This document shows positions 1 through 64,000 of a stretch of 64,000 nucleotides of DNA, piece after piece. Each line of letters opens with the position of its first letter. Position 1 is the first letter of the stretch. A program made the position numbers and the translations under genes. This DNA is from Terriglobus albidus (lineage in GTDB: Bacteria; Acidobacteriota; Terriglobia; Terriglobales; Acidobacteriaceae), in contig NZ_CP042806.1 in assembly GCF_008000815.1 (NCBI RefSeq), positions 1,240,001 through 1,304,000 on the forward strand, given 5' to 3'. Under the pieces are notes generated by a model, which saw only the letters and a list, made by a program, of their open reading frames with translations, had not been told where the DNA came from and did no database searches.

Positions 1-821
1 CGTACTACAACGCAGTCACGGTCACCAGTCCGCGTGACGGTAACTTCCATGGCGACGCCATGATGCTTGCCGTGCAGCGCCGCGCTGCCCGTGGCCTGAC
101 GCTGCTGACGAGCTATACCTTCAGCAAGCTGTTGGATAACGGCATCGCCAATCCGCTGGATGGATACATCGGCATCTCCAGTTCCGGTGGCGTGATTACG
201 CCGCAGGATTCAAACAACCGTCAGCTCGAGTACAGTCTCGATCCGACGGATATCAAGCACCGGTTTGTTTCCAGTGCGCTCTATGAACTTCCGTTTGGAC
301 ATGGTCGCCGCTGGCTGGCCAATACAGGCGGTTTGATGGATCGCCTGGTGAGCGGATGGCAGATGAATGGTGTCGTTACCGCACAGAGCGGCCTGCCGCT
401 TACGATCTCCGGAGCCAACAACAACCTGGCGACGCGGCCGAGTTTCGTTCCCGGCAAGTCGGCGAAGGATGTGAACAAGTCGAGCCGCAGCGTTACTTCG
501 TGGTTCGATGGCACCGTCTTCCAGAATCCTGACAACTGGACCTACGGCAATGTGCCTCGCGTGCTGCCCAATGCCCGTGGACCGAAGTATGTGAATCTGG
601 ACGCCTCGATCTTCAAGACGACCAGCATTACGGAGTCAGTGAAGCTGCAGCTTCGTCTGGAATCGTTCAACGCGTTGAACCATCCGAACTTCCGTCTGCC
701 GAATACGAGTTTTGTTCCGGCGTCCGGGAGTAACGGTCTGAACACAAGCGCGAGCTTTGGTCAGATTACGAGTGATATTCAGCCTCGTAATGTGCAGATC
801 GCGGCGAAGATTTTGTTCTAG
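1..821 (+). CDS. TonB-dependent receptor, C-terminal part (5' end outside window)
   Basis: The frame is open from the left edge (first codon at base 3) to the TAG at 819-821, so this is the 3' part of a larger gene. The protein has the alternating aromatic/polar strands of an outer-membrane beta-barrel and ends in ...AAKILF with the terminal Phe typical of barrel proteins. Segments such as FSKLLDN, ALYELPFG, GWQMNGVVTAQSGLP and RLESFNALNHPNF recur in the same order near the C-termini of the complete receptors at 8018-11299, 38331-41831 and 57546-60953, so it belongs to the same Oar-like carboxypeptidase-regulatory family. It probably imports a large substrate into the periplasm. The substrate cannot be told, because the plug and N-terminal domain lie outside the window. 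Confidence 0.9.
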   Translation, partial: YYNAVTVTSPRDGNFHGDAMMLAVQRRAARGLTLLTSYTFSKLLDNGIANPLDGYIGISSSGGVITPQDSNNRQLEYSLDPTDIKHRFVSSALYELPFGHGRRWLANTGGLMDRLVSGWQMNGVVTAQSGLPLTISGANNNLATRPSFVPGKSAKDVNKSSRSVTSWFDGTVFQNPDNWTYGNVPRVLPNARGPKYVNLDASIFKTTSITESVKLQLRLESFNALNHPNFRLPNTSFVPASGSNGLNTSASFGQITSDIQPRNVQIAAKILF

Positions 822-870
822 GAACGTTTGCTCTCACGCACATGGGATTGATGCATCGGACAGTAAAGGC

Positions 871-911
871 CGGGCCCATGTCCCTCAGGGACATGGGACA
901 CCAGGTGCATG
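871..911. repeat. Intergenic palindromic repeat, copy 1
   Basis: Bases 875-897 form an almost complete palindrome (CCCATGTCCCT / AGGGACATGGG around one base), followed by ACACCAGGTG. The same layout, a hairpin with a TCCC/GGGA core followed by a GGCACCCGGTG-like tail, occurs at 34233-34284 and 52508-52558. It lies just after the receptor gene and may act as a transcription stop for it, but it has no T-tract. Confidence 0.6.
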
Positions 912-951
912 GATTATCTGGAATGTCCTGGCACAGTTCATAACAGAGGAA

Positions 952-1191
952 ATGATGAAAAAGAGTTGGATCGTCACGGCGCTTGTCTGTGCTTGCCTTT
1001 GTTCGCATGTTGTTGCGCAGCAGCAGAAAAAGCGGCACGTCCTTGTGATCTCTCTTGATGGCATGGGGGCTGACTATGTGGTGCATGCAGATCGGTACGG
1101 TCTGAAGATTCCGACGCTGCGGCGGTTTATGAAGGAAGGTGTGTATGCGGAGGGAGTGACCGGCGTCAATCCCGTTGCACTTGCACCTTGA
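952..1191 (+). pseudogene. Truncated ectonucleotide pyrophosphatase/phosphodiesterase (alkaline phosphatase superfamily)
   Basis: An ATG at 952 (second ATG at 955) sits behind AGAGGAA. It opens a 79-residue frame with a lysine-rich start, a hydrophobic signal peptide ending HVVAQ, and then HVLVISLDGMGADY. That is the first metal-binding strand (Asp in SLDG) of type I phosphodiesterases. The next conserved piece, PTLRRFMKEGVYAEGVTGVNP, normally leads directly into the V-T-x-P-S/N-H-T-T nucleophile loop. Here it runs into ALAP and a TGA. With no nucleophile and none of the roughly 350 remaining residues, the product cannot be active. The following 120 bases show no continuation in any frame that I can recognise. 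A 3' deletion or rearrangement is the likely cause. A longer in-frame start at 757 is unlikely because it would overlap the receptor gene. Confidence 0.75.
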
Positions 1192-1311
1192 ATCCAAGCT
1201 GCTTTTCTACCGATCCTTCTTGCCCCGGCAAAAGGCTGAAAAGCAGATCCCTACGGGATGACAAACAAAAAGAGTGTTCGCTTGTTGGCTTCATCGACCC
1301 TGCTAAGGAGG

Positions 1312-1935
1312 CTATTGCAGGTCGACCAAACCGCGCTGCAGGGCGTAGATGGTGGCCTGGGTGCGGTCGCGGGCGCCCATCTTTTCCAGGATCGAGCTGA
1401 CGTGGATACGGACGGTCTTTTCGGCGATTCCCAGTTCTTCGGCGATCTCGCGGTTGGAGAAGCCTTGTGTGATGCAGGTCAGCACTTCGCCTTCGCGGGG
1501 CGTGAGATCGACCGAGGGCATGCGCTCGGCCAGGCGGTGAAGGATCTCTTTGGGGATGTACCGAAGGCCGCGGCTTACGGTCAGCACGGCGTTGGTGACC
1601 TCTTCTCCGGAGGCGTCTTTGGTGAGGTAGCCCATGGCTCCGCCACGTACGGCGCGGTAGATATCCTCGCTGCCGCGATAGGCGGAGAGCACGATACATC
1701 GGGCGGTGGGGAAGTCCTTACGGATATGCTGCAGCACCTCGAAACCGCTCATGCGTGGCATTCGCAGATCGAGCAGAACGACATCCGGCGTGAGCTGGTG
1801 GTAGAGGTCGATCCCCTGCTGGCCATCGCTAGCCTCGCCCACCACCTTGATCTGGGGATGGGTTGAGAGCACAGAGTGCAGCGCCATCCGGGCGAGGAAG
1901 TGATCTTCAATCAGGATGACGCGAATGGGATTCAT
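1312..1935 (-). CDS. NarL/FixJ-type response regulator
   Basis: The 207-residue protein begins MNPIRVILIEDH. This start is preferred over one four codons upstream because its ATG overlaps the TGA of the kinase gene as ATGA (1932-1935), a sign of translational coupling. Residues 1-120 are a receiver domain with acidic pair E10/D11, phospho-acceptor D56 in VVLLDLRMP, and the conserved Lys in LTKDA. Residues about 145-207 are a LuxR-type helix-turn-helix (LTPREGEVL, FSNREIAEELGIAEKTVRIHVSSILEKMG). It is the likely partner of the kinase at 1932-4955. Its targets may include the MFS gene upstream and the divergent amidohydrolase cluster, which is inferred from position only. Confidence 0.95.
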   Translation of the reverse strand: MNPIRVILIEDHFLARMALHSVLSTHPQIKVVGEASDGQQGIDLYHQLTPDVVLLDLRMPRMSGFEVLQHIRKDFPTARCIVLSAYRGSEDIYRAVRGGAMGYLTKDASGEEVTNAVLTVSRGLRYIPKEILHRLAERMPSVDLTPREGEVLTCITQGFSNREIAEELGIAEKTVRIHVSSILEKMGARDRTQATIYALQRGLVDLQ

Positions 1936-4900
1936 AGGCCTATCCACCGGATTACATCTGTGTCCGACAAGCGCCGCGATGGGTCGGGCGAGTCATATGG
2001 CAACACGACAGAGACTTCGGTGCCTCGATTGAGCGCGCTCTCTACATTGAAGCGCCCGCCGATCTTGCGCGCGCGCTCCTCCATTACCAGCAGGCCGAAA
2101 TGCCCGCGCCGGGTCCCGGTGCGATCCTGGGAGAAACCAACGCCATCGTCGTGAATCACCATTTTTAGTGCGGATTCATCATACCGTAAATGCACAAGGA
2201 TAGACTTCGGCTGCCCGTGCCTCAGCGCATTGGAGACGGCTTCCTGCCCGATGCAGACAAGGTGATGGACCGACGCAGGCGGAAGCAGAATCTCGCGTCC
2301 TTCGACGGCCATGCGGGTCTCCACATCCTCCTGCTTATAGTGCGAGCTGATGGCCTTCGACAGCGCCTGGGAGAGAACTCCAGTGACTTCATCGGTATCC
2401 CGCAGGTCCCAGATGATGCGCCGTGCCTCTGCCTGGCAGTGCGAGACCATGCTGCGCGCCATGTCGCAGGCGTTCTTCGCGTCAGTGAGTTCATGGGCAT
2501 CCTTATCGAGGGTGCGCGATGCGGTTTCGAGTTGCCATGAGATGGCGGCGAAGCCCGCCATCAGAGTGTCGTGACACTCGCGGGCGATGCGGTTGCGTTC
2601 CTGCAGCACGATGCCCATGTTTCCTTTCACGCGGCGGATCCGGCGCGTGTACAGGTGCGCTCCGAGGAAGAAGACGAGCATGCCTACCAGCAGATAGAAG
2701 GTGTAGGTGGCGTAGAAGTGTGGCCGCTGCCGCACACTGATGGAGGCGACCGGGGTCATCCATGGATCGCCGCCGACGCGCGCCTGCACCTCAAAAGTGT
2801 AGGTGCCCGCCGGAATGCGGCGATAACGTGCATAGCGGGAGTGAGTGGTCACCCAGCCCGAGTCATAGCCTGTCAGGCGATAGCGGAACTCTGTCTGCGA
2901 TGGGTTTGAGAGCCGGCTGGCGTCGAAGCGGAAGTTGATCTCGCCCTCTGAGGGGTCGATAACAACACGGTCGCCCGTCAACAGCGATTCAGCGCGTGTG
3001 TCGTTGCCGAAGGTCCAGCCGGTGATGCGGGCGGTCGGCGGGGCCATGGTGGCGGTCTCGGCAAACGGCGTTGTGCGTGCGAAGCCCTTGCTGGTGGCGA
3101 AGTACATCACGCCGTTGGGGAGGCGGGTTGCAGAGGGACGCGAGGGGCCACTGCAGTCGGAGGAGGGCATGCCGTCCTGCTTGATGAACAGTGTCGAGGA
3201 GATGCGCTGCAGTTTTCCGGTCGACAGATCGTTCAGGTCAGAGGCAAGAATTCTGACGATGCCCTGCGATGTGCCCAGCCAGAGATGTCCGTGCGCATCT
3301 TCCAGCATGTTGTAGATGGGCATGGATGGCAGCCCGGCGTCGTTGGGCAACGGGAATGCCCGGTCGCCGGTGATGCGGGAGAGACCGCCGGTGCGTGAGC
3401 CCGCCCAGACGTTTCCGTACGAGTCCAATGACAGGGAGAGCACATAAGGGTGGGGCATCTCGCGAATCGTCATTACCTGGCCGTTGAGGATGCGGAACAG
3501 GCCAGTGCTGGTCGCCGCCAGGATGGAGCCATCGGTATCTTCCAGAAGATCGGTGACGAGCTTCGAGGGAAGGTAGGTCTCGCCACCGGTTGTCGCCGGA
3601 ATACCGCTGCGGAAGTAGTGAAGGCCGGTGTAGGTTCCGACCCATAAGCCTCCCTGCCGGTCAGAGTGCAGGACACTTACGGCATTGACGGGAGACTCGA
3701 TCCCCAGCTGGTGGTGGCTCCACGTCTCTCCGTTGAAGGAGTAGATGCCATCGAACCATGTTCCCACCCAGATGCGGCCGTGTTTGTCTTCCGTAATGGT
3801 CCGGATCGGGGTCCTGGCTGGCATTCCTGGAATATGAACGGGGGTAATGACGCCGTTGTGCTGACGGAATACGCCTTGTCCCCAGGTGCCGAGCCACAGG
3901 TCTCCCTTGCTGTCGCCGAAGGCTACGGCGGAGTAGGAGGGCTTGAAGTCCGGCGCCTGCAGCATGGCAAAGGGGGCGCGACGCCAGCGGCTAAGGCCTC
4001 CGGTCAGGCCGCCAATCCAGAGGTTGTCTTCGTCATCAATAAAGAGTGTGCGTACAGTGTCGTCCGGCAGACCATCGGTTGTGGACCATCCGGAGGAACC
4101 CTCGCTATTCAAGCGAAAGAGGCCGCTGTTTTTGGTGCCGATCCAGAGGTTGTGCTGGCGGTCGCTCACCAGGATGGTGACCTGGGTGGCAACCTGCATG
4201 CGCTGCATGAACGCCGGTTCCTGCCCGGAGCGTTCATTCGCCTCAAGAACCGCGTGCATGGTGCCGAGCCACAGATGAGAGGAACGATCGCGATAAACGG
4301 ACGTCGGCTCGCCGAACTGCGCGGGAACAGAAACATGCGTTACACCATGGCTGGTCCAGTGAAAGAGTCCCGACGAGGTGACAAAGTACATGCCGCCGTG
4401 CAGGTCTTCGGCGAAGACCGTTGTGATGTCGCCGCCGATGATGCCGACGTTGGGAACGGTCTCGAGCTGGTTATTGCGGTAGCGCAGAATGCCATGCTGG
4501 GTCGCGATCCAGAGAGTGCCATCGTGATCAAAGACCATTGTCCGGATGCGCTCGTTCTCGTGGCCGGCTGCGCTGCTGATGTTTACGGCGCCTGTCGCCG
4601 TCTGATGAATCACGCCGGCGCCATCGGTGCCGATCCAGAGATCGTCTGCCAGACCGGGAAGTACAGCGTTGACGGCGTCGATATTCATCGTTGCCGCGTT
4701 TGGCATCGCGAGGCGCTGGAAGGTCTGGCCGTCGAAGGTAGAGACGCCGGAGAAGGTCGCTAGCAGCAGGGTGCCATCGGCTCGCTGCGCGATCATGCGC
4801 ACGTTGCTTTCAGGCAGGCCGTCCTCTACCTGCCATTCCTGTTTCTGGTACTCAGCAAGGTCAATCGGCGCAGGTGTGGGCGTCGCCTGTGGAAAGGCGC

Positions 4901-4955
4901 GGGCAGACAGGAGAGCGAGGGTCAGAAGCAACCCAGAGGTACATCGACGAAACAT
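1932..4955 (-). CDS. Two-component sensor kinase with extracytoplasmic beta-propeller (Reg_prop/Y_Y_Y/HisKA_3)
   Basis: The protein has 1007 residues with a signal peptide (about 1-22, ending ARAFPQ). About ten propeller blades follow, with repeated LWIGT-type motifs (LWIGTDGAG, LWLGTWGQG, IWVGTWFDG, LWVGTYTG, LWLGTSQG). A Y_Y_Y domain lies at about 670-740, a transmembrane helix near 745-765 (FYLLVGMLVFFLGAHLY), a HisKA_3 dimerisation domain with H795 in ARECHDTLMAG, and a HATPase_c domain with ISNALRHG-like and DDGVGFS motifs. In Bacteroidetes hybrid systems such propellers sense oligosaccharides in the periplasm. Here kinase and regulator are separate proteins. The gene lies 55 bases downstream of the MFS gene and overlaps the regulator by 4 bases, so transport and sensing genes probably form one operon. 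The ligand is unknown. Confidence 0.95.
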   Translation of the reverse strand: MFRRCTSGLLLTLALLSARAFPQATPTPAPIDLAEYQKQEWQVEDGLPESNVRMIAQRADGTLLLATFSGVSTFDGQTFQRLAMPNAATMNIDAVNAVLPGLADDLWIGTDGAGVIHQTATGAVNISSAAGHENERIRTMVFDHDGTLWIATQHGILRYRNNQLETVPNVGIIGGDITTVFAEDLHGGMYFVTSSGLFHWTSHGVTHVSVPAQFGEPTSVYRDRSSHLWLGTMHAVLEANERSGQEPAFMQRMQVATQVTILVSDRQHNLWIGTKNSGLFRLNSEGSSGWSTTDGLPDDTVRTLFIDDEDNLWIGGLTGGLSRWRRAPFAMLQAPDFKPSYSAVAFGDSKGDLWLGTWGQGVFRQHNGVITPVHIPGMPARTPIRTITEDKHGRIWVGTWFDGIYSFNGETWSHHQLGIESPVNAVSVLHSDRQGGLWVGTYTGLHYFRSGIPATTGGETYLPSKLVTDLLEDTDGSILAATSTGLFRILNGQVMTIREMPHPYVLSLSLDSYGNVWAGSRTGGLSRITGDRAFPLPNDAGLPSMPIYNMLEDAHGHLWLGTSQGIVRILASDLNDLSTGKLQRISSTLFIKQDGMPSSDCSGPSRPSATRLPNGVMYFATSKGFARTTPFAETATMAPPTARITGWTFGNDTRAESLLTGDRVVIDPSEGEINFRFDASRLSNPSQTEFRYRLTGYDSGWVTTHSRYARYRRIPAGTYTFEVQARVGGDPWMTPVASISVRQRPHFYATYTFYLLVGMLVFFLGAHLYTRRIRRVKGNMGIVLQERNRIARECHDTLMAGFAAISWQLETASRTLDKDAHELTDAKNACDMARSMVSHCQAEARRIIWDLRDTDEVTGVLSQALSKAISSHYKQEDVETRMAVEGREILLPPASVHHLVCIGQEAVSNALRHGQPKSILVHLRYDESALKMVIHDDGVGFSQDRTGTRRGHFGLLVMEERARKIGGRFNVESALNRGTEVSVVLPYDSPDPSRRLSDTDVIRWIGL

Positions 4956-5010
4956 GAATGATGCCTGTTACTACGGCAACATATCTTCGATCAGATCGCA
5001 AAACAAATCT

Positions 5011-6369
5011 TTACGCGACGTTGACCCGAACTTCCTCCTGCGGCAGCAGCAGGGGAACCTCGGGGTGGACAAAGAGCCAGCAGACGCCGCCAATCACGGC
5101 GAAGCAGGCGGCGACGGCAAAGGAGACGGTCCAGCCGAAGTTCTGGGCGATCCACGGTGTCAGGGAGGCGGTGACGGCTCCGCCTAACTGGCCGCCCATG
5201 TTCACGATCGAAGAGAAGACAGCCGACCGGCGGCCGGCGATGTCATTGGAGGCCGACCAGAACGAGCTCTGCGAGATATAGAGAGCGCCGGCGCCGAAGG
5301 CAAGGATGATGCCAGCAACCAGGGGGCTCTTTGCCCGCGAGCCCAGCAGAAGGAAGACGCCGGTCAGGAACAGAGCTCCGGTAGCCAGGTAGCAGCGGCC
5401 GATGCGGAGTCCTTTGGTTCCCGAGAGCCAGTCGCTCGCTGCTCCGCCTGCGAGGCAGCAGAGCGTCATCGACAGGAACGGAAGCATGGAGATCTGAGCG
5501 CTCGCCTTCAGGTCGACTCCGCGGACCTTCGCCATATAGAGGAAAAACCAGCTGAAGTAGATCCAGGAGACGTAGCCGAAGCAGAAGTATCCCATCATCA
5601 GCGCCGGAAGGTCGCGGCGGCCGAAGAGCTGACGCCAGGAGAAGGAGATCGGCTGGCTATTGCTGCCGTTTCCATTGCCGTTGCGAAGATCGCGGTCGAG
5701 GCGTGCCGAGAGGCCGACTTCGATCTCCTGCAACTCGGTCATGGAGAGCGAGGGATGTTCATTCGGTGTGTCGCGCGAGACAAACCACCAGACCAGGCCG
5801 ATGCCTGTGCCGAGGAGGGCGCTGAAGTAGAAGGCCGCGCGCCAGCCGTCATGGGCGATGATCCAGTTAAGGAGCGGGGGAGTGAGGCCGCTGCCCGCGC
5901 CTACTCCGGCGAAGATCAGGCCGTTGATGATGCCGCGCTCGCTGACCGGGATCCACTGGGCGACGAACTGGTTAGCTGCCGGATAGACCACGGCTTCTCC
6001 GGCGCCGAGGATCAGGCGGATGGCGATCAGGAAGAAGACGGCACCGGGAAGTCCGGTAGGCAGTACGGCCACCATTAGCGTAGCGACGCCCCACCATAAG
6101 GTGCCCAGAGTCAGAACGCGGCGCGGCCCAAAGCGGGCGGCCAGCCATCCCGCGGGGATTTGAAATCCTGCATAGCCGATCAGAAAAGCGCTGAAAATGA
6201 GTCCTAGCCGCTGGTAACCGAGTCCGAACTCCTCGCTGATCTGAAGTCCGGCGATCGAGATATTGGTGCGGTCAAGGAAGGCAATCGCGCTCAGAGCGAA
6301 CAGCAGAACTGCAAGAAAAAAGCGAAGCTTATAGACCTTCCCAAAACTGACCATGTGGAGTAACAGCAT
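5011..6369 (-). CDS. MFS transporter, anion:cation symporter-like
   Basis: The protein has about 452 residues and twelve predicted membrane helices. Helix 1 carries AIAFLDRTNISIAG, the D-R-x-N pattern of the anion:cation symporter (ACS) branch that takes up hexuronates, galactonate and related sugar acids. The amphipathic loop between helices 2 and 3 contains GWLAARFGPRRVL. The ATG at 6369 is preferred because GAGG precedes it by 6 bases; the open frame extends to a TTG at 6402, and another ATG lies at 6354. The gene heads a minus-strand set with the kinase and regulator genes. It is divergent from the secreted amidohydrolase at 6464, so it may take up an acidic product made by that cluster (inference). 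The substrate cannot be read from the sequence. Confidence 0.88.
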   Translation of the reverse strand: MLLLHMVSFGKVYKLRFFLAVLLFALSAIAFLDRTNISIAGLQISEEFGLGYQRLGLIFSAFLIGYAGFQIPAGWLAARFGPRRVLTLGTLWWGVATLMVAVLPTGLPGAVFFLIAIRLILGAGEAVVYPAANQFVAQWIPVSERGIINGLIFAGVGAGSGLTPPLLNWIIAHDGWRAAFYFSALLGTGIGLVWWFVSRDTPNEHPSLSMTELQEIEVGLSARLDRDLRNGNGNGSNSQPISFSWRQLFGRRDLPALMMGYFCFGYVSWIYFSWFFLYMAKVRGVDLKASAQISMLPFLSMTLCCLAGGAASDWLSGTKGLRIGRCYLATGALFLTGVFLLLGSRAKSPLVAGIILAFGAGALYISQSSFWSASNDIAGRRSAVFSSIVNMGGQLGGAVTASLTPWIAQNFGWTVSFAVAACFAVIGGVCWLFVHPEVPLLLPQEEVRVNVA

Positions 6370-6463
6370 ACGAGCCTCGTGCAATGAACGAAATAGGTCC
6401 AATGTCTTACGTTAATGCGGGGCAAACCACCCATGACAATCACATGAAACGGAGAGAACAATC

Positions 6464-7804
6464 GTGGAATTCCATATACAGGCGGTAAAGGCTTTGCGGA
6501 ACAAGTTTCTGGTTCAATCGGTGCTTCTGCTGGCGTCCTGCGTTGCGGTGGCAAACGCTCAGCACTACGACCTCATTGTGCAGCACGGTCATGTCATCGA
6601 TCCGAAGAACGGCATCGACGGAGTGATGGACGTTGCGGTGCTGGATGGAAAGATTGCCAAGGTAGCCAAATCCATCGCTGCCTCTGAAGCGGTGAAGGCC
6701 GTGGATGCGACGGGCCTTTACGTTACGCCCGGTCTGATCGATATCCACGCGCACGTGTATGCGGGGACCGGTGAGCGCAACTCGTATGCAGGCGACAACA
6801 GTCTTTATCCTGACGGCTATACCTTCCGCGTCGGCGTTACGACCGTGGTGGATGCGGGCAGTTCCGGATGGCGATCTTTTGAGGACTTCAAAGATCGCGT
6901 TATTGACCGCTCCCACACCCGCATCCTGGCCATGCTGAATATCGTCGGCGCCGGCATGCGTGGCGCCAAGTACGAGCAGAATCTTGACGACATGGACGGC
7001 GAGGCTACCGGAAAGATGGCGCTGAAGTATCCGGGTCTGATCGTCGGTATCAAGAGCGCTCACTTTGAAGGACCTGAGTGGAAGCCATATGAACAGGCAG
7101 TCATTGCCGGCAATATTGCGAAGGTTCCCGTGATGATCGATTACGGTTCCAACCGCAAGGAGCGGCCGCTGTACGACCTGCTCTCGAAGGTGCTACGTCC
7201 GGGCGATATCTATACCCATATGTACTCCGGCCTGCGCGGTGAGCAGGATGCCACGACCGGCAAGACGAGCGAAGCCCTCAAGATCGGCCGTAAGCGTGGC
7301 ATCTACTTCGATGTGGGTCACGGTGGCGGAAGCTTCAACTGGACGGTTGCAGCGCCGCTCGTGAAGGAAGGGTTCATTCCGGACTCCATCTCGACGGACA
7401 TTCACATCACCAGCATGAATGCCGGCATGAAAGACCAGTTGAACGTTGCCAGCAAGATGATGACGCTGGGCCTCTCGCTGCAGGAGGTCGTCAAAGAGAT
7501 GACCTCAAATCCGGCCAAGGAGATTCAGCATCCTGAGCTTGGCAATCTCACAGAAGGCTCGCCTGCTGATATTGCAGTGCTGCGCCTGGAGACTGGGAAG
7601 TTCGGCTTTGTCGATATGAACAATACGGTCTATCCGGGCACGAAAAAACTTGCCTGCGAGCTTACCGTTCATGACGGCAAGGTCGTGTATGACCTGAACG
7701 GCCTGTCGGCCGATCCATGGGATGGAAAAGTTGTTACTCCGGCGCAGGCGAAGCGCTTTACCACGATGCACGTTCGTCCGGAGAAGCCTTCCGTAGCCCA
7801 TTGA
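6464..7804 (+). CDS. Secreted amidohydrolase/deacetylase family metallohydrolase
   Basis: The GTG at 6464 follows CGGAGAGAACAATC. The 446-residue protein has a signal peptide (LVQSVLLLASCVAVANA, cut before QHYDL), so it should act outside the cytoplasm. The metal site of the amidohydrolase superfamily is visible: H95-x-H97 in DIHAHVYAG, K197 in VGIKSAHFEGPEW as the probable carboxylated bridging lysine, H252 in YTHMYSG, and D312 in STDIHIT. It resembles the COG3964 group (Atu3266/EF0837-like enzymes). These cleave N-acyl or ester groups, and in several bacteria their genes sit beside DgaE-type PLP ammonia lyases. The same pairing occurs here with the SelA-like genes 5-8 kb downstream. The true substrate is unknown; dihydroorotase is a common but unlikely automatic name. 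Confidence 0.88.
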   Translation: MEFHIQAVKALRNKFLVQSVLLLASCVAVANAQHYDLIVQHGHVIDPKNGIDGVMDVAVLDGKIAKVAKSIAASEAVKAVDATGLYVTPGLIDIHAHVYAGTGERNSYAGDNSLYPDGYTFRVGVTTVVDAGSSGWRSFEDFKDRVIDRSHTRILAMLNIVGAGMRGAKYEQNLDDMDGEATGKMALKYPGLIVGIKSAHFEGPEWKPYEQAVIAGNIAKVPVMIDYGSNRKERPLYDLLSKVLRPGDIYTHMYSGLRGEQDATTGKTSEALKIGRKRGIYFDVGHGGGSFNWTVAAPLVKEGFIPDSISTDIHITSMNAGMKDQLNVASKMMTLGLSLQEVVKEMTSNPAKEIQHPELGNLTEGSPADIAVLRLETGKFGFVDMNNTVYPGTKKLACELTVHDGKVVYDLNGLSADPWDGKVVTPAQAKRFTTMHVRPEKPSVAH

Positions 7805-7836
7805 GTATGTACGGGCAGTAGGTCAAACGTCCTAGT

Positions 7837-7871
7837 TATAGCCCTGTCATCAGGCTGATGACAGGGCTATA
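7837..7871. terminator. Strong inverted repeat after the amidohydrolase gene
   Basis: Two 17-base arms (7837-7853 and 7855-7871, starting TATAGCCCTGTC) are perfectly complementary around one central base. The hairpin begins 32 bases after the stop codon and is followed by CAAAAGG rather than a T-run. It may stop transcription between the amidohydrolase and receptor genes or protect the mRNA end. The remaining bases up to 8000 show no gene. Confidence 0.55.
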
Positions 7872-8017
7872 GCAAAAGGCACATTGTTGTTGTCACAAAT
7901 CTCTAAAAAGTAAGTAAAACCTGTCGGCAAGAGACGGGGACAAGAGAAATACCAGAAGGACCGATTTTTCGGGATTTGGTTTTTTGGATATGAAATTTAG
8001 CTTTCAGGAGGCACTGC

Positions 8018-11000
8018 GTGAGGAAGTCACTGTTGTTGCTTGTTGTTTTGCTGTTCGTGGGAAGTTTTGCGTCTGCACAGGTATCTAACAACACTCAACT
8101 TGTTGGTACCATTACCGATCCGAGCGGCGGAGTTGTTTCCGGCGCGAAGATCACTGCGACCAATACTGGCACCCAGGTTCAGTATGAGGGAACCACCAAC
8201 GCGGAGGGTTACTACACCATTCCGTTCGTCGCTCCTGGAACCTACGACATCACCGTAGAGCAATCGGGCTTTGCGAAGACGGTCAGCAAGGGTGCGATTG
8301 TCATCCTGAACCAGTCGGCTCGTACGGACATTACGCTGAAGGTCGGCGATGTCGCGAGCGTGGTCCAGGTCACCGCCGATACTCCGGCGCTTTCCACCGA
8401 CGATGCGCTGATCGGTGACACCGTGGAGCGGGCGAAGGTAGAGAACCTGCCGATGAACACCCGCCGCGTCATGGACCTGGCGACGACAGCTTCGAACGTA
8501 ATCATCGGACCCAAGACATCGTTCACCGGCGTGCCTCCGGGCGCGAACTACATCGGCGCCGGTACCCGTGAGGTGGCCAACTCGCTGACGCTCGACGGTA
8601 TCACGATCATGAACTCGCTGATCTCGTCGTCTCCTGTGACACCAAATCCTGACGCTATCTCGGCGGTTCAGGTACAGAGCGGTAACTATACCGCCCAGTA
8701 CGGCGCCTACATGGGTATCCACATCAACTCGGATACGAAGTCCGGTACAAATTCGATTCACGGCACGGTGTACGACTACATCCAGAACGACTACTTCAAC
8801 GCCAAGCCCTGGCTTGCTGCCAAGGGATTGCGTACGCCTTTCATGCGTTTCAATCAGTTCGGTGGCGTGGTCAGCGGACCTGTGGTGATTCCGTTCCTCT
8901 ATAACGGCCGCGATAAGACCTTCTTCATGGGGTCATACGAAGGCCTGCGTCAGTATCAGCAGATCTCCAGCGTTACAACGGTTCCCACGCTGAAGATGCG
9001 CACGGGAGATTTTTCTGAGCTGCTGCCCAGCCTGCAGCTCTATAACCCGACGAACCGTACGACGCCCTATGCGAACAATCAGCTTCCTGTGTCTGCCGTT
9101 GCGGCAAAGCTGATGCAGTATTATCCGAATCCTACGAATTCGGCGCTCACCAACAACTTCAATAGCTATGTGCCTCTCACCATTGAGCAGAACCAGACAC
9201 TCAACCGTGTGGATCACAATATCGGCCAGAACGTGCGTCTGTTTGGCCGCTTCCTCTGGCAGAAGTTGACCTATGTCAATGGCAACGCCGTCGCCACTTC
9301 GTCAGCCTACTCGCCGACGTCGGACCGCAATGGCGTGATCGGTTACACGCACATCATTACGCCGACATTTATCAACGATCTGCGTGTCGGTTTCAACACG
9401 CTGACCAGCGATGTAAACAACCAGTTCGCACAGAACGGACAGACGAGCGCCGGCTCAGCGCTTGGAATCCCCGGTTTCACGGCCGACGTCGATAACAATA
9501 ACCCCGGTATTCCTACGATGACGGTGACCGGCTACGCCGGTCTCGGTTCTTCCGGTTCCAACTGGAAGCAGGACGACCGCACCGTTCATGCCTACGACCA
9601 GATCAGCTGGACCAAGGGGCGGCACACCATTATGGCGGGCGCCGATATCCGTCGCATGACGATCGGCCGCGCGGCGCAGAATGATCCTCGCGGAAACTTC
9701 ACGTTCAGCGGTCGTTACAGCACGCAGTGTGTGGCGACAACAGATCCGACGAAGCCGTGCGCGAACGCAGTTTCGGGCAATGGTCTGGCTGACATGGTGT
9801 TAGGCTACGCGGCGAGCATCGTTACACCCACGTTCCAGCTGAAGGGTTCGGTCGGTAGCTGGCGCAACGGCTACTTCGTTCAGGACAACTGGCAGGTCAC
9901 CCCGAAGCTGACATTGCTCTACGGTATGCGTTATGAGCAGCCAACCATCCCGTACTCGCTGAATGGTTATGCCCGTATCCTGAACTCCACCTATACCGCG
10001 TTGATTCCGTCTAGCACCGCAACCACCGGTACGGCCTTTACGCCGACGCCAGGCTTCCAGTTCACCGGCGCCAACAACAACCTGTGGGCACCGCGCCTCG
10101 GGTTTGCCTATCGCGCGACCGACAAGATTGTGGTGCGTGGTGGCGGCGGTATCTACTACAACCCGAATCACTTGAATGCGTTTACGCTGGCCAGCGGTAA
10201 CTATCCTTTGGCGAATAGCACTACCTATACGGCGGATACGTACTTCTCAAATAAGACCTTCTCAAATCCGAGCGGCGGAGCTGCCGGTGCGGGTGGCTGT
10301 AATCCCAACGTCGCGGCAACCTACTGCAACGCGTTTACCGACGCCGCCAGCCTGCCGACACCTCGTATGTATCAGTGGAACCTCGACTCCGGCGTCGAGC
10401 TCTGGAAGGATGCAGCTTTCGAGCTGCAGTATCTCGGCTCTCGTTCGATTCACCTGGACTTCTCGTGGCAGCCGAATACGCCGACACCTGGACCAGGCAC
10501 GATCAACTCATCACGCCGTCCGTACCAGGGCTTCGGTACTATTCGCCAGATCACCAACGGCGGATGGTCGACTTACAACGGTCTTACGTCGATCTTCCGT
10601 CAGCGTCTGAATCACGGGCTAACGGCGAATCTGTCGTATACCTGGGCTCACAATCTGGATACCTCCAACGACGCGAACGGTGGCGGCTACCTGATGAACC
10701 CGTACAACATCAAGGCTGACTACGGCAATTCGAACTGGGATATCCGCCACCGCTTCGTCGGTACGCTGCTGTACCAGTTCCCGAACTTCGCCGGCCACAA
10801 CTACGCGGTTCGTACGGCTCTTGGCGGATGGCAGGCAAACGCTATTGTTACCCTGCAGACCGGCATGCCGTTCAACGTCGGTCTGTCGTCTGACGTTGCG
10901 AATACCGGGACGAGCGGTATTCAGCGTCCGAACTTTGTGAAGCGTGTCGCGAACAGCTGCTCCGGTGACTTCGTGGTCAAGAACGGTACCAGCGCCAGCT

Positions 11001-11299
11001 GCCTCGATGCCACTGCTTACGCGACTCCGGCATCCTTCACCTACGGCAATCTGCACCGCAATGACGCGAAGGGAGCGGGACGCGAGCTTGTGAACTTCTC
11101 GATGTTCAAGAACTTCCAGGTCTATGAGCGTCTGCAGTTCCAGTTCCGTGCGGAAGCCTTCAACGTATTGAACCACGCAAATCCCAGCAATCCGAACAGC
11201 TCGGGCAATCCGCAGCTTGGCACTGCGAGCTTCGGAACCATCACCAGCACACAGACCGATCCGCGCGTGCTGCAACTGGTGGGCAAGATCAACTTCTAA
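8018..11299 (+). CDS. TonB-dependent receptor, Oar-like, with carboxypeptidase-regulatory domain
   Basis: The GTG at 8018 has an excellent ribosome site (CAGGAGG, 8005-8011). The 1093-residue product has a signal peptide (LLLLVVLLFVGSFASA), then a carboxypeptidase-regulatory fold at about 25-105 (TITDPSGGVVSGAKI, GYYTIPFVAPGTYDITVE). A plug domain at about 120-240 (NSLTLDGITIMNS) and a 22-strand-type barrel follow, ending GKINF. Such receptors move large or complex ligands across the outer membrane using TonB energy. The gene stands between the secreted amidohydrolase and the RraA/SelA/RidA genes and ends in its own terminator. It is the likely entry door for the substrate of that cluster, though no residue shows which compound it binds. 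Confidence 0.93.
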   Translation: MRKSLLLLVVLLFVGSFASAQVSNNTQLVGTITDPSGGVVSGAKITATNTGTQVQYEGTTNAEGYYTIPFVAPGTYDITVEQSGFAKTVSKGAIVILNQSARTDITLKVGDVASVVQVTADTPALSTDDALIGDTVERAKVENLPMNTRRVMDLATTASNVIIGPKTSFTGVPPGANYIGAGTREVANSLTLDGITIMNSLISSSPVTPNPDAISAVQVQSGNYTAQYGAYMGIHINSDTKSGTNSIHGTVYDYIQNDYFNAKPWLAAKGLRTPFMRFNQFGGVVSGPVVIPFLYNGRDKTFFMGSYEGLRQYQQISSVTTVPTLKMRTGDFSELLPSLQLYNPTNRTTPYANNQLPVSAVAAKLMQYYPNPTNSALTNNFNSYVPLTIEQNQTLNRVDHNIGQNVRLFGRFLWQKLTYVNGNAVATSSAYSPTSDRNGVIGYTHIITPTFINDLRVGFNTLTSDVNNQFAQNGQTSAGSALGIPGFTADVDNNNPGIPTMTVTGYAGLGSSGSNWKQDDRTVHAYDQISWTKGRHTIMAGADIRRMTIGRAAQNDPRGNFTFSGRYSTQCVATTDPTKPCANAVSGNGLADMVLGYAASIVTPTFQLKGSVGSWRNGYFVQDNWQVTPKLTLLYGMRYEQPTIPYSLNGYARILNSTYTALIPSSTATTGTAFTPTPGFQFTGANNNLWAPRLGFAYRATDKIVVRGGGGIYYNPNHLNAFTLASGNYPLANSTTYTADTYFSNKTFSNPSGGAAGAGGCNPNVAATYCNAFTDAASLPTPRMYQWNLDSGVELWKDAAFELQYLGSRSIHLDFSWQPNTPTPGPGTINSSRRPYQGFGTIRQITNGGWSTYNGLTSIFRQRLNHGLTANLSYTWAHNLDTSNDANGGGYLMNPYNIKADYGNSNWDIRHRFVGTLLYQFPNFAGHNYAVRTALGGWQANAIVTLQTGMPFNVGLSSDVANTGTSGIQRPNFVKRVANSCSGDFVVKNGTSASCLDATAYATPASFTYGNLHRNDAKGAGRELVNFSMFKNFQVYERLQFQFRAEAFNVLNHANPSNPNSSGNPQLGTASFGTITSTQTDPRVLQLVGKINF

Positions 11300-11318
11300 A
11301 TGTTGGAACTCCCTCTTC

Positions 11319-11354
11319 GAGGCCGCTGGTGCAAGCCCAGCGGCCTCATTTTTT
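11319..11354 (+). terminator. Rho-independent terminator after the TonB receptor
   Basis: An 11-base perfect stem (GAGGCCGCTGG at 11319-11329 with CCAGCGGCCTC at 11337-11347) with a 7-base loop is followed by ATTTTTT. It starts 19 bases after the receptor stop codon and 32 bases before the next gene, so the RraA gene probably has its own promoter or depends on readthrough. Confidence 0.9.
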
Positions 11355-11386
11355 CGTTTAGTGTTGTCGAACAGGAGTAAATCGGC

Positions 11387-12148
11387 ATGCGTATGCGTAG
11401 AACGTTGTTGTGGGCAGGAAATGCATTTGTAGTGGTGGCGGCGGTTGCGCTGCTGGCCATGAAGCAGGAGACGGTCGCTTCTCCAGAAGAGCTGCAGAAG
11501 AACCCTGAGGCAGTTCTGGAGGGCTACCGGCATGTGGAGGCAGCTTCCGTCTCTGACGCGGCAGAGCAGGTGCTGCATGAGAAGCGCTACATGTCGCACA
11601 AGATGCAGGCGATCTTTCCGACCAAGTTTGTGGGTACGGCGTTGACGGTGCAGCTCCTCAAGCAGGAGAACAACGATCCGAATGCTTTGCAGGGCATGCT
11701 GCAGGCGATCGACAGCGGCGGCAAGGACAGCGTCTATGTCATGCAGGTGCAGGATGGTGCAGATATCGCCGGCATGGGCGGCCTGATGGGTACGGCCATG
11801 TGGTCGCGCGGATTCTCCGGAGCCGTGATCGACGGCGGTGTACGCGATCTGCCGCAGTTGAAGCGCATCGGCTTTCCCGTCTACGCAACCGGCGTGGTGC
11901 CTTCGACCTCGGTCAGCCATTATCGCTTCGGAGGGATGAACGTCCCGGTCGTCTGCGATGGCGTGAAGGTCAATCCAGGGGACATTATTTCCGCTGACCA
12001 GGATGGCGTGGTGGTGATTCCCAAGGACAAGGCGGTCGAGGTGCTGATCCGCGCGCAGAAGCTCGATCAGACCGAGCATGCCATGTATCCCTATATTGAA
12101 AAGTTGCACTCAATCGTGGCCGCGGTGAAGGAGTTCGGACGCATCTAA
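11387..12148 (+). CDS. Exported RraA-family protein (aldolase/decarboxylase-like)
   Basis: The ATG at 11387 follows AGGAG (11371-11375). The 253-residue protein begins with arginines and a hydrophobic stretch (LLWAGNAFVVVAAVALLA), so it is exported or anchored in the inner membrane. The rest is an RraA/HMG-aldolase fold: GLMGTAMWSRGFSGAVIDGG, R153-D154 in GGVRDL, and ISADQDGVVVIP. Members are either inhibitors of RNase E (RraA proper) or divalent-metal aldolases and decarboxylases acting on 4-hydroxy-2-oxo acids and oxaloacetate. The R-D pair and the DQDG motif fit the enzyme type. An export signal rules out an RNase E role here. Its place before the SelA-like and RidA genes suggests it splits or decarboxylates a keto acid they form (inference). 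Confidence 0.85.
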   Translation: MRMRRTLLWAGNAFVVVAAVALLAMKQETVASPEELQKNPEAVLEGYRHVEAASVSDAAEQVLHEKRYMSHKMQAIFPTKFVGTALTVQLLKQENNDPNALQGMLQAIDSGGKDSVYVMQVQDGADIAGMGGLMGTAMWSRGFSGAVIDGGVRDLPQLKRIGFPVYATGVVPSTSVSHYRFGGMNVPVVCDGVKVNPGDIISADQDGVVVIPKDKAVEVLIRAQKLDQTEHAMYPYIEKLHSIVAAVKEFGRI

Positions 12149-12259
12149 ACAAGCGTCCGTATCCCTAGGTCATCTGCCCGATGACATGATTTCCACTTGC
12201 CGTTTCAAATAGTTCCACCGAAGGTTACATGCCTGTTCGTGCTGGAAAGGGGACTTCCT

Positions 12260-13528
12260 TTGCCTCGCCGTGCTGATGATCGTTCGATAAGCCGCCGCCG
12301 CCTGTTGGGCGCTGCCGGCGCCACTGTGGCTGCCTCACTGCTTCCACCCTCTGCTGTGGCTGCTGCTGCCGCGGAACCTGCGGTGGACTACTACGACAAG
12401 CTGGGCGTTGCGAAGATCATCAACGCTGCCGGCACCTATACCTATCTGACGGCCGCGGTGATGGCGCCGCCGGTGCAGCGGGCTGTGGCCATGGCGGCGC
12501 ATCATCCTGTCCGTCTGAAGGATCTTCAGCGCGCCTCCGGCGAGTACATCGCCAAGCGCCTGAAGTGCGAGGGCGCAGTAGTGAGCTCCGGAGCGTCAGC
12601 GGCGCTTACGCTGGGCACGGCTGCGTGTGTAGCGGCTAAAGGAAATCTGAAATCGAATGAGATTCCTCTGCAGGCACGCGAGCGTGGGTATGAGGTCATT
12701 GTGCAGAAGAAGCATCGCTACGAATATGATCACGCGATGCTGATCTGCGGTGTGACCATCCGCGAGGTTGGAAGCCTGGAAGAGTACAAGAGTGCGTTCA
12801 ACGAGCGCACGGTGATGACCAACTACTTCAACTCCGCCGGGCCGGAGTCGGAACCGGGAATCATCGACCGTGAGACCTGGCTGAAGGTTGCGCATGAGCA
12901 TGGTGTGCCCTGCCACCTGGATGCCGCCGCTGATGTCCCGCCGATCTCGAATCTGTGGAAGTACACGGAGATGGGTTTTGACCTGGTGTGCTTCTCCGGC
13001 GGCAAGGGATTGCGCGGTCCTCAGAACGCAGGCTTGCTGCTCGGTAAGAAACGCTTGACCGATCTTGCTCTTGAGAATGACAGTCCTAACAGCGACGCTG
13101 TCGGCCGCGGTATGAAGGTTGCCAAGGAACAGATGGTTGGCATGGTTGCGGCTGTGGATTGGATTCTGGAGCAGAATGATGAGGCCATCCAGGCGGAGAG
13201 CATGAGACGCATCCGCACGATTGAAGCCGCCCTCAAAGGAATTCCCACGGTGACTACCACCGTGAACGTCCCGCCGGTCGCCAATCATGTGCCGCATTTG
13301 CTCATCAAGTACGATCCTGCGACGGTCGGTATCAAGCCGCTTGAGGTGGCAGCAAAGCTGCGTTCCCAGAAACAGTCGATCGAGCTTAGCCCGGCTACTG
13401 GCGTGCGTGGACGCATCGAGGGAGCGGATGAGAATACGATTGTCGTTGGTGTATGGATGCTGCAGCCAGGCGAAGCCGAGATCGTAGCCAGCAGCCTTAG
13501 ACAGGTCCTGAAGCCCGCGAAAGCCTGA
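12260..13528 (+). CDS. Tat-exported SelA/DgaE-like PLP-dependent enzyme (copy 1)
   Basis: I place the start at TTG 12260, behind AAGGGGA at 6 bases; the frame is open to a TTG at 12197, and no ATG fits well. Residues about 8-37 form a twin-arginine signal (SISRRRLLGAAGATVAA, then SAVAAA). The body is the PLP fold of the L-seryl-tRNA(Sec) selenium transferase-like family: AKIINAAGTYTYL, VVSSGASAALTLG for phosphate binding, HLDAAADVPP, and Schiff-base lysine K249 in FSGGKGLRGPQNAG. A protein exported by Tat cannot serve tRNA. The relatives that fit are sugar-amino-acid ammonia lyases such as DgaE (D-glucosaminate-6-P) and similar alpha,beta-eliminating enzymes. Tat export suits a cofactor-loaded PLP enzyme folded before transport. 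It is 25 bases ahead of the RidA gene. The substrate is unknown. Confidence 0.85.
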   Translation: MPRRADDRSISRRRLLGAAGATVAASLLPPSAVAAAAAEPAVDYYDKLGVAKIINAAGTYTYLTAAVMAPPVQRAVAMAAHHPVRLKDLQRASGEYIAKRLKCEGAVVSSGASAALTLGTAACVAAKGNLKSNEIPLQARERGYEVIVQKKHRYEYDHAMLICGVTIREVGSLEEYKSAFNERTVMTNYFNSAGPESEPGIIDRETWLKVAHEHGVPCHLDAAADVPPISNLWKYTEMGFDLVCFSGGKGLRGPQNAGLLLGKKRLTDLALENDSPNSDAVGRGMKVAKEQMVGMVAAVDWILEQNDEAIQAESMRRIRTIEAALKGIPTVTTTVNVPPVANHVPHLLIKYDPATVGIKPLEVAAKLRSQKQSIELSPATGVRGRIEGADENTIVVGVWMLQPGEAEIVASSLRQVLKPAKA

Positions 13529-13553
13529 GTTATCCCCAAGGAGAAAAACTGTT

Positions 13554-14030
13554 ATGTCGACGAAGACCAGCCGCAGAAACCTATTGAAGAATGCAGCCGC
13601 TGCCGCCGGAGCGATTGGCGGGGCCGCAGTTCTGACTGAGAGCGCGAGTGCTGCGACCCCTGAGGCTCCGCAGAAGAAGTCGTATGGCCAGCCGCCGAAG
13701 AATGGGGAGGCTCCGCTGTTCAGCAGTGTTGTCTCCTACGGCAACCTGGTCTTTCTCGCCGGTGTAGGCGCTCACTTCCAGGGAACGATTGAAGAGCACA
13801 CAAAGCATGTTCTCGATGAGCTGGAGAAGAACCTCGCCAGCGCAGGCTCTTCCATGGAGAAGGTGTTGAAGGTGAACGTCTATCTGAACGACATCAAGGA
13901 CTGGGAGCGCATGAATACGGTGTACAAGGGCCGTTGGGGCAAGATTCCTCCGGTGCGCACTACCATTGCTCCGGCCGGCGGCATCCCTGGCAACTCGCTG
14001 GTCGAGATTGACCTCATCGCTTATATCTAG
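13554..14030 (+). CDS. Tat-exported RidA/YjgF-family enamine/imine deaminase
   Basis: The ATG at 13554 follows AAGGAGAAAAACTGTT. Residues about 4-36 are a twin-arginine signal (SRRNLLKNAAAAAGAIGGAA, then ESASA). The remaining 120 residues are a full RidA domain: PLFSSVVSYGNLVFLAGVG, TKHVLDELEKNLASAGSSMEKVLKVNVYL, and the active arginine R135 in PPVRTTIA, with a glutamate in SLVEIDLIAYI. RidA proteins hydrolyse reactive 2-aminoacrylate-type enamines and imines to 2-keto acids and ammonia, and they normally work in the cytoplasm. An exported copy lying between two exported PLP lyases strongly suggests the lyases release an enamine in the periplasm that RidA finishes. The TAG stop codon is also the first three bases of the TAGAGC repeat at 14028. 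Confidence 0.9.
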   Translation: MSTKTSRRNLLKNAAAAAGAIGGAAVLTESASAATPEAPQKKSYGQPPKNGEAPLFSSVVSYGNLVFLAGVGAHFQGTIEEHTKHVLDELEKNLASAGSSMEKVLKVNVYLNDIKDWERMNTVYKGRWGKIPPVRTTIAPAGGIPGNSLVEIDLIAYI

Positions 14031-14062
14031 AGCGTTTCCCGGTTGCTGTGTATCCCGCTCTA
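14028..14062. repeat. TAGAGC-type short repeat overlapping the ridA stop codon
   Basis: TAGAGCG (14028-14034) and CGCTCTA (14056-14062) are complementary and enclose TTTCCCGGTTGCTGTGTATCC. The 5' arm with its following bases closely matches 23346-23376, and the terminus recurs at 16495-16509. The first three bases act as the stop codon of the RidA gene. Confidence 0.6.
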
Positions 14063-14102
14063 ACCGACACCAAACGATAACCATCAGGAGAGGAAAAACC
14101 TT

Positions 14103-15716
14103 ATGTGTGCGCTGCCGAAACTGCGTCCTACGCGACGCGATCTACTCAAGCAGACCGGAGCTCTTTCAGCCCTTGCCGCGGTATCGCCGCTGGCTGCCGC
14201 TGGAAGCGCCGAGGCTCAGGTAGCGCACTCCGCTCCTTCTCACGCTGTCACTTTCCAGCCCGGAACCCTGCAGGACAATGTCTTTACGAAATTGGGTGTG
14301 CGCCCCATCATCAACGCGCATGGCACCTTCACCATCATCACCGGCTCACGCTCGTTGCCCGAAGTGAAGCAGGCCATGTTTGAGGCCTCGCACTACTACG
14401 TGCATCTGGATGAGCTGATGCCGAAGGTCGGCGCTGAGATCGCGAAGCTGGTCGGCGCGGAGCATGCGGTGGTGACCACGGGCTGTGAAGCGGCGATTGC
14501 GCTGGCTACTGTGGCATGCTCCTGCGGGACCGATCCGGAGCTCTCGCAGGCCTTCCCGTACAAGCGCAAGAAGAGCCAGGTCATCATTCCCAAGCACTCC
14601 CGCAATCCATACGACTTCGGCGTCCGCATGACCGGCGCGGAGATTGTGGAAGTGGACTCGGCAGAGGAACTGCAGGCAAAGCTCACCGATCAGGTTGCGA
14701 TGATCTACATTCTCTCGGGCCCGGCAGCGGAGAAGGGACCTCTTTCGATTCCTTCCATCTGCGCGATGGCGAAGGCGAAGAACGTTCCCGTCTTTGTCGA
14801 TGCCGCGGCGGAAGAGCCGCTGGTTCCCAATATCCACCTGCAGCATGGCGCGACGCTGGTTGGCTACTCCGGCGGCAAGTGCATGCGCGGGCCGCAGGCT
14901 GCCGGCATGATGATTGGCCAGGCTGACTTGATTAAGGCTGCGTGGTTCCAGGCTTCGCCGCACCACAACTATGGCCGCGCCTACAAGGTTGGCAAGGAAG
15001 AGATCATGGGCCTGCTGGCCGCGGTGCGCCAGTGGTACAAGCGTGACCACGATGCCGAGCAGAAGGCGTGGAAGAGCTGGCTCGATCAGATCGCGGACAA
15101 GATCAAGGGGCTTCCGTCGGTCCGCGTTGAGTATCTTGATCCGGAAGATCTTTCCAACCGTTCGCCTCGCCTGCGGGTTCACTGGGACGCGAACCAGGTG
15201 AAGATTACCGGTACCGAACTGTTCAAGCGTCTTGACGAAGGGACGCCGCGCATCATGCTGGACGGCGGCACTGGCGTCCGTCCGGACAAGATGGAGAGCT
15301 CGTTCACCATCATGCCGTACATGCTGGAAGCCTGGGAGATTCCGATCATCGCTGATGCCATCCATGAAGCGATGACCAAGCCTGGTCACTATGAGAACCC
15401 GGTGGTCCCCACCGGAGCAGCGAAGGTTGACGGGAAGTGGGCTGTTTCGCTGAAGTACACCCGCGGAACCGCGGAGCAGACGTTTGAGCTGCAGCAGAGT
15501 GGGAGCGATCTCAAGGGCAAGCAGGTTGGCGCGATCTATCAGGCTGATCTGAAGGGCAGCATTCACGGCAACGATCTGAAGCTCTTTGCCCGCATGCCTG
15601 TGAGTGGCCATGAGGTGACCTGGGATTTCGTCGGAACGGTGCAGGGAAATACCGCTTCAGGAACGGTGGCCCTCGGTGAGTACGGTATGGCGGAGTGGAA
15701 GGCTGTGCGCGCTTAG
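14103..15716 (+). CDS. Tat-exported SelA/DgaE-like PLP-dependent enzyme with C-terminal beta domain (copy 2)
   Basis: The ATG at 14103 follows AGGAGAGGAAAAACCTT. The protein has 537 residues. A twin-arginine signal at about 10-40 (TRRDLLKQTGALSALAAVSP, ending GSAEAQ) is followed by a PLP domain at about 58-435 related to copy 1: RPIINAHGTFTI, VVTTGCEAAIALA, VFVDAAAEEPLVP, and lysine K259 in YSGGKCMRGPQAAG. Unlike copy 1 it carries about 95 extra residues at the C-terminus (KVDGKWAVSLKY, FELQQSGSDLKGKQVG, LKGSIHGNDLKL, VTWDFVGTVQGNTASGTV). These have the alternating pattern of a small beta-barrel or lipocalin-like domain found on other acidobacterial secreted proteins. The domain could bind the substrate or the cell surface. 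Two differing copies imply two related substrates or successive steps. Confidence 0.85.
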   Translation: MCALPKLRPTRRDLLKQTGALSALAAVSPLAAAGSAEAQVAHSAPSHAVTFQPGTLQDNVFTKLGVRPIINAHGTFTIITGSRSLPEVKQAMFEASHYYVHLDELMPKVGAEIAKLVGAEHAVVTTGCEAAIALATVACSCGTDPELSQAFPYKRKKSQVIIPKHSRNPYDFGVRMTGAEIVEVDSAEELQAKLTDQVAMIYILSGPAAEKGPLSIPSICAMAKAKNVPVFVDAAAEEPLVPNIHLQHGATLVGYSGGKCMRGPQAAGMMIGQADLIKAAWFQASPHHNYGRAYKVGKEEIMGLLAAVRQWYKRDHDAEQKAWKSWLDQIADKIKGLPSVRVEYLDPEDLSNRSPRLRVHWDANQVKITGTELFKRLDEGTPRIMLDGGTGVRPDKMESSFTIMPYMLEAWEIPIIADAIHEAMTKPGHYENPVVPTGAAKVDGKWAVSLKYTRGTAEQTFELQQSGSDLKGKQVGAIYQADLKGSIHGNDLKLFARMPVSGHEVTWDFVGTVQGNTASGTVALGEYGMAEWKAVRA

Positions 15717-15736
15717 GAAGGTATGGTCGGTGGGAG

Positions 15737-15757
15737 CCGTGGGCTTTTAGCCCACGG
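15737..15757. repeat. Palindromic repeat of the CCGTGGGCT/AGCCCACGG family, intact copy
   Basis: CCGTGGGCT (15737-15745), TTT and AGCCCACGG (15749-15757) form a 9-base-pair hairpin, preceded by GGTGGGAG. The same unit at 52124-52388 is interrupted by a MITE. It lies between the convergent copy-2 PLP enzyme and DUF4259 genes, where it may serve as a bidirectional transcription stop. Confidence 0.65.
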
Positions 15758-15826
15758 TTTAGACCCTTCGTCTGGCTCGCCGATCCCGATAAAGTCATCG
15801 CTGCGGTTAGACGCGGGCGCTAAGCC

Positions 15827-16225
15827 TTAGAGGCGAGCTAAAAGCTCTTCGACGCTCTGCTTCCAGCCATCGAAATCATCAGATTCCGTCCAAAGTTCTA
15901 CGATCTCAGAGGGCTCAGAGAGAACTCGAGCGATCGCCCGCTTAGCCTTATCAGTAAAATCTCCAGAGACTGAAATGTGAGCGCCTCTGATCTCGACCGA
16001 CGTAGTGGAGGTCGTCTCGTGCCAGGAGCTTCCCGTCATTCTCGCGATGATCTCGGCAGCTGCGAGGCACTCCTCTGCTTCCGGTGCTTCAAGATAATTA
16101 TCCCCGCAAGCCAATACTCGATCCAAGGCCTGTTCCAAGAGCGGCATGCCCCCGCCATCCGATACAGCCGCTGCAAAGTCGCAAGCGGTATCATTCTCGA
16201 AAATTCCGAATCCCCAAGCGCCCAT
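15827..16225 (-). CDS. DUF4259 domain protein
   Basis: The start at 16225 (MGAWGFGIFENDTACDF) is chosen because GAGAGGTGACG precedes the ATG and because MGAWGxGxFxNDxAxDF is the usual beginning of this family. The protein has 132 residues, no signal peptide and no membrane segment. It is acidic, with a central helix-rich part (AEECLAAAEIIARMTG) and a C-terminal ELWTESDDFDGWKQSVEEL. Family members are short cytoplasmic proteins of unknown function, often standing alone or near toxin-immunity genes. Here it stands alone, convergent with the PLP enzyme gene and flanked by palindromic repeats on both sides. No function can be assigned. Confidence 0.8.
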   Translation of the reverse strand: MGAWGFGIFENDTACDFAAAVSDGGGMPLLEQALDRVLACGDNYLEAPEAEECLAAAEIIARMTGSSWHETTSTTSVEIRGAHISVSGDFTDKAKRAIARVLSEPSEIVELWTESDDFDGWKQSVEELLARL

Positions 16226-16299
16226 CGTCACCTCTCTATCGCTATCTGCTGAAGGTACCAAATGTCAGATGGGCGTATCGACACGCCATCATTGCGGAG

Positions 16300-16509
16300 T
16301 TATAGAGCGGGCCTTCAGCCCTTCGTTTTTCTATGGGGCAGCAAACCTGGGGCGTTGCCCCAGGCTGGTATAGAACGCGCCTTCAGCGCTTTTTCTGCCG
16401 GGTGGCAATCCTCGGGATTCCCCACGAACTTTGTTCGTTGGGGGAACGCTCGCCACGCTAGGGTGGGCAAAGAACACCCATAAGTTCCTAACAAACAGAG
16501 AATGCTCTA
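16300..16509. repeat. Cluster of intergenic palindromic repeats
   Basis: About 210 bases without a gene hold several short inverted units. There is a GGGCCTTCAGCCC motif near 16311, CCTGGGG/CCCCAGG at 16346-16364, and an arm pair CCCCACGAAC/GTTCGTTGGGG at 16420-16444 that matches 21425-21449. ACAGAGAATGCTCTA at 16495-16509 is the TAGAGC terminus also seen at 23445-23459 and, on the other strand, at 14028. The last unit supplies the TAG stop of the fucosidase gene. Confidence 0.6.
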
Positions 16510-17859
16510 ATTCTCTGTGGCGAAGAGTTGGAACTCGCGGATGCGGGCGGTGCCGGCGGTGGAGAGCAGGTTCAGGCGGAAGCGGCTTGCGGTGATGGCT
16601 GGGAAGCGATCGATCTTCTTATGACCGATTGCGTGTCCTGTCATTACCGGTTTCCAGGCGCCGTTAATCCAGGCTTCGATGCGGTAGGTCTGCACCATCT
16701 GGCCGTCGGTCAGCCACTCCATTGTTAAAGCGCGGTCAACGCTTGTGGGCTTTGCCAGCCGGACTTCGAGGGTTGCGCTGTGTGAGCCCGCGGGAGCGCT
16801 CCAGAAGGTATCGGTGTCGTTGTCGAGAGCCTTGTGCGTCTCGGTATCAGGGATAACGGCGTTTGCCGCCAGATTCTTCTCCGCACCGTAGTGCTTCTGG
16901 ATGGCTTCGCCGAGTTCTTTCAAGCGGGCAACGTCGCTGTCTGGTAGAAGGCCACGATTGTCTGGGGCTACACCCAGCATCCACTGGCCTCCTTTGCCGA
17001 TGGAGTACTCGTAGCTGTCCATCAGATCGTCGACGGACTTCAGCGAAGCTTCGTCGTTCGGATGCCAGAACCAGTGCAGCTTGCGGAGAGGCGTGTCGAC
17101 TTCAATCGGACGCCAGCGCAGATATCCATGGCGGTCGACGACATTCCAGTTTTCGTACTCGACCTTTCCGCTCTCGTCGCCCGCCCAACGCGCATCGCCA
17201 TACTCGAAGAGGCCGGTGTCAGCAAAGACGATGGTGTTCGGCTGGTAGGTGCGCAGCGTTTCAATGATCTTCTTGAAGTCGTAGACGTGTCCGCCGCTGC
17301 CGGCTCCGTCGAGCCAGAATTCCACCAGGTCGCCGTAGTGCGAGGCTAGTTCTTCCAACTCCGCGCGGTAGTAGGCGTCGTACGCTGCGTTGTCTTTGTA
17401 CTTCGGCTCGTGGCGATCCCAGGGAGAGAGATAGACGCCGAAGCGGAGACCCTCGGCGCGTGCGGCCTGTGCGGCTTCACGGACGAGATCTCCCTTGCCG
17501 TCTTTCCATGGGCTTGCCTTGATGCTGTAGTCCGTCTGTCCCGTCGGCCACAGGCAGAAGCCATCGTGATGCTTGGCTACGAGAACGACGTACTTCGCGC
17601 CGGAGGCTTTGATCGCCTTCATCCATTGGTGTGTATCGAGCGATGTCGGGTTGAAGGTGGAAGGCGATGCGGTGCCGTCACCCCATTCGCGATCGAGAAA
17701 CGTGTTGGTGCTGAAGTGAAGAATGACGCCGAACTCGAGGTCTTGCCATGCTGTTTGTTGCGGCGTGGGTTTGATCTCGGTGAAGTTCTGGGGCCAGGTG
17801 GTCGCGGGCAGAAGGAGCGTCAGGCCAAGGGCCATCTGGCGAAGCGAGAATCGGTACAA
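16507..17859 (-). CDS. Secreted GH29 alpha-L-fucosidase with C-terminal carbohydrate-binding-like domain
   Basis: The start is a TTG at 17859, supported by GGAGG seven bases upstream; the next ATG (codon 9) has no ribosome site. The 450-residue protein has a signal peptide (MALGLTLLLPATTWPQ). The GH29 barrel shows FGVILHFSTNTF, YVVLVAKHHDGFCLWP, the nucleophile D184 in VEFWLDGAG, and GGQWMLGVAPDNRGLLP. Residues about 345-450 resemble an F5/8-type (CBM32-like) domain (WSAPAGSHSATLEV, ASRFRLNLL). It should release terminal L-fucose from plant or algal oligosaccharides in the periplasm. It is the last gene of a tight operon, three bases after the short propeller protein and behind the oxidase and lactonase. 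That suggests the freed sugar is oxidised on the spot. The GH29-B type is plausible but not proven. Confidence 0.92.
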   Translation of the reverse strand: MYRFSLRQMALGLTLLLPATTWPQNFTEIKPTPQQTAWQDLEFGVILHFSTNTFLDREWGDGTASPSTFNPTSLDTHQWMKAIKASGAKYVVLVAKHHDGFCLWPTGQTDYSIKASPWKDGKGDLVREAAQAARAEGLRFGVYLSPWDRHEPKYKDNAAYDAYYRAELEELASHYGDLVEFWLDGAGSGGHVYDFKKIIETLRTYQPNTIVFADTGLFEYGDARWAGDESGKVEYENWNVVDRHGYLRWRPIEVDTPLRKLHWFWHPNDEASLKSVDDLMDSYEYSIGKGGQWMLGVAPDNRGLLPDSDVARLKELGEAIQKHYGAEKNLAANAVIPDTETHKALDNDTDTFWSAPAGSHSATLEVRLAKPTSVDRALTMEWLTDGQMVQTYRIEAWINGAWKPVMTGHAIGHKKIDRFPAITASRFRLNLLSTAGTARIREFQLFATEN

Positions 17860-17862
17860 GCG

Positions 17863-18462
17863 TCAGCCTCCAATGCGTGCAAGTCTTCCTTCGAGCATCG
17901 CATATCGATGGCTATCGACGCACAGCGCGCCATCCCGATCGAAGAAAAACTCCTGTGGGATGCTTCCGCGTAGCTTGCGATGTACGGCGATCACCTCACC
18001 GGCGGCGTTCTCTTCAGTGACGGAGAGCATGTTCAGCACCCGTCCTCCGGCGGCGGCAACGGCAAGTGAGCGGCCGTCGGGAGAGACGGCGATGTGATGC
18101 GGAGACATTGCGGTAAGCGAGAGACCCTGCGTCGTCAGGCGCTGCAGACGGCCACTCGGTTCTACACGATAACTGGAGATAGCTCCCGCGGGCAGACCGA
18201 GATAGCTCGTGTATCCGTGCGTGACGTGCAGTATCTGATGGTCACTGGAGTAGACCATGGCGGAGGGCAGGTCAGCCTTTTCGCTGTGTCTCCGTTGTCC
18301 GCGGACGACGCTATGAATCCAGCCGCCTTCGCGATCGAGTTCGAAGGTGATGCCGTCACCGATCGCGGCGAAAGCTCGTGTCATGGGAGCGGCACAGATG
18401 GCAGCCCCCGCGATTCCCTGCAGTACAGCGCGACGTGTTGGTTTGTACTCTCGCATCATCAT
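17863..18462 (-). CDS. Tat-exported short lactonase-like beta-propeller protein
   Basis: The ATG at 18462 overlaps the stop codon of the oxidase gene as ATGA. Three consecutive Met codons occur, and GAAGG lies at better spacing for the third (18456). The 199-residue product has a twin-arginine signal (KPTRRAVLQGIAGAAICAAP, then TRAFAAI). Propeller-like strands follow, including SPHHIAVSPDGRSLAVAAAGG, which matches the blade motif of the 6-phosphogluconolactonase/Lac family. At about half the usual 340-390 residues it cannot form a complete seven-bladed propeller alone. It may be a decayed paralogue of the 20023-21186 lactonase or a binding subunit. Coupling to both neighbours says it is still translated. 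Confidence 0.75.
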   Translation of the reverse strand: MMMREYKPTRRAVLQGIAGAAICAAPMTRAFAAIGDGITFELDREGGWIHSVVRGQRRHSEKADLPSAMVYSSDHQILHVTHGYTSYLGLPAGAISSYRVEPSGRLQRLTTQGLSLTAMSPHHIAVSPDGRSLAVAAAGGRVLNMLSVTEENAAGEVIAVHRKLRGSIPQEFFFDRDGALCVDSHRYAMLEGRLARIGG

Positions 18463-20015
18463 GCCTTCGGTCGGATTGACATCGAGTGATGGAACAGATT
18501 GTGGGGATCGTATTCCTTCTTCACTTGTTGAAGCAGGGAATAGAGATCGCCGGTGCCGTAGTAGAGCGTGGTCCACTCCGGGCTCTCCAGCATATCGGCA
18601 TCCGCATAGTTGATGTAGCAGCCCTCGAAGTTCTCGTTCGGGTAAGGGTAGCCGGGATACTTTGGGTCCGCCGAAGGAGTGGAGTACATGGCTTTGTAGC
18701 ACTGACGAATTCCGTTCAGACGGAATGCATCATCTGCTTCGTTCAGCCAGTAGCTCTGGTACTGCAGCTTCAGGATGGAGCTACGCTGGGGTATCGCGGT
18801 ATCGGCGATGCGAGCAGGGTTGTTCACCATTCCGCCGTAGGAGTCGATAGCCAGGATGAGGCCGCGGGTTGCATCGTTTGTCATCTGGTCGTAGAGCACA
18901 TTGGCTTCCGCCACGGTAAAGCCCTTCTTCATGTAGCAGGACTTGTACTTGGAGCGGCGACGGTTTGAGCCGTAAAGGCCGCTGCCTCCCTGTCCGCTGA
19001 CTGTCGCTTCTACCCAGTTCAACGCGCGTACGGGATGCGTTCCGTAGCAAACGGTGTCACCGACCTGTGGTCTCTGCTGTTGCTGCTGGCTAAACTCCTG
19101 TTGTTGCAGATAATCGGGTGGAGCCTCTGCAGCAGGCCGGCAGGTCTGGAAGAGATTCAGATACTCCTGCACCCACTCTCTGCCTTCGTTGTCATCGCCT
19201 GTCTGGGCGTAATGGAGACCGAGGCCGACGCGGCCGGATTTGCTGTTGCCCACAACGAGGTTCGTGAAGACGGGATAGGTTGCTGGGTTCTTGTCGTTCT
19301 TGGCCCAGTAATCGCCGTAGGTGGTGACGATACGAACGAACTTCTCGCGCGTCATCTCCTTCCAGTCCCAGGAGATATTGGCGGTCAGCACCTGCTTGGG
19401 CATTGGAGGAAGCTTGGCGAAGTGGAAGGCGGTGATGACACCGAAGTTCGAGCCTTGTCCGCCGCGTAGCGCGCGAAAGAGCGTGGGATGATGTTGCGCG
19501 TCGGCGTAGATGAGTTCTGCTTTGCCGGCCTGATTGACGATGACGATCTCAACACCGGTCAGCCAGTCCACGGTGATGCCATACATGCGCGCCAGGGTCC
19601 CATAGCCGCCGCCGGAGACGTGACCGCCCGCCGTGACGGTATAGCAGGTGCCCCCGGGGATAACAACGCCGCCCAGCTTATAGAGCCGTTCGTAGACCAC
19701 ACCGAGCTTGGCTCCTGGCTGAATGATGTAACTGCCCTGAGTTTCGCCGGCTGAGACACGGTCCATCATGCTGACATCCAGCAATACACCGCCTGGATTG
19801 TTGACGACCCAGTCTTCGTAACAATGGCCTGAAGAACGCACGGTTGGCCGCTGTCCGCGATCGATTGCCTGTTGCAGCGTGCGGACTACATCTTCTGCGC
19901 TGGTACAGTACTCGACCTGAGCAACACGTTGGCTGTCAGAGGCAGGGAAACGTGCATTATTGCCGCGGCTGCAAACGTCAAAACGAACATCATTGCGATC
20001 AACAACGGAAGCCAT
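18459..20015 (-). CDS. BBE-type FAD-linked carbohydrate oxidase (GOOX-like, AA7)
   Basis: The ATG at 20015 has a strong ribosome site (TAGGAGGAGC), seven bases after the lactonase stop. The protein has 518 residues with an N-terminal FAD_binding_4 domain (about 35-205) and a C-terminal berberine-bridge domain (YINYADAD, WTTLYYG, VKKEYDPHNLFHHSMSI). H64 in RSSGHCYED and C124 in GGTCYTVTAGGH are positioned to bind FAD at two covalent points. Their spacing of 60 equals that of glucooligosaccharide oxidase (H70/C130 as I recall). Such enzymes oxidise the C1 hydroxyl of sugars to lactones, which fits the lactonase upstream and the fucosidase downstream. Unlike both neighbours it shows no Sec or Tat signal, so its location is unclear. 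Oxygen or dehydrogenase chemistry cannot be told. Confidence 0.9.
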   Translation of the reverse strand: MASVVDRNDVRFDVCSRGNNARFPASDSQRVAQVEYCTSAEDVVRTLQQAIDRGQRPTVRSSGHCYEDWVVNNPGGVLLDVSMMDRVSAGETQGSYIIQPGAKLGVVYERLYKLGGVVIPGGTCYTVTAGGHVSGGGYGTLARMYGITVDWLTGVEIVIVNQAGKAELIYADAQHHPTLFRALRGGQGSNFGVITAFHFAKLPPMPKQVLTANISWDWKEMTREKFVRIVTTYGDYWAKNDKNPATYPVFTNLVVGNSKSGRVGLGLHYAQTGDDNEGREWVQEYLNLFQTCRPAAEAPPDYLQQQEFSQQQQQRPQVGDTVCYGTHPVRALNWVEATVSGQGGSGLYGSNRRRSKYKSCYMKKGFTVAEANVLYDQMTNDATRGLILAIDSYGGMVNNPARIADTAIPQRSSILKLQYQSYWLNEADDAFRLNGIRQCYKAMYSTPSADPKYPGYPYPNENFEGCYINYADADMLESPEWTTLYYGTGDLYSLLQQVKKEYDPHNLFHHSMSIRPKA

Positions 20016-20022
20016 GCTCCTC

Positions 20023-21186
20023 CTAGATCCAGGTGGCAAACATCGGTGTATCCAGCGGATACCGGTGGACAGGGGCGGAAAGTTCGCCGGTAGCGAGATT
20101 GCGTTGCAAGACGACCACTTCACCGCTGTCCTGGTTGCTGGCGATCATCCATTTACCGGTGCGGTCCAGGGCGATGTGACGGGTGGTTTTGCCGCCGTTG
20201 GGTGCAAGCTGTTTGAGCTTCAGTTTGCCCGAGGTACGGTCGATATCGAAGACCGCGATGGTCTGGTCGGCGATGCGGTTGCCGACATACACATTTCGTC
20301 CATCGGCGGATGCGAGAATCTCGCCGGCAAAGGCGGTATGCGGAGGAAAGTCCGGCTTTAGGGTCGAGACGCGGTCGATGGCCGTGATGCGGCCGCGCGC
20401 TGCATCCCACGCAAGAATATCGATGGTCGAGTCGAGCTCGTTTACGCTATACAGCCACTTGCCGTTCGGATGAAACGAGATGTGGCGGGGGCCGCTCGCG
20501 GGCTTTGCCTGCCAGACTGGAGGATCGTTGGGCTTGAGAGCGGCGGTTGCCGCATCGATGCGATAGATGCAGATCCGGTCGAGACCGAGATCGTTTACCA
20601 GGAGGAAGCGGCCGTCAGGGGAGACCTGCGCCGAGTGGGCATGCGACTTCGTCTGCCGTGAAGGATCAGGTCCGCTGCCTTCGTACTGAAAGTGTGAGAC
20701 AGCTTCGCTCAGGCTGCCGTCCGGCTTGATGTGGTAAGAGGCGATGCTGCCTCCGCCATAGTTGGCGATAAAGATCGAACGGCCGTCCGGCGAGAGGGAG
20801 AGATGCGTGGGGCCGTTGCCGAAGGAAGAGACTTTATTCAGCAGGCGAAGCTCGCGAGAGCCGGGGATAGTCTCCAGCGCGTTGACGCCGGAGTCGTCTT
20901 TGCCATCTTCACTGACGGCATAGATCCGTGTGAGAGAGCCGACGCGCCGGGTGACGAGGAAACTCGGTGATACCAGAGGCGCGGCTAAGGTGATGGAGCC
21001 GAGCTCGCCAGTGGTTGCGTTCCAGTCAGCGGTGTAGATCCCTTTGCTGACCTTACCGGTGGTTCCCAGCAGTACGCGGGTTGGAGTAACCGTGCCGGCG
21101 GCAAATGCGGAACGGATAGTGAACGCGGTCGCAAGACCGCCCCAGGCAAACTCTCTACGGGACAGTCGGGGGGCATTGACGGGCAT
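20023..21186 (-). CDS. Tat-exported lactonase of the 6-phosphogluconolactonase/Lac propeller family
   Basis: The start at 21186 (MPVNAPRLSRREFAWGG) follows AAGGA by 8 bases. The 387-residue protein carries a twin-arginine signal (SRREFAWGGLATAFT, ending SAFAAG). A full seven-bladed propeller follows with repeated blade motifs: THLSLSPDGRSIFIANYGG, AHSAQVSPDGRFLLVNDLG, RHISFHPNGKWLYSVNE, ILASADGRNVYVGNR and RHIALDRTGKWMIASNQ. The family includes Pgl (YbhE) and several sugar-lactone hydrolases and cycloisomerases. Export excludes the pentose-phosphate role. As the first gene of the operon with the oxidase and fucosidase, it probably opens the lactone the oxidase forms. The propeller has histidine/arginine-rich loops but I cannot name catalytic residues with certainty. 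Confidence 0.9.
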   Translation of the reverse strand: MPVNAPRLSRREFAWGGLATAFTIRSAFAAGTVTPTRVLLGTTGKVSKGIYTADWNATTGELGSITLAAPLVSPSFLVTRRVGSLTRIYAVSEDGKDDSGVNALETIPGSRELRLLNKVSSFGNGPTHLSLSPDGRSIFIANYGGGSIASYHIKPDGSLSEAVSHFQYEGSGPDPSRQTKSHAHSAQVSPDGRFLLVNDLGLDRICIYRIDAATAALKPNDPPVWQAKPASGPRHISFHPNGKWLYSVNELDSTIDILAWDAARGRITAIDRVSTLKPDFPPHTAFAGEILASADGRNVYVGNRIADQTIAVFDIDRTSGKLKLKQLAPNGGKTTRHIALDRTGKWMIASNQDSGEVVVLQRNLATGELSAPVHRYPLDTPMFATWI

Positions 21187-21562
21187 CACGTCGTCCTTAA
21201 ATTCGGTTTTTCGATGCGCCAAGGGTAATTTGTGAGAACAGGAGATGAAATCGGGCAAAAGTCCTATTTGCTGAGCCGTTCTCTTCGCTGCCCCAGCGCA
21301 ACTGTTGTTGAGTATGCCGGAAGCCCTGTATCCCTGTCAGTTGCAAGGATGGTTTTGCTTGAGGGCACGGTTTCAGCCAATGAGGCCGATGTGGTGGAGA
21401 AGCAGATTTCTCCGCTCAGCTTCACCCCAACGAACGAAGTTCGTTGGGGACCCCGAACGCTACGAAATGACGAGTAAATCGGACGGGCTGTCGTCCTCGG
21501 CTTGAAGGACGTGACCTCAGCGGCTATTAGATATTGATCCGAGTGGCTTCAGGCGCGCCAGA
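21187..21562. other. Gene-free spacer with palindromes, upstream of the lactonase operon
   Basis: No convincing gene lies here. The part next to 21186 must hold the promoter of the four-gene minus-strand operon. An 11-base-arm palindrome (CCCCAACGAAC/GTTCGTTGGGG, 21425-21449) matches the unit at 16420-16444. A smaller hairpin, CGTCCT/AGGACG at 21492-21511, lies about 50 bases past the hemD stop and could end that transcript; it has no T-run. Confidence 0.6.
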
Positions 21563-23230
21563 CTAACGGTTTTCTGCGGTCTTCGATCCTAACCGCATAC
21601 TTTCAGAGAGCAGAATCGCGTCGGCGACTTCACGCATCGACTTCCGCCGTTGCCGGCTCTCTTTCTGCATCATGCGGTATGCCTCGTCTTCGGAGATCTT
21701 CAGGTCGCGTTGCAGAATGCCCTTGGCGCGATCGATCACCTTGCGCGATTCAAGCCGGTCCGCAAGCTGAAGGTTCTCGGTCTCCAGGCGTGCCCGCTCA
21801 ATTTCAGCGCCTACCAGAACGCCGATGGTTGCCAGCAGGCGGCGTTCAAGATCGGTATGGAAGTAGGGCTGCTTGTGCTGCAGGTTCAGCACGCCCACCA
21901 CGCGCCCTGCACACAGCACCGGAATGCAGAGCATGGCCTCGAAGGTATCTTCCGGAAGATTCCGGAAGGCGCTGAAGCGTGGGTCTTCGCTGGCACGCTC
22001 CGGGATAGAGACGGGCTCGCGATGTTCGGCGACCCATCCCGTGACTCCTTGTCCGACGGAGACCTTCAGTTGATCGATTTCGGCAGCGTGTGGGTTCCGT
22101 GAGGCGCGAAGGACGAGCTTGTCCTCTTCCAGCGTGTAAATGAAGCAGGAGTCGCACGGCACCATCGCGCAGACGCAGGCAACGATGCGCGAAAGTACAA
22201 CATGCAGCGGGTCGGTTGAGGTGAGGCTGCTGCTGACCTGCTGCAGAATGTCCAGCGGCGCCAGGCCATCACGAAAGCCGGCCATCGTTGAGGTAGAGGG
22301 AGCGACCTGTTGCACCGGCCATGCGGGTGGCTTCGAGGCGACCGTCGCCGCCTCATCTTCCGGCTTGGCGCCGGAAAAGGAATCGGACGAACGCTTCTCT
22401 GCAAGCACTTTGCGGGCGTACTGCGCCGCTTCATTCACCATGAAGCCCATGCGCGGCCGCGATGGCTCGAAGTCGGGCTTCAGACCGTAGTGCAGAATCT
22501 CTTCGGTTGTCGTCGGTCCCACCGAGATGATGGCGATGGACTCGAGAGCTCTCCGCATCTCATCGGCAACCCCCATATCGCTGGCCACGTGGAAGAGATG
22601 AATCACCTGCACTGCGGTCATGAACAGGACTACATCGATGGAGCCATCGATGATCTCGCGTATCGCTCCCTGCAGCGGTGCAATGTCGAGCGGTAGTCCC
22701 CACTGATAGACCGGGACTTTGGTGACAGAGGCGCAGCGATGAACCAGCTCGGCAATCAGCTCGGGATTCGTGGCGCCATATTCCTGGACGGCGATGTCAT
22801 AGCGCGCGAGTGTATCGCCGTACTTCTTGTCCATCTGCGCCAGTACTTCACGCCATGTGCTGGGTTCGGCGGTGGTGACTGCGACTGGAATCTGTAACTC
22901 ACGCAATGCGGCGACTGGCTTTACACCCCTGGCTACGATCTGTCGCTTGCACAGTTGCTGCAGTATTTTTTCGCGATCGAAGGAGGCGCTTAGTACTTCC
23001 ATCATCTTCGCTACGCCGACACCGGTCATGAAGACGATGAGATCGATCTCCCCTGCGAGCAGGCGGTGGCCGAACTCCACGCAGTCGGTATTCGAGCTGA
23101 GCGGAATCTCGCGCATGGATGGAACCACGAGCGGGTCACCGTTATAAGTGCGAATGAGCTTCTCCACCTCGCGCTCGCGGCGGGTCTCTAGAGATAACAC
23201 TCGCAATCCTTCAAAGCTGGCGTGGGGCAT
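21563..23230 (-). CDS. Uroporphyrinogen-III synthase domain fused to GAF and ANTAR domains
   Basis: The ATG at 23230 follows CGGAGAGTC. The 555-residue protein has three parts. Residues about 8-250 are a HemD fold (LRVLSLETRREREVEKLI, LIVFMTGVGVAKMM, VLFMTAVQVIHLF). Residues about 330-480 are a GAF domain (GVTGWVAEHREPVSIPERA, AMLCIPVLCAGRVVGVLNL). Residues about 488-545 are an ANTAR RNA-binding domain (LESRKVIDRAKGILQRDL, SEDEAYRMMQKESRQRRKSM). HemD makes uroporphyrinogen III, the siroheme precursor that nitrite reductase needs. ANTAR proteins such as NasR stop premature termination of nitrate assimilation mRNAs. The gene is divergent from nirA across a 577-base spacer, so it probably regulates the nitrate genes. 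Whether the HemD domain is still an enzyme or has become a sensor is open. Confidence 0.92.
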   Translation of the reverse strand: MPHASFEGLRVLSLETRREREVEKLIRTYNGDPLVVPSMREIPLSSNTDCVEFGHRLLAGEIDLIVFMTGVGVAKMMEVLSASFDREKILQQLCKRQIVARGVKPVAALRELQIPVAVTTAEPSTWREVLAQMDKKYGDTLARYDIAVQEYGATNPELIAELVHRCASVTKVPVYQWGLPLDIAPLQGAIREIIDGSIDVVLFMTAVQVIHLFHVASDMGVADEMRRALESIAIISVGPTTTEEILHYGLKPDFEPSRPRMGFMVNEAAQYARKVLAEKRSSDSFSGAKPEDEAATVASKPPAWPVQQVAPSTSTMAGFRDGLAPLDILQQVSSSLTSTDPLHVVLSRIVACVCAMVPCDSCFIYTLEEDKLVLRASRNPHAAEIDQLKVSVGQGVTGWVAEHREPVSIPERASEDPRFSAFRNLPEDTFEAMLCIPVLCAGRVVGVLNLQHKQPYFHTDLERRLLATIGVLVGAEIERARLETENLQLADRLESRKVIDRAKGILQRDLKISEDEAYRMMQKESRQRRKSMREVADAILLSESMRLGSKTAENR

Positions 23231-23345
23231 GACTCTCCGAAGCGGGTTGAGCTGCGTTGATGCCGGGGGAAATTGATTAAAAGATAATCAATCTCATTCT
23301 AGAACTGTACGGTCATCAGGTGCGAAAACGCCAATTGATCGTTCT

Positions 23346-23459
23346 TAGAGCATTTTCCCTGTTGCTGGGTATCCCGGAAGAGGAGTGCAGCGGCGCTTTC
23401 ATTGCGGAAAACGCCCATAGATGAGGAAGCCCTACTCTACACCTACAGGGAATGCTCTA
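23346..23459. repeat. 114-bp element bounded by TAGAGC inverted repeats
   Basis: TAGAGCATTTTCCCTGT (23346-23362) and ACAGGGAATGCTCTA (23445-23459) are inverted copies that differ only by a two-base insertion. The left end with GTTGCTGGGTATCCCG is shared with 14028-14055. The inside codes for nothing recognisable. It may be a small non-autonomous mobile element or a large REP-like hairpin in the hemD-nirA spacer. No target duplication was evident. Confidence 0.6.
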
Positions 23460-23569
23460 TGGTGAATGCGCAGAATTCCTTTTCTGTCAGAGGAATGGGA
23501 GGAAATCGCGAATCCTCGATGAAAAACAGCTTGCGTCCATACAGACATCGCCCTATACTCCAAGCATTG

Positions 23570-23635
23570 CACCCTTCGGCTATGGCAGCCTGAAGGTGTT
23601 GTCTGAAGGTGCGGCCCCTTGATGCGTCCGCCTTC
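23570..23635 (+). promoter_or_regulatory. Candidate attenuator-like leader upstream of nirA
   Basis: Two hairpins follow each other: CACCCTTCGGCT with AGCCTGAAGGTG (23570-23598, five-base loop ATGGC) and GAAGGTGCGG with CCGCCTTC (23605-23635). TGAAGGTG occurs twice (23591 and 23604), so either copy can pair with the upstream CACCCTTC or the downstream CCGCCTTC, giving alternative folds. This suits control by an ANTAR protein, whose gene is next door. The loops are not the canonical A1-G4 hexaloops and no T-run follows. The other parts of 23231-23807 outside this and the TAGAGC element show no gene. Confidence 0.35.
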
Positions 23636-23807
23636 GCCAGTTCTGAGCATTTCAAGATTAGTAAGCTGCTCCGCGACGAGCCTGAATTCACCGCCGATGT
23701 GTGCGTGTGGGATTGCTGCGTTCGTTCCGGAGTTTTTCGCATCGCCGCACAGGTGATTCAGGCCGTCGTACATCATCCACCGATTGTTTTGCCGCGTGAG
23801 GATGTTT

Positions 23808-25601
23808 ATGTCGACGATGCCACACAATCTCGTCTCACCGCAGTCGGGCTTCTCCGACGAGCAGGCACAGTATCTCCGTGGTTTTTTTGCGGGTGTGTTG
23901 CAACGCCCGTTTGTTGGGCACTCCGCATCCGGGCAGATCACTTCTCAGCCTTCTGCCGGCAGCGCGAATCTTGCCGAGCCCGCCAAGGAAGAGACTTTCT
24001 TCGGTACGCCAGTCTCCGATCTCTGCGCTGAAGAGCTCTGGAAGTACGAGCGCAATCCGCTGGATCTGTGGGATGAGCTGCTGCAGACTGCCGCCTCAAA
24101 CGAGGCCCCTGACGCGGAGCGCCGCTATCGTTTCAAATTCCACGGTCTGTTTCATGTAGCCCCCGCGCAGGATTCCTTCATGCTTCGGATGCGCGTCCCC
24201 GGCGGCGTCATGAGCTCCGCGCAGATGCGTGGCATCGCCACGATTGCTGAAAAGTTCGGCAACAGCCGCATCGATCTCACCACCCGCGCCAATATTCAGC
24301 TCCGCGAGTTTGCACCGAAGGATGTCGTCAACGTGCTGAACAGCGTTCGCACGCTCGGCATGAGTTCGATGGGTTCCGGCGCAGACAACATCCGCAATAT
24401 CACCGCATCGCCGATTTCCGGCTACGATCCGCAGGAACTGATCGACGTGCAGCCCTACGCCGATGCGCTGCAGAACTACATCACCAACTCGCGCGATATG
24501 TTCGGGCTGCCGCGCAAGTTCAATATCGCCTTCGACAATGGCGGCGCCATCAGCACCCTGGCCGACACCAACGACATCGGCTTTGTAGCCTTCTCTGTTG
24601 GTGAAGGAAAGAGCGTGCCTGCGGGCGTCTACTTCCGCGTTCTGCTCTGCGGTATCACCGGGCATAAGCAGTTCGCTTCGGACTGCGGTTTGCTGTTGCG
24701 CCCTGACCAGCTTGTTGCTGTGGCTGCGGCGATGGTCCGCGTCTTTGCTGAAAACGGCGATCGTACCGATCGCAAGAAGGCCCGCCTGAAGTATCTCGTT
24801 GATCGCTGGGGCGTCGAGAAATTCCTGGAAGAGACAGAGAAGAAGCTTGCGTTCCCGATCCTGCGCGTCGATGCCTCGGAGTGCGAAGCACGTGGTCCGA
24901 TCAATCGCGCTGGACACCTTGGTGTGCATGCTCAGTCGCAGCCCGGCTTCTCCTACATTGGTGTGTGTGTTCCCGTGGGTTGGCTGCCTATCGCGCAGGC
25001 CCGCGTCATTGCGGATGTTGCCGAGCGATTCGGAAGCGGCGAGCTCCGTCTGACGGTCTGGCAGAACCTGCTTATTCCGAACGTGCCGGAAGATCGTGTT
25101 GCTGAGGCATGCCGTGTCCTGCATCAGGCTGGGCTTGAGACCGCCGCAGGCCGCGTGCAGAGCGGTACCGTTGCCTGTACCGGCAATCGTGGGTGCAAGT
25201 TCGCTGCCGCGGACACCAAGGGCCACGCTCTGGAGATTGCGCGCTCGCTGGACAGCATGTTCGTCATTCACCAGCCAGTTAACCTGCATGTGACCGGCTG
25301 CCCACACTCCTGCGCGCAGCACTACATCGGCGATATCGGCCTGATGGGCGTGAAGGTCGGTGGCGAAGAAGGCTACCAGGTGAACCTCGGCGGCGGAGCC
25401 GACAACGACCAAGCCATGGCGCGGCAGCTTTTTCCGGCGATGAAGTACAGCCAGGTACTGCCTGCGCTGCAGGCGATCTTTACGGTTTACACCACACAGT
25501 GCATGGAAGGTGAGAGCTTCCTCGCCTTTACCAACAGACACAGCATTGAGGATCTGCGCAGTATGTGTACCAGCAACGCCCCGGCGGAGGTGATGGCGTG
25601 A
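23808..25601 (+). CDS. nirA: Assimilatory nitrite reductase, siroheme/[4Fe-4S] (NirA family)
   Basis: Of several in-frame Met codons I choose ATG 23808 (MSTMPHN), five bases after GTGAGG. The 597-residue protein has two ferredoxin-like half repeats and siroheme domains (RIDLTTRANIQLREF, GSGELRLTVWQNLLIPN). The four cluster ligands are C457 and C463 (CTGNRGC) and C498 and C502 (CPHSC), the CX5C/CX3C pattern of siroheme nitrite and sulfite reductases. It should reduce nitrite to ammonium with six electrons. The electron donor is probably the flavoprotein encoded next, whose start codon overlaps its stop. An N-terminal segment FSDEQAQYLRGFFAGV resembles one in that flavoprotein. Sulfite reduction is the alternative, but a nitrate reductase and NarK in the same run favour nitrite. 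Confidence 0.92.
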   Translation: MSTMPHNLVSPQSGFSDEQAQYLRGFFAGVLQRPFVGHSASGQITSQPSAGSANLAEPAKEETFFGTPVSDLCAEELWKYERNPLDLWDELLQTAASNEAPDAERRYRFKFHGLFHVAPAQDSFMLRMRVPGGVMSSAQMRGIATIAEKFGNSRIDLTTRANIQLREFAPKDVVNVLNSVRTLGMSSMGSGADNIRNITASPISGYDPQELIDVQPYADALQNYITNSRDMFGLPRKFNIAFDNGGAISTLADTNDIGFVAFSVGEGKSVPAGVYFRVLLCGITGHKQFASDCGLLLRPDQLVAVAAAMVRVFAENGDRTDRKKARLKYLVDRWGVEKFLEETEKKLAFPILRVDASECEARGPINRAGHLGVHAQSQPGFSYIGVCVPVGWLPIAQARVIADVAERFGSGELRLTVWQNLLIPNVPEDRVAEACRVLHQAGLETAAGRVQSGTVACTGNRGCKFAAADTKGHALEIARSLDSMFVIHQPVNLHVTGCPHSCAQHYIGDIGLMGVKVGGEEGYQVNLGGGADNDQAMARQLFPAMKYSQVLPALQAIFTVYTTQCMEGESFLAFTNRHSIEDLRSMCTSNAPAEVMA

Positions 25602-27376
25602 GCTCGCAGCCTGTTCCTTTTATTCCGCACGACGCTCCGTTCAACGCCGACCAGCGCGCGTGGCTCAATGGGTTTCTTGCGGGCCTCTACTCCAGTGCTC
25701 CCGCGCCGGAGATTTCCCCCGCGTCTGCGACGGCTTCGGAGAATGTGGCTGTTTACTTCGCCACGCAGAGCGGAACGGCTGAGCGGCTGGCGAAGAAGTT
25801 CGCCAAGGAGCTGAAGACCGCCGGCCACAACGCGACGGTTACCTCGCTCACGGATGTGACGCCATCCCATCTCGCAGAGCAGAGCAATGCCGTCTTCTTC
25901 GTCAGCACCTACGGCGATGGTGAGGCTCCGGATCATGCCAAGGCATTTCGCGATGCTCTGATGGGCGCGGACTCTCTCCGCCTGGCTTCGCTGCGGTACT
26001 CCGTATTCGGTCTCGGGGATAAGACGTACGAGCAGTTCTGCCGCTTTGGCGTAGAGCTGGATGACCGCCTGGCTGAACTCGGGGCGCTGCGGATCACGCC
26101 GCGCGTCGAGAGCGACGTTGATGTCGATGAACCCTTCGCTGCCTGGAAGGGAACGTGCGTTACACAGATCGGCACGAAGTCGAACGGTGCGAATGGGACG
26201 AAGCACGCCGAGGTGGCTACGGCCGCTGCCGCGGCTCAGCCGGTAAAGCAGTCGCTGTATTCGCGTGAGAATCCACTTCATGCAGCCGTGGTGGATCGCC
26301 GCGCGCTGACCTCGAATATTTCGAGCAAGCTGACCATTCACCTGGGAATCCAACTGAACGAAGACCTTCCCTACCAGGCAGGGGATGCCTGCGGTGTTTT
26401 GGCGCAGAATGATCCCACCTTGGTGGATGAGACGCTGTCGCTGCTGCCGTTCGGTGCAGAGACTATGGTGGAGGTTCCCAAGGCAGGCGCCTGCAGCCTG
26501 CGTGAGGCTCTGCTGTATCACTATCAGCACACCCGTTTGAGCCGCAAGATGGTACAAGCCTTTGCGGAGAAGACGAAGTGCAAAACTCTCTCCGCCCTCC
26601 TACCGGCCGAACAGGCCGCTCACCTGGACACGTTTCTGTATGACCGCGGCCTGATCGATCTGCTGCACGAGTATCCCGGCGCCATCGAGACACCGGAAGA
26701 GCTGCTTGCGATGCTGCCGCGCCTGGCGCCCCGGCTCTACTCCATCTCTTCGAGTCCGGCAAAGCACGGTTTGGAGCTTCATTGCACCATCGGCGTCGTG
26801 CGCTATCGCTCGCACAACCGTGAGCGCGGCGGTGTCGCTTCCACCATGCTCGCCGAGCGGGTTGGTGTGGGAGAAACAGTTCCGGTCTACATTCAGCCGA
26901 ACAAGAAGTTCCGCCTTCCGGTCGACAGCAATACTCCGATCATCATGATCGGGCCAGGTACGGGCATCGCGCCCTTCCGCGCGTTCCTGCATGAGCGCGA
27001 AGCGCTTGGACAGAAGGGCCGCAACTGGCTCTTCTTCGGTGAGCGTAGCGCGCAGACCGACTTTCTCTACAGCGAAGAGCTGCGCTCCATGTCGGAGAGC
27101 GGTCATCTTACGCGGCTCGATACGGCCTTCTCGCGCGATCAGGCGCACAAGATCTACGTGCAGGACCGCATGATCGAGTACGGCGCGACCTTCTGGCAGT
27201 GGCTGCAGGAAGACGCTCGCGTCTATGTCTGCGGCGACGCCTCGCGTATGGCCAAAGATGTGGACTCGGCGCTGCACACACTGATTGAGAAGCACGGCGG
27301 TATGAGCACCGAAGCCGCCCGCGAGTACGTTTCGCAGATGCATGACGACGGCCGGTATCACCGGGACGTGTACTAA
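25598..27376 (+). CDS. CysJ-like flavoprotein reductase (FMN/FAD/NADPH), probable electron donor to NirA
   Basis: The GTG at 25598 overlaps the nirA stop as GTGA, with GGAGG seven bases upstream. The 592-residue protein contains an N-terminal FNADQRAWLNGFLAGLY segment, a flavodoxin-like FMN domain at about 45-185 (YFATQSGTAERLAKKFA, STYGDGEAPDHA), and a linker with a Gly/Asn/Ala-rich stretch. An FAD domain follows (RLYSISSSPAKHG, RGGVASTMLAERV), then an NADPH domain (IMIGPGTGIAPFRAF, FGERSAQTDFLY, VYVCGDASRMAKDV), ending HRDVY like CysJ. It is the diflavin architecture of sulfite reductase alpha subunits. Here it is fused in an operon to nitrite and nitrate reductases and no cysI-type partner other than NirA is present, so it probably feeds NADPH electrons to nitrite and perhaps nitrate reduction. 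Confidence 0.92.
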   Translation: MSSQPVPFIPHDAPFNADQRAWLNGFLAGLYSSAPAPEISPASATASENVAVYFATQSGTAERLAKKFAKELKTAGHNATVTSLTDVTPSHLAEQSNAVFFVSTYGDGEAPDHAKAFRDALMGADSLRLASLRYSVFGLGDKTYEQFCRFGVELDDRLAELGALRITPRVESDVDVDEPFAAWKGTCVTQIGTKSNGANGTKHAEVATAAAAAQPVKQSLYSRENPLHAAVVDRRALTSNISSKLTIHLGIQLNEDLPYQAGDACGVLAQNDPTLVDETLSLLPFGAETMVEVPKAGACSLREALLYHYQHTRLSRKMVQAFAEKTKCKTLSALLPAEQAAHLDTFLYDRGLIDLLHEYPGAIETPEELLAMLPRLAPRLYSISSSPAKHGLELHCTIGVVRYRSHNRERGGVASTMLAERVGVGETVPVYIQPNKKFRLPVDSNTPIIMIGPGTGIAPFRAFLHEREALGQKGRNWLFFGERSAQTDFLYSEELRSMSESGHLTRLDTAFSRDQAHKIYVQDRMIEYGATFWQWLQEDARVYVCGDASRMAKDVDSALHTLIEKHGGMSTEAAREYVSQMHDDGRYHRDVY

Positions 27377-27400
27377 GCAAGGGATCAGGAGCAAACGAAC

Positions 27401-28999
27401 GTGGCATTGCCGCTTCAAGAACGAGCGATGGAGACCGACAGCGCTGAGCTGGTACGGCTCACCCTGGTTGAGGGTGGAGCCGCACCCTCGCTGGTAAATG
27501 CGCTGATTCCATCGCGGCCGCTCGAGGCTGGAGAGCAGTACCGCTTCCACTTCGATATGACGAAGTGCATCGGCTGCCGCTCGTGTGAGATTGCCTGCAA
27601 TGAGCAGAATGGCAATCCGGCCGACATCAAGTGGCGCCGCGTTGGCGAGCTGGAAGGCGGTATCTATCCCAATGTGATGCGCACCTATCTCTCGATGGGT
27701 TGCAACCACTGTCTCACCGCCGATTGCCTGCGCGGATGTCCTGTCGATGCCTACAGTAAAGATCCGATTACGGGGATCGTGCTGCACTCTGCCGAAGCCT
27801 GCATCGGCTGCCAGTACTGTGTGTGGAACTGCCCTTACAGCGTGCCGCAGTTCAATCCGGAGCGCGGCGTCGTTGGTAAATGCGACATGTGCCGCGAGCG
27901 CCTGCTCGATAATCGCGAGCCTGCATGCGTCAATGCATGTCCGGAGAACGCGATCCAGATCGAGATCGTGAACAAGAACGAGTGGACGGCGGACCACTCC
28001 CTCGCCGATTCGCCGGGTATGCCTCCTTCCGGCCAGACAGTCTCCACCACGCGCATCACCCTGCCTGAGAAGAGCTCCGTTACCTGGCTGGATCGTGTCG
28101 ATACCGGTTCTATCGCGCTCGAACATGCGCATCCTTCTCTTGTTGTGATGACCTCTGCCATGCAGGCAGCGTTTGGTCTGCTCTGCGGTCTATTGCTGGA
28201 CCGCAACCTCGGAGCGGTAAGTCTGTCGCTGCTGTTACTGGTTACCGTCATCGCGATCAATATCTCCATCTTCCATCTCGGACGGCCTGCCTATGCCTGG
28301 CGCGCTCTGAAGATGTGGAGGCGTTCGTGGCTGAGCCGTGAGGTTCTCTGCTTCACGCTCTTCCTGGTGGCGCTGACGGTATCCACCGGTGTTGCATGGG
28401 CATCGCTGCTGCGACCTGCGCTGGAACGCGCGGTAACTCCGCTGGCGCTTGTAGCAGCCGTGATCGGACTTGCAGGCACGCTCGCCAGTGCCCGTATCTA
28501 CCTGGTGAAGGCGCGCCCGGCCTGGAACATGCTGCACACGCCACTCGACTTCGTACTTTCGGCCTTCCTGATGGCTGGGCCGGTGATGGCGGTGATGCAG
28601 GCGCCTGCGGTTTGGCTGGCAACGCGGCTGCACGCAGTTGGTATGGCGGTAGCTCTTCCTCATGTTGCGCCGCATCCCCGGGCTGTGGCGTTGGCTGCCA
28701 TCCTCTGGATTGCGAACCAGATTGTTCGCATTGCCAGGCTGCGTGGTTCCACAAACTTTGAACGCCACGCCAGCTACAACCATCTGCGCGGCGAACAGCT
28801 CTGGTGGAAGGTAGCGCTCTCCTGGATCTGCGCTATCCAGGCCGTGCTCTTCCTTCTGGCGCCGATGCCCTGGCTCTCGCTCGCCGCGGCTTCTGCGGCC
28901 GTGCTTCTCAACCGCTATCTCTTCTTCGTCTCGGTGGTTCCGCTCAGCATGGGATTGACCTTCCTCAACAATGGGTCTCATGGAAGGGCGACGACATGA
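27401..28999 (+). CDS. Fused DmsB-like four-cluster ferredoxin and DmsC-like membrane anchor
   Basis: The GTG at 27401 is preceded by AGGAG at about 11 bases; an ATG at 27428 is an alternative. The 532-residue protein joins two usually separate subunits. Residues about 50-200 hold four [4Fe-4S] motifs (CIGCRSCEIACNEQNG, CNHCLTADCLRGCP, CIGCQYCVWNCPYS, CDMCRERLLDNREPACVNACP). From about 240 onward there are about eight membrane helices of the DmsC/YnfH anchor type. In DMSO reductases such proteins pass electrons from menaquinol to the molybdenum subunit. Here the next gene, overlapping by four bases, is a nitrate reductase catalytic subunit without a Tat signal. The complex may face the cytoplasm and let the quinone pool drive nitrate reduction. 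Confidence 0.9.
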   Translation: MALPLQERAMETDSAELVRLTLVEGGAAPSLVNALIPSRPLEAGEQYRFHFDMTKCIGCRSCEIACNEQNGNPADIKWRRVGELEGGIYPNVMRTYLSMGCNHCLTADCLRGCPVDAYSKDPITGIVLHSAEACIGCQYCVWNCPYSVPQFNPERGVVGKCDMCRERLLDNREPACVNACPENAIQIEIVNKNEWTADHSLADSPGMPPSGQTVSTTRITLPEKSSVTWLDRVDTGSIALEHAHPSLVVMTSAMQAAFGLLCGLLLDRNLGAVSLSLLLLVTVIAINISIFHLGRPAYAWRALKMWRRSWLSREVLCFTLFLVALTVSTGVAWASLLRPALERAVTPLALVAAVIGLAGTLASARIYLVKARPAWNMLHTPLDFVLSAFLMAGPVMAVMQAPAVWLATRLHAVGMAVALPHVAPHPRAVALAAILWIANQIVRIARLRGSTNFERHASYNHLRGEQLWWKVALSWICAIQAVLFLLAPMPWLSLAAASAAVLLNRYLFFVSVVPLSMGLTFLNNGSHGRATT

Positions 29000-31233
29000 A
29001 GAAGCGGGTGACACAATACGCCAATGCAGTCGCAGAAGACCGTGTCAGGATGCAGCCGCTCACGTTTTTCCAGCGGATGCAGCGCTGGCTGGGTTTCGAT
29101 ATCGCGCGCACGCAGTATCGCTATGGCAAAGATGCACGCTTCGGCTACATCTCTGAGTCGCGCATTGCGGATACCTGGACGAAGACGACCTGCGGCTACT
29201 GCTCCGTTGGTTGCGGCATGCTGGTCGGCACGCGCAACGGACGTCCCGTTGCCGCGCGCGGAAACCCTGACCATCCCGTCAATCTGGGTAAGCTCTGCCC
29301 CAAGGGGCTCAGTGAGCACCTGATGATCGAGGCTGCCGGCCGCGCCACTACGCCGATGCTGCGCCGCGGTGGGCGCGGCACTCCGCTGGAGCCGATCTCC
29401 TGGGACAAAGCCCTTGAGGTGATGGTGACGCGTATCGGGTCGATCCAGGAGCGTTTCGGCAATGACTCGCTGGGTGTGATCAGCACCGGCCAGCTGGTGA
29501 CAGAGGAGTTTTATACCCTAGGCAAGCTGGTGCAGCTCGGCTTCCGCAGCCGCAACTACGACGGCAACACCACGCTGTGCATGGCCAGTGCGGTTTCAGG
29601 CTACAAGCTGAGCTTCGGTTCGGATGGACCTCCAGGGTCCTATGCCGATATGGAGACGGCGGATGTCGTGCTGCTGATTGGCGCGAACATTGCGGACAAT
29701 CATCCTATCCTGTGCAACCGCCTGCGCAAGAAGCCCGGCCAGATGTTGATTGTTGTGGATCCGCGTGTCACCAAGACTGCGATGATGGCCGATCTTCATC
29801 TGCCGGTGAAGCCGCGTTCCGACATCGCGCTGGTCAACGGTATTGCGCATATCCTGCTGCGCGATGGCCTGGTCGACCGCGAGTACATCCGCGAGCACGT
29901 GGAAGGTCTGGATGAGTTCGTCAGCTTCGTCGCCGACTACACGCCGGAGGCGGTCAGCGCGACCACAGGGCTCACGATCGAGACCATCGAGAAGGTGGCT
30001 CGTCTGTACGGCGAGGCGAAGTCGGCTTTCATCGGCTGGACGATGGGTGTGAACCACTCCACTCAGGGCGCGCATACCGTCGCGGCGATCAACAACCTCG
30101 CGATGATTACCGGCAACATCGGCCGCACGGGCAGCGCTCCGTTTTCCATCACCGGCCAGTGCAATGCGATGGGGTCGCGCGAGAGCAGTTTCACCTCGGC
30201 TCTGCCCGGCTACCGGAAGTTCGATAACCCTGAAGATCGTAAGGCGCTCGCTGCTCTCTGGAAGATCGAGGAAGAGGAGCTGCCCACGGCGCGCGGGCTC
30301 GCGTATCCGGACATCATCGAGGCGGCCGTCAAAGAGCAGGTCAAAGCGATCTGGATCATTGCTACGAATCCCGTGGTCTCGTTCCCGAATCTGAATCTGC
30401 TCAAGCACGCCTTTGAGACCACGGAGTTCGTCGTGGTGCAGGATGGTTTCTATCCAACACCGACGATGGATTATGCCGACCTTGTTCTTCCCGCGGCCAT
30501 CTGGGGTGAGAAGGAAGGGACGTATACCAACTCCGAGCGCCGGATAAGCAAAGTGAATGCCTTTGCCGTGCCGCCGGGCGAGGCGCGGTCTGACTTCGAT
30601 ATCTTCCTCGGGCTCGCCGAGCGGCTGGGTGTGAAGGACAGGCTCTTCCCGGGATGGAGCAGCACGCACGACGCATGGCTCGAGTGGCAGAAGGTCTCCG
30701 CCGGGCGCATGTGCGACTACAGCCAGTTCACCTGGCAGCAGATCGAAGACGAAGGCGGCAAGCAGTGGGGCGGCGAGCGGCTCTACGGTGATGGCCAGTT
30801 CCCTCGCGAGAACGGCCGCGCTCTACTGCACTGTGTTCCGTGCCTACCCTTCGTGGAGCAGCCGAACACCGAATTCGATTTGATTCTGAACACCGGACGC
30901 ACCGTTGAGCACTGGCACACGCGCACCAAAACCGGCGCTGTTGCCATGCTCGACGCCATGTCTCCCAATGCATGGCTTGAGATGAATCCGGCCGATGCTG
31001 AGCGGCTTTCGCTGCGCCAGCATGATCGTGTCACGGTGCGCTCCAGGCGTGCCTATGTTCGCGACGTTGAGTTGCGCATTACCGGGATTGTCGCTCCCGG
31101 ACAGGTCTTCATGCCGTTCCACTTTGCTGAGCAGAATTCCAACCTCGTGACTCTGGGAGCTTTTGACCCTATCAGCCGCGAGCCCAACTTCAAGCAGTGC
31201 GCCGTCTGTGTTGAGCGTTCCGCTCTGAAATAA
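28996..31233 (+). CDS. Assimilatory-type molybdopterin nitrate reductase catalytic subunit
   Basis: The ATG at 28996 overlaps the previous stop as ATGA and has GGAAGGG seven bases ahead. The 745-residue protein has a [4Fe-4S] site C66-x2-C69-x3-C73-x27-C101 (TTCGYCSVGCGM ... GKLCPKG). Bis-MGD-binding segments follow (STGQLVTEEFYTLGKL, VLLIGANIADNHPIL, IVVDPRVTKTA), and a Cys in NTTLCMASAVSGYK is the likely molybdenum ligand, as in Nas and Nap enzymes. A C-terminal molydop_binding domain contains TGRTVEHWHTRTKTG. No twin-arginine signal is present, so it should be cytoplasmic. Together with NirA, the NarK-type transporter and the HemD-ANTAR protein it points to nitrate assimilation. An unusual N-terminal extension of about 60 residues precedes the first cysteine. 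Confidence 0.92.
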   Translation: MKKRVTQYANAVAEDRVRMQPLTFFQRMQRWLGFDIARTQYRYGKDARFGYISESRIADTWTKTTCGYCSVGCGMLVGTRNGRPVAARGNPDHPVNLGKLCPKGLSEHLMIEAAGRATTPMLRRGGRGTPLEPISWDKALEVMVTRIGSIQERFGNDSLGVISTGQLVTEEFYTLGKLVQLGFRSRNYDGNTTLCMASAVSGYKLSFGSDGPPGSYADMETADVVLLIGANIADNHPILCNRLRKKPGQMLIVVDPRVTKTAMMADLHLPVKPRSDIALVNGIAHILLRDGLVDREYIREHVEGLDEFVSFVADYTPEAVSATTGLTIETIEKVARLYGEAKSAFIGWTMGVNHSTQGAHTVAAINNLAMITGNIGRTGSAPFSITGQCNAMGSRESSFTSALPGYRKFDNPEDRKALAALWKIEEEELPTARGLAYPDIIEAAVKEQVKAIWIIATNPVVSFPNLNLLKHAFETTEFVVVQDGFYPTPTMDYADLVLPAAIWGEKEGTYTNSERRISKVNAFAVPPGEARSDFDIFLGLAERLGVKDRLFPGWSSTHDAWLEWQKVSAGRMCDYSQFTWQQIEDEGGKQWGGERLYGDGQFPRENGRALLHCVPCLPFVEQPNTEFDLILNTGRTVEHWHTRTKTGAVAMLDAMSPNAWLEMNPADAERLSLRQHDRVTVRSRRAYVRDVELRITGIVAPGQVFMPFHFAEQNSNLVTLGAFDPISREPNFKQCAVCVERSALK

Positions 31234-31372
31234 CACTGTTCTGTAAGACTTTCTCGCGCCCATGGCCGCCGCGAGTGTTGTACCGAGCCGAACCTGGATG
31301 TTCGCTCCTGCCGTAGCAGTACTCCGTGCCGCAGTTACATTTCGACATTTCAGATCTCAGGAGCCTTTCAAA

Positions 31373-32632
31373 ATGGCCAACGTAAAGCACTTTCTCAAAT
31401 CCGGTCATCCAGCGACGCTTTTCGCATCGTTCCTCTACTTCGACTTCACCTTTGCTGTCTGGGTGTTGAACGGAGCAATGGGACCTTTCATCACCGAGCA
31501 GTTCCACCTCTCGCCGGCGCAGGTCGGCCTGATGGTCTCGCTTCCTACCATGGCAGGCGCTCTCATGCGCTTTCCACTCGGCGTACTGAGCCAGTACATC
31601 GGCCGTAAGAGCGCGGCGATCGTCGAGATGAGCTGCATTATCCTGGCGCTGCTCTACGGCTACTTCTTCGTGCACACGTTCTCCAACGTGCTGGCCATGG
31701 GCGTTCTGCTGGGCACGGCTGGCGCAAGCTTCGGCGTGGCGCTCTCACTCGGCGCGGGCTGGTTCCCCAAACAGTACAAGGGGCTGGCGATGGGAATCGC
31801 GGGCGCCGGTAACAGTGGCACGGCCGTCGCAGCCTTCTTCGCTCCGCGCCTGGCGAAGGCCTTCGGCTGGTCGCACGTCTACGGCTTCGCGGCGCTGTTC
31901 ATGCTGCTTCCGCTGATCGTGATGATCATCTTCGCCAAGGAACCGCCTGACAGCGAACATCAGACACTGCGCCAGCACCTCAAGTGCCTGGTGGAGCGTG
32001 ATGGCTGGTACTTCAATCTCATCTACATCATTACCTTCGGCGGCTTCCTCGGTCTCGCAACCTTCCTGCCCTCGCTCTTCGTCGCGCAGTTCCACATTCC
32101 TAAGACGCAGGCCGGAACGCTGACCATGTGTGCCACGCTACTGGGCAGCATGACCCGTGTTGTGGGTGGATGGTTTGCTGACCGTGTCGGCGGCGTTACA
32201 ACGCTGAGCGTCGTCTTCCTGGTCGCTATTGCCGGTATCTTCGGTCTGGTGACCTCGCCATCCCTGGTCGTGACGACGGTGCTCTTCATGCTCTGCTTCG
32301 CCGCGCTTGGCGCCGGTAACGGAGCGACCTTCCAGCTTGTTCCACTGCGCTGGCCTCTGGCGACTGCTGTCGCCGGCAGCATGGTGGGAGAGATCGGCGC
32401 ACTGGGCGGCTCCATTCTGCCCAACGTGCTTGGACAGTCCAAACAGCACACCGGCTCGTTCGCAGCAGGCTTCGCGGCTTACGCCGTCTTTGCACTCTTC
32501 GTGCTGGTGATGCTGCGCATCGTTTCACGGAAGTGGACGCGTACCTGGGTCGGAGAAGGCGGCAGGGCCCTTGCGCCTGCCGCAGCTACTTCCCTCGACG
32601 CGGAAAGCCAGGAGGAAGCGCTCGCCGTATAG
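31373..32632 (+). CDS. NarK/NasA-type nitrate/nitrite MFS transporter
   Basis: The ATG at 31373 (MANVKHFLKSGHP) follows CAGGAG by 9 bases; an upstream in-frame start at 31262 has no such site. The 419-residue protein has twelve predicted helices. It carries the family marks FDFTFAVWVLNGAMGP in helix 1 and two glycine-rich nitrate signatures, GIAGAGNSGTAVAAFFAPRLA in the fifth helix region and FAALGAGNGATFQLVPLRWP in the eleventh. These belong to the short nitrate/nitrite porter branch. It imports nitrate for the reductase genes just upstream. The 139-base gap before it holds a CTCGCG/CGCGAG hairpin and no gene. Confidence 0.93.
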   Translation: MANVKHFLKSGHPATLFASFLYFDFTFAVWVLNGAMGPFITEQFHLSPAQVGLMVSLPTMAGALMRFPLGVLSQYIGRKSAAIVEMSCIILALLYGYFFVHTFSNVLAMGVLLGTAGASFGVALSLGAGWFPKQYKGLAMGIAGAGNSGTAVAAFFAPRLAKAFGWSHVYGFAALFMLLPLIVMIIFAKEPPDSEHQTLRQHLKCLVERDGWYFNLIYIITFGGFLGLATFLPSLFVAQFHIPKTQAGTLTMCATLLGSMTRVVGGWFADRVGGVTTLSVVFLVAIAGIFGLVTSPSLVVTTVLFMLCFAALGAGNGATFQLVPLRWPLATAVAGSMVGEIGALGGSILPNVLGQSKQHTGSFAAGFAAYAVFALFVLVMLRIVSRKWTRTWVGEGGRALAPAAATSLDAESQEEALAV

Positions 32633-32733
32633 TGCGGCACCCTCTTCGCTCGATCGTCCATTGCTGTTTTCCATCGCGTCGCATGCTTTGCCGCGATAAC
32701 ACCCGTGCTTTGTCGTAATAAGGAGATTCTTCC

Positions 32734-34206
32734 GTGAAATCCGCTCTCTTCGCCTTCATTTCGGTGGCATCTGTTGCGGCTTCGTTTGCGCAGTCCCCAG
32801 CCGCTCCTCCATCGTCTGCCGTGAATGTCACCGCTATCCTGCGTGAGCGTAGCAACGTCACGCAGTGGTTTGCCGCGACACCAACCTCGGAACGCTACGC
32901 CCACCAGGACTCATTGCTGCGGCTTGGCATCACGCAGCGCATTCGCCAGTGGGACTATCAACTCGAGATCGGTCAAAGCGCTGAGCTGGCGCTGCCAACC
33001 GATGCGGTTTCTCCAGTCGCCGCGCAGGGCCAGCTTGGCCTGGGCGGCACCTACTATGCCGCGAACAACAACAATAGCAATCCGGCCGCCGCTTCGCTCC
33101 GGCAGGGCTTCCTGCGTTATCACTTCCAGAAAGAGCCGGACACCTTGCGCGTAGGCCGCTTCGAGTTCTTTGACGGACAGGAGATCGTTCCCAAGAACAA
33201 CACGCTGCTCTGGATACAGACCAACCGTGTCGGCCATCGCCTGATAGGCAACTTCGGCTTCTCGAATGGACAGCGCTCCTTCGATGGTATTGAAGGGAAG
33301 CTCGGCGGCAAGAGCTGGAACCTGACCGCAATGGGCGGCCGCGCGACGCAGGGTGTCTTCAACATGAATGCCAACCCCGAGTTGAACGTTGATGTGCAGT
33401 ACCTGGCTTATACGCATGTGCTGGCGAAGCAGCGCGTGATCGTTCGCGCTTTCGGTCTCGGCTATCATGACGGCCGTACCGGGCTGACCAAGACGGATAA
33501 TCGCAGCGCTGCAGCACGCGCGCTCGATCACAAGAACATCCGCATTGGAACCTTCGGCGGCAATCTGCTGGCAGCGGTGCCTGCGGGCCATACCACAGTC
33601 GACTTCCTGCTGTGGGGCGCCGGCCAGGTCGGTTCCTGGGGAGTGCAGGATCACTCCGCAGGAGCGATCGCAGTAGAGGGCGGCGTGCGCTTCGATAAGG
33701 TCAAGACGACACCGTGGGTTCGTGGCGGCTATCTGCGCTCCACCGGTGACAACAATGCGACGGATAACAAGCACAACACCTTCTTCCAGGTCTTGCCCAC
33801 GCCGCGTATCTATGCGCGCTTCCCGTTCTACAACTCGATGAACTCCACCGATTCCTTCGTGCAGCTTGTCGATAAGCCCAGCAAGAGAGTGGATCTACGT
33901 TCCGATCTTCACTTCCTCAAGCTCACCTCGGCCTCGGATTTCTGGTACCAGGGGGGCGGGGCCTTCGATAACAAGGTCTTCGGTTATACGGGACGGCCGG
34001 CGAATAACCACAATAGCTTCAGCTCGCTGTATGACATCAGTGCCGACATTACGCTGACTAAGCAGTTGTCGCTGGGAACGTATTACGCGCATGCCTTCGG
34101 GAAGTCGGTTGTCAGTGCGATCTATCCGACGGAAGGCGGCGCGAACTACGGATACTTTGAGCTGAACTATCGCTTGCAGAAGGTCCTGGGCGGTCATAGC
34201 CACTAG
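32734..34206 (+). CDS. Alginate-export-family outer-membrane porin
   Basis: The GTG at 32734 follows AAGGAGATTCTTCC. The 490-residue protein has a signal peptide (FAFISVASVAASFAQ) and a series of amphipathic strands: VTAILRERSNVTQWFA, RIRQWDYQLEIGQ, DTLRVGRFEFFDGQE, QLSLGTYYAHAFG and GYFELNYRLQ at the C-terminus. This matches the alginate_exp (AlgE-like) porin family. Related porins occur in genomes without alginate synthesis and are thought to pass small anions. It follows the nitrate transporter by 101 bases on the same strand. That suggests it is an outer-membrane entry for nitrate or nitrite rather than an exopolysaccharide exporter, but the substrate is inferred. Confidence 0.85.
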   Translation: MKSALFAFISVASVAASFAQSPAAPPSSAVNVTAILRERSNVTQWFAATPTSERYAHQDSLLRLGITQRIRQWDYQLEIGQSAELALPTDAVSPVAAQGQLGLGGTYYAANNNNSNPAAASLRQGFLRYHFQKEPDTLRVGRFEFFDGQEIVPKNNTLLWIQTNRVGHRLIGNFGFSNGQRSFDGIEGKLGGKSWNLTAMGGRATQGVFNMNANPELNVDVQYLAYTHVLAKQRVIVRAFGLGYHDGRTGLTKTDNRSAAARALDHKNIRIGTFGGNLLAAVPAGHTTVDFLLWGAGQVGSWGVQDHSAGAIAVEGGVRFDKVKTTPWVRGGYLRSTGDNNATDNKHNTFFQVLPTPRIYARFPFYNSMNSTDSFVQLVDKPSKRVDLRSDLHFLKLTSASDFWYQGGGAFDNKVFGYTGRPANNHNSFSSLYDISADITLTKQLSLGTYYAHAFGKSVVSAIYPTEGGANYGYFELNYRLQKVLGGHSH

Positions 34207-34232
34207 GGCGTATCGAGCGAAGCGAGAGAAGG

Positions 34233-34284
34233 CGGTTCGAGCTTCGCTCGAATACCCAGGTCCCTATGGGGACCTGGGGCACCC
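34233..34284. repeat. Intergenic palindromic repeat, copy 2
   Basis: This 52-base unit holds two hairpins, TTCGAGC/GCTCGAA and CCCAGGTCCC/GGGGACCTGGG, and ends GGCACCC. It is almost identical to 52508-52558 (one base fewer and one substitution) and shares its second half with 871-911. It lies between the convergent porin and response-regulator genes. Confidence 0.75.
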
Positions 34285-34300
34285 GGTGTCCGGGAAGGTT

Positions 34301-34966
34301 CTACGGGACCTTGATCAGGCCGGTTTGAATGGCGACGAAGATCGCTTCGGTACGATCGCTGACTTCGAGCTTGGCAGCGATGTGATTCAGATGGTTTCTT
34401 ACTGTGAACTGGCTGATGCGGAGCGCGTTGGCAACTTCTTTGTTTGTAAGGCCTTTTGCGACGAGTTCCAGAATCTCCCGTTCCCGGGAGCTGAGTCCTG
34501 CGGTCATCTGCCGGTTCGACAAGCGCTCCGCAATCCGCCGGGGAAAGGCCTGGTGGCCTGTATGGACCTGGCGAATCGCACGCAGAATCTCTTCGGCCGG
34601 CGCGTCCTTGTGCAGGTATCCAAAGGCGCCGGCATTGACTGCTTCATAGATCTCTTCGTCGTACTCAAAGCTGGAAAGAATGATTGGCCGGGCTTGTGGC
34701 GAGGTCTGGTGTATCTTGCGAATGGTCTCAATGCCTGAGAGGCCAGGCATACGCAGATCTACCAGGACGATATCGACGGGTATCGCCTGCAGCACCGCAA
34801 GTGCGGCGTCTCCATCAGGGCAGCAATCTATAACCTCCAGGTCCGGTTGCAGTCCAAGCAGCGCGGCAAGGCCGAAGCGAACGACTGGATGATCGTCCAC
34901 CATCAGCAGACGGATCTTGTCTGCGGCTTCTTCTGTCGACTTGATACGTGTAGCAAACTCACTCAT
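34301..34966 (-). CDS. NarL/FixJ-type response regulator
   Basis: The start at 34966 (MSEFATRIK) begins 7 bases after the kinase stop; the frame is open to 35032, but that would overlap the kinase gene. The 221-residue protein has a receiver domain with acidic pair D24/D25 (LLMVDDHPVV), phospho-acceptor D70 (DIVLVDLRMPG) and Lys in GYLHKDAPA. It ends in a LuxR-type helix-turn-helix (LSSREREILELVAKG, NKEVANALRISQFTVRNHL). It completes the binding-protein/kinase/regulator operon and is the likely activator of the divergent xylan locus starting at 38331 (inference from position). Confidence 0.94.
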   Translation of the reverse strand: MSEFATRIKSTEEAADKIRLLMVDDHPVVRFGLAALLGLQPDLEVIDCCPDGDAALAVLQAIPVDIVLVDLRMPGLSGIETIRKIHQTSPQARPIILSSFEYDEEIYEAVNAGAFGYLHKDAPAEEILRAIRQVHTGHQAFPRRIAERLSNRQMTAGLSSREREILELVAKGLTNKEVANALRISQFTVRNHLNHIAAKLEVSDRTEAIFVAIQTGLIKVP

Positions 34967-34973
34967 GTAACTC

Positions 34974-37106
34974 TTAAGACTCCGGATAGGGGCGGAGCGT
35001 AGCGCGCAGCCGGTACAAAAGACTTCCGGCAAGTCGGAGCTGCGCTTTCACCAGGATGGTTGTGCCCTTACCGGGTAGGGAATGAATCTCGAGCGTTGCC
35101 TTGATGCGGTCTGCGCGGGCGCGCATGCCAGACAGGCCGAGCGTCCCGGTGCTCTCTTTCGGTGTAAAGCCACGCCCGTTGTCGCGGACAGAAAATTCAA
35201 CATCGCGGTTTGTAAGACTCAGCCCGATCTCCAGACATTTCGCTTCGGCATGTTGCATTGCGTTGCTGATAGCTTCCTGTCCGATGCGGTACAGTGCGTC
35301 GGCGATCTGGATCGGAAGGTGGCGGTTCTTGCCGCGGAGCTGTGTCGTTACCTCGAGCGTTCCACCATCACTCATCCGGAGGGCGGAGGCGCGCAGCGCC
35401 GCGAGAATCGCCGCCGCATCGCGGAACTGGGGGCGCAGGGCAGCGATCGTCCGGCTGGCTTCACGATGGCTCAGGTGCACCATGCGCAGCGCGTTCTGAA
35501 TGTGCTGGCGGATATGGGATTCACCGCGCCGCTCCAGGTTCGCGGCTTCAAGCTGATAGGCAATGCCGGTAAAGCTTTGCGAGAGCGTATCGTGCATCTC
35601 GTAGGCGAGCTGCTCCCGTTCTTTCAGGATGGCGCGCAGATGCCATTGCTGCATGCGATGCAGCAGGAACTGCGCTGCCAGAAAGAGAGCGACGACCGCG
35701 GCGATGGCGAGAGCGATATGTTCGGGCGACCACCACGGCGGAGGCGCAATCACATCGATACGGTTTACGACTACGATGAAGGGATAGAGGTCGTGGGTGA
35801 ACTCAGAGAGCGAGGTCGCCGTTCCCTGCAGCCGCAACCTGCTGCCCGGTCGCAGGCTGTTTGCCTCCAGATGAAAATTATTGCTGCCCACCGCGCTGAA
35901 GGTGGTCTCGCGATCGCGTAGCAACAGTTGATAGCCTTCGCTGGTCGTATTGGCTGAGATGAGGGTCCCTTCCAGCTCGATGAATCGTCCACGGTAAGTG
36001 CCGCCGGTTAACTCGTCCGCGTTTACTGCCAGAGGCGGGATGGGAACATCCGACCACAGAACGCGGACCTTGGCATCGTTCAGATGAATGCGGAATCGCT
36101 CCGAGACCAGGGTGCCCTCGGCCCGGATGACATCGCCTAGTTTCACATTCACCGGAGAGTCGGGATTCACGACGAGGGTTCCAGTGTCGTCCTGCACATC
36201 AAGCAGGGGCAGCGTCGCGATGACCGTTCCCTGAATGGTTGTGTTCGGGTAGACACCAGGAGACATCAGGGTGCTCTGAATCGGGCTGGCGCCGGGAGGG
36301 AAGGCGTGCCGGTTGGCCTCTGCCGCAAATGCCGCGGTTGTACTGGCGACATCGCGCGTAAGAGGCGGCGCCGGAATAGAAAGCGCTTCATCGTCCGGCT
36401 GGCCGTTGAGGGGAGTTGTCGCAATCAGGTCCTTGGTTGATGCATGCCTAACACGGATGTTCTTCCATTGTGCGCTGGTGTGTTGCGATCGCAGGCCGAA
36501 GTGTCCTTTGGTCAGACAGCCCGGTTGATCAATGATCGCTGAGGATGTGACAGGAACAGGTGTTGAGGTCGGCCCGGAAAAAGGGGCTTGCGGAAAGGTT
36601 ACCGAGATCGCATAGCGGCAGCCCACGGCAACGATCTGTAGATGAAACCATCCGGCAGCGGTTTGCGCCCGCGGAACTGCTTTACGGATAAGCGGCCGCC
36701 AGCCGAAGTCGGCGCGGCCAAACTCCCACGTCGCATCCACCGGGCGCACACTGAGGTAATAGCCATGATAGGCATCCACTCCCTCTTCTTCATCGCTGGT
36801 GCGGAGCAGCAGGCCGGCATCTCCGAAGGGCTCGGCGATTTGCACGTCGGCTTCCAGCTTGATATCGGCAAAGGGTCCGGCGCGGCTGATCAGTTTGGCG
36901 CCGCGCTCTTCCGAGGTATTTACGACGGGGTTCCCACCGGACCATGTTCCACCGCGGGGCCTCCACGCATCCGCGCGCGAAAGCTCGTTCTCACCGGGAA
37001 GATATTTCGACTGTGGATCGGTCTGCACGAAGAAAGCAGCGCTTATAAGAAGCACAGCTGCCGTTGCCAACAGCAGCCACACCGCGTGCCTGCGACGGAG
37101 CTTCAT
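34974..37106 (-). CDS. Sensor histidine kinase with lectin-like and OB-like sensory region
   Basis: The ATG at 37106 overlaps the stop of the lipoprotein gene (37103) as ATGA. The 710-residue protein has an N-terminal membrane helix (AVWLLLATAAVLLISAAFF). A concanavalin-like region at about 45-235 resembles the DUF1080/3-keto-disaccharide hydrolase fold (AKLISRAGPFADIKLEADVQI, AGLLLRTSDEEEG, GYYLSVRPVDATWEFGR, HFGLRSQHTSAQWKNIRV). Two OB-like beta segments lie at about 285-460 (TIQGTVIATLPLLDVQDDTG, RGRFIELEGTLIS), then a second helix at about 465-483. HisKA_3 has H505 in AYEMHDTLSQSF, and HATPase has ISNAMQHAEA and DNGRGFT. The sensory part is thus extracytoplasmic and carbohydrate-binding in style. 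It probably reads the loaded state of the sugar-binding lipoprotein. Confidence 0.9.
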   Translation of the reverse strand: MKLRRRHAVWLLLATAAVLLISAAFFVQTDPQSKYLPGENELSRADAWRPRGGTWSGGNPVVNTSEERGAKLISRAGPFADIKLEADVQIAEPFGDAGLLLRTSDEEEGVDAYHGYYLSVRPVDATWEFGRADFGWRPLIRKAVPRAQTAAGWFHLQIVAVGCRYAISVTFPQAPFSGPTSTPVPVTSSAIIDQPGCLTKGHFGLRSQHTSAQWKNIRVRHASTKDLIATTPLNGQPDDEALSIPAPPLTRDVASTTAAFAAEANRHAFPPGASPIQSTLMSPGVYPNTTIQGTVIATLPLLDVQDDTGTLVVNPDSPVNVKLGDVIRAEGTLVSERFRIHLNDAKVRVLWSDVPIPPLAVNADELTGGTYRGRFIELEGTLISANTTSEGYQLLLRDRETTFSAVGSNNFHLEANSLRPGSRLRLQGTATSLSEFTHDLYPFIVVVNRIDVIAPPPWWSPEHIALAIAAVVALFLAAQFLLHRMQQWHLRAILKEREQLAYEMHDTLSQSFTGIAYQLEAANLERRGESHIRQHIQNALRMVHLSHREASRTIAALRPQFRDAAAILAALRASALRMSDGGTLEVTTQLRGKNRHLPIQIADALYRIGQEAISNAMQHAEAKCLEIGLSLTNRDVEFSVRDNGRGFTPKESTGTLGLSGMRARADRIKATLEIHSLPGKGTTILVKAQLRLAGSLLYRLRATLRPYPES

Positions 37107-38071
37107 TGCGAGCTCCAGTCGTAGGCCTCATACGCGAGCAGGCTGGTGATGGTTGGGCTGGTGAGGGTTTCACGGGTGAGTAGAAACGGAGCAACCAGCG
37201 TGTGTCCCTCTGGAGTTTTTCCGGCCAGTTCCTGCTGCATGCGCTCAAAGGCGATGCGGCCGATCTCGCGTGTGTTCTGTACGACGACGGAATCGATATC
37301 GCCAGTCTGCACGGGGAAGAGGATGTCCTGATCGAATCCGACGACCGGCACCTGCGACCTGGGTGTGCTTGCCAGCTTCGCGTAGTAGGCGCCGCGCGTT
37401 GCAAACGGGGTGAGCGCGACGATCAGGTCAACCGCAGGAGTGCGCTTCAGAACCTCAGCGGCGATCTGCTGCTGATGTGGAATGTTGGCGTCACCGAAGA
37501 CGCGCACGGCGACTTTGATCTCAGGTGCAATCTGCGCCAGGTCTTCTTCCAGGTACTGCTGACGTCGCAGGCCGTTCTCAGAACGTGGGCTGACGCCGAT
37601 CAGTGCGATGGAGCCGCGACCGTGCAGCAATTGCGCGATGCGCTTTGCTGCAAGCGATGCACCTGCGCGTTCATCGGTGGAGACATAGGAGAGAAGCGGA
37701 CCAGCAGGAGGGCCGACCTCATCGTCCACGATGACCAGAGGCATGTTTGTCTTGATCGCGTCGAGGACCACACTGCGGCTGGCAAGTGTCTCTTCCGGTG
37801 CGAAGATGATGCCGCGGAGCTGATCCCTTTGCATGCGGGAGAAGAGATTGAGCTGGGTTTCTACGTTACTTAGGTCTGCCGGTCCGTTCCACTCGATATG
37901 CAGGCCGCTGTTGTGTGCCGTCTCCGCGATGCCGAGATGCAGCGGCTCCCAGAGTAATGTTCCCGTTGTTCGCGGCACCACACCGATTACGGGCTGCGGA
38001 CGATTGCAGCCTGCGAGCAGCGCGGTCAGGGTGACCAGCGCCAGGAGGCAGGAGATGCGGCGAACGTTCAT
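37103..38071 (-). CDS. Periplasmic sugar-binding lipoprotein (LacI/RbsB-type), sensor accessory
   Basis: The 322-residue protein starts at ATG 38071 and has a lipoprotein signal with lipobox LLAGC (C22). The rest is a type I periplasmic binding protein: VIGVVPRTTGTLLWEPLHLG, LRGIIFAPEETLAS, MPLVIVDDEVG, YVSTDERAGASLAAKRIAQL, GSIALIGVSPRSENGLRR and VPVVGFDQDILFPVQ, matching the Peripla_BP_4 family. No ABC ATPase or permease lies nearby. Instead the gene overlaps a sensor kinase gene, as in TorT/TorS or LuxP/LuxQ systems, so its job is likely to present a sugar signal to the kinase. A five-carbon or six-carbon sugar from the xylan locus across the divergent promoter is the obvious candidate (inference). 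Confidence 0.9.
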   Translation of the reverse strand: MNVRRISCLLALVTLTALLAGCNRPQPVIGVVPRTTGTLLWEPLHLGIAETAHNSGLHIEWNGPADLSNVETQLNLFSRMQRDQLRGIIFAPEETLASRSVVLDAIKTNMPLVIVDDEVGPPAGPLLSYVSTDERAGASLAAKRIAQLLHGRGSIALIGVSPRSENGLRRQQYLEEDLAQIAPEIKVAVRVFGDANIPHQQQIAAEVLKRTPAVDLIVALTPFATRGAYYAKLASTPRSQVPVVGFDQDILFPVQTGDIDSVVVQNTREIGRIAFERMQQELAGKTPEGHTLVAPFLLTRETLTSPTITSLLAYEAYDWSSQ

Positions 38072-38330
38072 TCGGAACGGGGCCCAGCCTCTGTAAAAGA
38101 GCGTGTTCGGGCCAACAAATAAGTATAACGATTCCGTATGAATGTTTGTCGAGAGCTTCCAGGAAAATCCGCGTAGTACATCTGTACCATGCCAATCGTC
38201 CTCTCTAACCGATATTTTTCGGGTCGCGCAATAAATCGGAATTCGGATGTCGTTTACAGCCGCCCCCGGCCTCGCAACATCGATTCCAGCTTGTCACGGA
38301 AGCAACCGAAGCAATCTACGGAGAAGACGT
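38072..38330. promoter_or_regulatory. Divergent control region between sensor operon and xylan locus
   Basis: This 259-base spacer separates the binding-lipoprotein gene (minus) from the TonB receptor gene (plus) and must carry both promoters. A 12-base perfect inverted repeat GTACA-TC-TGTAC lies at 38176-38187 and is a candidate operator for the NarL-type regulator. The middle is AT-richer (AACAAATAAGTATAACGATT near 38115). No promoter boxes could be set with certainty. Confidence 0.4.
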
Positions 38331-41300
38331 ATGACGCAATGCAAATACAACGAGGGGAGCCATCCGGCATGCCCCGGTAACCCGGTTTCGACTGGCCAAC
38401 TGGAGATTCTGAAAAAGGGCCAGACCAGATTTCGCAGCGTGCTGATGCTGGCACTGCTGGTGCTCGCGGGGGCGGGCTTCACACAAGCACAGGTTCTGTA
38501 CGGAACGCTGACGGGCAGTGTAACTGACGCAAGCGGCGCAGTTGTTCCAGGAGCGTCGGTCACCGCGACCAATGTAGCAACCTCGGTCGCGCGTTCCGCG
38601 ACCAGCACTGAGGATGGAAGCTACCTGTTGAGTGACCTCCTGCCCGGCACCTATCGTGTGACTGTGAAGGCGAACGGCTTTACCACCTTCCATCAGGAAA
38701 ACGTTGCTGTGCTGCCGAATACAACACAGCGTGTGGGTGTGCAGCTTCAGGTCGGCTCCTCGACCGAGGAAGTGACCGTGAGCTCCGCGCCACCGGCGAT
38801 GCAGACCGAGTCTGCCGAGACCAGCTACAACATCTCGCAGCAGCAGATCGCAGAGCTCCCTACAACCTCCAGCACGGGCCGCAACTTCCAGAGTCTGTAT
38901 AAGTTTGTCCCCGGCTCGACGCCGCCCGCGGAGCAGAACTCTGCCGGCGCCAATCCGCAGCGTGCCCAGGCGGTGAACGTCAACGGCGTCTCTAACGCCA
39001 CGAACACAACGCGTATCGACGGCGCGGTGAATGCCTATCCATGGCTGCCGTACCTGGTGGCGTATCTGCCTCCGACGGACGGCATCGAGAACATCAACGT
39101 TGTGACCGGAAGCTTCAACGCCGAGCAGGGCGCCGCCGGCGGATCGGCTATCAACGTCACCATCAAGAGCGGTACGAACAACTTCCACGGCAGCGCATGG
39201 GGATTCAATTCCGTCGCGCAGTTCAACGCGCAGAGCTGGCAGAACCGCACCGGCATCCGCCAGAAGAACATCTACAACGAGGTCGGGGGATCAATTGGCG
39301 GCCCTGTCATTCGCGACCGTCTCTTCTTCTTCTTCGACTACAACCGCGTCTCGGTGAACAAGGCCGTGAACGGAACGCTTTCGGTCCCGACGCTCGCGAT
39401 GCGTTCCGGTGATTTCTCGGCGTTCCAGACGGCGATCTCGGGTGTTCGAGCCGCTACGCGTCTCTATGATCCGGCGACCGGCACCGCGACCGGCGCGAAC
39501 AAGAGCGCCTTCTCCGGCAACATCATTCCGTCTTCACGTATCGCACCTGCCGCCGCAACGCTGCTGCAGAATCTTCCGGCGCCGAACATGGCCGGCACTG
39601 ATCCGGCAACCAACAACTTCTTCGGATCGGCAACCAACGCCTTTCTGCGTGAAAACTACGACACGAAGATCACCTACGTTCCTTCGCAGAACACCAGCTA
39701 CTTCGGCCACTACAGCATTTCGCCGAACTCCATTCGTGACCCGCAGACCTTCGGCGCCAACCCTGGCGGCGGCACCTACGACGGCGGTCAGCCGGGCAAT
39801 GCAACGGGACGTACGCAGAACGTCGGTCTCGGACTGACGCACGCCTTCACCCCGAACTTCGCGATGGATGCGAATGCGGGCTATACACGCCAGCGCCTTG
39901 GCGCGCAGTCTGACGATGTCGCTCTCGGTGACTACGGCACCAGCACGCTGAATATTCCCGGTAGCAACTACAACGGCCAGACGCTCTATGGCGGCCTGCC
40001 GGCCTTCTACTTCACCACCTACGCCTCGCTTGGCAATGCGAATACCGGCAGCCCCTTCCTCTTCCGCGACAACCAGTACACTGGCAACGCGAATGCAACC
40101 TGGGTAAAGGGTAAGCATGCCATCCGTTTCGGCGGAGAGTATCTGCATGCCGCCATCAATCACTTCCAGCCGGGAACGGGATCGTTCTCCACGCCGCGCG
40201 GCTCGTTCATCTTCTCGGGAGGTGCGGTGACTGGCACGGATGCATTGGCCACCAGCACGACCAACGTCAGCTCCTTTGCCAGCTTCCTGCTTGGCCAGGC
40301 AGAGCAGGTCCAGAAGACGATTCAGACCTTCAACCCAGAACCGTTGCGCTACTCCACCTTCTCGTTCTACGTGCAGGACACCTTCAAGGCCACGCCGAAG
40401 CTGACGCTGACCTACGGCCTGCGCTACGAGTATTATCCGCTGCCGGTCGGCGACCACTTCGGAACTGTGCGGTATGATCCCAGCCTCCGCAGCACCGTCA
40501 CGGACAGCAACGGTACGCATACGGTCGGCACAGTGATCGTCGGCGGTAAGGGCGGCAACGATCAGCATGCCGGAACCTCCAATGGCTGGGGCATGATCGT
40601 TCCACGCTTCGGCTTCTCCTACAGCATCAACAACAAGACTGTCCTTCGTTCGGGCTTCGGTATCACGACCGATCCGGATACGCTGCGAGGCCTGCTGCAG
40701 TCATACCCGGCTGCTGTCGGCCTGGCACTGAATGGAGCCAATTCGCTGGTAGCGGCCAGCAGCATCAACCCTGGATTGCAGACCACCGCGACGCAGGTTG
40801 GTATCCCGACGCTTTCAACACCGGATATAAGCTCCGGTTTCCTTCCGTTGGCATCCAATCTGTCCACCGTCACCGTTCCCAAGAACTTCCGCCGCGGTTA
40901 TATCGAGAGCTATAACCTCTCGGTGCAGCGGGAACTCGCCTGGGGCATGACCACGAATCTGGCATATGTCGGTACGCAAGCCATCCGTCAGCAGAACAGC
41001 GTGAACATCAATGCTGCTCCGATCAACGGAGGCACCGCCGGACGGCTGTTGAACGCCACCTATGGCGCCAACACCAACAACACCGACATCAACTCGCTGC
41101 AGCCGTTCCGCGGATCCTCCTACAACGGTCTGCAGGCGCAGCTTACCAAGGCTAGCGCCAAGCATCTTTCCACGGGACTCATCTACACCTTCTCCAAGGC
41201 GATGAACGCCTCTGACAATGCAGCGGCCTCCGGCCTTACCTTTGCATATCCCACCTATTGGGATCGCAACTGGGCTGTGGCCGGCTATGACCGCAAGCAC

Positions 41301-41831
41301 AACTTCCAGTGGTGGACGGTTTACTGGCTGCCCTTCGGCAAAGGTCAGTACTTCCTCAATCAGGGTCTTGTCGGCAACGTAATCGGCGGCTGGCGTTTGA
41401 GCACAGCTCTCAGCCGCGTGAGCGGAACTCCGTTCAACGTCACGGCGTCCAGCACTTCGCTGAATGCGCCCGGCAACACGCAGCTCGCCGATCGCAATTA
41501 CTCAGTCAATCCGATCCTCAGCAGCAACACCAATGGCGCGCGGCAGTATCTGAGCTCCGCGGCTTTCAGCGATGTCACTGCTGTCCGGTTCGGTACCTCG
41601 GGCCGCAACAGCGTCCGCGGTCCGGGCCTGTTCAACCTCGATGCCAGCCTGAAGCGCACCTTCCCGATCTATGAGTCTATCGCCCTCGATCTGATGGGTG
41701 AGAGCTTCAACATCACCAATACACCCCAGTTCGCTAACCCATCGGCTAATATTGCCTCCGGCGGCTTCGGTGTCCTTACGACTTCGAACTCGAACCGTAC
41801 GCTCCGCGTAAGCGCACGGCTCAGCTTCTAG
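38331..41831 (+). CDS. TonB-dependent receptor, Oar-like, of the xylan locus
   Basis: The ATG at 38331 follows GGAGAAGACGT; an in-frame start at 38247 lacks a ribosome site. The 1166-residue protein has an unusually long leader of about 35 residues before the hydrophobic signal core (VLMLALLVLAGAGFTQAQ). A carboxypeptidase-regulatory domain follows (GSVTDASGAVVPGASVTATN, LPGTYRVTVKANGF), then a plug with GVSNATNTTRIDGA and GGSAINVTIKSGTNNFHGS, and a large barrel ending RVSARLSF. It opens a plus-strand run of glycoside hydrolases and is divergent from a sugar-sensing operon. It is therefore the likely outer-membrane importer of xylo-oligosaccharides. The N-terminal domain in Oar-like receptors may mediate signalling or partner binding. 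Confidence 0.93.
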   Translation: MTQCKYNEGSHPACPGNPVSTGQLEILKKGQTRFRSVLMLALLVLAGAGFTQAQVLYGTLTGSVTDASGAVVPGASVTATNVATSVARSATSTEDGSYLLSDLLPGTYRVTVKANGFTTFHQENVAVLPNTTQRVGVQLQVGSSTEEVTVSSAPPAMQTESAETSYNISQQQIAELPTTSSTGRNFQSLYKFVPGSTPPAEQNSAGANPQRAQAVNVNGVSNATNTTRIDGAVNAYPWLPYLVAYLPPTDGIENINVVTGSFNAEQGAAGGSAINVTIKSGTNNFHGSAWGFNSVAQFNAQSWQNRTGIRQKNIYNEVGGSIGGPVIRDRLFFFFDYNRVSVNKAVNGTLSVPTLAMRSGDFSAFQTAISGVRAATRLYDPATGTATGANKSAFSGNIIPSSRIAPAAATLLQNLPAPNMAGTDPATNNFFGSATNAFLRENYDTKITYVPSQNTSYFGHYSISPNSIRDPQTFGANPGGGTYDGGQPGNATGRTQNVGLGLTHAFTPNFAMDANAGYTRQRLGAQSDDVALGDYGTSTLNIPGSNYNGQTLYGGLPAFYFTTYASLGNANTGSPFLFRDNQYTGNANATWVKGKHAIRFGGEYLHAAINHFQPGTGSFSTPRGSFIFSGGAVTGTDALATSTTNVSSFASFLLGQAEQVQKTIQTFNPEPLRYSTFSFYVQDTFKATPKLTLTYGLRYEYYPLPVGDHFGTVRYDPSLRSTVTDSNGTHTVGTVIVGGKGGNDQHAGTSNGWGMIVPRFGFSYSINNKTVLRSGFGITTDPDTLRGLLQSYPAAVGLALNGANSLVAASSINPGLQTTATQVGIPTLSTPDISSGFLPLASNLSTVTVPKNFRRGYIESYNLSVQRELAWGMTTNLAYVGTQAIRQQNSVNINAAPINGGTAGRLLNATYGANTNNTDINSLQPFRGSSYNGLQAQLTKASAKHLSTGLIYTFSKAMNASDNAAASGLTFAYPTYWDRNWAVAGYDRKHNFQWWTVYWLPFGKGQYFLNQGLVGNVIGGWRLSTALSRVSGTPFNVTASSTSLNAPGNTQLADRNYSVNPILSSNTNGARQYLSSAAFSDVTAVRFGTSGRNSVRGPGLFNLDASLKRTFPIYESIALDLMGESFNITNTPQFANPSANIASGGFGVLTTSNSNRTLRVSARLSF

Positions 41832-41842
41832 GTTGCCCTTGG

Positions 41843-41879
41843 CGGGCGGGACGTCAATCGAGTGTCCCGCCCGTCTTTC
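41843..41879 (+). terminator. Rho-independent terminator after the xylan-locus TonB receptor
   Basis: A perfect 10-base stem CGGGCGGGAC/GTCCCGCCCG (41843-41852 and 41864-41873) is followed by TCTTTCTT. It begins 12 bases after the receptor stop codon. It probably lowers, rather than abolishes, expression of the hydrolase genes that start 30 bases later. Confidence 0.85.
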
Positions 41880-41903
41880 TTGTCCCTGGAGGAGAGTTTG
41901 AAG

Positions 41904-43532
41904 ATGGTTACGCCCCTGGCATTGTCTGCTGTTCTGCTCGCGTCTTCGGCCGCGCACTCCTTTGCGGAGCCGCCCAGGATCGTCCACACAGAAGCAGGCA
42001 ATCAGATTGTGCTTCACGGGAAGCCGTACCTGCTGCTCGGCGGAGAGCTCGGCAACTCCTCTGCCGGAACCGCGGAACAGGCCGACAGCATTCTGCCCAG
42101 GCTAGCCTCCATCCATGTCAACACCGTCCTGATGCCTGTGGCCTGGGAGCAGATCGAGCCGCAGGAGGGCAAGTTTGATTTTTCGATCCTCGATCACTGG
42201 ATCGAGGTAGCTCGCAGCCGGCAGATGCACCTGGTGCCGCTATGGTTCGGAAGCTGGAAGAATGCTTTTTCCAACTACGCTCCGCTATGGGTGAAGCAGG
42301 ATAAAAAGCGTTTCCCGCGTGCGATGTCGGCGGATGGGACAGAGCTCGAGATTCTTTCTACGTTTGGCGAAGAGACGCTTCGGAGCGATCAGCGTGCCTT
42401 TCGCGCTCTGATGCAGCACATTCGCCAGGTCGACGAGAGTGAGCAGACTGTTCTCATGGTGCAGGTAGAGAACGAGGTTGGCTATCTGGGCCGGGGTGGG
42501 CGCGACCGTTCGACGCAGGCCGATGCCAGCTTCCAGTCTGCTGTACCGCGCGCCTTGGTCGAGAAGCTGCGTTCGCGTCGCGAGATGCTCTCGCCGGAAC
42601 TGGCAAGCCAGTTCCATCCCGACGGCAAGACCTGGGCGGAGGTCTTTGGCGATGGCGCCGATGAGGTCTTCATGGCATGGCGGTATGCCACGTTCATGGA
42701 AACGGTCGCCGGCGGCGGAAAACAGGCATACGCTCTGCCGATGTACGTGAATGCGCAGCTTCCGGCTGCGGCGGAGCGTGCAGGGGAGTACCCCAGTGGC
42801 GCACCGCATCCGTACTATCTGGAGGTGTATCGGGCGCTGGCACCGTCACTTGATTTCTTTTCTCCCGATATCTACTGGCCCAACTTCGAGTATTGGGTGC
42901 AGCGCTATAACGTTCCGGGAAATGCGTTGTTTGTTCCGGAGGCGCGTCTTGAGGCCGGGCCCTTTAACGCTCTGTACGCCTATGGCGAAGCGCGGGCGTT
43001 CGGCTTCTGCCCGTTCGGAATCGACGGTGTGATGCCGTCCAAGGATCCAGCTGCTCCGGTGCCTGATATCGCGCAGACCTATGGCGCGCTGGAGGATCTC
43101 GGCGACCTGGTGCTGGATGCGCAACGCACCGGCCGGTCCCGTGGCCTGGTATTGCATGCCAGCAGCCCGCGGGCGACACAGACGGTCGCGCTCGGAGGAT
43201 ATCTCTTTGAGGCGACACTCTCGCGTTCGTGGCCGGCGAAGACACTTCTGACCGACGATGGCGCCATGATCATTCTTGAAAAGAATGAGGGGGAGTTCTA
43301 CATCGCGGGCCGCGGCCTGACGGTGAACTTCTATCGCGATCCGGATGTCGACAAGAAGATCGGCGGCATTGGAAGCATCGAAGAGGTGAAGCGTGAGGAA
43401 GGGAAGTGGATCACGCAGCGCCGTCTGAATGGAGACCAGAGCAATCAGGGGCGGCAGCTCAGCATGGCGGCCAACCAGATGCATATCTACAAGGTTGTTC
43501 TCTATGCTTCGGAGCGGCATCGTGCAGAATAG
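41904..43532 (+). CDS. Secreted GH35-type beta-galactosidase with DUF5597 domain
   Basis: The ATG at 41904 lies 9-11 bases after GGAGGAG; a TTG at 41898 is closer to the site and possible. The 542-residue protein has a signal peptide (ALSAVLLASSAAHSFAE). The GH35 barrel shows LHGKPYLLLGGELGNSS, the acid/base E191 in VQVENEVGYLG, and the nucleophile E346 in LFVPEARLE. The C-terminal DUF5597 part begins near YGALEDLGDLV. Relatives act on beta-galactose (or beta-arabinopyranose) side chains in hemicellulose loci of Xanthomonas and Bacteroidetes. It starts the hydrolase run of this locus. Exact sugar specificity is not readable from the sequence. Confidence 0.88.
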   Translation: MVTPLALSAVLLASSAAHSFAEPPRIVHTEAGNQIVLHGKPYLLLGGELGNSSAGTAEQADSILPRLASIHVNTVLMPVAWEQIEPQEGKFDFSILDHWIEVARSRQMHLVPLWFGSWKNAFSNYAPLWVKQDKKRFPRAMSADGTELEILSTFGEETLRSDQRAFRALMQHIRQVDESEQTVLMVQVENEVGYLGRGGRDRSTQADASFQSAVPRALVEKLRSRREMLSPELASQFHPDGKTWAEVFGDGADEVFMAWRYATFMETVAGGGKQAYALPMYVNAQLPAAAERAGEYPSGAPHPYYLEVYRALAPSLDFFSPDIYWPNFEYWVQRYNVPGNALFVPEARLEAGPFNALYAYGEARAFGFCPFGIDGVMPSKDPAAPVPDIAQTYGALEDLGDLVLDAQRTGRSRGLVLHASSPRATQTVALGGYLFEATLSRSWPAKTLLTDDGAMIILEKNEGEFYIAGRGLTVNFYRDPDVDKKIGGIGSIEEVKREEGKWITQRRLNGDQSNQGRQLSMAANQMHIYKVVLYASERHRAE

Positions 43533-44745
43533 GCTGCAATGTTTTGTCGCTATCGTTGCGGTGTCGTTTTGCGGGATTTGTTCCGCTGCGCAGGCTGCCA
43601 CGCCGCACTGGGTGGCAAGCTGGGGATCGTCACAGATGCGGGCCACGGGCGACGCACTTCCGTCGCAGGAGCTGACAGGCACTACCCTGCGGCAGATTGT
43701 TCATCTCTCCGTCGGTGGAGACAAGATAAGGCTGCATCTTTCCAATGCCTTCGGTGAAAGCCCACTCGTCCTGGACCGCGTTTCCGTAGCCAGGCGCGAT
43801 ACAGGCGGGAGAGACGTGATCCAGCCGGCGACAAAGATTGCCGTGCGCTTCGGTGGGCGGATATCCGTCTCAATCCCTATGGGAGCGGAGTATCTCTCCG
43901 ATGAGATTGCCCTCCCAGCCGTTCCTCTCAGCGACCTTGTGATCACAGTGCTGGTGCGTCAGGCTCCGGCAACAGTGACCTTTCATGCCGGCGCACGTGC
44001 TACTTCGTATGTGCTGCACGGGGATCATGTTGCAGATGCGCGCCTCGATAGTGCGAAGACTGTCACCCAGTGGTACTTTCTCGCGGGTGTTGAAGTGGCC
44101 AATCCACAGGCGGCAGGAGCCGTGGTTGCGCTTGGCGACTCCATCACTGACGGCCGCGGTGTTACCACCGATGCGAATGAACGCTGGACGGACGTATTGG
44201 CACAGCGCAGCGCGCGCAACAGCATTGGCGTCGTTAATCAGGGGATAGGCGGTAACCGTATCCTCGAAGACGGCCTCGGGCCGAATGCGTTGTCACGGTT
44301 CGTTCGCGATGTGCTCGCGATTCCTGGCGCCCACTGCCTGATTGTGCTGGAAGGCGTCAACGATCTAGGCGTGCTTGACCGCCTGGCCGCGCATCCGACA
44401 GCGGCACATGAAGATCTGGTGAATGGGCTTGAAAACGCGCTGCGGCAGATGGTGGAGCTTGCTCATGCTCATGGACTGCGCGTTTTGGGAGGAACGGTGA
44501 TGCCGTTTCAAGGGTCCGAGTACTATCACCCCAGCGAACAGACTGAGGCGGATCGCCAGCAACTGAACCAGTGGATCCGTACCTCAGGTATCTTTGATGG
44601 CATCGTGGATTTCGATCAGATCATGCGCGATCCGTCGCGGCCCGGCTATCTTGCCGCCGAGGTTGACTCTGGTGATCATCTGCATCCAAACCCCGCGGGC
44701 TACAAGCGGATGGGTGAGGCCATCCCCTTGAATCTGCTGCAATAG
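43522..44745 (+). CDS. Secreted SGNH/GDSL esterase, probable hemicellulose deacetylase
   Basis: The GTG at 43522 has GGAG seven bases upstream and overlaps the GH35 gene by 11 bases; an ATG at 43504 is the alternative. The product (about 407 residues) has a signal peptide (FVAIVAVSFCGICSAAQA). It has an N-terminal beta-rich part to about 195, then an SGNH domain: block I VVALGDSITDG, Gly block NQGIGGNRIL, Asn block EGVNDLG, and block V DHLHPNPAGYKRMG. Such two-part esterases (as in GDSL acetylesterases of plant wall loci) remove O-acetyl groups. Within this locus it would deacetylate xylan or xyloglucan fragments. It could also be a rhamnogalacturonan acetylesterase, but no pectin genes are near. 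Confidence 0.87.
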   Translation: MQNRLQCFVAIVAVSFCGICSAAQAATPHWVASWGSSQMRATGDALPSQELTGTTLRQIVHLSVGGDKIRLHLSNAFGESPLVLDRVSVARRDTGGRDVIQPATKIAVRFGGRISVSIPMGAEYLSDEIALPAVPLSDLVITVLVRQAPATVTFHAGARATSYVLHGDHVADARLDSAKTVTQWYFLAGVEVANPQAAGAVVALGDSITDGRGVTTDANERWTDVLAQRSARNSIGVVNQGIGGNRILEDGLGPNALSRFVRDVLAIPGAHCLIVLEGVNDLGVLDRLAAHPTAAHEDLVNGLENALRQMVELAHAHGLRVLGGTVMPFQGSEYYHPSEQTEADRQQLNQWIRTSGIFDGIVDFDQIMRDPSRPGYLAAEVDSGDHLHPNPAGYKRMGEAIPLNLLQ

Positions 44746-44766
44746 ATTTTTGAAAGGCCTTCTGCC

Positions 44767-47439
44767 ATGCGACTAATACACGTTTTCACCCTGTTCGCCG
44801 GCCTGCTGCCGGCCGCCGCTCTTGCGCAGGCAAAGCTTCCATATCAGGACACCTCGCTCACCCCGGAACAGCGTGCGCACGACCTGGTTTCGCGGTTGAC
44901 GCTGGAGGAGAAGGCCGCACAGAGTGTCAACACTGCGCCTGCCATTCCTCGCCTGGGAGTACCGGCATATGACTACTGGAACGAAGGTCTGCACGGCATT
45001 GCGCGGTCCGGCCATTCGACGCTGTTTCCGCAAGCCATCGGCATGGCTGCGACCTGGGACGCGCCGCTACTGCAGCAGATCGGGGACGTTGTCTCGACCG
45101 AGGCCCGCGCCAAGTACAACGATGCCGTTCGTAAAGACATTCACAGCATCTACTTCGGCCTGACCATCTGGTCGCCAAATATCAACATCTTCCGCGATCC
45201 GCGTTGGGGACGCGGGCAGGAGACCTACGGGGAAGACCCGTATCTGACTGGAAGCCTCGGCCTGTCGTTTGTGCGCGGCCTGCAAGGGCCTGATCCGCAG
45301 CATCCCCGCGCCATTGCTACGCCAAAGCACTTTGCCGTGCACAGCGGTCCGGAGAATACGCGCCACAGCGCCAACATCGATCCTTCCGCGCATGATCTGT
45401 GGGAGACCTATCTTCCGCAGTTCCGGCGCACCATCGTCGAAGGTCAGGCCGGATCGATCATGTGCGCCTATAACGCCATCTATGGCAAGCCCGCATGCGC
45501 CAGTGATCTGCTGCTGAAGGAGATCCTGCGCGATGACTGGAAGTTCAAGGGGTTTGTCACTTCTGACTGCGGCGCCATCGATGACTTCTACCAGAAGACG
45601 GCACATCGCTACTCGCCGGATAAGGAGCATGCTTCGGCAGCGGGTGTCCTTGCCGGGACTGATACGAACTGCGGCCGTACCTACCAGGTGCTGCCGGCCT
45701 CGGTCCAGGCGGGACTGCTGAAGGAGAGCGATCTCGACACAACGCTGGAACGTCTGTTCACCGCGCGCATGCGGCTGGGTTTGTTCGATCCTCCATCGAG
45801 CTCACCCTATGCGCAGATTCCGTACAGTCAGGATCGCGCTCCGGCACATCTGGCTCTCTCCGAGCGGGCTGCGAAAGAGTCGATGGTGCTGTTGAAGAAC
45901 GATGGCATTCTGCCGTTGCAGCCGGCGAAGTATAAGAGGGTTGCCGTTATCGGTCCCAATGCGGCGTCTCTTGCCGCGTTGGAGGGCAACTACAACGCCG
46001 TTCCGAAGGATCCGGAGATGCCGGTTGATACGTTGCGCAAGGCGCTTCGCGGTGCGCAGGTCGTCTACGCCGAGGGTGCTCCCTATGCAGACGGAGCTCC
46101 GCTGCCGGTTCCGTCGACGATGTTTCGCACAGCGGCTACCGGCGGGCGTAATGGGCTGAAGGCTGAGTACTTCAATGGATCGGATGGGGATATCTTCGCA
46201 GGCAAGCCGGCCATGGTGCGGCAGGACGCGCAGATCGATTTTGATTGGAACTCAGCCGCTCCTGTCGATGCGGTAAAGCAGGAGTTCTTCGGTGTTCGCT
46301 GGACTGGATATATTGCAGCTCCGCAGGCCGGTGACTTCGAGTTCAATATGCGGCTGGCGCACTGCTATCCATGCGGTGACGAAGAACGTTACCGCGTGAC
46401 TGTCGATGGTCACGAGGTGGCAAACTTCTCAACCCCCGCGAAGGACTTCCGCGAGAGCACGACGCCGCGCTTCCATATTCGTTTTGAAGATACCAAGCCG
46501 CATGCCATCGAAGTGACCTATGTGCACAAGGCTCCGCTCTTTGGCGGAGGTTTGACGATGGAGTGGGTGCCTCCCGCTGGTTTGCTACAGCAGCAGGCGG
46601 CAGAGGCAGCGCGTGATGCGGACCTGGTAATCGCCATGATTGGTCTTTCGCCAGAGCTTGAAGGCGAGGAGATGAAGATCAAGGTGGAGGGCTTCGATGG
46701 CGGCGACCGCACCGACATCAAGCTGCCTGCGAGCCAGCAGCAGATGCTGGAGGCGGTTGCGCAGTCGGGCAAGCCAATGGCGGTCGTGCTGATGAACGGT
46801 TCCGCACTCGCCGCACCGTGGGCGCAGGAGCATGCGAATGCGGTTCTCGAGGCGTGGTATCCCGGTGAATTCGGCGGCAAAGCTATTGCCGATACGTTGC
46901 TCGGCGCTTATAACCCCGCGGGTCGTCTGCCGGTGACCTTTTATCGGTCGGTCAGCGACCTGCCTGCCTTCGACGATTATGGAATGAAGAACCGTACCTA
47001 TCGCTACTTCCAGGGCACGCCGCTCTATGGCTTTGGATACGGTCTCAGCTATACGACCTTTACATACTCCGGAGCGAAGGCTGCGATCAATGAGTTGCAC
47101 GCCGGCGATCCGCTGAAGGTCGAGGTGACGGTCACGAACAGCGGCAAACGAGCCGGAGAAGAGGTAGCGCAGCTCTATTTGCTTCCGCCGGCTTCCGGCA
47201 ACGGCGGTCTGTCGCCGAAGTTGCAGCTTGAGGGCTTCCAGCGGATTACGCTCAAGCCGGGCGAAGCACGCAAGCTTGCGTTCGAGCTCTCGGCGCGTGA
47301 TCTCTCGCAGGTCGACGGGGACGGCAATCGTGCTGTTCTTCCGGGTGAGTACTCTATTGCCGTCGGTGGATCGCAGCCGGGCACGCAATCGCAGACCGTG
47401 AGCTTCCGTATCAGTGGAAGCTACGCTGTTACTCGGTAA
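44767..47439 (+). CDS. Secreted GH3 beta-xylosidase/beta-glucosidase with PA14 domain
   Basis: The protein has 890 residues from ATG 44767, starting 21 bases after the esterase stop. It has a signal peptide (TLFAGLLPAAALAQA) and an N-terminal GH3 barrel with YDYWNEGLHGIARSG, FRDPRWGRGQETYGEDP, TPKHFAVHSGPE and nucleophile D267 in FVTSDCGAIDDF. A PA14 insertion lies at about 455-600 (GLKAEYFNGSDGDIFAGKP, TGYIAAPQAGDFEFN). The C-terminal GH3 domain (PLYGFGYGLSYTTFTYSG) and fibronectin-III-like end follow. The WNEGLHG and EDP pattern is common in bacterial and plant xylan 1,4-beta-xylosidases. Next to a GH67 glucuronidase it most likely trims xylose from xylo-oligosaccharides. Beta-glucosidase activity remains possible. 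Confidence 0.92.
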   Translation: MRLIHVFTLFAGLLPAAALAQAKLPYQDTSLTPEQRAHDLVSRLTLEEKAAQSVNTAPAIPRLGVPAYDYWNEGLHGIARSGHSTLFPQAIGMAATWDAPLLQQIGDVVSTEARAKYNDAVRKDIHSIYFGLTIWSPNINIFRDPRWGRGQETYGEDPYLTGSLGLSFVRGLQGPDPQHPRAIATPKHFAVHSGPENTRHSANIDPSAHDLWETYLPQFRRTIVEGQAGSIMCAYNAIYGKPACASDLLLKEILRDDWKFKGFVTSDCGAIDDFYQKTAHRYSPDKEHASAAGVLAGTDTNCGRTYQVLPASVQAGLLKESDLDTTLERLFTARMRLGLFDPPSSSPYAQIPYSQDRAPAHLALSERAAKESMVLLKNDGILPLQPAKYKRVAVIGPNAASLAALEGNYNAVPKDPEMPVDTLRKALRGAQVVYAEGAPYADGAPLPVPSTMFRTAATGGRNGLKAEYFNGSDGDIFAGKPAMVRQDAQIDFDWNSAAPVDAVKQEFFGVRWTGYIAAPQAGDFEFNMRLAHCYPCGDEERYRVTVDGHEVANFSTPAKDFRESTTPRFHIRFEDTKPHAIEVTYVHKAPLFGGGLTMEWVPPAGLLQQQAAEAARDADLVIAMIGLSPELEGEEMKIKVEGFDGGDRTDIKLPASQQQMLEAVAQSGKPMAVVLMNGSALAAPWAQEHANAVLEAWYPGEFGGKAIADTLLGAYNPAGRLPVTFYRSVSDLPAFDDYGMKNRTYRYFQGTPLYGFGYGLSYTTFTYSGAKAAINELHAGDPLKVEVTVTNSGKRAGEEVAQLYLLPPASGNGGLSPKLQLEGFQRITLKPGEARKLAFELSARDLSQVDGDGNRAVLPGEYSIAVGGSQPGTQSQTVSFRISGSYAVTR

Positions 47440-47463
47440 GCCCAGGACAGGAAAAGAGAATCG

Positions 47464-50064
47464 ATGATTCCGAAAAGACACTATCTCCGGCCTGTTTCAC
47501 TCTTCGCAACTATCATTGCGCTCTCGTCACTGCAGTTGGCGCATGCCGAAGATGGCTCTGCCGCGTGGCTGCGCTATGCGCCGGTGGCAACGGCGCAGTA
47601 CCGTGCTGTCCCGACGCGTATCGTTCCTTCGTCTGATGCGCCAATGGAACGGGCAGCTGCTGAAGAGCTGCAACGTGGTCTCAACAGCATGCTCGGCGCT
47701 CACACTGAGATCGCTGCACAAAGTGCATCGGCGCGCGGCGCCGCAGTCCGTCTGGTGCTGACACCGGGAACGAGCCCGGAGGCGCTCGACAGCTACACCA
47801 TCGATACCTCGGCCAGCGGTATCCGGATTGCGGCGAACACGCCACAGGCGGAGCTCTACGGTGTCTTTCACCTGTTGGAGCTGATCGGCGCGGAACAGCC
47901 GTTGCCGAAGCATGAGCAGCAGACTGCGGCAGCCGGCATTCGCTGGACCGACGAGTGGGACAACATGAACGGCACCATCGAACGCGGCTATGCCGGACCC
48001 TCGATCTTTTTTGAGAATGGCCACGTCCGCCAGGACCTGGCCCGAGCCGGGCAATATGCCCGGTTGCTGGCCTCCATCGGCATCAACGGCTGCAACGTCA
48101 ACAACGTGAATGCAGATCTCGATCTGCTGACGCCGGCTCACATCCGCGAGTTTGCTCGCCTCGCTGAGGTCTTTCGTCCCTGGGGTGTCAGGCTTGCGAT
48201 GAGTATCGATCTCACCTCGCCGCAGACCGTGGGAGGTATGTCGACCTTCGATCCGCTCGATCCTGCGGTTGCCGCGTGGTGGAAAGACAAGGTGGATGAG
48301 ATCTACCGCGCCATCCCTGATTTTGGTGGCTTCACCGTCAAAGCTGATTCAGAAGGACGCAAGGGGCCATCGCAGTACGGCCGTTCCCCTGCCGATGCGG
48401 CCAATGTACTGGCGCGTGCCCTGGCGCCGCATCATGGCGTGGTGCTCTATCGCGGTTTCGTCTACAACAATCATCTCGACTGGAACGATCACAAGGCTGA
48501 CCGCGCACGTGCCGGCGTGGATAACTTCGCGCGCTACGATGGCACGTTTGAAGACAACGTCATCATCCAGATCAAGGAAGGCCCCATCGACTTCCAGGCG
48601 CGCGAGCCCGTCAGTCCGCTCTTCGCCGCGCTGCGACGGACGAACGTCGCTATCGAGCTGCAGACCGCGCAGGAGTACACCGGCCAGCAGCGGCACATGG
48701 TCTGGCTGCCAAGTATGTGGCACTGGGTGCTCGATACCGATCTGCATGCGGACGATCGCAGCACGCCAGTTGAGCAGATTGTGACCGGTCACAGCTTTCC
48801 TCTTGCGAATGGGAAGCCGCGCCGGGGCGGTTTCGTCTCCGTCACCAATGTCGGCATGGAGGCCAACTGGCTGCATCATCCGATGGCGATGGCTAACCTG
48901 TACGGCTTCGGCAAACTGGCATGGAACCCGGATCAGCCGCTCGCACAGATCATCGATCGCTGGACGCGTTTGACGTGGGGAAATCGTCCTGAGGTGGTGA
49001 AGCTTATTACGACGCTGCAGCTTGAAAGCTGGCAGGTCTATGAAGGCTACACCGGCCCGAATGGCATAGGGACGCTCACCAATATCCTTGGCTATCACTT
49101 CGGCCCGGGCATCGAGTCGGCAGAGCGCAATGGATGGGGTCAGTGGTTCCGTGGTGAGAAGGACGGCATCGGCATGGATCGTACCGCCAACGGCACCGGC
49201 TATATCCAGCAGTACCCGTCACAGCTCGCGGCGAAGTATGAGTCGCTTGCTACCTGTCCGGAAGACCTGCTGCTCTTCTTCCACCACGTCCCTTACGACT
49301 ACAAGCTGCGTAATGGAAAGACGTTGGTGCAGTCCATCTATGACACGCACTACAGCGCCGCAGCGCAGGCTGGAAGCTATGTCACTCGCTGGCAACAGCT
49401 TCATGGCGTAGTGGATGACGAGCGTTATGAGCAGGTACTGCGCCTCTTCCGCTTCCAGGCCGGACACGCCATTGTTTGGAGTGATGCCATCAATAACTGG
49501 TTCCAGCGCATCTCGCAGATTCCTGATGCACAGGGCAGGGTCGGCCATGAAGCCGGACGCGTTGAGGCTGAGGCGATCATCGGGTCCGGATATGAACCGG
49601 TGGACGTCACTCCATGGGAGACGGCATCGGGTGGCAAGGCCGTGGTTTGCCACAAGGCCGAGGGCTGCACGCTTGCGTATACCTTCTCGCAGAGTTCAGG
49701 GACATATGACATCGCAGTGCAGTACTTCGATATCTGGCGCGGTGTCTCACGGTACGAGCTGCGCCGCAATGGGGAAGTCGTTGCCTCATGGCAGGCGGAC
49801 GACACGCTGCCTCCGGCACAGTTCGACGCCAATCCTGACGGGCAGACCTCGACCCGGTTCACTGCGAACGGCATCACCCTGCATCAGGGCGACAAGCTGG
49901 AGCTGCATGCGATTCCCGATCTGCGTTCAGAGCTGCAACCTGGGGTACCCCATAAGGCGGCACCGGGCGAGTTGGAATCGCAGTCCCGCACTCCGCGCGA
50001 TTATCGCGAATATGCACCAGTGGATTACATCGAAGTTACCCCCTCGGTGCACAACGTGAAGTAG
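47464..50064 (+). CDS. Secreted GH67 alpha-glucuronidase with C-terminal carbohydrate-binding-like domain
   Basis: The protein has 866 residues from ATG 47464, 24 bases after the GH3 gene. A signal peptide (LFATIIALSSLQLAHAE) is followed by the GH67 N-domain (PMERAAAEELQRGLNSML, WDNMNGTIERGYAGPSIFF) and the catalytic barrel. There E297 in KADSEGRKGP, D376 in EGPIDFQAREP and E404 in TAQEYTGQ match the acid and two base residues of the family; the last two are 28 apart, as in the Cellvibrio enzyme as I recall it. Residues beyond about 700 add a jelly-roll-like extension (EAEAIIGSGYEPVDVTPWE, GTYDIAVQYFDIWRG). It removes 4-O-methyl-D-glucuronate from the non-reducing end of xylo-oligosaccharides. 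Most intracellular GH67 enzymes lack both the signal and the extra domain. Confidence 0.94.
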   Translation: MIPKRHYLRPVSLFATIIALSSLQLAHAEDGSAAWLRYAPVATAQYRAVPTRIVPSSDAPMERAAAEELQRGLNSMLGAHTEIAAQSASARGAAVRLVLTPGTSPEALDSYTIDTSASGIRIAANTPQAELYGVFHLLELIGAEQPLPKHEQQTAAAGIRWTDEWDNMNGTIERGYAGPSIFFENGHVRQDLARAGQYARLLASIGINGCNVNNVNADLDLLTPAHIREFARLAEVFRPWGVRLAMSIDLTSPQTVGGMSTFDPLDPAVAAWWKDKVDEIYRAIPDFGGFTVKADSEGRKGPSQYGRSPADAANVLARALAPHHGVVLYRGFVYNNHLDWNDHKADRARAGVDNFARYDGTFEDNVIIQIKEGPIDFQAREPVSPLFAALRRTNVAIELQTAQEYTGQQRHMVWLPSMWHWVLDTDLHADDRSTPVEQIVTGHSFPLANGKPRRGGFVSVTNVGMEANWLHHPMAMANLYGFGKLAWNPDQPLAQIIDRWTRLTWGNRPEVVKLITTLQLESWQVYEGYTGPNGIGTLTNILGYHFGPGIESAERNGWGQWFRGEKDGIGMDRTANGTGYIQQYPSQLAAKYESLATCPEDLLLFFHHVPYDYKLRNGKTLVQSIYDTHYSAAAQAGSYVTRWQQLHGVVDDERYEQVLRLFRFQAGHAIVWSDAINNWFQRISQIPDAQGRVGHEAGRVEAEAIIGSGYEPVDVTPWETASGGKAVVCHKAEGCTLAYTFSQSSGTYDIAVQYFDIWRGVSRYELRRNGEVVASWQADDTLPPAQFDANPDGQTSTRFTANGITLHQGDKLELHAIPDLRSELQPGVPHKAAPGELESQSRTPRDYREYAPVDYIEVTPSVHNVK

Positions 50065-50102
50065 TTGACTATGATCGAAGTCCTGGAATCGAAAGAGTAA
50101 TC

Positions 50103-50861
50103 ATGAATCTCTCTGGAATGACCGCCGTTGTCGTCGGCGGGACCTCGGGTATCGGTAAGGCGCTTGCGCTCGGGCTCGCACGTCATGGAGCCAACATTGT
50201 GGCTACCTCGCGCTCGCAGCAGTCCGTCAACGAAATTGCACACGAGCTGCAGGCTCTTGGAGCCAGGCATCTCGCCATTGCCAGCGACGTTGCCAGCCGC
50301 GACTCCCTGGGGGCGCTTCGTGATGCCGTGCTTGCGGAGTTCGGTTCTGTGGAGATCCTGGTGAACTCTGCTGGTATGACCAAACGACTCCCAACGCTAG
50401 AGGTTGATGACGAGCTCTGGAATCAGATCCTCGACGTGAACCTCACCGGTACGCTTCGAGCCTGCCAGGTCTTTGGGAAGGTCATGCTGGAACAGCGCTT
50501 CGGCCGCATCATCAATATCGCATCTCTGGCCAGCTTCGCTGCTTTTCTCGAGGTTGCACCGTATGGAGCCAGCAAAGCGGCTGTGGCGGCACTCACGCAG
50601 TCTCTGGCGGTAGAGTGGTCGCGTTCCGGCGTGACGGTCAACGCCATTGCTCCCGGCATCTTTCCCACGGCGCTCAATCGCAAGATTATCGACAGCCCGC
50701 GCGGACAGGAGCTGCTGATGCGTACGCCCATGGCGCGCTTTGGTGAAGCGGAGGAGCTTGTCTCAACCGCTGTCTATCTGGCAGCGCGCGAGACTACGTT
50801 CACCACCGGACAGATCATCGCAGTGGACGGCGGTTTTCTGGCAAGCGGCGTTAACCAGTAG
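50103..50861 (+). CDS. SDR-family oxidoreductase, candidate D-fructuronate/mannonate dehydrogenase
   Basis: The 252-residue cytoplasmic protein starts at ATG 50103, 38 bases after the GH67 gene. The classical SDR marks are present: cofactor glycines at 12-18 (GGTSGIG), NSAG near residue 90, and catalytic Y154-x3-K158 (PYGASKAAV), with a C-terminal TGQIIAVDGGF. The arginine after the second strand (ATSRSQQ) favours NADP(H) or is neutral. It sits directly before D-mannonate dehydratase and after alpha-glucuronidase. Reduction of D-fructuronate to D-mannonate is therefore the step the locus still needs, and SDR enzymes replacing UxuB are known. KduD-like or 3-oxoacyl reductase chemistry is the alternative. 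Confidence 0.88.
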   Translation: MNLSGMTAVVVGGTSGIGKALALGLARHGANIVATSRSQQSVNEIAHELQALGARHLAIASDVASRDSLGALRDAVLAEFGSVEILVNSAGMTKRLPTLEVDDELWNQILDVNLTGTLRACQVFGKVMLEQRFGRIINIASLASFAAFLEVAPYGASKAAVAALTQSLAVEWSRSGVTVNAIAPGIFPTALNRKIIDSPRGQELLMRTPMARFGEAEELVSTAVYLAARETTFTTGQIIAVDGGFLASGVNQ

Positions 50862-50891
50862 CCACGGCGCGGAGAAATTTAGAGAAGGTTT

Positions 50892-52100
50892 ATGAAGATT
50901 GAATCGGCAAAGCTTATCGTCTGCTCCCCGGACCGCAACTTCGTCACGCTGAAGATCGTGACGGACGAAGGCATCTATGGTCTTGGCGATGCCACGCTCA
51001 ACGGCCGCGAACTCGCGGTCGCGTCATATCTCACCGAGCATGTTCTTCCGTGCCTTATAGGCCGCGATCCTTTCCAGATTGAGGACATCTGGCAGTATCT
51101 CTATCGCGGAGCCTACTGGCGCCGCGGCCCGGTAACGATGAGCGCGATCGCTGCCGTTGATATGGCGCTATGGGATATCAAGGGCAAGGCGCTGAATACG
51201 CCCGTCTATAACCTGCTGGGCGGAAAGAGCAGGGAGGGCGTGCTGGTGTACACCCATGCCAATGGCGCCGATATCGCCGAGGCTGTTGACTCCGTGCAGC
51301 GTCATGCTGCCGAAGGCTATCTTGCCGTGCGCGCTCAGTCCGGCGTTCCAGGTGTTGCTTCCAGCTACGGCGTTCCCAAGTCGGGCAAGCCCTATGAGCC
51401 GGCGGAGCGCGGTCTTCCCAGTGAAAGCCTGTGGTCGACGGAGAAGTATCTCAACTTCGTTCCGAAGCTGTTCGATGCGGTGCGCAAGGCATGCGGAGAA
51501 GATCTGCATCTACTGCATGATGTCCATCACCGCCTTACGCCTATCGAAGCAGCGCGTTTGGGCAAAGCGCTTGAGCCTTATCATCTGTATTGGATGGAAG
51601 ATCCGACTCCAGCTGAAAACCAGGATGCCTTCCGTCTGATCCGCGAACATACGGTAACGCCCATAGCCACCGGCGAGGTCTTCAACTCCTTCTGGGATGC
51701 GCATGACCTGATTCGCAACCAGTGGATCGATTATCTGCGTATGACCATCGTGCATGGCGGTGGCATCACGGCGCTGAAGAAGGCTGCTGATTTTGCCGCG
51801 GTGTATCAGGTGCGTACGGGCTTCCATGGAGCGACGGATCTGTCTCCGGTGACGATGGCGGCGGCTTTGCACTTCGGCCTGGCGATTCACAACTTTGGTA
51901 TCCAGGAGCACATGCCGCATACGAAGCTTACGGATGAGGTCTTCCCTCATGCCTATACCTTCAATGCCGGTTATATGTATCCCGGCGATGCTCCGGGGCT
52001 TGGTGTGGAGATTGATGAAGCGTTGGCGGCGAAGTATCCGTACCAGCGCGCGTATCTTCCGATTGCGCGGAAGCTGGATGGGACGTTGACGGATTGGTAG
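50892..52100 (+). CDS. manD: D-mannonate dehydratase (enolase superfamily, ManD/RspA)
   Basis: The 402-residue cytoplasmic protein starts at ATG 50892, after AGAGAAGG. Metal ligands D210 (LLHDVHH), E236 ([11 protein letters not shown]) and E262 (ATGEVFN), the base pair R147 and Y159, and H212 fall at the residue numbers I recall for the characterised Novosphingobium ManD. That makes the assignment firm. H312 in [10 protein letters not shown] is the other active-site histidine. It dehydrates D-mannonate to 2-keto-3-deoxy-D-gluconate, which kinase and aldolase genes elsewhere would process. In this locus it receives glucuronate released by GH67 after isomerisation and reduction. A glucuronate isomerase (UxaC) is not in the window. 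Confidence 0.95.
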
Positions 52101-52144
52101 TAATTTCACCTCCGGGAAATGGGTGGGAACCGTGGGCTTCAGCC

Positions 52145-52370
52145 TAATGTCACTTACTTTCCCAACCAAGAGTGGAACAACGGGCTTCTTGAAGCAAATG
52201 GAGAGAAATTAGGTTGCCAAACCCTACAGCAGGAACCAAGGCCGGTACCGCTTTCTCAGTGAAAACTAAACTCACATTCATTTCCAGCTCACCCCCTAAG
52301 AGTTCCGTAGTGCAATCGGAACGCATTGGAGGCCTCTACTCCTATGGAAACTGAAAAGTAAGTGACATTA
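52145..52370. mobile_element. 226-bp MITE with perfect 16-bp terminal inverted repeats and 10-bp target duplication
   Basis: TAATGTCACTTACTTT (52145-52160) and AAAGTAAGTGACATTA (52355-52370) are exact inverted copies. Both sides carry the direct repeat GGCTTCAGCC (52135-52144 and 52371-52380). Removing the element and one copy restores the palindrome CCGTGGGCTTCAGCCCACGG, which matches the intact unit at 15737-15757. The inside is AT-richer than the neighbourhood and has no meaningful frame, so it must be moved by a transposase elsewhere. The TAATG end and a duplication of 10 bases recall the IS4 family, which is an inference from memory. Confidence 0.85.
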
Positions 52371-52380
52371 GGCTTCAGCC

Positions 52381-52574
52381 CACGGTTTACGAGCTCAAAA
52401 AGAATTGGGCTTTAGCCCTTGGCCTCTATGACTGGAAGAAAGGCCCAGGGCTAAAGCCCGTGTATTTAATCACCAGAATCAGCGGGCTGAAGCCCGCTGC
52501 TCCCACCCGGTTCGAGCTTCGCTCGAATACCCAGGTCCCTAGGGGACCCGGGGCACCCAGTATGGTGGCTACCG
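52381..52574. repeat. Repeat-dense spacer between manD and GH31
   Basis: No gene is visible. The stretch holds GGGCTTTAGCCC (near 52408), GGGCTAAAGCCC (near 52448), GCGGGCTGAAGCCCGC (near 52483) and the two-hairpin unit at 52508-52558 that nearly duplicates 34233-34284. The genes on both sides are convergent, so these hairpins may end transcription from both strands. Confidence 0.7.
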
Positions 52575-54983
52575 CTACTGCAGCGCCACATCCATGCCGC
52601 GGCCGGCGTCTTCGATGGTGCGTGTCTTGGCTGGGGTTGTGCCGTCGTTCACTTCAACGCGGATCTCATGCCACCAGGGGCGGTAGTCTCCTTCGTGAGC
52701 GCCGATGTGAACGCGTACCTGGCCGTTACTCTGTTGCTCGCAGGTGAAGCTCATGCGCAGGGAGTGCCCGTTGCGATAGGCGAAGCTGGTGCCGTCGTCC
52801 TGGTAGATGGACCCGTTACAGTGCTCGCCGGGATAAACGCGGAGTGTCAATGGTCCCTGTGGTTTCTCTTCCGTGCTTTGGGTAAGGGGAGCCAGTGGAA
52901 GGATCGAGCCTTCGCGGACGTACACCGGCAGCTCTTCCAGCTTGGGCGTGATCATGATTGGCTTCGTCGCTGCGGCGGCATCGCGAATCTCCAGATCGCG
53001 CGCTGCGGTCTTGGTGCGGCGGTCGAGCTTCTCGCCGGTCCAGTAGTCGTACCAGATGCCGGAAGGCAGATGCAGCTCATAGGGGGCGACTTCTTCCGGA
53101 GAAGGCGATGGAGCGATGAGAAGGTTTGCTCCGAACATGTACTCTCCGCCGCCTGCGTCCAGGTCCATCGGATGTCCATCGGTGGTTGCGTGAGGAAACT
53201 CGAGGAAGAGCGGACGCATAATCGGCATGCCATCGTGCGAAGTCTCCTCTGCTGCGGTGTAGAGATAGGGCAGCAGGCGGTACCGCTCTTCGATGTAGCG
53301 GCGGCGAATGGTCTCGTGCTGCGGGCCGTCGACCCATGGCTCGTGATCGCGTGTGCCCTTGGCGGCATGGTCACGGTCGATGGGCTGGAAGGCCGCAAGT
53401 TGCAGCCAGCGTGTGAGCAGGTCGGGTGACGGCGAACCGGCGAAGCCGCCTACATCGGCTCCACTCAGGGAGAATCCGCTGAGTCCCAGGTTCAGCAGTT
53501 GCGGCACAGTCTGGCGAAGATGATTCCAGGTAGAGCTGTTGTCTCCGGTCCAGGTAGCGGCGTAGCGTTGTCCGCCGGCATAGCTTGCGCGGGTAAGCAC
53601 GAATGGACGCTGATTCGGCTGCAGCTTCAGCAGACCCTCATAGGTTGCTCGCGAGTTCTCCAGGCCGTAGATGTTATGGATCTCGAGATGCGTCGCGGTC
53701 CGCTTCTGGAAGCCGGGCTCATCGATGCGATGTTGCACATCGTCGGGCATCGTCTTGGTCGGATAGGTGAAGACCGCGGGCTCATTCATGTCGTTCCAGA
53801 AGCCGGCGACCTTCTGCGATGCAAACTCCTTGTACAGTCCACCCCACCACTCGCGTGTGGCCTTTTGTGTGAACTCCGGAAAGACTGAAGGTCCCGGCCA
53901 TACCGGTCCAACATAGGTCGAGCCATCCGGATTCTTCACAAAATGATCGCCTGCAGTGCCGCTGTCGTAGGGCGCATATCCTTCGTTCGGAACCTTGGCG
54001 ATGTGCAGGTCGGTGATAACCACCAAGTGAAACTGCTTGCGTGCCAGTTCGCTGACCATGGAGCTGAAGTTCGGGAACTTGATCTGGTCTACGGTGAAGG
54101 GCCGATTCTTCTGTTGGAAGTCGATATCCAGGTAAAGAGCGTCAGCGGGGATGTGGTCGGCGCGAAGGCGGTCGGCAACTTCCGTCAGCCGCGATTCCGG
54201 CTCGTAGGTGTAGCGCGACTGCTGGAAGCCGAGGCTCCATAGCGGTGGCAGCGGTGTCGGGCCGGTGAGCCAGGCATAGGTTTCAATGACCTTCTTCGGA
54301 TCGGGACCGTAGATCAGGTAGTAGTCGATCGGACCGTTCGGCGCTCCGAAGGAGTATGCATCCGGCATCTCGCGCCCGAAGTCGAAGAAGCTTCGCCAGG
54401 TGTTGTCGAACAACACTCCGAGGGCTGTGCCAGACGTGAAGCTGATGAAGAAGGGGATGCTCTTGTAGATGGGGTCGGTCGATTCCTGCCAGCCGAAGTT
54501 GTCGGTGTTCCACATGGTGAACGCCTGGCCGGCGCGGTCCAGGGGGCCGGGTTTGTCTCCCAGGCCGAAGAAGTGCTCATTGGGCCACTTCCGTTTGTAG
54601 ATGCGGAACCGGTCTCCCTGCCATTGCACTGGCTCGATGTCCTGCTGCAGGAGATGTCCCGCACGATCAGTCACGGCCAAACGCAGCTTGTCGTCGACGG
54701 TGACTTCGAGAGTGGCGGTCTCGAAACCACCTGTCGTCGGAGTGACATTGACCTGTGCCGTTCGTGCTTCGGGAAGTACCGCCCATGAGGCATCCTCGGG
54801 GGCATGTCCACGTCGCCACATCCGCACCCGCAAGACATCGTCGCGCAGGGCGGTGACGCGCAGCATGCTGTCCCCAGCCGAGAACTCTCCTCCGTTCGGC
54901 AGAGGTCGACTCTGCGCGGGTTGGGAGAGCACCGGCAGACAGGAGAGAAGCAGGGCAGCCAGGGACAGAAGACGCGTGCGCAT
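52575..54983 (-). CDS. Secreted GH31 alpha-glucosidase/alpha-xylosidase
   Basis: The protein has 802 residues with a signal peptide (LLSLAALLLSCLPVLSQ). A galactose-mutarotase-like N-domain contains FFGLGDKPGPLDRAG. The GH31 barrel has the nucleophile D398 in GFWNDMNEPAVF, TGDNSSTWNHL, and GADVGGFAG close to the acid/base region. The C-terminal part is a DUF5110-like beta domain (LPVYVREGSILPLAP, YQDDGTSFAYRNG). The WNDMNEP form and the GLGDK segment are typical of alpha-glucosidases. Alpha-xylosidase is also conceivable next to a hemicellulose locus. It lies 121 bases downstream of the membrane regulator gene on the same strand and near the GH13 gene, so a starch/malto-oligosaccharide role fits too. 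Confidence 0.9.
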   Translation of the reverse strand: MRTRLLSLAALLLSCLPVLSQPAQSRPLPNGGEFSAGDSMLRVTALRDDVLRVRMWRRGHAPEDASWAVLPEARTAQVNVTPTTGGFETATLEVTVDDKLRLAVTDRAGHLLQQDIEPVQWQGDRFRIYKRKWPNEHFFGLGDKPGPLDRAGQAFTMWNTDNFGWQESTDPIYKSIPFFISFTSGTALGVLFDNTWRSFFDFGREMPDAYSFGAPNGPIDYYLIYGPDPKKVIETYAWLTGPTPLPPLWSLGFQQSRYTYEPESRLTEVADRLRADHIPADALYLDIDFQQKNRPFTVDQIKFPNFSSMVSELARKQFHLVVITDLHIAKVPNEGYAPYDSGTAGDHFVKNPDGSTYVGPVWPGPSVFPEFTQKATREWWGGLYKEFASQKVAGFWNDMNEPAVFTYPTKTMPDDVQHRIDEPGFQKRTATHLEIHNIYGLENSRATYEGLLKLQPNQRPFVLTRASYAGGQRYAATWTGDNSSTWNHLRQTVPQLLNLGLSGFSLSGADVGGFAGSPSPDLLTRWLQLAAFQPIDRDHAAKGTRDHEPWVDGPQHETIRRRYIEERYRLLPYLYTAAEETSHDGMPIMRPLFLEFPHATTDGHPMDLDAGGGEYMFGANLLIAPSPSPEEVAPYELHLPSGIWYDYWTGEKLDRRTKTAARDLEIRDAAAATKPIMITPKLEELPVYVREGSILPLAPLTQSTEEKPQGPLTLRVYPGEHCNGSIYQDDGTSFAYRNGHSLRMSFTCEQQSNGQVRVHIGAHEGDYRPWWHEIRVEVNDGTTPAKTRTIEDAGRGMDVALQ

Positions 54984-55104
54984 AGTGGCAAGAAGACGGA
55001 AATCTCACACTTCGTCGCAATGCTTCGCGAGCCAACTATCCTTCATTTCTGCTTCACTCGCTAAGCCTTCTGGAATCAATAGAAAGCGCGAGCAGGTGAA
55101 CAGG

Positions 55105-57285
55105 TTATTTGCCGTCGAGATCGAGCATGTAAAGGTTTCCGGTAGCTGTGCGGGCACGCACCAGAGGTACGCTATCCGGGGTTATGCCGGAGAAGAAGTA
55201 GTCTGCGATGTCGCCGGTGCGGAAGCTGGTCAGGCTGGCTACCTCTTCCAGCTTTCCATCGGGGATGGAGACGCGATAGATCGGCTGAGTGTTTGCCATG
55301 AAGGCGTGAAGGTAGATTGTCCGGCTGTCTGCCGACCAGACGGGGTCTGCCACGGAGGTCGTGGCCAGCGCCTTCCAGGTCTTCGCTGCTACGTCATAGA
55401 GCACCAGCCTGCGCTGGTCCAGGCTGATGGCGGCGATGTAGCGGCCGTCCGGTGACCAGCGTGGGCTGAAGTAGCCCTCCGAGTTCGGAATCGCTTCGGT
55501 CTTATGGGTCTCCAGATTCAGCAACTGCAGGTTGCGGGTGGTGCTTTCCATGCCCATCAGGTCGGTGACGCGCCCGAAGACCAGAGTCTTTCCATCGGCA
55601 GACCAGGAAGGGTCGCCGGCATTGCGATTTTCCTGAAGGAGGGCAGTCGGGCTTCCACCGTCTGCCTGGATCGCATAAAGTTGCCACGCCTTCCCGGGTT
55701 GGCGTGCCATCAGGGCGAGCTGTTGGCCATCGGGGGACCACTGGGCCAGAAAGACCTGCATCGACTCCGGGGTGAGCTGGATCTTCTCCGTTCCGTCTAC
55801 ACGTGCCCGCCATAGCCGTCCCTGCGGATCGGTCCATGCTACCCACTGGGCATCTCGCGAGTAGGTGACCCGGCTGGCGTTGGCCAGGAAGGCTCGTTCA
55901 GGTAGAAACTCTCTGCGTGTGGCGTCGAACCGCTGCAGCTCAGACCGCGAATCAAGGCCAAGGAAGAAGATGCGATGTCCATTGCGGGCAGCGACCGGAG
56001 CCTGGAAATCCAGCGGGCCATTCGTAATCTTCGTAGGCGCAGAGCTTCCGTTGTACTGCCAAAGGTCGGTGTTGCCGTCATGCGAGGACTGGAAGATGTA
56101 GTACTTGCCGTCTGAGGTCCAGGTGCCGCAGCACTCAGTCGCCGGCTTTGACCAGTTAACGAGGAGAGGCTTAGCTTTGCGTGACTTGGCGTCCATCTCC
56201 CATAAGGACTGAGTATGGGCGATGGGGTCCAGGATGGTGAAACGAAGCACCTTGCCATCGGGGGACCAGCGCAGCCAGAACGCCCGTCCGAACGGAAGCG
56301 TGGCGAACGGGACGGAGGCGCCGTCCTGCAGATGGGTGACGGAGAGCTGTGATCCGGCGGCGTACAGAATGCCGGAGCCATCCGACATCCAGGTCGCGTC
56401 GTGGGCGTTAATATTGGCTACCCGCAGCGCCGATCCTCCACCGGTCGGAACAACCCAGAGCGGCTGTTCGGATTCCGGGGACAAATGGCTGCGCAGCAAT
56501 AACTTGGATCCATCTGGCGAGAGGTCGCCGAGCGATGGAGCTGCGATTTCGCTGGGTACCGGCAGAGGCATGGTCTCTCCGGTGTTCACGAAGACCTGCG
56601 ACAGAATGGTGCGTCCGTTTTCGATCTGCCCGGTGAAGATGCGTACTCCATCAGTGGCTGCGGAGGGAAAGCTCTCCATCGCCGGGGCTCCGGGTGAGAT
56701 ACGTCCGTGATGGGTCAATTGGGTGATGCGGTCGGGCTCTCCTCGTCCCTGGGACTGCCCCAGATAGAAGCCCACGCCCGCAGCTGCAAGAACAGCCATC
56801 AACCCCACGCCGGAGAGCACGAAGCGGATGGTCGATGGAGAAAAGGATGCCCGGCTCTTGGGAATGCTCTCCGCACGTGCGGTAGTAGTCTGTGGTTCGG
56901 TGGGAACGGTAACCGGCGCCGCGGAGGCCTGCGCTACCGCCTGGACAGGATAGGTAACCGGAGCGATAAACCGGTAGCCGCGGCGGGCCAGGGTCTCTAC
57001 AAATCTTGGGTTGTCGGCGGAGTCGCTCAGGGCCTCACGGATCTTATTAATAGCTGTGCCCAGCGAGTGGTCGAAGTCGACGATCGTGTCCTTGCCCCAC
57101 AGGCGCTGCTGCAACTCTTCCCGGGACACAACCTCACCCGGGCGCTCGAGCAAAATGCTCAGCACTTTGAAGGGCTGACTCTGGATTTTGATTCGGTGGC
57201 CAGCCTTCCAGAGCTCGCCCGATTGGAGATCGGCCTCATAGAGCCCGAAGGATACCCGGGATGGGCTCTGGACCGTGGATGACAT
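55105..57285 (-). CDS. ToxR/CadC-like membrane regulator: winged helix, one helix, TolB-type propeller
   Basis: I start at ATG 57285 (MSSTVQSPSRV), with GAGG nine bases upstream; 85 codons of open frame before it are in non-coding style. The 726-residue protein has an OmpR-type winged-helix DNA-binding domain at about 10-110 (QPFKVLSILLERPGEVVSREEL, DFDHSLGTAINKIREAL, ARRGYRF). A proline-rich linker and one membrane helix at about 155-175 (FVLSGVGLMAVLAAAGVGFYL) follow. Then comes a large extracytoplasmic WD40/PD40 propeller (LSPDGSKLLLRS, WSPDGKVLRF, WSADGKTLVFGR, WSPDGRYIAAISLDQ). It would bind DNA while sensing a periplasmic cue. It is divergent from the receptor at 57546, its likely target. 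The 260-base spacer must hold both promoters. Confidence 0.9.
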   Translation of the reverse strand: MSSTVQSPSRVSFGLYEADLQSGELWKAGHRIKIQSQPFKVLSILLERPGEVVSREELQQRLWGKDTIVDFDHSLGTAINKIREALSDSADNPRFVETLARRGYRFIAPVTYPVQAVAQASAAPVTVPTEPQTTTARAESIPKSRASFSPSTIRFVLSGVGLMAVLAAAGVGFYLGQSQGRGEPDRITQLTHHGRISPGAPAMESFPSAATDGVRIFTGQIENGRTILSQVFVNTGETMPLPVPSEIAAPSLGDLSPDGSKLLLRSHLSPESEQPLWVVPTGGGSALRVANINAHDATWMSDGSGILYAAGSQLSVTHLQDGASVPFATLPFGRAFWLRWSPDGKVLRFTILDPIAHTQSLWEMDAKSRKAKPLLVNWSKPATECCGTWTSDGKYYIFQSSHDGNTDLWQYNGSSAPTKITNGPLDFQAPVAARNGHRIFFLGLDSRSELQRFDATRREFLPERAFLANASRVTYSRDAQWVAWTDPQGRLWRARVDGTEKIQLTPESMQVFLAQWSPDGQQLALMARQPGKAWQLYAIQADGGSPTALLQENRNAGDPSWSADGKTLVFGRVTDLMGMESTTRNLQLLNLETHKTEAIPNSEGYFSPRWSPDGRYIAAISLDQRRLVLYDVAAKTWKALATTSVADPVWSADSRTIYLHAFMANTQPIYRVSIPDGKLEEVASLTSFRTGDIADYFFSGITPDSVPLVRARTATGNLYMLDLDGK

Positions 57286-57545
57286 CGTACTTAACCTCGC
57301 GCCAATGACTGTATCACCGATGTGAAACCGGTGCGGTTCGAACCCCGACAGTCGTTGATTGCATCCATATAAACAGCTCAGAAATAAAGAGTTATCTGGT
57401 GAAGAAGAATTGAACGAAAAAAGGCGGGGCGTGGATTGCGATGAGTAGGGCAAAGGCGACATGGTTCGCATCGCAGCCTGAATTCCCCCTATTTTTGCGG
57501 ACTCCGATCCGTAGAGGAACAGGCGGCCTTTTGGAGGCACGTTTT

Positions 57546-60500
57546 ATGAAGACTACAAACAGCCCTGAGACAAGAAGAGGGTTTGCCGGAGTTTGGTTTG
57601 CTATGGCTCTCTGCCTGGCAATGCTGTTCCCCGGTTTGCTTCTGGCACAGTCCGACACAGGACGTGTGACCGGAACGGTAACCGACGCAACCGGAGCTGT
57701 GATTCCTGGTGCGACCGTAACCCTGGTCAACACCGACACCGGCGCCACCCAGACGGCGACCACGAATGGAGAGGGCTTCTATAACTTCTCGGCTGTGGTT
57801 CGTGGCAACTATCGAGTCGATGCCACCATGGCCGGTTTCGCCAAGAACACACAGACCCTCGTACTGCAGGTCTCTCAGGTTGTGGCCGCCGACTTCCATC
57901 TCCCTCCCGGAGCGCAGAGCACCACGATCGATGTCACCTCGGCTGCTCCTGTCGTGAATCTTTCTACTTCCTCCACTGGAGCCGTAGTCGAAGGCCGCCA
58001 GGTGACAGAGCTTCCCATCAACGGACGCAACTTTACCCAGCTGGCCACTCTGGTCCCGGGTGTGACACGCGGTGCATTCTCGAGTGATGCCTCCGGACGT
58101 AATGGCAACTCTGAGACCTTCCGTTACAGTGACAGCGGCGGCGCTGCGATCTCCGCCAACGGCATGCGCCAGCAGGCGAACAACTTCCTGCTCGACGGTA
58201 CAGACAACAATGAGTCACTTGTTAATGGCATAGTATTCTTCACTCCGCCTGAGGCGATTCAGGAGTTCCGCGTTGATACTTCGGTGGCTCCCGCGGAGTT
58301 CGGCCGTGCCGGTGGCGCGATCATCAACACTTCGGTGAAGTCGGGCACCAATGCGATTCATGGATCGCTCTTCGGCTACTACCGCAGCGCTGCCTTCGAC
58401 GCCAACCCGAATTACTTCAATCCGACCGCGGTGAAGCCTTCCTTCCAGCGGAAGCAGCTCGGCTTTGCTGCGGGTGGGCCGATCTGGAAGGACAAGATCT
58501 TCCTGTTCGGCGATTATCAGGCACTGCGTTTGAGACAGCCGCAGGACACCGGCTATCACACGGTGCCGACGGCGCGTATACGCACCGGCGATTTCGGCGA
58601 ACTACTGGGGCAGGATGTCACGACGGTTCCGGATGCAACGTTGACCGGTTGTACCGCGGTAAAGGTTATCGGCGCGATCTATGACCCCACTACCTGCCTC
58701 CCGTTCACGAATAATGTCATTCCGACGTCGCGTCAGACGAAGGCTGCCATCAACTATTTCAATGCGTATCCGCTACCCTCGCGTGGTGGCCTGATCAACA
58801 ACTACTATGTCGTGCGCAACCAGATTCGTAATTTCAACGACTTTGATGGCCGCATCGACTTCCGCATCTCGCAGAAGGACTCGGTCTTTGCCCGCTATAG
58901 CTATGGGCAGGACAACTTCGACGTAAACAGCGAGTTCACGAATCTGCCCGCCGGTTTTGCATCAGGCGCAAACGTCAGCCATCCGCGCGGCGTCGCTGCG
59001 GGTTATACGCGCATCTTCACGGCGAACCTGGTAAATGAGTTCCGCTTCGGTTATGTTCGTCCGCAGTTCGGTTACATTCCTCCGATGTTCGGAACGCCGG
59101 TATCGCAGAACCTCGGTATTGTGAATGCGAACCGCAACGCTCTACTGGGTGGCGGAGCTCTGATCGGCGGCAGCAATACGCAGATTGAGTACACCGGTGA
59201 CGGTGGACCGTATAACGTCCCTGAGAAGACCTACCAGTACGCCGATTCGCTGAGCTGGACCCACGGCAACCACGCCTTCAAGTTTGGTGCGAACGTCATT
59301 CGCCGTCGGGTGGACTTCTTCCAGGGCAACAACGCCAAGGGTTACTTCATCATCGGTGGTGTGAACTATCCGGGAACGGGTCGTTTCACCGGTTATGAGA
59401 CCAGCGAACTGGTCGCCGGCTTTACCGACTACCGCATCGGTTCTGCCAGCACCTACTTCAAGAACTTCAGTTGGGAGACTGGCTACTTTGCCCAGGACGA
59501 CTGGAAGGTAACTCGCCGCCTCACGCTGAATCTTGGTCTTCGCTACGATCTGTATACCTATCCGTACGAGCAGGACAACAACCAGTCCAACTACGACGTT
59601 GCGGCAGGAATTCTGCGTGTGGCCGGAACCAACGGCAATTCGCGCAGCCTGATCGATACGGACAAGAACAACTTTGCTCCGCGCTTCGGCTTTGCCTATG
59701 ATCTCTTCGGCAATGGCCGCGCTTCGCTGCGTGGCGGTTACGGTATCTTCTACTTCGTCGATCGTGGCGGAGTCGGCAACCAGCTGAGCAACAATCCCGG
59801 TTACAACGGCTTCAGCGAATATCGTGCCACGGATGGATATCGCATCACGCTGATGGGACAGGGAGCATTGCGGGATAACAACAGCACGCACGCGACCAGC
59901 GTTCTGCCTCTGCCGCAGTTCGGTCCGGGGTCGGTGAATCTGAATAACCCAACCAACGTCGGTCTGATTGCACAGCCCAAGAACAGCCAGAACAGCATGG
60001 CGCAGAGCTGGAACCTGCAGATCCAGCAGCAGCTCGACCATGCCACCAGCATCAACCTGGCATATGTCGGAACCAAGAGCGATCATCTGATGACGTGGTT
60101 CAACCTGAACGCACCTGTGATTGGCGGTACTGGAAGTGGGCTATATCCGAACCGCGGCACCATTACCTACGGTCTGGCGGGAGGTTCAGGGAACTACCAC
60201 GGTATGCAGATCTTCGTGAATCGGCAGATGTCGGCCGGGCTGCTGGCGACGGTCGCTTATACCTGGTCGCATACGATGGATAACTCGAACGGCGCCTTCA
60301 ACACCGGTACCTCGGGTGCTGGATCTCGTGTCTTCATAACGTCGGGTGGTCCGAACCTGCGGGCTAACTACGGCAGCAGCGACCAGGACCAGCGCCATGT
60401 CTTCACTGCAAGCGCCTTGTATCAGCTTCCGTTTGGGCGTGGCCGCACCTTCGGCCACAATATGAACCGTGCCCTCGATGAGGTGATTGGCGGATGGCAG

Positions 60501-60953
60501 ACGAACACCATCATGTCCTTTGCCAGCGGCACTCCGATCGACCTCAACTTAAATGGCGGAACAATTGATATCCGTCCTGACCTGATTTCATTCCAGAAGG
60601 TGGGCCGTTCGCGGATTACCAGCGCCACCAACAACGGTAACCAGACGTTCTTCAATGCCGTTGTGAAGGCTCCTCCGATCAATTCCTTCAGCATGTACAC
60701 CCGTATCGGCACTCTGAGCCGTAATAAGTTCACCGGCCCTGGCTACAACAAGGTGGACTTTTCGGTCTTCAAGAACTTCTCTATTACCGAGCGTGTAAAG
60801 GCGGAGTTTCGCGCACAGGCTTACAACGTCTTCAACCATCCACAGTTCAGCAATCCGCAGACAAATGCTGCGCAGGCGGACTTCGGAACCATCAACAGTA
60901 TTCGTCAGTACTCCGAGCGCCAGATCGAGCTCGCGGGACACATCAACTTCTAA
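57546..60953 (+). CDS. TonB-dependent receptor, Oar-like, of the glucan region
   Basis: The ATG at 57546 is eight bases after GGAGG (57533-57537); the frame opens at 57441 without a ribosome site. The 1135-residue protein has a signal peptide (WFAMALCLAMLFPGLLLAQ) and a carboxypeptidase-regulatory domain (GTVTDATGAVIPGATVTLVN, GNYRVDATMAGF). A plug follows with RQVTELPINGRNFTQLATLV and NNFLLDGTDNNES, then a barrel ending QIELAGHINF. It is followed by a terminator and then GH13 and GH16 genes, and faces a membrane-bound regulator. Malto- or beta-gluco-oligosaccharides are therefore likely ligands (inference). Confidence 0.93.
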   Translation: MKTTNSPETRRGFAGVWFAMALCLAMLFPGLLLAQSDTGRVTGTVTDATGAVIPGATVTLVNTDTGATQTATTNGEGFYNFSAVVRGNYRVDATMAGFAKNTQTLVLQVSQVVAADFHLPPGAQSTTIDVTSAAPVVNLSTSSTGAVVEGRQVTELPINGRNFTQLATLVPGVTRGAFSSDASGRNGNSETFRYSDSGGAAISANGMRQQANNFLLDGTDNNESLVNGIVFFTPPEAIQEFRVDTSVAPAEFGRAGGAIINTSVKSGTNAIHGSLFGYYRSAAFDANPNYFNPTAVKPSFQRKQLGFAAGGPIWKDKIFLFGDYQALRLRQPQDTGYHTVPTARIRTGDFGELLGQDVTTVPDATLTGCTAVKVIGAIYDPTTCLPFTNNVIPTSRQTKAAINYFNAYPLPSRGGLINNYYVVRNQIRNFNDFDGRIDFRISQKDSVFARYSYGQDNFDVNSEFTNLPAGFASGANVSHPRGVAAGYTRIFTANLVNEFRFGYVRPQFGYIPPMFGTPVSQNLGIVNANRNALLGGGALIGGSNTQIEYTGDGGPYNVPEKTYQYADSLSWTHGNHAFKFGANVIRRRVDFFQGNNAKGYFIIGGVNYPGTGRFTGYETSELVAGFTDYRIGSASTYFKNFSWETGYFAQDDWKVTRRLTLNLGLRYDLYTYPYEQDNNQSNYDVAAGILRVAGTNGNSRSLIDTDKNNFAPRFGFAYDLFGNGRASLRGGYGIFYFVDRGGVGNQLSNNPGYNGFSEYRATDGYRITLMGQGALRDNNSTHATSVLPLPQFGPGSVNLNNPTNVGLIAQPKNSQNSMAQSWNLQIQQQLDHATSINLAYVGTKSDHLMTWFNLNAPVIGGTGSGLYPNRGTITYGLAGGSGNYHGMQIFVNRQMSAGLLATVAYTWSHTMDNSNGAFNTGTSGAGSRVFITSGGPNLRANYGSSDQDQRHVFTASALYQLPFGRGRTFGHNMNRALDEVIGGWQTNTIMSFASGTPIDLNLNGGTIDIRPDLISFQKVGRSRITSATNNGNQTFFNAVVKAPPINSFSMYTRIGTLSRNKFTGPGYNKVDFSVFKNFSITERVKAEFRAQAYNVFNHPQFSNPQTNAAQADFGTINSIRQYSERQIELAGHINF

Positions 60954-60971
60954 TCAACCCTGATGCAACTG

Positions 60972-61008
60972 GAATGGCACCGCGAGAGGGCGGTGCCATT
61001 CGTTTCTC
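60972..61008 (+). terminator. Rho-independent terminator after the glucan-region TonB receptor
   Basis: A 12-base perfect stem GAATGGCACCGC/GCGGTGCCATTC (60972-60983 and 60990-61001) with loop GAGAGG is followed by GTTTCTC. It starts 18 bases after the receptor stop codon. The GH13 start lies 30 bases further on. Confidence 0.85.
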
Positions 61009-61030
61009 ATACGAGATGTTGGAGGCGGAA

Positions 61031-62863
61031 GTGAACTGGAAGATACATGCATGGGTTGCGGGCATCGTGTGGTGTGCGGCTGCGACATGGGCGCAGGACG
61101 CACCTAAGATCGAAAAGATCGATCCACCAAACTGGTGGGTGAATATGCCCAAAGCCATGCTGCTGGTGAAGGGGGAGAATCTCAGCCACGCGACATTCAC
61201 GCTGAGCGATGCACACCTACGCATTGCGCAAGTTAAGAGTTCGCCCAATGGTCACTGGGCGGAGTTGTGGCTGAATGCTTCACCACAGAAAGCAGAAGAG
61301 GTCACTATTTCGGCTCGCAATACGGCTGGAAAGGGAAGTGCTACATACAAGTTTCTTACGCGGCGCAGTACGACGGACGGCTTCGCCGGATTCTCGTCGA
61401 AAGACGTGATGTACCTGATCATGACTGACCGCTTCGCCGATGGGGATGTGTCGAACGACACGGTGGGAAATCGCGAGAAGATCCGCGGATGGCATGGCGG
61501 CGATCTGCGCGGCGTGATGCAGCATCTTGACTACCTGCAGGAGCTCGGCATCACGACGCTGTGGCTAACCCCCGTCTATCAGAACCACGAGGCCGACAGC
61601 TATCACGGCTACGGCGGGACCGATATGTATGCGGTCGATGAGCACTATGGCTCGATGGACGATCTCAAGGAGCTCAGCGCGGCGCTGCATCAGCGTGGTA
61701 TGAAGCTGGTGCTCGATACGGTACCCAATCATGTGGGGCCGAAGCATCCATGGGTTGAGGATGAACCCGAGCCGGACTGGTTCCATGGCAACCGTGCAAA
61801 GCACAGTGTGGCGCAGGGAGACTTCAAGCCGCTGACTGATCCGCATGCCTCCTGGCGCGACCAGAAGAATGTCACCGAGGGATGGTTTGCAGATATTCTT
61901 CCTGACATGAACCAGGAGAATTCTGCGGTCGCGCAGTACCTGACGCAGAATGCTGTCTGGTGGACGGAAATGACCGGAGCGGATGGTCTTCGCATCGATA
62001 CCTTCCCGTATGTCGGCCGCAGTTTCTGGCAGGGCTTTCACGCACAGCTGCACGGCTTGTATCCGAAGCTGACGACCGTGGGTGAGGTCTTCAATCCCGA
62101 TGCAACGATCGTCTCGTCGTTTGCCGGAGGAGTGACGCGGAACAGCCTCGACACCGGCCTTGATACGCCCTTCGACTTTCCCAGCTACTTCGCGCTGCGG
62201 GATGTCTTTGTGAAGGGTGAACCCATGACGAAGCTGGCGGAGACGCTGCGTATGGATGCTCTCTATCCACATCCTGAGCGTCTGACTCCCTTCCTTGGCA
62301 ATCACGATACGACCCGGTTCCTCTGGGAGAAGGGCGCCACGCTGCCGCGGCTCAAGCTTGCCTTTGCTGTGTTGTTGACCATGCGTGGCATGCCGCAGAT
62401 CTACTCCGGCGATGAGATTGCGATGACCGGCGGCGAAGATCCTGATAACCGCAGAGATTTTCCCGGTGGCTGGGCCGGCGATCCCCAGAATGCCTTTACC
62501 TCTGGCGGCCGGAGTACGCAGCAGGCAGAGATGTATGACTGGGTTCGTGAGTTGGCAATACTTCGCAGCAGATGCGACGAGCTGCAACGCGGGGAAGAGC
62601 AGGTCCTGCTCGCCGACAAAGACACGATGGTCTACGTCCGTGGCGACGCTCTCAATCTTGCAGCGAATGGGAAGCGCAGAGTCATCGTCGCGATCAACCG
62701 GTCACAGGAGAGCCGTTCGATACAGCTCGCCACGTCTGACACCAGCCTTGCCGGTGGTAAGACGATCGAGATGTTGCTTGGGAGCGGCACAATTGATTCG
62801 TCTGCCGAGTACCTTGAGCTCAAGCTCCTAGGAGAGTCGGTTACGGTCTTCAGTATCCACTAA
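61031..62863 (+). CDS. Secreted GH13 cyclomaltodextrinase/neopullulanase-like enzyme
   Basis: The GTG at 61031 has GGAGG five bases upstream (61021-61025); ATG 61016 is an alternative without such a site. The product (about 610 residues) has a signal peptide (AWVAGIVWCAAATWAQ). An N-terminal immunoglobulin-like domain is of the cyclomaltodextrinase type (IEKIDPPNWWVNMPKAMLLV). The GH13 barrel has the family regions VLDTVPNHVG, nucleophile D323 in GADGLRIDTFPYV, acid/base E352 in TVGEVFN and D426 in LGNHDTTRF, followed by a beta-sandwich end. It should cut alpha-1,4 links in malto-oligosaccharides, cyclodextrins or pullulan in the periplasm. The nearby GH31 could complete the breakdown to glucose. 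Confidence 0.92.
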   Translation: MNWKIHAWVAGIVWCAAATWAQDAPKIEKIDPPNWWVNMPKAMLLVKGENLSHATFTLSDAHLRIAQVKSSPNGHWAELWLNASPQKAEEVTISARNTAGKGSATYKFLTRRSTTDGFAGFSSKDVMYLIMTDRFADGDVSNDTVGNREKIRGWHGGDLRGVMQHLDYLQELGITTLWLTPVYQNHEADSYHGYGGTDMYAVDEHYGSMDDLKELSAALHQRGMKLVLDTVPNHVGPKHPWVEDEPEPDWFHGNRAKHSVAQGDFKPLTDPHASWRDQKNVTEGWFADILPDMNQENSAVAQYLTQNAVWWTEMTGADGLRIDTFPYVGRSFWQGFHAQLHGLYPKLTTVGEVFNPDATIVSSFAGGVTRNSLDTGLDTPFDFPSYFALRDVFVKGEPMTKLAETLRMDALYPHPERLTPFLGNHDTTRFLWEKGATLPRLKLAFAVLLTMRGMPQIYSGDEIAMTGGEDPDNRRDFPGGWAGDPQNAFTSGGRSTQQAEMYDWVRELAILRSRCDELQRGEEQVLLADKDTMVYVRGDALNLAANGKRRVIVAINRSQESRSIQLATSDTSLAGGKTIEMLLGSGTIDSSAEYLELKLLGESVTVFSIH

Positions 62864-62899
62864 TCACTGTTGTATCCCTCCCTTGTATCCATCCCCTTT

Positions 62900-62927
62900 G
62901 GGAACGCTACCGCGTTCCCCATCTTTT
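62900..62927 (+). terminator. Rho-independent terminator after the GH13 gene
   Basis: GGGAACGC (62900-62907) and GCGTTCCC (62912-62919) form an 8-base-pair hairpin with loop TACC, followed by CATCTTTTTG. It separates the GH13 and GH16 genes. Confidence 0.85.
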
Positions 62928-62952
62928 TGAAACCAGCTATAGTCAGGTACGA

Positions 62953-63819
62953 ATGTCTGGTATCGGATCAGCCTTTGTTGCCGGCCTGCTGTTGCTGTGC
63001 TCTGTCCGGCAGGCAGTGCCCGCCTCTGTTCACGCCCACTGGAAGCTCACCTGGAGCGACGAGTTCAATGGTGCTGACCGTGCGGCGCCGGATCCGGCAA
63101 AGTGGTCAATCGTTACCGGTGGCCGCGGCTTTGGCAACCATGAACTGGAGCAGTACACCGATCGCAGTGAGAATGTTCGCCAGGAGCATGGCCACTTGGT
63201 GATCACAGCCCTCAAGGAGGCATTCACCGGAACGGACGGCATTGCGCGTGAGTACACCTCGGCTCGTCTGCAGACGAAAGGGAAGTTTGCACAGAAGTAC
63301 GGCCGCTTTGAAGCTCGTATCCGTATTTCGAAGGGACAGGGGATGTGGCCGGCGTTCTGGCTTCTGGGTTCTGATATTGACGCCGTGGGTTGGCCGGCGT
63401 GCGGCGAGATCGATGTCATGGAGAATGTCGGCTTCGAACCCGCCAAGGTGCATGGCACGTTGCACGGTCCGCGCTACTCCGGCGATAGCCCGCTGACCGG
63501 GGCTTATACGCTGCCGCACGGAGCGTCCACCACCCCAGCCAGCAAAGCCGGCCGGGGACCCCGGGCGTTCAGCGACGACTTCCATGTGTATGCGGTCGAA
63601 TGGAATGAACACGAGATCCGCTTCTTTGTCGACAACCATCTCTACGAGACCCAGACGACGGACAGCATCCCGGGCAATAAACGTTGGGTCTTCGATCATC
63701 CCTTCTATTTGTTGTTGAATCTCGCGGTCGGTGGAGACTGGCCGAAGAATCCGGATGAGACGACACAGTTTCCGCAACAGATGCTTGTGGACTACGTTCG
63801 CGTCTATCAACGGCGGTAA
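62953..63819 (+). CDS. Secreted GH16 beta-glucanase (laminarinase/lichenase type)
   Basis: The 288-residue protein starts at ATG 62953 with only a weak ribosome site. A signal peptide (FVAGLLLLCSVRQAVPA) is followed by one GH16 jelly roll: WKLTWSDEFNGADRAAPDP, TSARLQTKGKFAQKYGRFEA, WPAFWLLGSD, and the catalytic E152-x-D154-x2-E157 in GEIDVMENVG. FHVYAVEWNEHEIRFFVD and PFYLLLNLAVGGDWP follow. The extra Met in EIDVMENVG is the mark of the laminarinase/GH16_3-like branch rather than the EIDIE form. It likely cleaves beta-1,3- or mixed beta-1,3-1,4-glucans. A Tat-exported protein gene begins 41 bases later. Confidence 0.94.
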   Translation: MSGIGSAFVAGLLLLCSVRQAVPASVHAHWKLTWSDEFNGADRAAPDPAKWSIVTGGRGFGNHELEQYTDRSENVRQEHGHLVITALKEAFTGTDGIAREYTSARLQTKGKFAQKYGRFEARIRISKGQGMWPAFWLLGSDIDAVGWPACGEIDVMENVGFEPAKVHGTLHGPRYSGDSPLTGAYTLPHGASTTPASKAGRGPRAFSDDFHVYAVEWNEHEIRFFVDNHLYETQTTDSIPGNKRWVFDHPFYLLLNLAVGGDWPKNPDETTQFPQQMLVDYVRVYQRR

Positions 63820-63859
63820 GTCATACTGTTGTTCGTAGCCACTAAAGGAGTTTGCTGAG

Positions 63860-64000
63860 ATGTTGCTTTCTTTTTCCAGACGCAGATTTGCGCAACTCTT
63901 CGGCGCCGCCGCTGCGGCGCTTCCGTTCCGTGGGTTCGATGCACTTGCAGCAGCTCCTGGTGACGCTGCTGCCACTCGGCCACTGGCCTTTCCAAAGGGA
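63860..64000 (+). CDS. Tat-exported protein, N-terminal part (3' end outside window); possible GH1 beta-glucosidase
   Basis: The ATG at 63860 follows AAAGGAG. The visible 47 residues contain a twin-arginine signal (FSRRRFAQLFGAAAAALPF, ending ALAAAPG) and then TRPLAFPKG at the window edge. FPKG directly after an export signal is how secreted GH1 beta-glucosidases usually begin (FPKGFLWG...), and a beta-glucosidase would suit the GH16 glucanase just upstream. The piece seen is too short to prove it; an aminotransferase or another Tat enzyme remains possible. Confidence 0.7.
   Translation, partial: MLLSFSRRRFAQLFGAAAAALPFRGFDALAAAPGDAAATRPLAFPKG

Follow-up and report, generated by a model that had tools for sequence, protein, structure and literature searches.

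The window, i.e., the whole stretch of 64,000 nucleotides of Terriglobus albidus DNA analysed here, carries an island of genes that we read, with about evenly balanced confidence, as a system for N-acetyl-hexosamine catabolism operating largely outside the cytoplasm, for which we infer the substrate, the order and location of the steps, a piggy-back export, the RraA reaction and the cargo of the MFS carrier. In this pathway, exported glycosidases would free N-acetyl-hexosamines (HexNAc) from glycans, a flavin oxidase would oxidise them at C1 to the lactone, and a Tat lactonase would open the latter to N-acetyl-D-hexosaminate. A Sec-exported amidohydrolase would take off the acetyl group, leaving a D-hexosaminate, i.e., a beta-hydroxy D-amino acid, from which Tat-exported PLP enzymes would eliminate water across C2–C3, while the resulting enamine/imine would be hydrolysed, with the help of a Tat-exported RidA, to ammonia and 2-keto-3-deoxy-hexonate. 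This product may be split by the RraA-like protein into pyruvate and glyceraldehyde; otherwise, the MFS carrier would import it. The signal-less oxidase would ride through Tat with the small twin-arginine protein whose gene follows its own at once, and Tat would be used for the PLP, flavin and RidA proteins because folding and cofactor binding precede export. That Acidobacteriota possess a complete non-phosphorylating amino-sugar-acid pathway in the periplasm (with its core also in Alphaproteobacteria), including PLP-dependent elimination, enamine hydrolysis with the aid of RidA and an oxidase riding Tat on a lactonase-like carrier, is a possibility that we put forward tentatively.

Gene Content of the Locus

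The sequence-only reading had described a gene set at positions 6464–15716, and its six ORFs were indeed found there, all on the forward strand: a Sec-type amidohydrolase, the proposed N-acyl-hexosaminate deacetylase (6464..7804); a TonB-type outer-membrane receptor with CarboxypepD_reg and OMP_b-brl_4 domains according to Pfam (8018..11299); an RraA-like protein of the aldolase/decarboxylase fold with an N-terminal signal or anchor (11387..12148); PLP1, a Tat-type SelA/DgaE-like PLP enzyme (12260..13528), whose ORF opens at 12197 but whose likely real start is the TTG at 12260; a Tat-type RidA, the proposed enamine/imine deaminase (13554..14030); and PLP2, a second Tat-type SelA/DgaE-like PLP enzyme, with a C-terminal all-beta domain (14103..15716). 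Three genes lie ahead of them on the reverse strand. The MFS carrier (5011..6402) is a candidate importer of keto sugar acids, its nearest NCBIfam model being the D-galactonate transporter TIGR00893 (218.3 bits, below the cut-off of 395). At lower coordinates lie a sensor histidine kinase with a Reg_prop propeller and a Y_Y_Y domain by Pfam (1932..4955) and the response regulator that pairs with it (1312..1947), recovered by tblastn from the Granulicella tundricola cluster at 75% identity. The counterpart in the latter species is annotated as a response regulator transcription factor.

The end of the set at 15716, as first proposed, did not hold, since a convergent operon adjoins it on the reverse strand (16507–21186). 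This operon encodes a lactonase of the seven-bladed propeller family, at whose N-terminus a twin arginine is visible (20023..21186; PF10282, E 3.6e-97), a BBE flavin oxidase related to N-acetyl-D-hexosamine oxidase (18459..20015), a small Tat protein holding a partial lactonase propeller (17863..18462; part match to PF10282) and a GH29 alpha-L-fucosidase (PF01120) with an F5/8 C domain and a Sec-like N-terminus by the signal rule (16507..17859). In addition, the genome shows two GH20 matches and a KDPG aldolase over the cut-off, in line with the proposed pathway; it also has a NagB-like match under the cut-off, so that a usual route may operate as well.

Proposed Substrate of the Island and Linkage of Its Genes

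The best solved match of the flavin oxidase is N-acetyl-D-hexosamine oxidase (7zzk, E 1.5e-141), with 224 of 500 aligned residues identical (45%) and residues 41–554 falling on 5–510. The similarity thus spans the full length, and the His and Cys stretches, which we take to bind the flavin, align as well; HexNAc (GlcNAc/GalNAc) is the candidate substrate. As this HexNAc oxidase relative and a lactonase adjoin the core, they suggest both the substrate class and the entry route. The amidohydrolase, labelled COG3964 in the earlier reading, is here assigned to its family by NF006689 (amidohydrolase/deacetylase; 416.8 bits against a cut-off of 371). Its HxH, Lys, His and Asp residues are invariant in 50/50 relatives, but one aligned position holds Asp in all 50 where three solved relatives have His, so that their specificity is not transferable. 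We propose it as a candidate N-acyl amino (sugar) acid deacetylase.

The set is not an accident of one genome, given that it was found in those of relatives. Near-duplicate or duplicate loci (L044, L055, L056 and L074) were dropped before counting, and PLP2 genes were counted from matches of at least 300 bits (59, leaving out L075 and L076), while linkage of PLP1 was based on matches of at least 150 bits (42). Within 8 kb, 44 of the 59 PLP2 genes have a RidA, 40 an amidohydrolase and 36 both; the expectation that these genes travel together therefore holds for most loci but not for all, as 11/59 have neither within that distance (including eight flanked by 6 kb or more on each side) and RraA, found near 26/59, is an optional member. 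Among Acidobacteriota genomes, an amidohydrolase match occurs in 34/39 of those with a PLP2-type match versus 6/357 of the others. Related genomes are not independent; counted by genus, PLP2-type matches occur in 20/210 and those of the amidohydrolase in 21/210, with 17 in common. The amidohydrolase–PLP–RidA core is linked in both Acidobacteriota and Alphaproteobacteria, its neighbours in the latter including dehydratases for L-rhamnonate and galactarate and a GMC oxidoreductase without a signal. A further candidate near these clusters, c12, was rejected as a gene, since it looks like the antisense strand of the galactarate dehydratase region.

The oxidase follows the core less closely: it lies within 8 kb of only 8/59 PLP2 genes, and the core stands without it in all 12 alphaproteobacterial loci. 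Together with the unrelated names of the nearest solved relatives of the amidohydrolase, and with the activity of OngC, from the ong pathway compared below, on D-serine and D-threonine too (excerpt of PMC9537276), this speaks for a rather unlikely alternative, in which the exported core is real but acts on a different N-acyl beta-hydroxy amino acid or amino sugar acid, such as a derivative of muramic acid or N-acyl-D-serine/threonine, while the adjoining oxidase–lactonase operon is a separate sugar-oxidation module. Yet the oxidase, a lactonase-family gene and the core recur together in differing arrangements, which argues for a HexNAc-derived substrate: the whole set forms one run in Granulicella tundricola, the oxidase is found about 20 kb or less from PLP2 in further genomes with another arrangement, and in G119 (locus L163) it directly follows a second amidohydrolase copy, with 159 bases between the matches.

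Export Signals

Signals were scored by one rule on every possible start of each ORF. A Tat signal was called in 47/47 RidA (matches of at least 55 bits), 62/64 PLP2-type and 39/41 PLP1 sequences; the two PLP2-type misses (L075 and L076) are rhizobial PLP2-like genes beside phosphonate genes, without a signal by this rule. The rule also fired on 55/389 other ORFs of at least 250 aa in the same loci (28/389 with a stricter version) and missed the visible motifs of several lactonases, including the one at 20023..21186, scored “none” in spite of the SRREF motif in its translation. It was thus rejected as sufficient alone, and the twin arginine was examined in alignments for this reason. There, it forms an invariant column in 46 RidA (at least 80 bits), 59 PLP2 and 41 PLP1 (at least 150 bits) sequences (alignments A2, A3 and A4, respectively), those of RidA and PLP2 covering two phyla; as MAFFT may favour the pairing of RR columns, this invariance is strong, yet no independent proof. 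The curated Tat models of NCBIfam support RidA best (at E 0.01, TIGR02811 in 33/46 and TIGR01409 in 13/46) and the PLP enzymes little, with TIGR01409 in only 3/41 PLP1 and no NCBIfam Tat model among the matches listed for PLP2 (25 of 59 families). Since RidA, PLP1 and PLP2 combine a twin-arginine motif and a hydrophobic stretch with Tat machinery in the genome, where TatC is present, they are predicted Tat substrates on sequence grounds. The N-terminus of the amidohydrolase is of the Sec type by the same rule and that of the RraA-like protein is Sec- or Tat-like in 30/30 cases under a lax rule. For most loci, then, homologues keep both the signals and the linkage.

The notion that every enzyme is exported fits these five proteins, all with signal-like N-termini, but not the adjoining flavin oxidase: neither a Tat nor a Sec signal was found by the signal rules in any of 23 oxidase genes. 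As the solved Ralstonia relative moreover matches from its residue 5, the oxidase may be cytoplasmic. However, a small Tat protein starts inside its last codons (4-base overlap) and carries a Tat signal in 8/9 relatives, the ninth being cut off. Directly after the oxidase, a gene that resembles the lactonase family and bears a twin-arginine motif is found in 12/12 cluster loci versus 1/11 others, three of these 11 having no gene within 150 bases behind; under the full Tat rule, the figures are 8/12 versus 1/11 (Fisher p 0.009). This association with a signal-less enzyme hints that the small protein is a candidate carrier for piggy-back Tat export of the oxidase.

A split pathway, in which the oxidase and perhaps other enzymes are cytoplasmic, while the exported PLP and RidA proteins serve a different pool or their Tat-like N-termini are unused, is in our view improbable. 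It would agree with the signal-less oxidase, with the background of the Tat rule and with the predicted cytoplasmic location of OngB and OngC (excerpt of PMC9537276), but the invariant twin arginines, the presence of TatC and the inhibition of E. coli growth upon expression of the HexNAc oxidase (excerpt of PMC9299179) all point the other way.

Enzymes of the Core

For both PLP enzymes, the best model is TIGR01437, a DgaE-family lyase model (157 bits for PLP1 and 179 for PLP2, both under the cut-off of 385.3), and the DgaE model NF047797 likewise stays below its cut-off of 600 (109.2 and 146.2 bits). The DgaE likeness first claimed for them is accordingly seen in the Lys and Asp stretches, which align with 7lc0, and not at the level of the NCBIfam cut-offs. 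The PLP lysine is kept in 59/59 PLP2 and 42/42 PLP1 sequences and the Asp in 59/59 and 41/42 (PLP1 matches of at least 100 bits); we assume that both are catalytic residues, as in PLP enzymes. By sequence, the nearest solved relative of PLP2 is 7lc0 (E 9.8e-32), while for PLP1 8t7j (Cap15) comes ahead of 7lc0. The predicted structure of PLP2, with a pLDDT of only 76, matches both about equally in fold; the all-beta domain takes up residues of about 440–537. We propose that PLP1 and PLP2 are ammonia lyases acting on a 2-amino-3-hydroxy acid. It is quite improbable that they are instead Cap15-like oxygen-dependent enzymes on a beta-hydroxy amino acid, with RidA clearing a by-product, as the resemblance to 8t7j might suggest, because the linkage to RidA and the match of TIGR01437 to 59/59 PLP2 and 41/41 PLP1 relatives (the window pair being under the cut-off) fit ammonia lyases better.

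RidA reaches the cut-off of PF01042 (E 1.6e-19, 70.5 bits against 27.3) but not that of TIGR00004 (58.3 against 106.25), and its Arg and conserved C-terminal Glu, taken here as catalytic, are present in 46/46 relatives. The RraA-like protein matches PF03737 (E 7e-38) and has the Arg-Asp motif, in our understanding the mark of the aldolase branch, in 29/29 relatives; it scores 106.7 bits with NF006731 (4-carboxy-4-hydroxy-2-oxoadipate aldolase; cut-off 179). Its identification as the RNase E regulator RraA was rejected (NF006875, 61.3 bits; cut-off 136).

Implications

If the proposed pathway is correct, the acetate and nitrogen of amino sugars can be removed prior to uptake, reactive enamines, usually discussed as a cytoplasmic problem, also arise outside the cytoplasm, and RidA gains a second place of work. 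A defined function would fall to this clade of amidohydrolases and to the SelA-like enzymes that are exported, the N-acetyl-hexosamine oxidase would be placed in a pathway, and the locus would lend itself well to testing whether a flavoprotein can pass through Tat piggy-back. A way would also be suggested by which glycan-derived HexNAc is used in some soil Acidobacteriota with no kinase acting first. Among the CC-licensed papers listed for RidA, DgaE, COG3964, Cap15 and SelA, periplasmic PLP, acidobacterial aldonic acids and N-acetylglucosaminate, none was found that describes an exported set of this kind; the excerpt of PMC9007349 holds nothing on glucosaminate.

Comparison with Known Systems

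The 7lc0 enzyme shares the PLP Lys and Asp stretches with PLP1 and PLP2, which fall short of its NCBIfam equivalog cut-off; by name, it acts on a phosphorylated substrate, and its solved chain lacks the N-terminal extension, the N-termini of PLP1 and PLP2 being some 40–60 residues longer. We take it to be located in the cytoplasm. As for PvdN of Pseudomonas, it stands alone to our knowledge, without a RidA partner. Like the enzymes proposed here, PvdN works with PLP in the periplasm, but it serves pyoverdine maturation (excerpt of PMC7497351). The premise that PLP enzymology is normally cytoplasmic must therefore make room for this precedent, while the exported deacylase/PLP/RidA set with conserved signals stands.

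According to the excerpt of PMC9299179, the 7zzk enzyme (EC 1.1.3.29) converts GlcNAc to the C1 lactone and has its highest affinity for GlcNAc and GalNAc; the excerpt ties no pathway to it, whereas here a twin-arginine-motif gene follows the oxidase. The GlcNAc clusters of Natrarchaeobius resemble the island in that a DgaE-like enzyme, oxidation of the sugar and a gene of the RutC family (called a repressor) figure in their predicted route, but they are archaeal, predicted only and involve a phosphorylated intermediate, with no exported set in the excerpt of PMC12343721.

The closest parallel is the ong cluster, the oxidative chitin pathway of Pseudoalteromonas prydzensis, as described in the excerpt of PMC9537276. 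Both systems have TonB-dependent receptors and a RidA, the latter (OngD) being genetically essential for growth on GlcNAc1A, and the deacetylation of N-acetylglucosaminate followed by PLP-dependent deamination to KDG is paralleled by the chemistry proposed here. In the ong pathway, entry relies on an LPMO and a periplasmic hexosaminidase, OngB most resembles D-aminoacylase, OngC is a PLP enzyme of fold type III, both are predicted to be cytoplasmic, and an SSS inner-membrane carrier precedes the kinase KdgK. In the island, by contrast, the candidate entry is through a HexNAc oxidase relative and a lactonase, the candidate deacetylase comes from a different family of amidohydrolases, the PLP enzymes, of the SelA-like type, carry Tat signals, the core enzymes are predicted to be exported, and the candidate importer is an MFS carrier. 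By Pfam and NCBIfam, the local enzymes are not of the OngB and OngC families (the latter as described in the same excerpt). In our best reading, the island thus parallels the chemistry of the cytoplasmic ong pathway with enzymes that are mostly non-homologous and located outside the cytoplasm.

Gene Layout and Conserved Residues

The genome is a single contig of 6.4 Mb, and the six genes lie where the sequence-only reading had placed them, as ORF positions and Pfam/NCBIfam family searches bear out: on the forward strand, an amidohydrolase (6464–7804), a TonB-type receptor (8018–11299), an RraA-like protein (11387–12148), a SelA/DgaE-like PLP enzyme (PLP1, 12260–13528), a RidA (13554–14030) and a second SelA/DgaE-like enzyme (PLP2, 14103–15716), the last 96–98% identical in some relatives, Terriglobus albidus DSM 26559 among them. 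Upstream, on the opposite strand, are an MFS carrier and a Reg_prop histidine kinase with its cognate response regulator, while the convergent operon downstream (16507–21186) encodes a GH29 fucosidase, a small Tat protein (17863–18462), a BBE flavin oxidase (18459–20015) and a lactonase (20023–21186), in whose translation a twin-arginine N-terminus is visible. The start of the small Tat gene (18462) overlaps the oxidase stop (18459) by 4 bases. Past this operon, positions 21563–32632 hold an apparent nitrite/nitrate assimilation set (HemD-GAF-ANTAR protein, nitrite/sulfite reductase, flavodoxin-type reductase, Fe-S and molybdopterin proteins, MFS carrier).

Invariant residues among relatives are the PLP lysine, the Arg and Glu of RidA, the Arg-Asp of RraA and the HxH, Lys, His and Asp of the amidohydrolase; the PLP1 Asp is retained in 41 of 42 sequences. 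At residue 226 of the window protein, all 50 aligned amidohydrolases have Asp in line with a His of the solved structures 2ogj, 8wzy and 2ics, which sets the clade apart, and a second His stretch is variable (His in 25, Thr in 17, Gln in 7, Phe in 1); a different metal site or specificity is possible for this clade. The predicted model of PLP2 (mean pLDDT 76) best matches Cap15 (8t7j) and DgaE (7lc0), with a predicted additional all-beta domain at the C-terminus. This domain (15420–15716) also gives weak separate matches to other ORFs of this and related genomes, some only 130–180 residues long.

Predicted Export Signals

N-termini were scored by our own rules, with all starts considered from the upstream stop down to the conserved core. 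Tat signals were called in 47/47 RidA, 62/64 PLP2-type and 39/41 PLP1 sequences, in 8/9 small Tat proteins (one sequence being incomplete) and in 8/16 members of the lactonase family, where the rule overlooked several visible twin-arginine motifs. Given equal freedom of start, 389 background ORFs yielded 55 Tat, 128 Sec-like and 206 with neither. Because 128 of them also score Sec-like, the Sec label of the amidohydrolase (39 Sec-like, 8 Tat-like, 2 none and 1 incomplete among 50) and of RraA (25 Sec-like and 5 Tat-like among 30, many anchor-like) reflects a lax rule. In alignments of RidA (46 sequences), PLP1 (41) and PLP2 (59), the twin arginine is invariant throughout, and in RidA it supplies two of just 15 invariant columns. 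Curated Tat models match RidA (33/46 by one, 13/46 by another) and PLP1 (3/41); for PLP2, no Tat model is among the 25 matching families listed. The exported-looking module is real and conserved.

As a control, the ten RidA-family genes of the same genome gave three Tat, one Sec and six with neither signal or no start found. The three Tat-scoring genes are that of the window, L084, and L087, which adjoins a third PLP enzyme; L079 is likewise among the RidA-family loci with Sec- or Tat-like N-termini by our rules. An exported-looking RidA is therefore not unique to this locus even within its own genome, and export of RidA may be widespread in this group. Elsewhere in the genome, a RidA-family gene carrying an RR motif immediately precedes a third Tat-type SelA-like gene (locus L035, 9377–11389); the two make up a further exported-looking PLP/RidA pair, with no mapped amidohydrolase inside the 20-kb stretch. 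Two rhizobial plasmid genes (L075, 12001–13470; L076, 12001–13461) resemble PLP2 over most of its length, including the C-terminal domain, score no signal by our rules and have phosphonate genes (PEP mutase, CDP-alcohol transferase) in their vicinity. In locus L053 (2926–4584), an 'acido-empty-quinoprotein' relative (TIGR04528, 530 bits; cut-off 650) sits between RidA and RraA genes, both with signal-like N-termini.

Linkage and Distribution

That the genes travel together holds for most relatives. Within 8 kb of 59 PLP2 genes, RidA was found in 44 cases, the amidohydrolase in 40 and both in 36; RraA (26), PLP1 (21), the lactonase family (14) and the oxidase (8) were less frequent. Neither RidA nor amidohydrolase lay within that distance of 11 PLP2 genes, eight of which are flanked by 6 kb or more on either side; one of them, L059, has an amidohydrolase just past the limit and RraA beside PLP2. 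Among 42 PLP1 genes, 28 are linked to RidA, 29 to the amidohydrolase, 23 to both and 8 to neither.

The spread is patchy, with a PLP2-type match in 39 of 396 Acidobacteriota genomes; within the genus, 12 of 19 genomes (this one included) encode a PLP2 that matches over its full length with at least 54% identity, and a thirteenth has a fragment. Alphaproteobacteria show the row RidA–PLP2–amidohydrolase, often followed by L-rhamnonate dehydratase, GMC oxidoreductase and galactarate dehydratase; family models were used to check a single member of each. Clustering places PQQ-type dehydrogenase relatives in six loci, three of them checked by family models; with the GMC oxidoreductase, they suggest that other sugar-oxidation enzymes may stand in for the HexNAc oxidase in some loci. 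Since PLP1 and PLP2 modules are neighbours in one genome (G341), the window may be a merger of two modules, perhaps for epimeric substrates.

The Oxidase–Lactonase Operon

The convergent operon may belong to the same system as the core. On plasmid pACIX902 of Granulicella tundricola, the whole set forms a single run on one strand: fucosidase, GH125, MFS, kinase, regulator, receptor, RraA, PLP1, RidA, PLP2, amidohydrolase, lactonase, BBE oxidase, small protein (annotated as hypothetical, RR motif present) and GH35. Searches by tblastn with its proteins recovered a large part of the set in the window and its relatives. At the opposite end, the oxidase adjoins the MFS gene in three genomes (G370, G212, G286) and lies about 4 kb past it in a fourth (G394); match coordinates place it about 12 kb from PLP2 in G378, and in G119 an oxidase directly follows a second amidohydrolase gene. 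A PLP2-type match occurs in 13 of the 15 phylum genomes with an oxidase match, versus 26 of the other 381. Four genomes having both genes (G094, G119, G250, G341) have no oxidase near PLP2.

The sequence-only reading had an export signal on every enzyme; RidA, PLP1 and PLP2 do have Tat-like N-termini, but the adjoining oxidase shows neither a Tat nor a Sec signal in any of 23 genes by our rules. In the 12 loci with PLP2 within about 20 kb of the oxidase, the next same-strand gene overlaps it or begins no more than 75 bases away; in 12/12 this partner resembles the lactonase family and has a twin-arginine motif close to the N-terminus, and in 8/12 it passes the full Tat rule. Among the 11 oxidases in other places, such a partner occurs once (by motif and full rule alike), and three are not followed by any gene within 150 bases (Fisher p 1e-5 by motif and 0.009 by full rule, related genomes not being independent). 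Piggy-back Tat export would give such an arrangement, but so would a cytoplasmic oxidase encoded beside a lactonase that is exported.

Proposed Substrate Class and Comparison with a Known Pathway

The best solved match of the oxidase is the N-acetyl-D-hexosamine oxidase 7zzk (E 1.5e-141; 224 of 500 aligned residues identical), a homology that suggests a HexNAc-type substrate class. The paper on that enzyme describes GlcNAc and GalNAc as bound with the highest affinity, oxidation of GlcNAc to the C1 lactone, and inhibition of E. coli growth by its expression, probably through peroxide made from intracellular GlcNAc (PMC9299179). HexNAc oxidase would act first, followed by the lactonase, the deacetylase and a 2-amino-3-hydroxy-acid lyase with RidA. 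A periplasmic HexNAc route is the best-supported mechanism, its chemical steps, location and carrier all being proposed.

This order mirrors the ong pathway, the oxidative chitin pathway of Pseudoalteromonas prydzensis, in which, according to its description, GlcNAc1A is deacetylated and the product is deaminated to KDG, with an essential RidA protein of unknown role (PMC9537276). Judged by family names, its enzymes are mostly non-homologous to those of the window, so the likeness is functional rather than by descent. The system of the window is a variation on oxidative amino-sugar catabolism, not a new kind of system.
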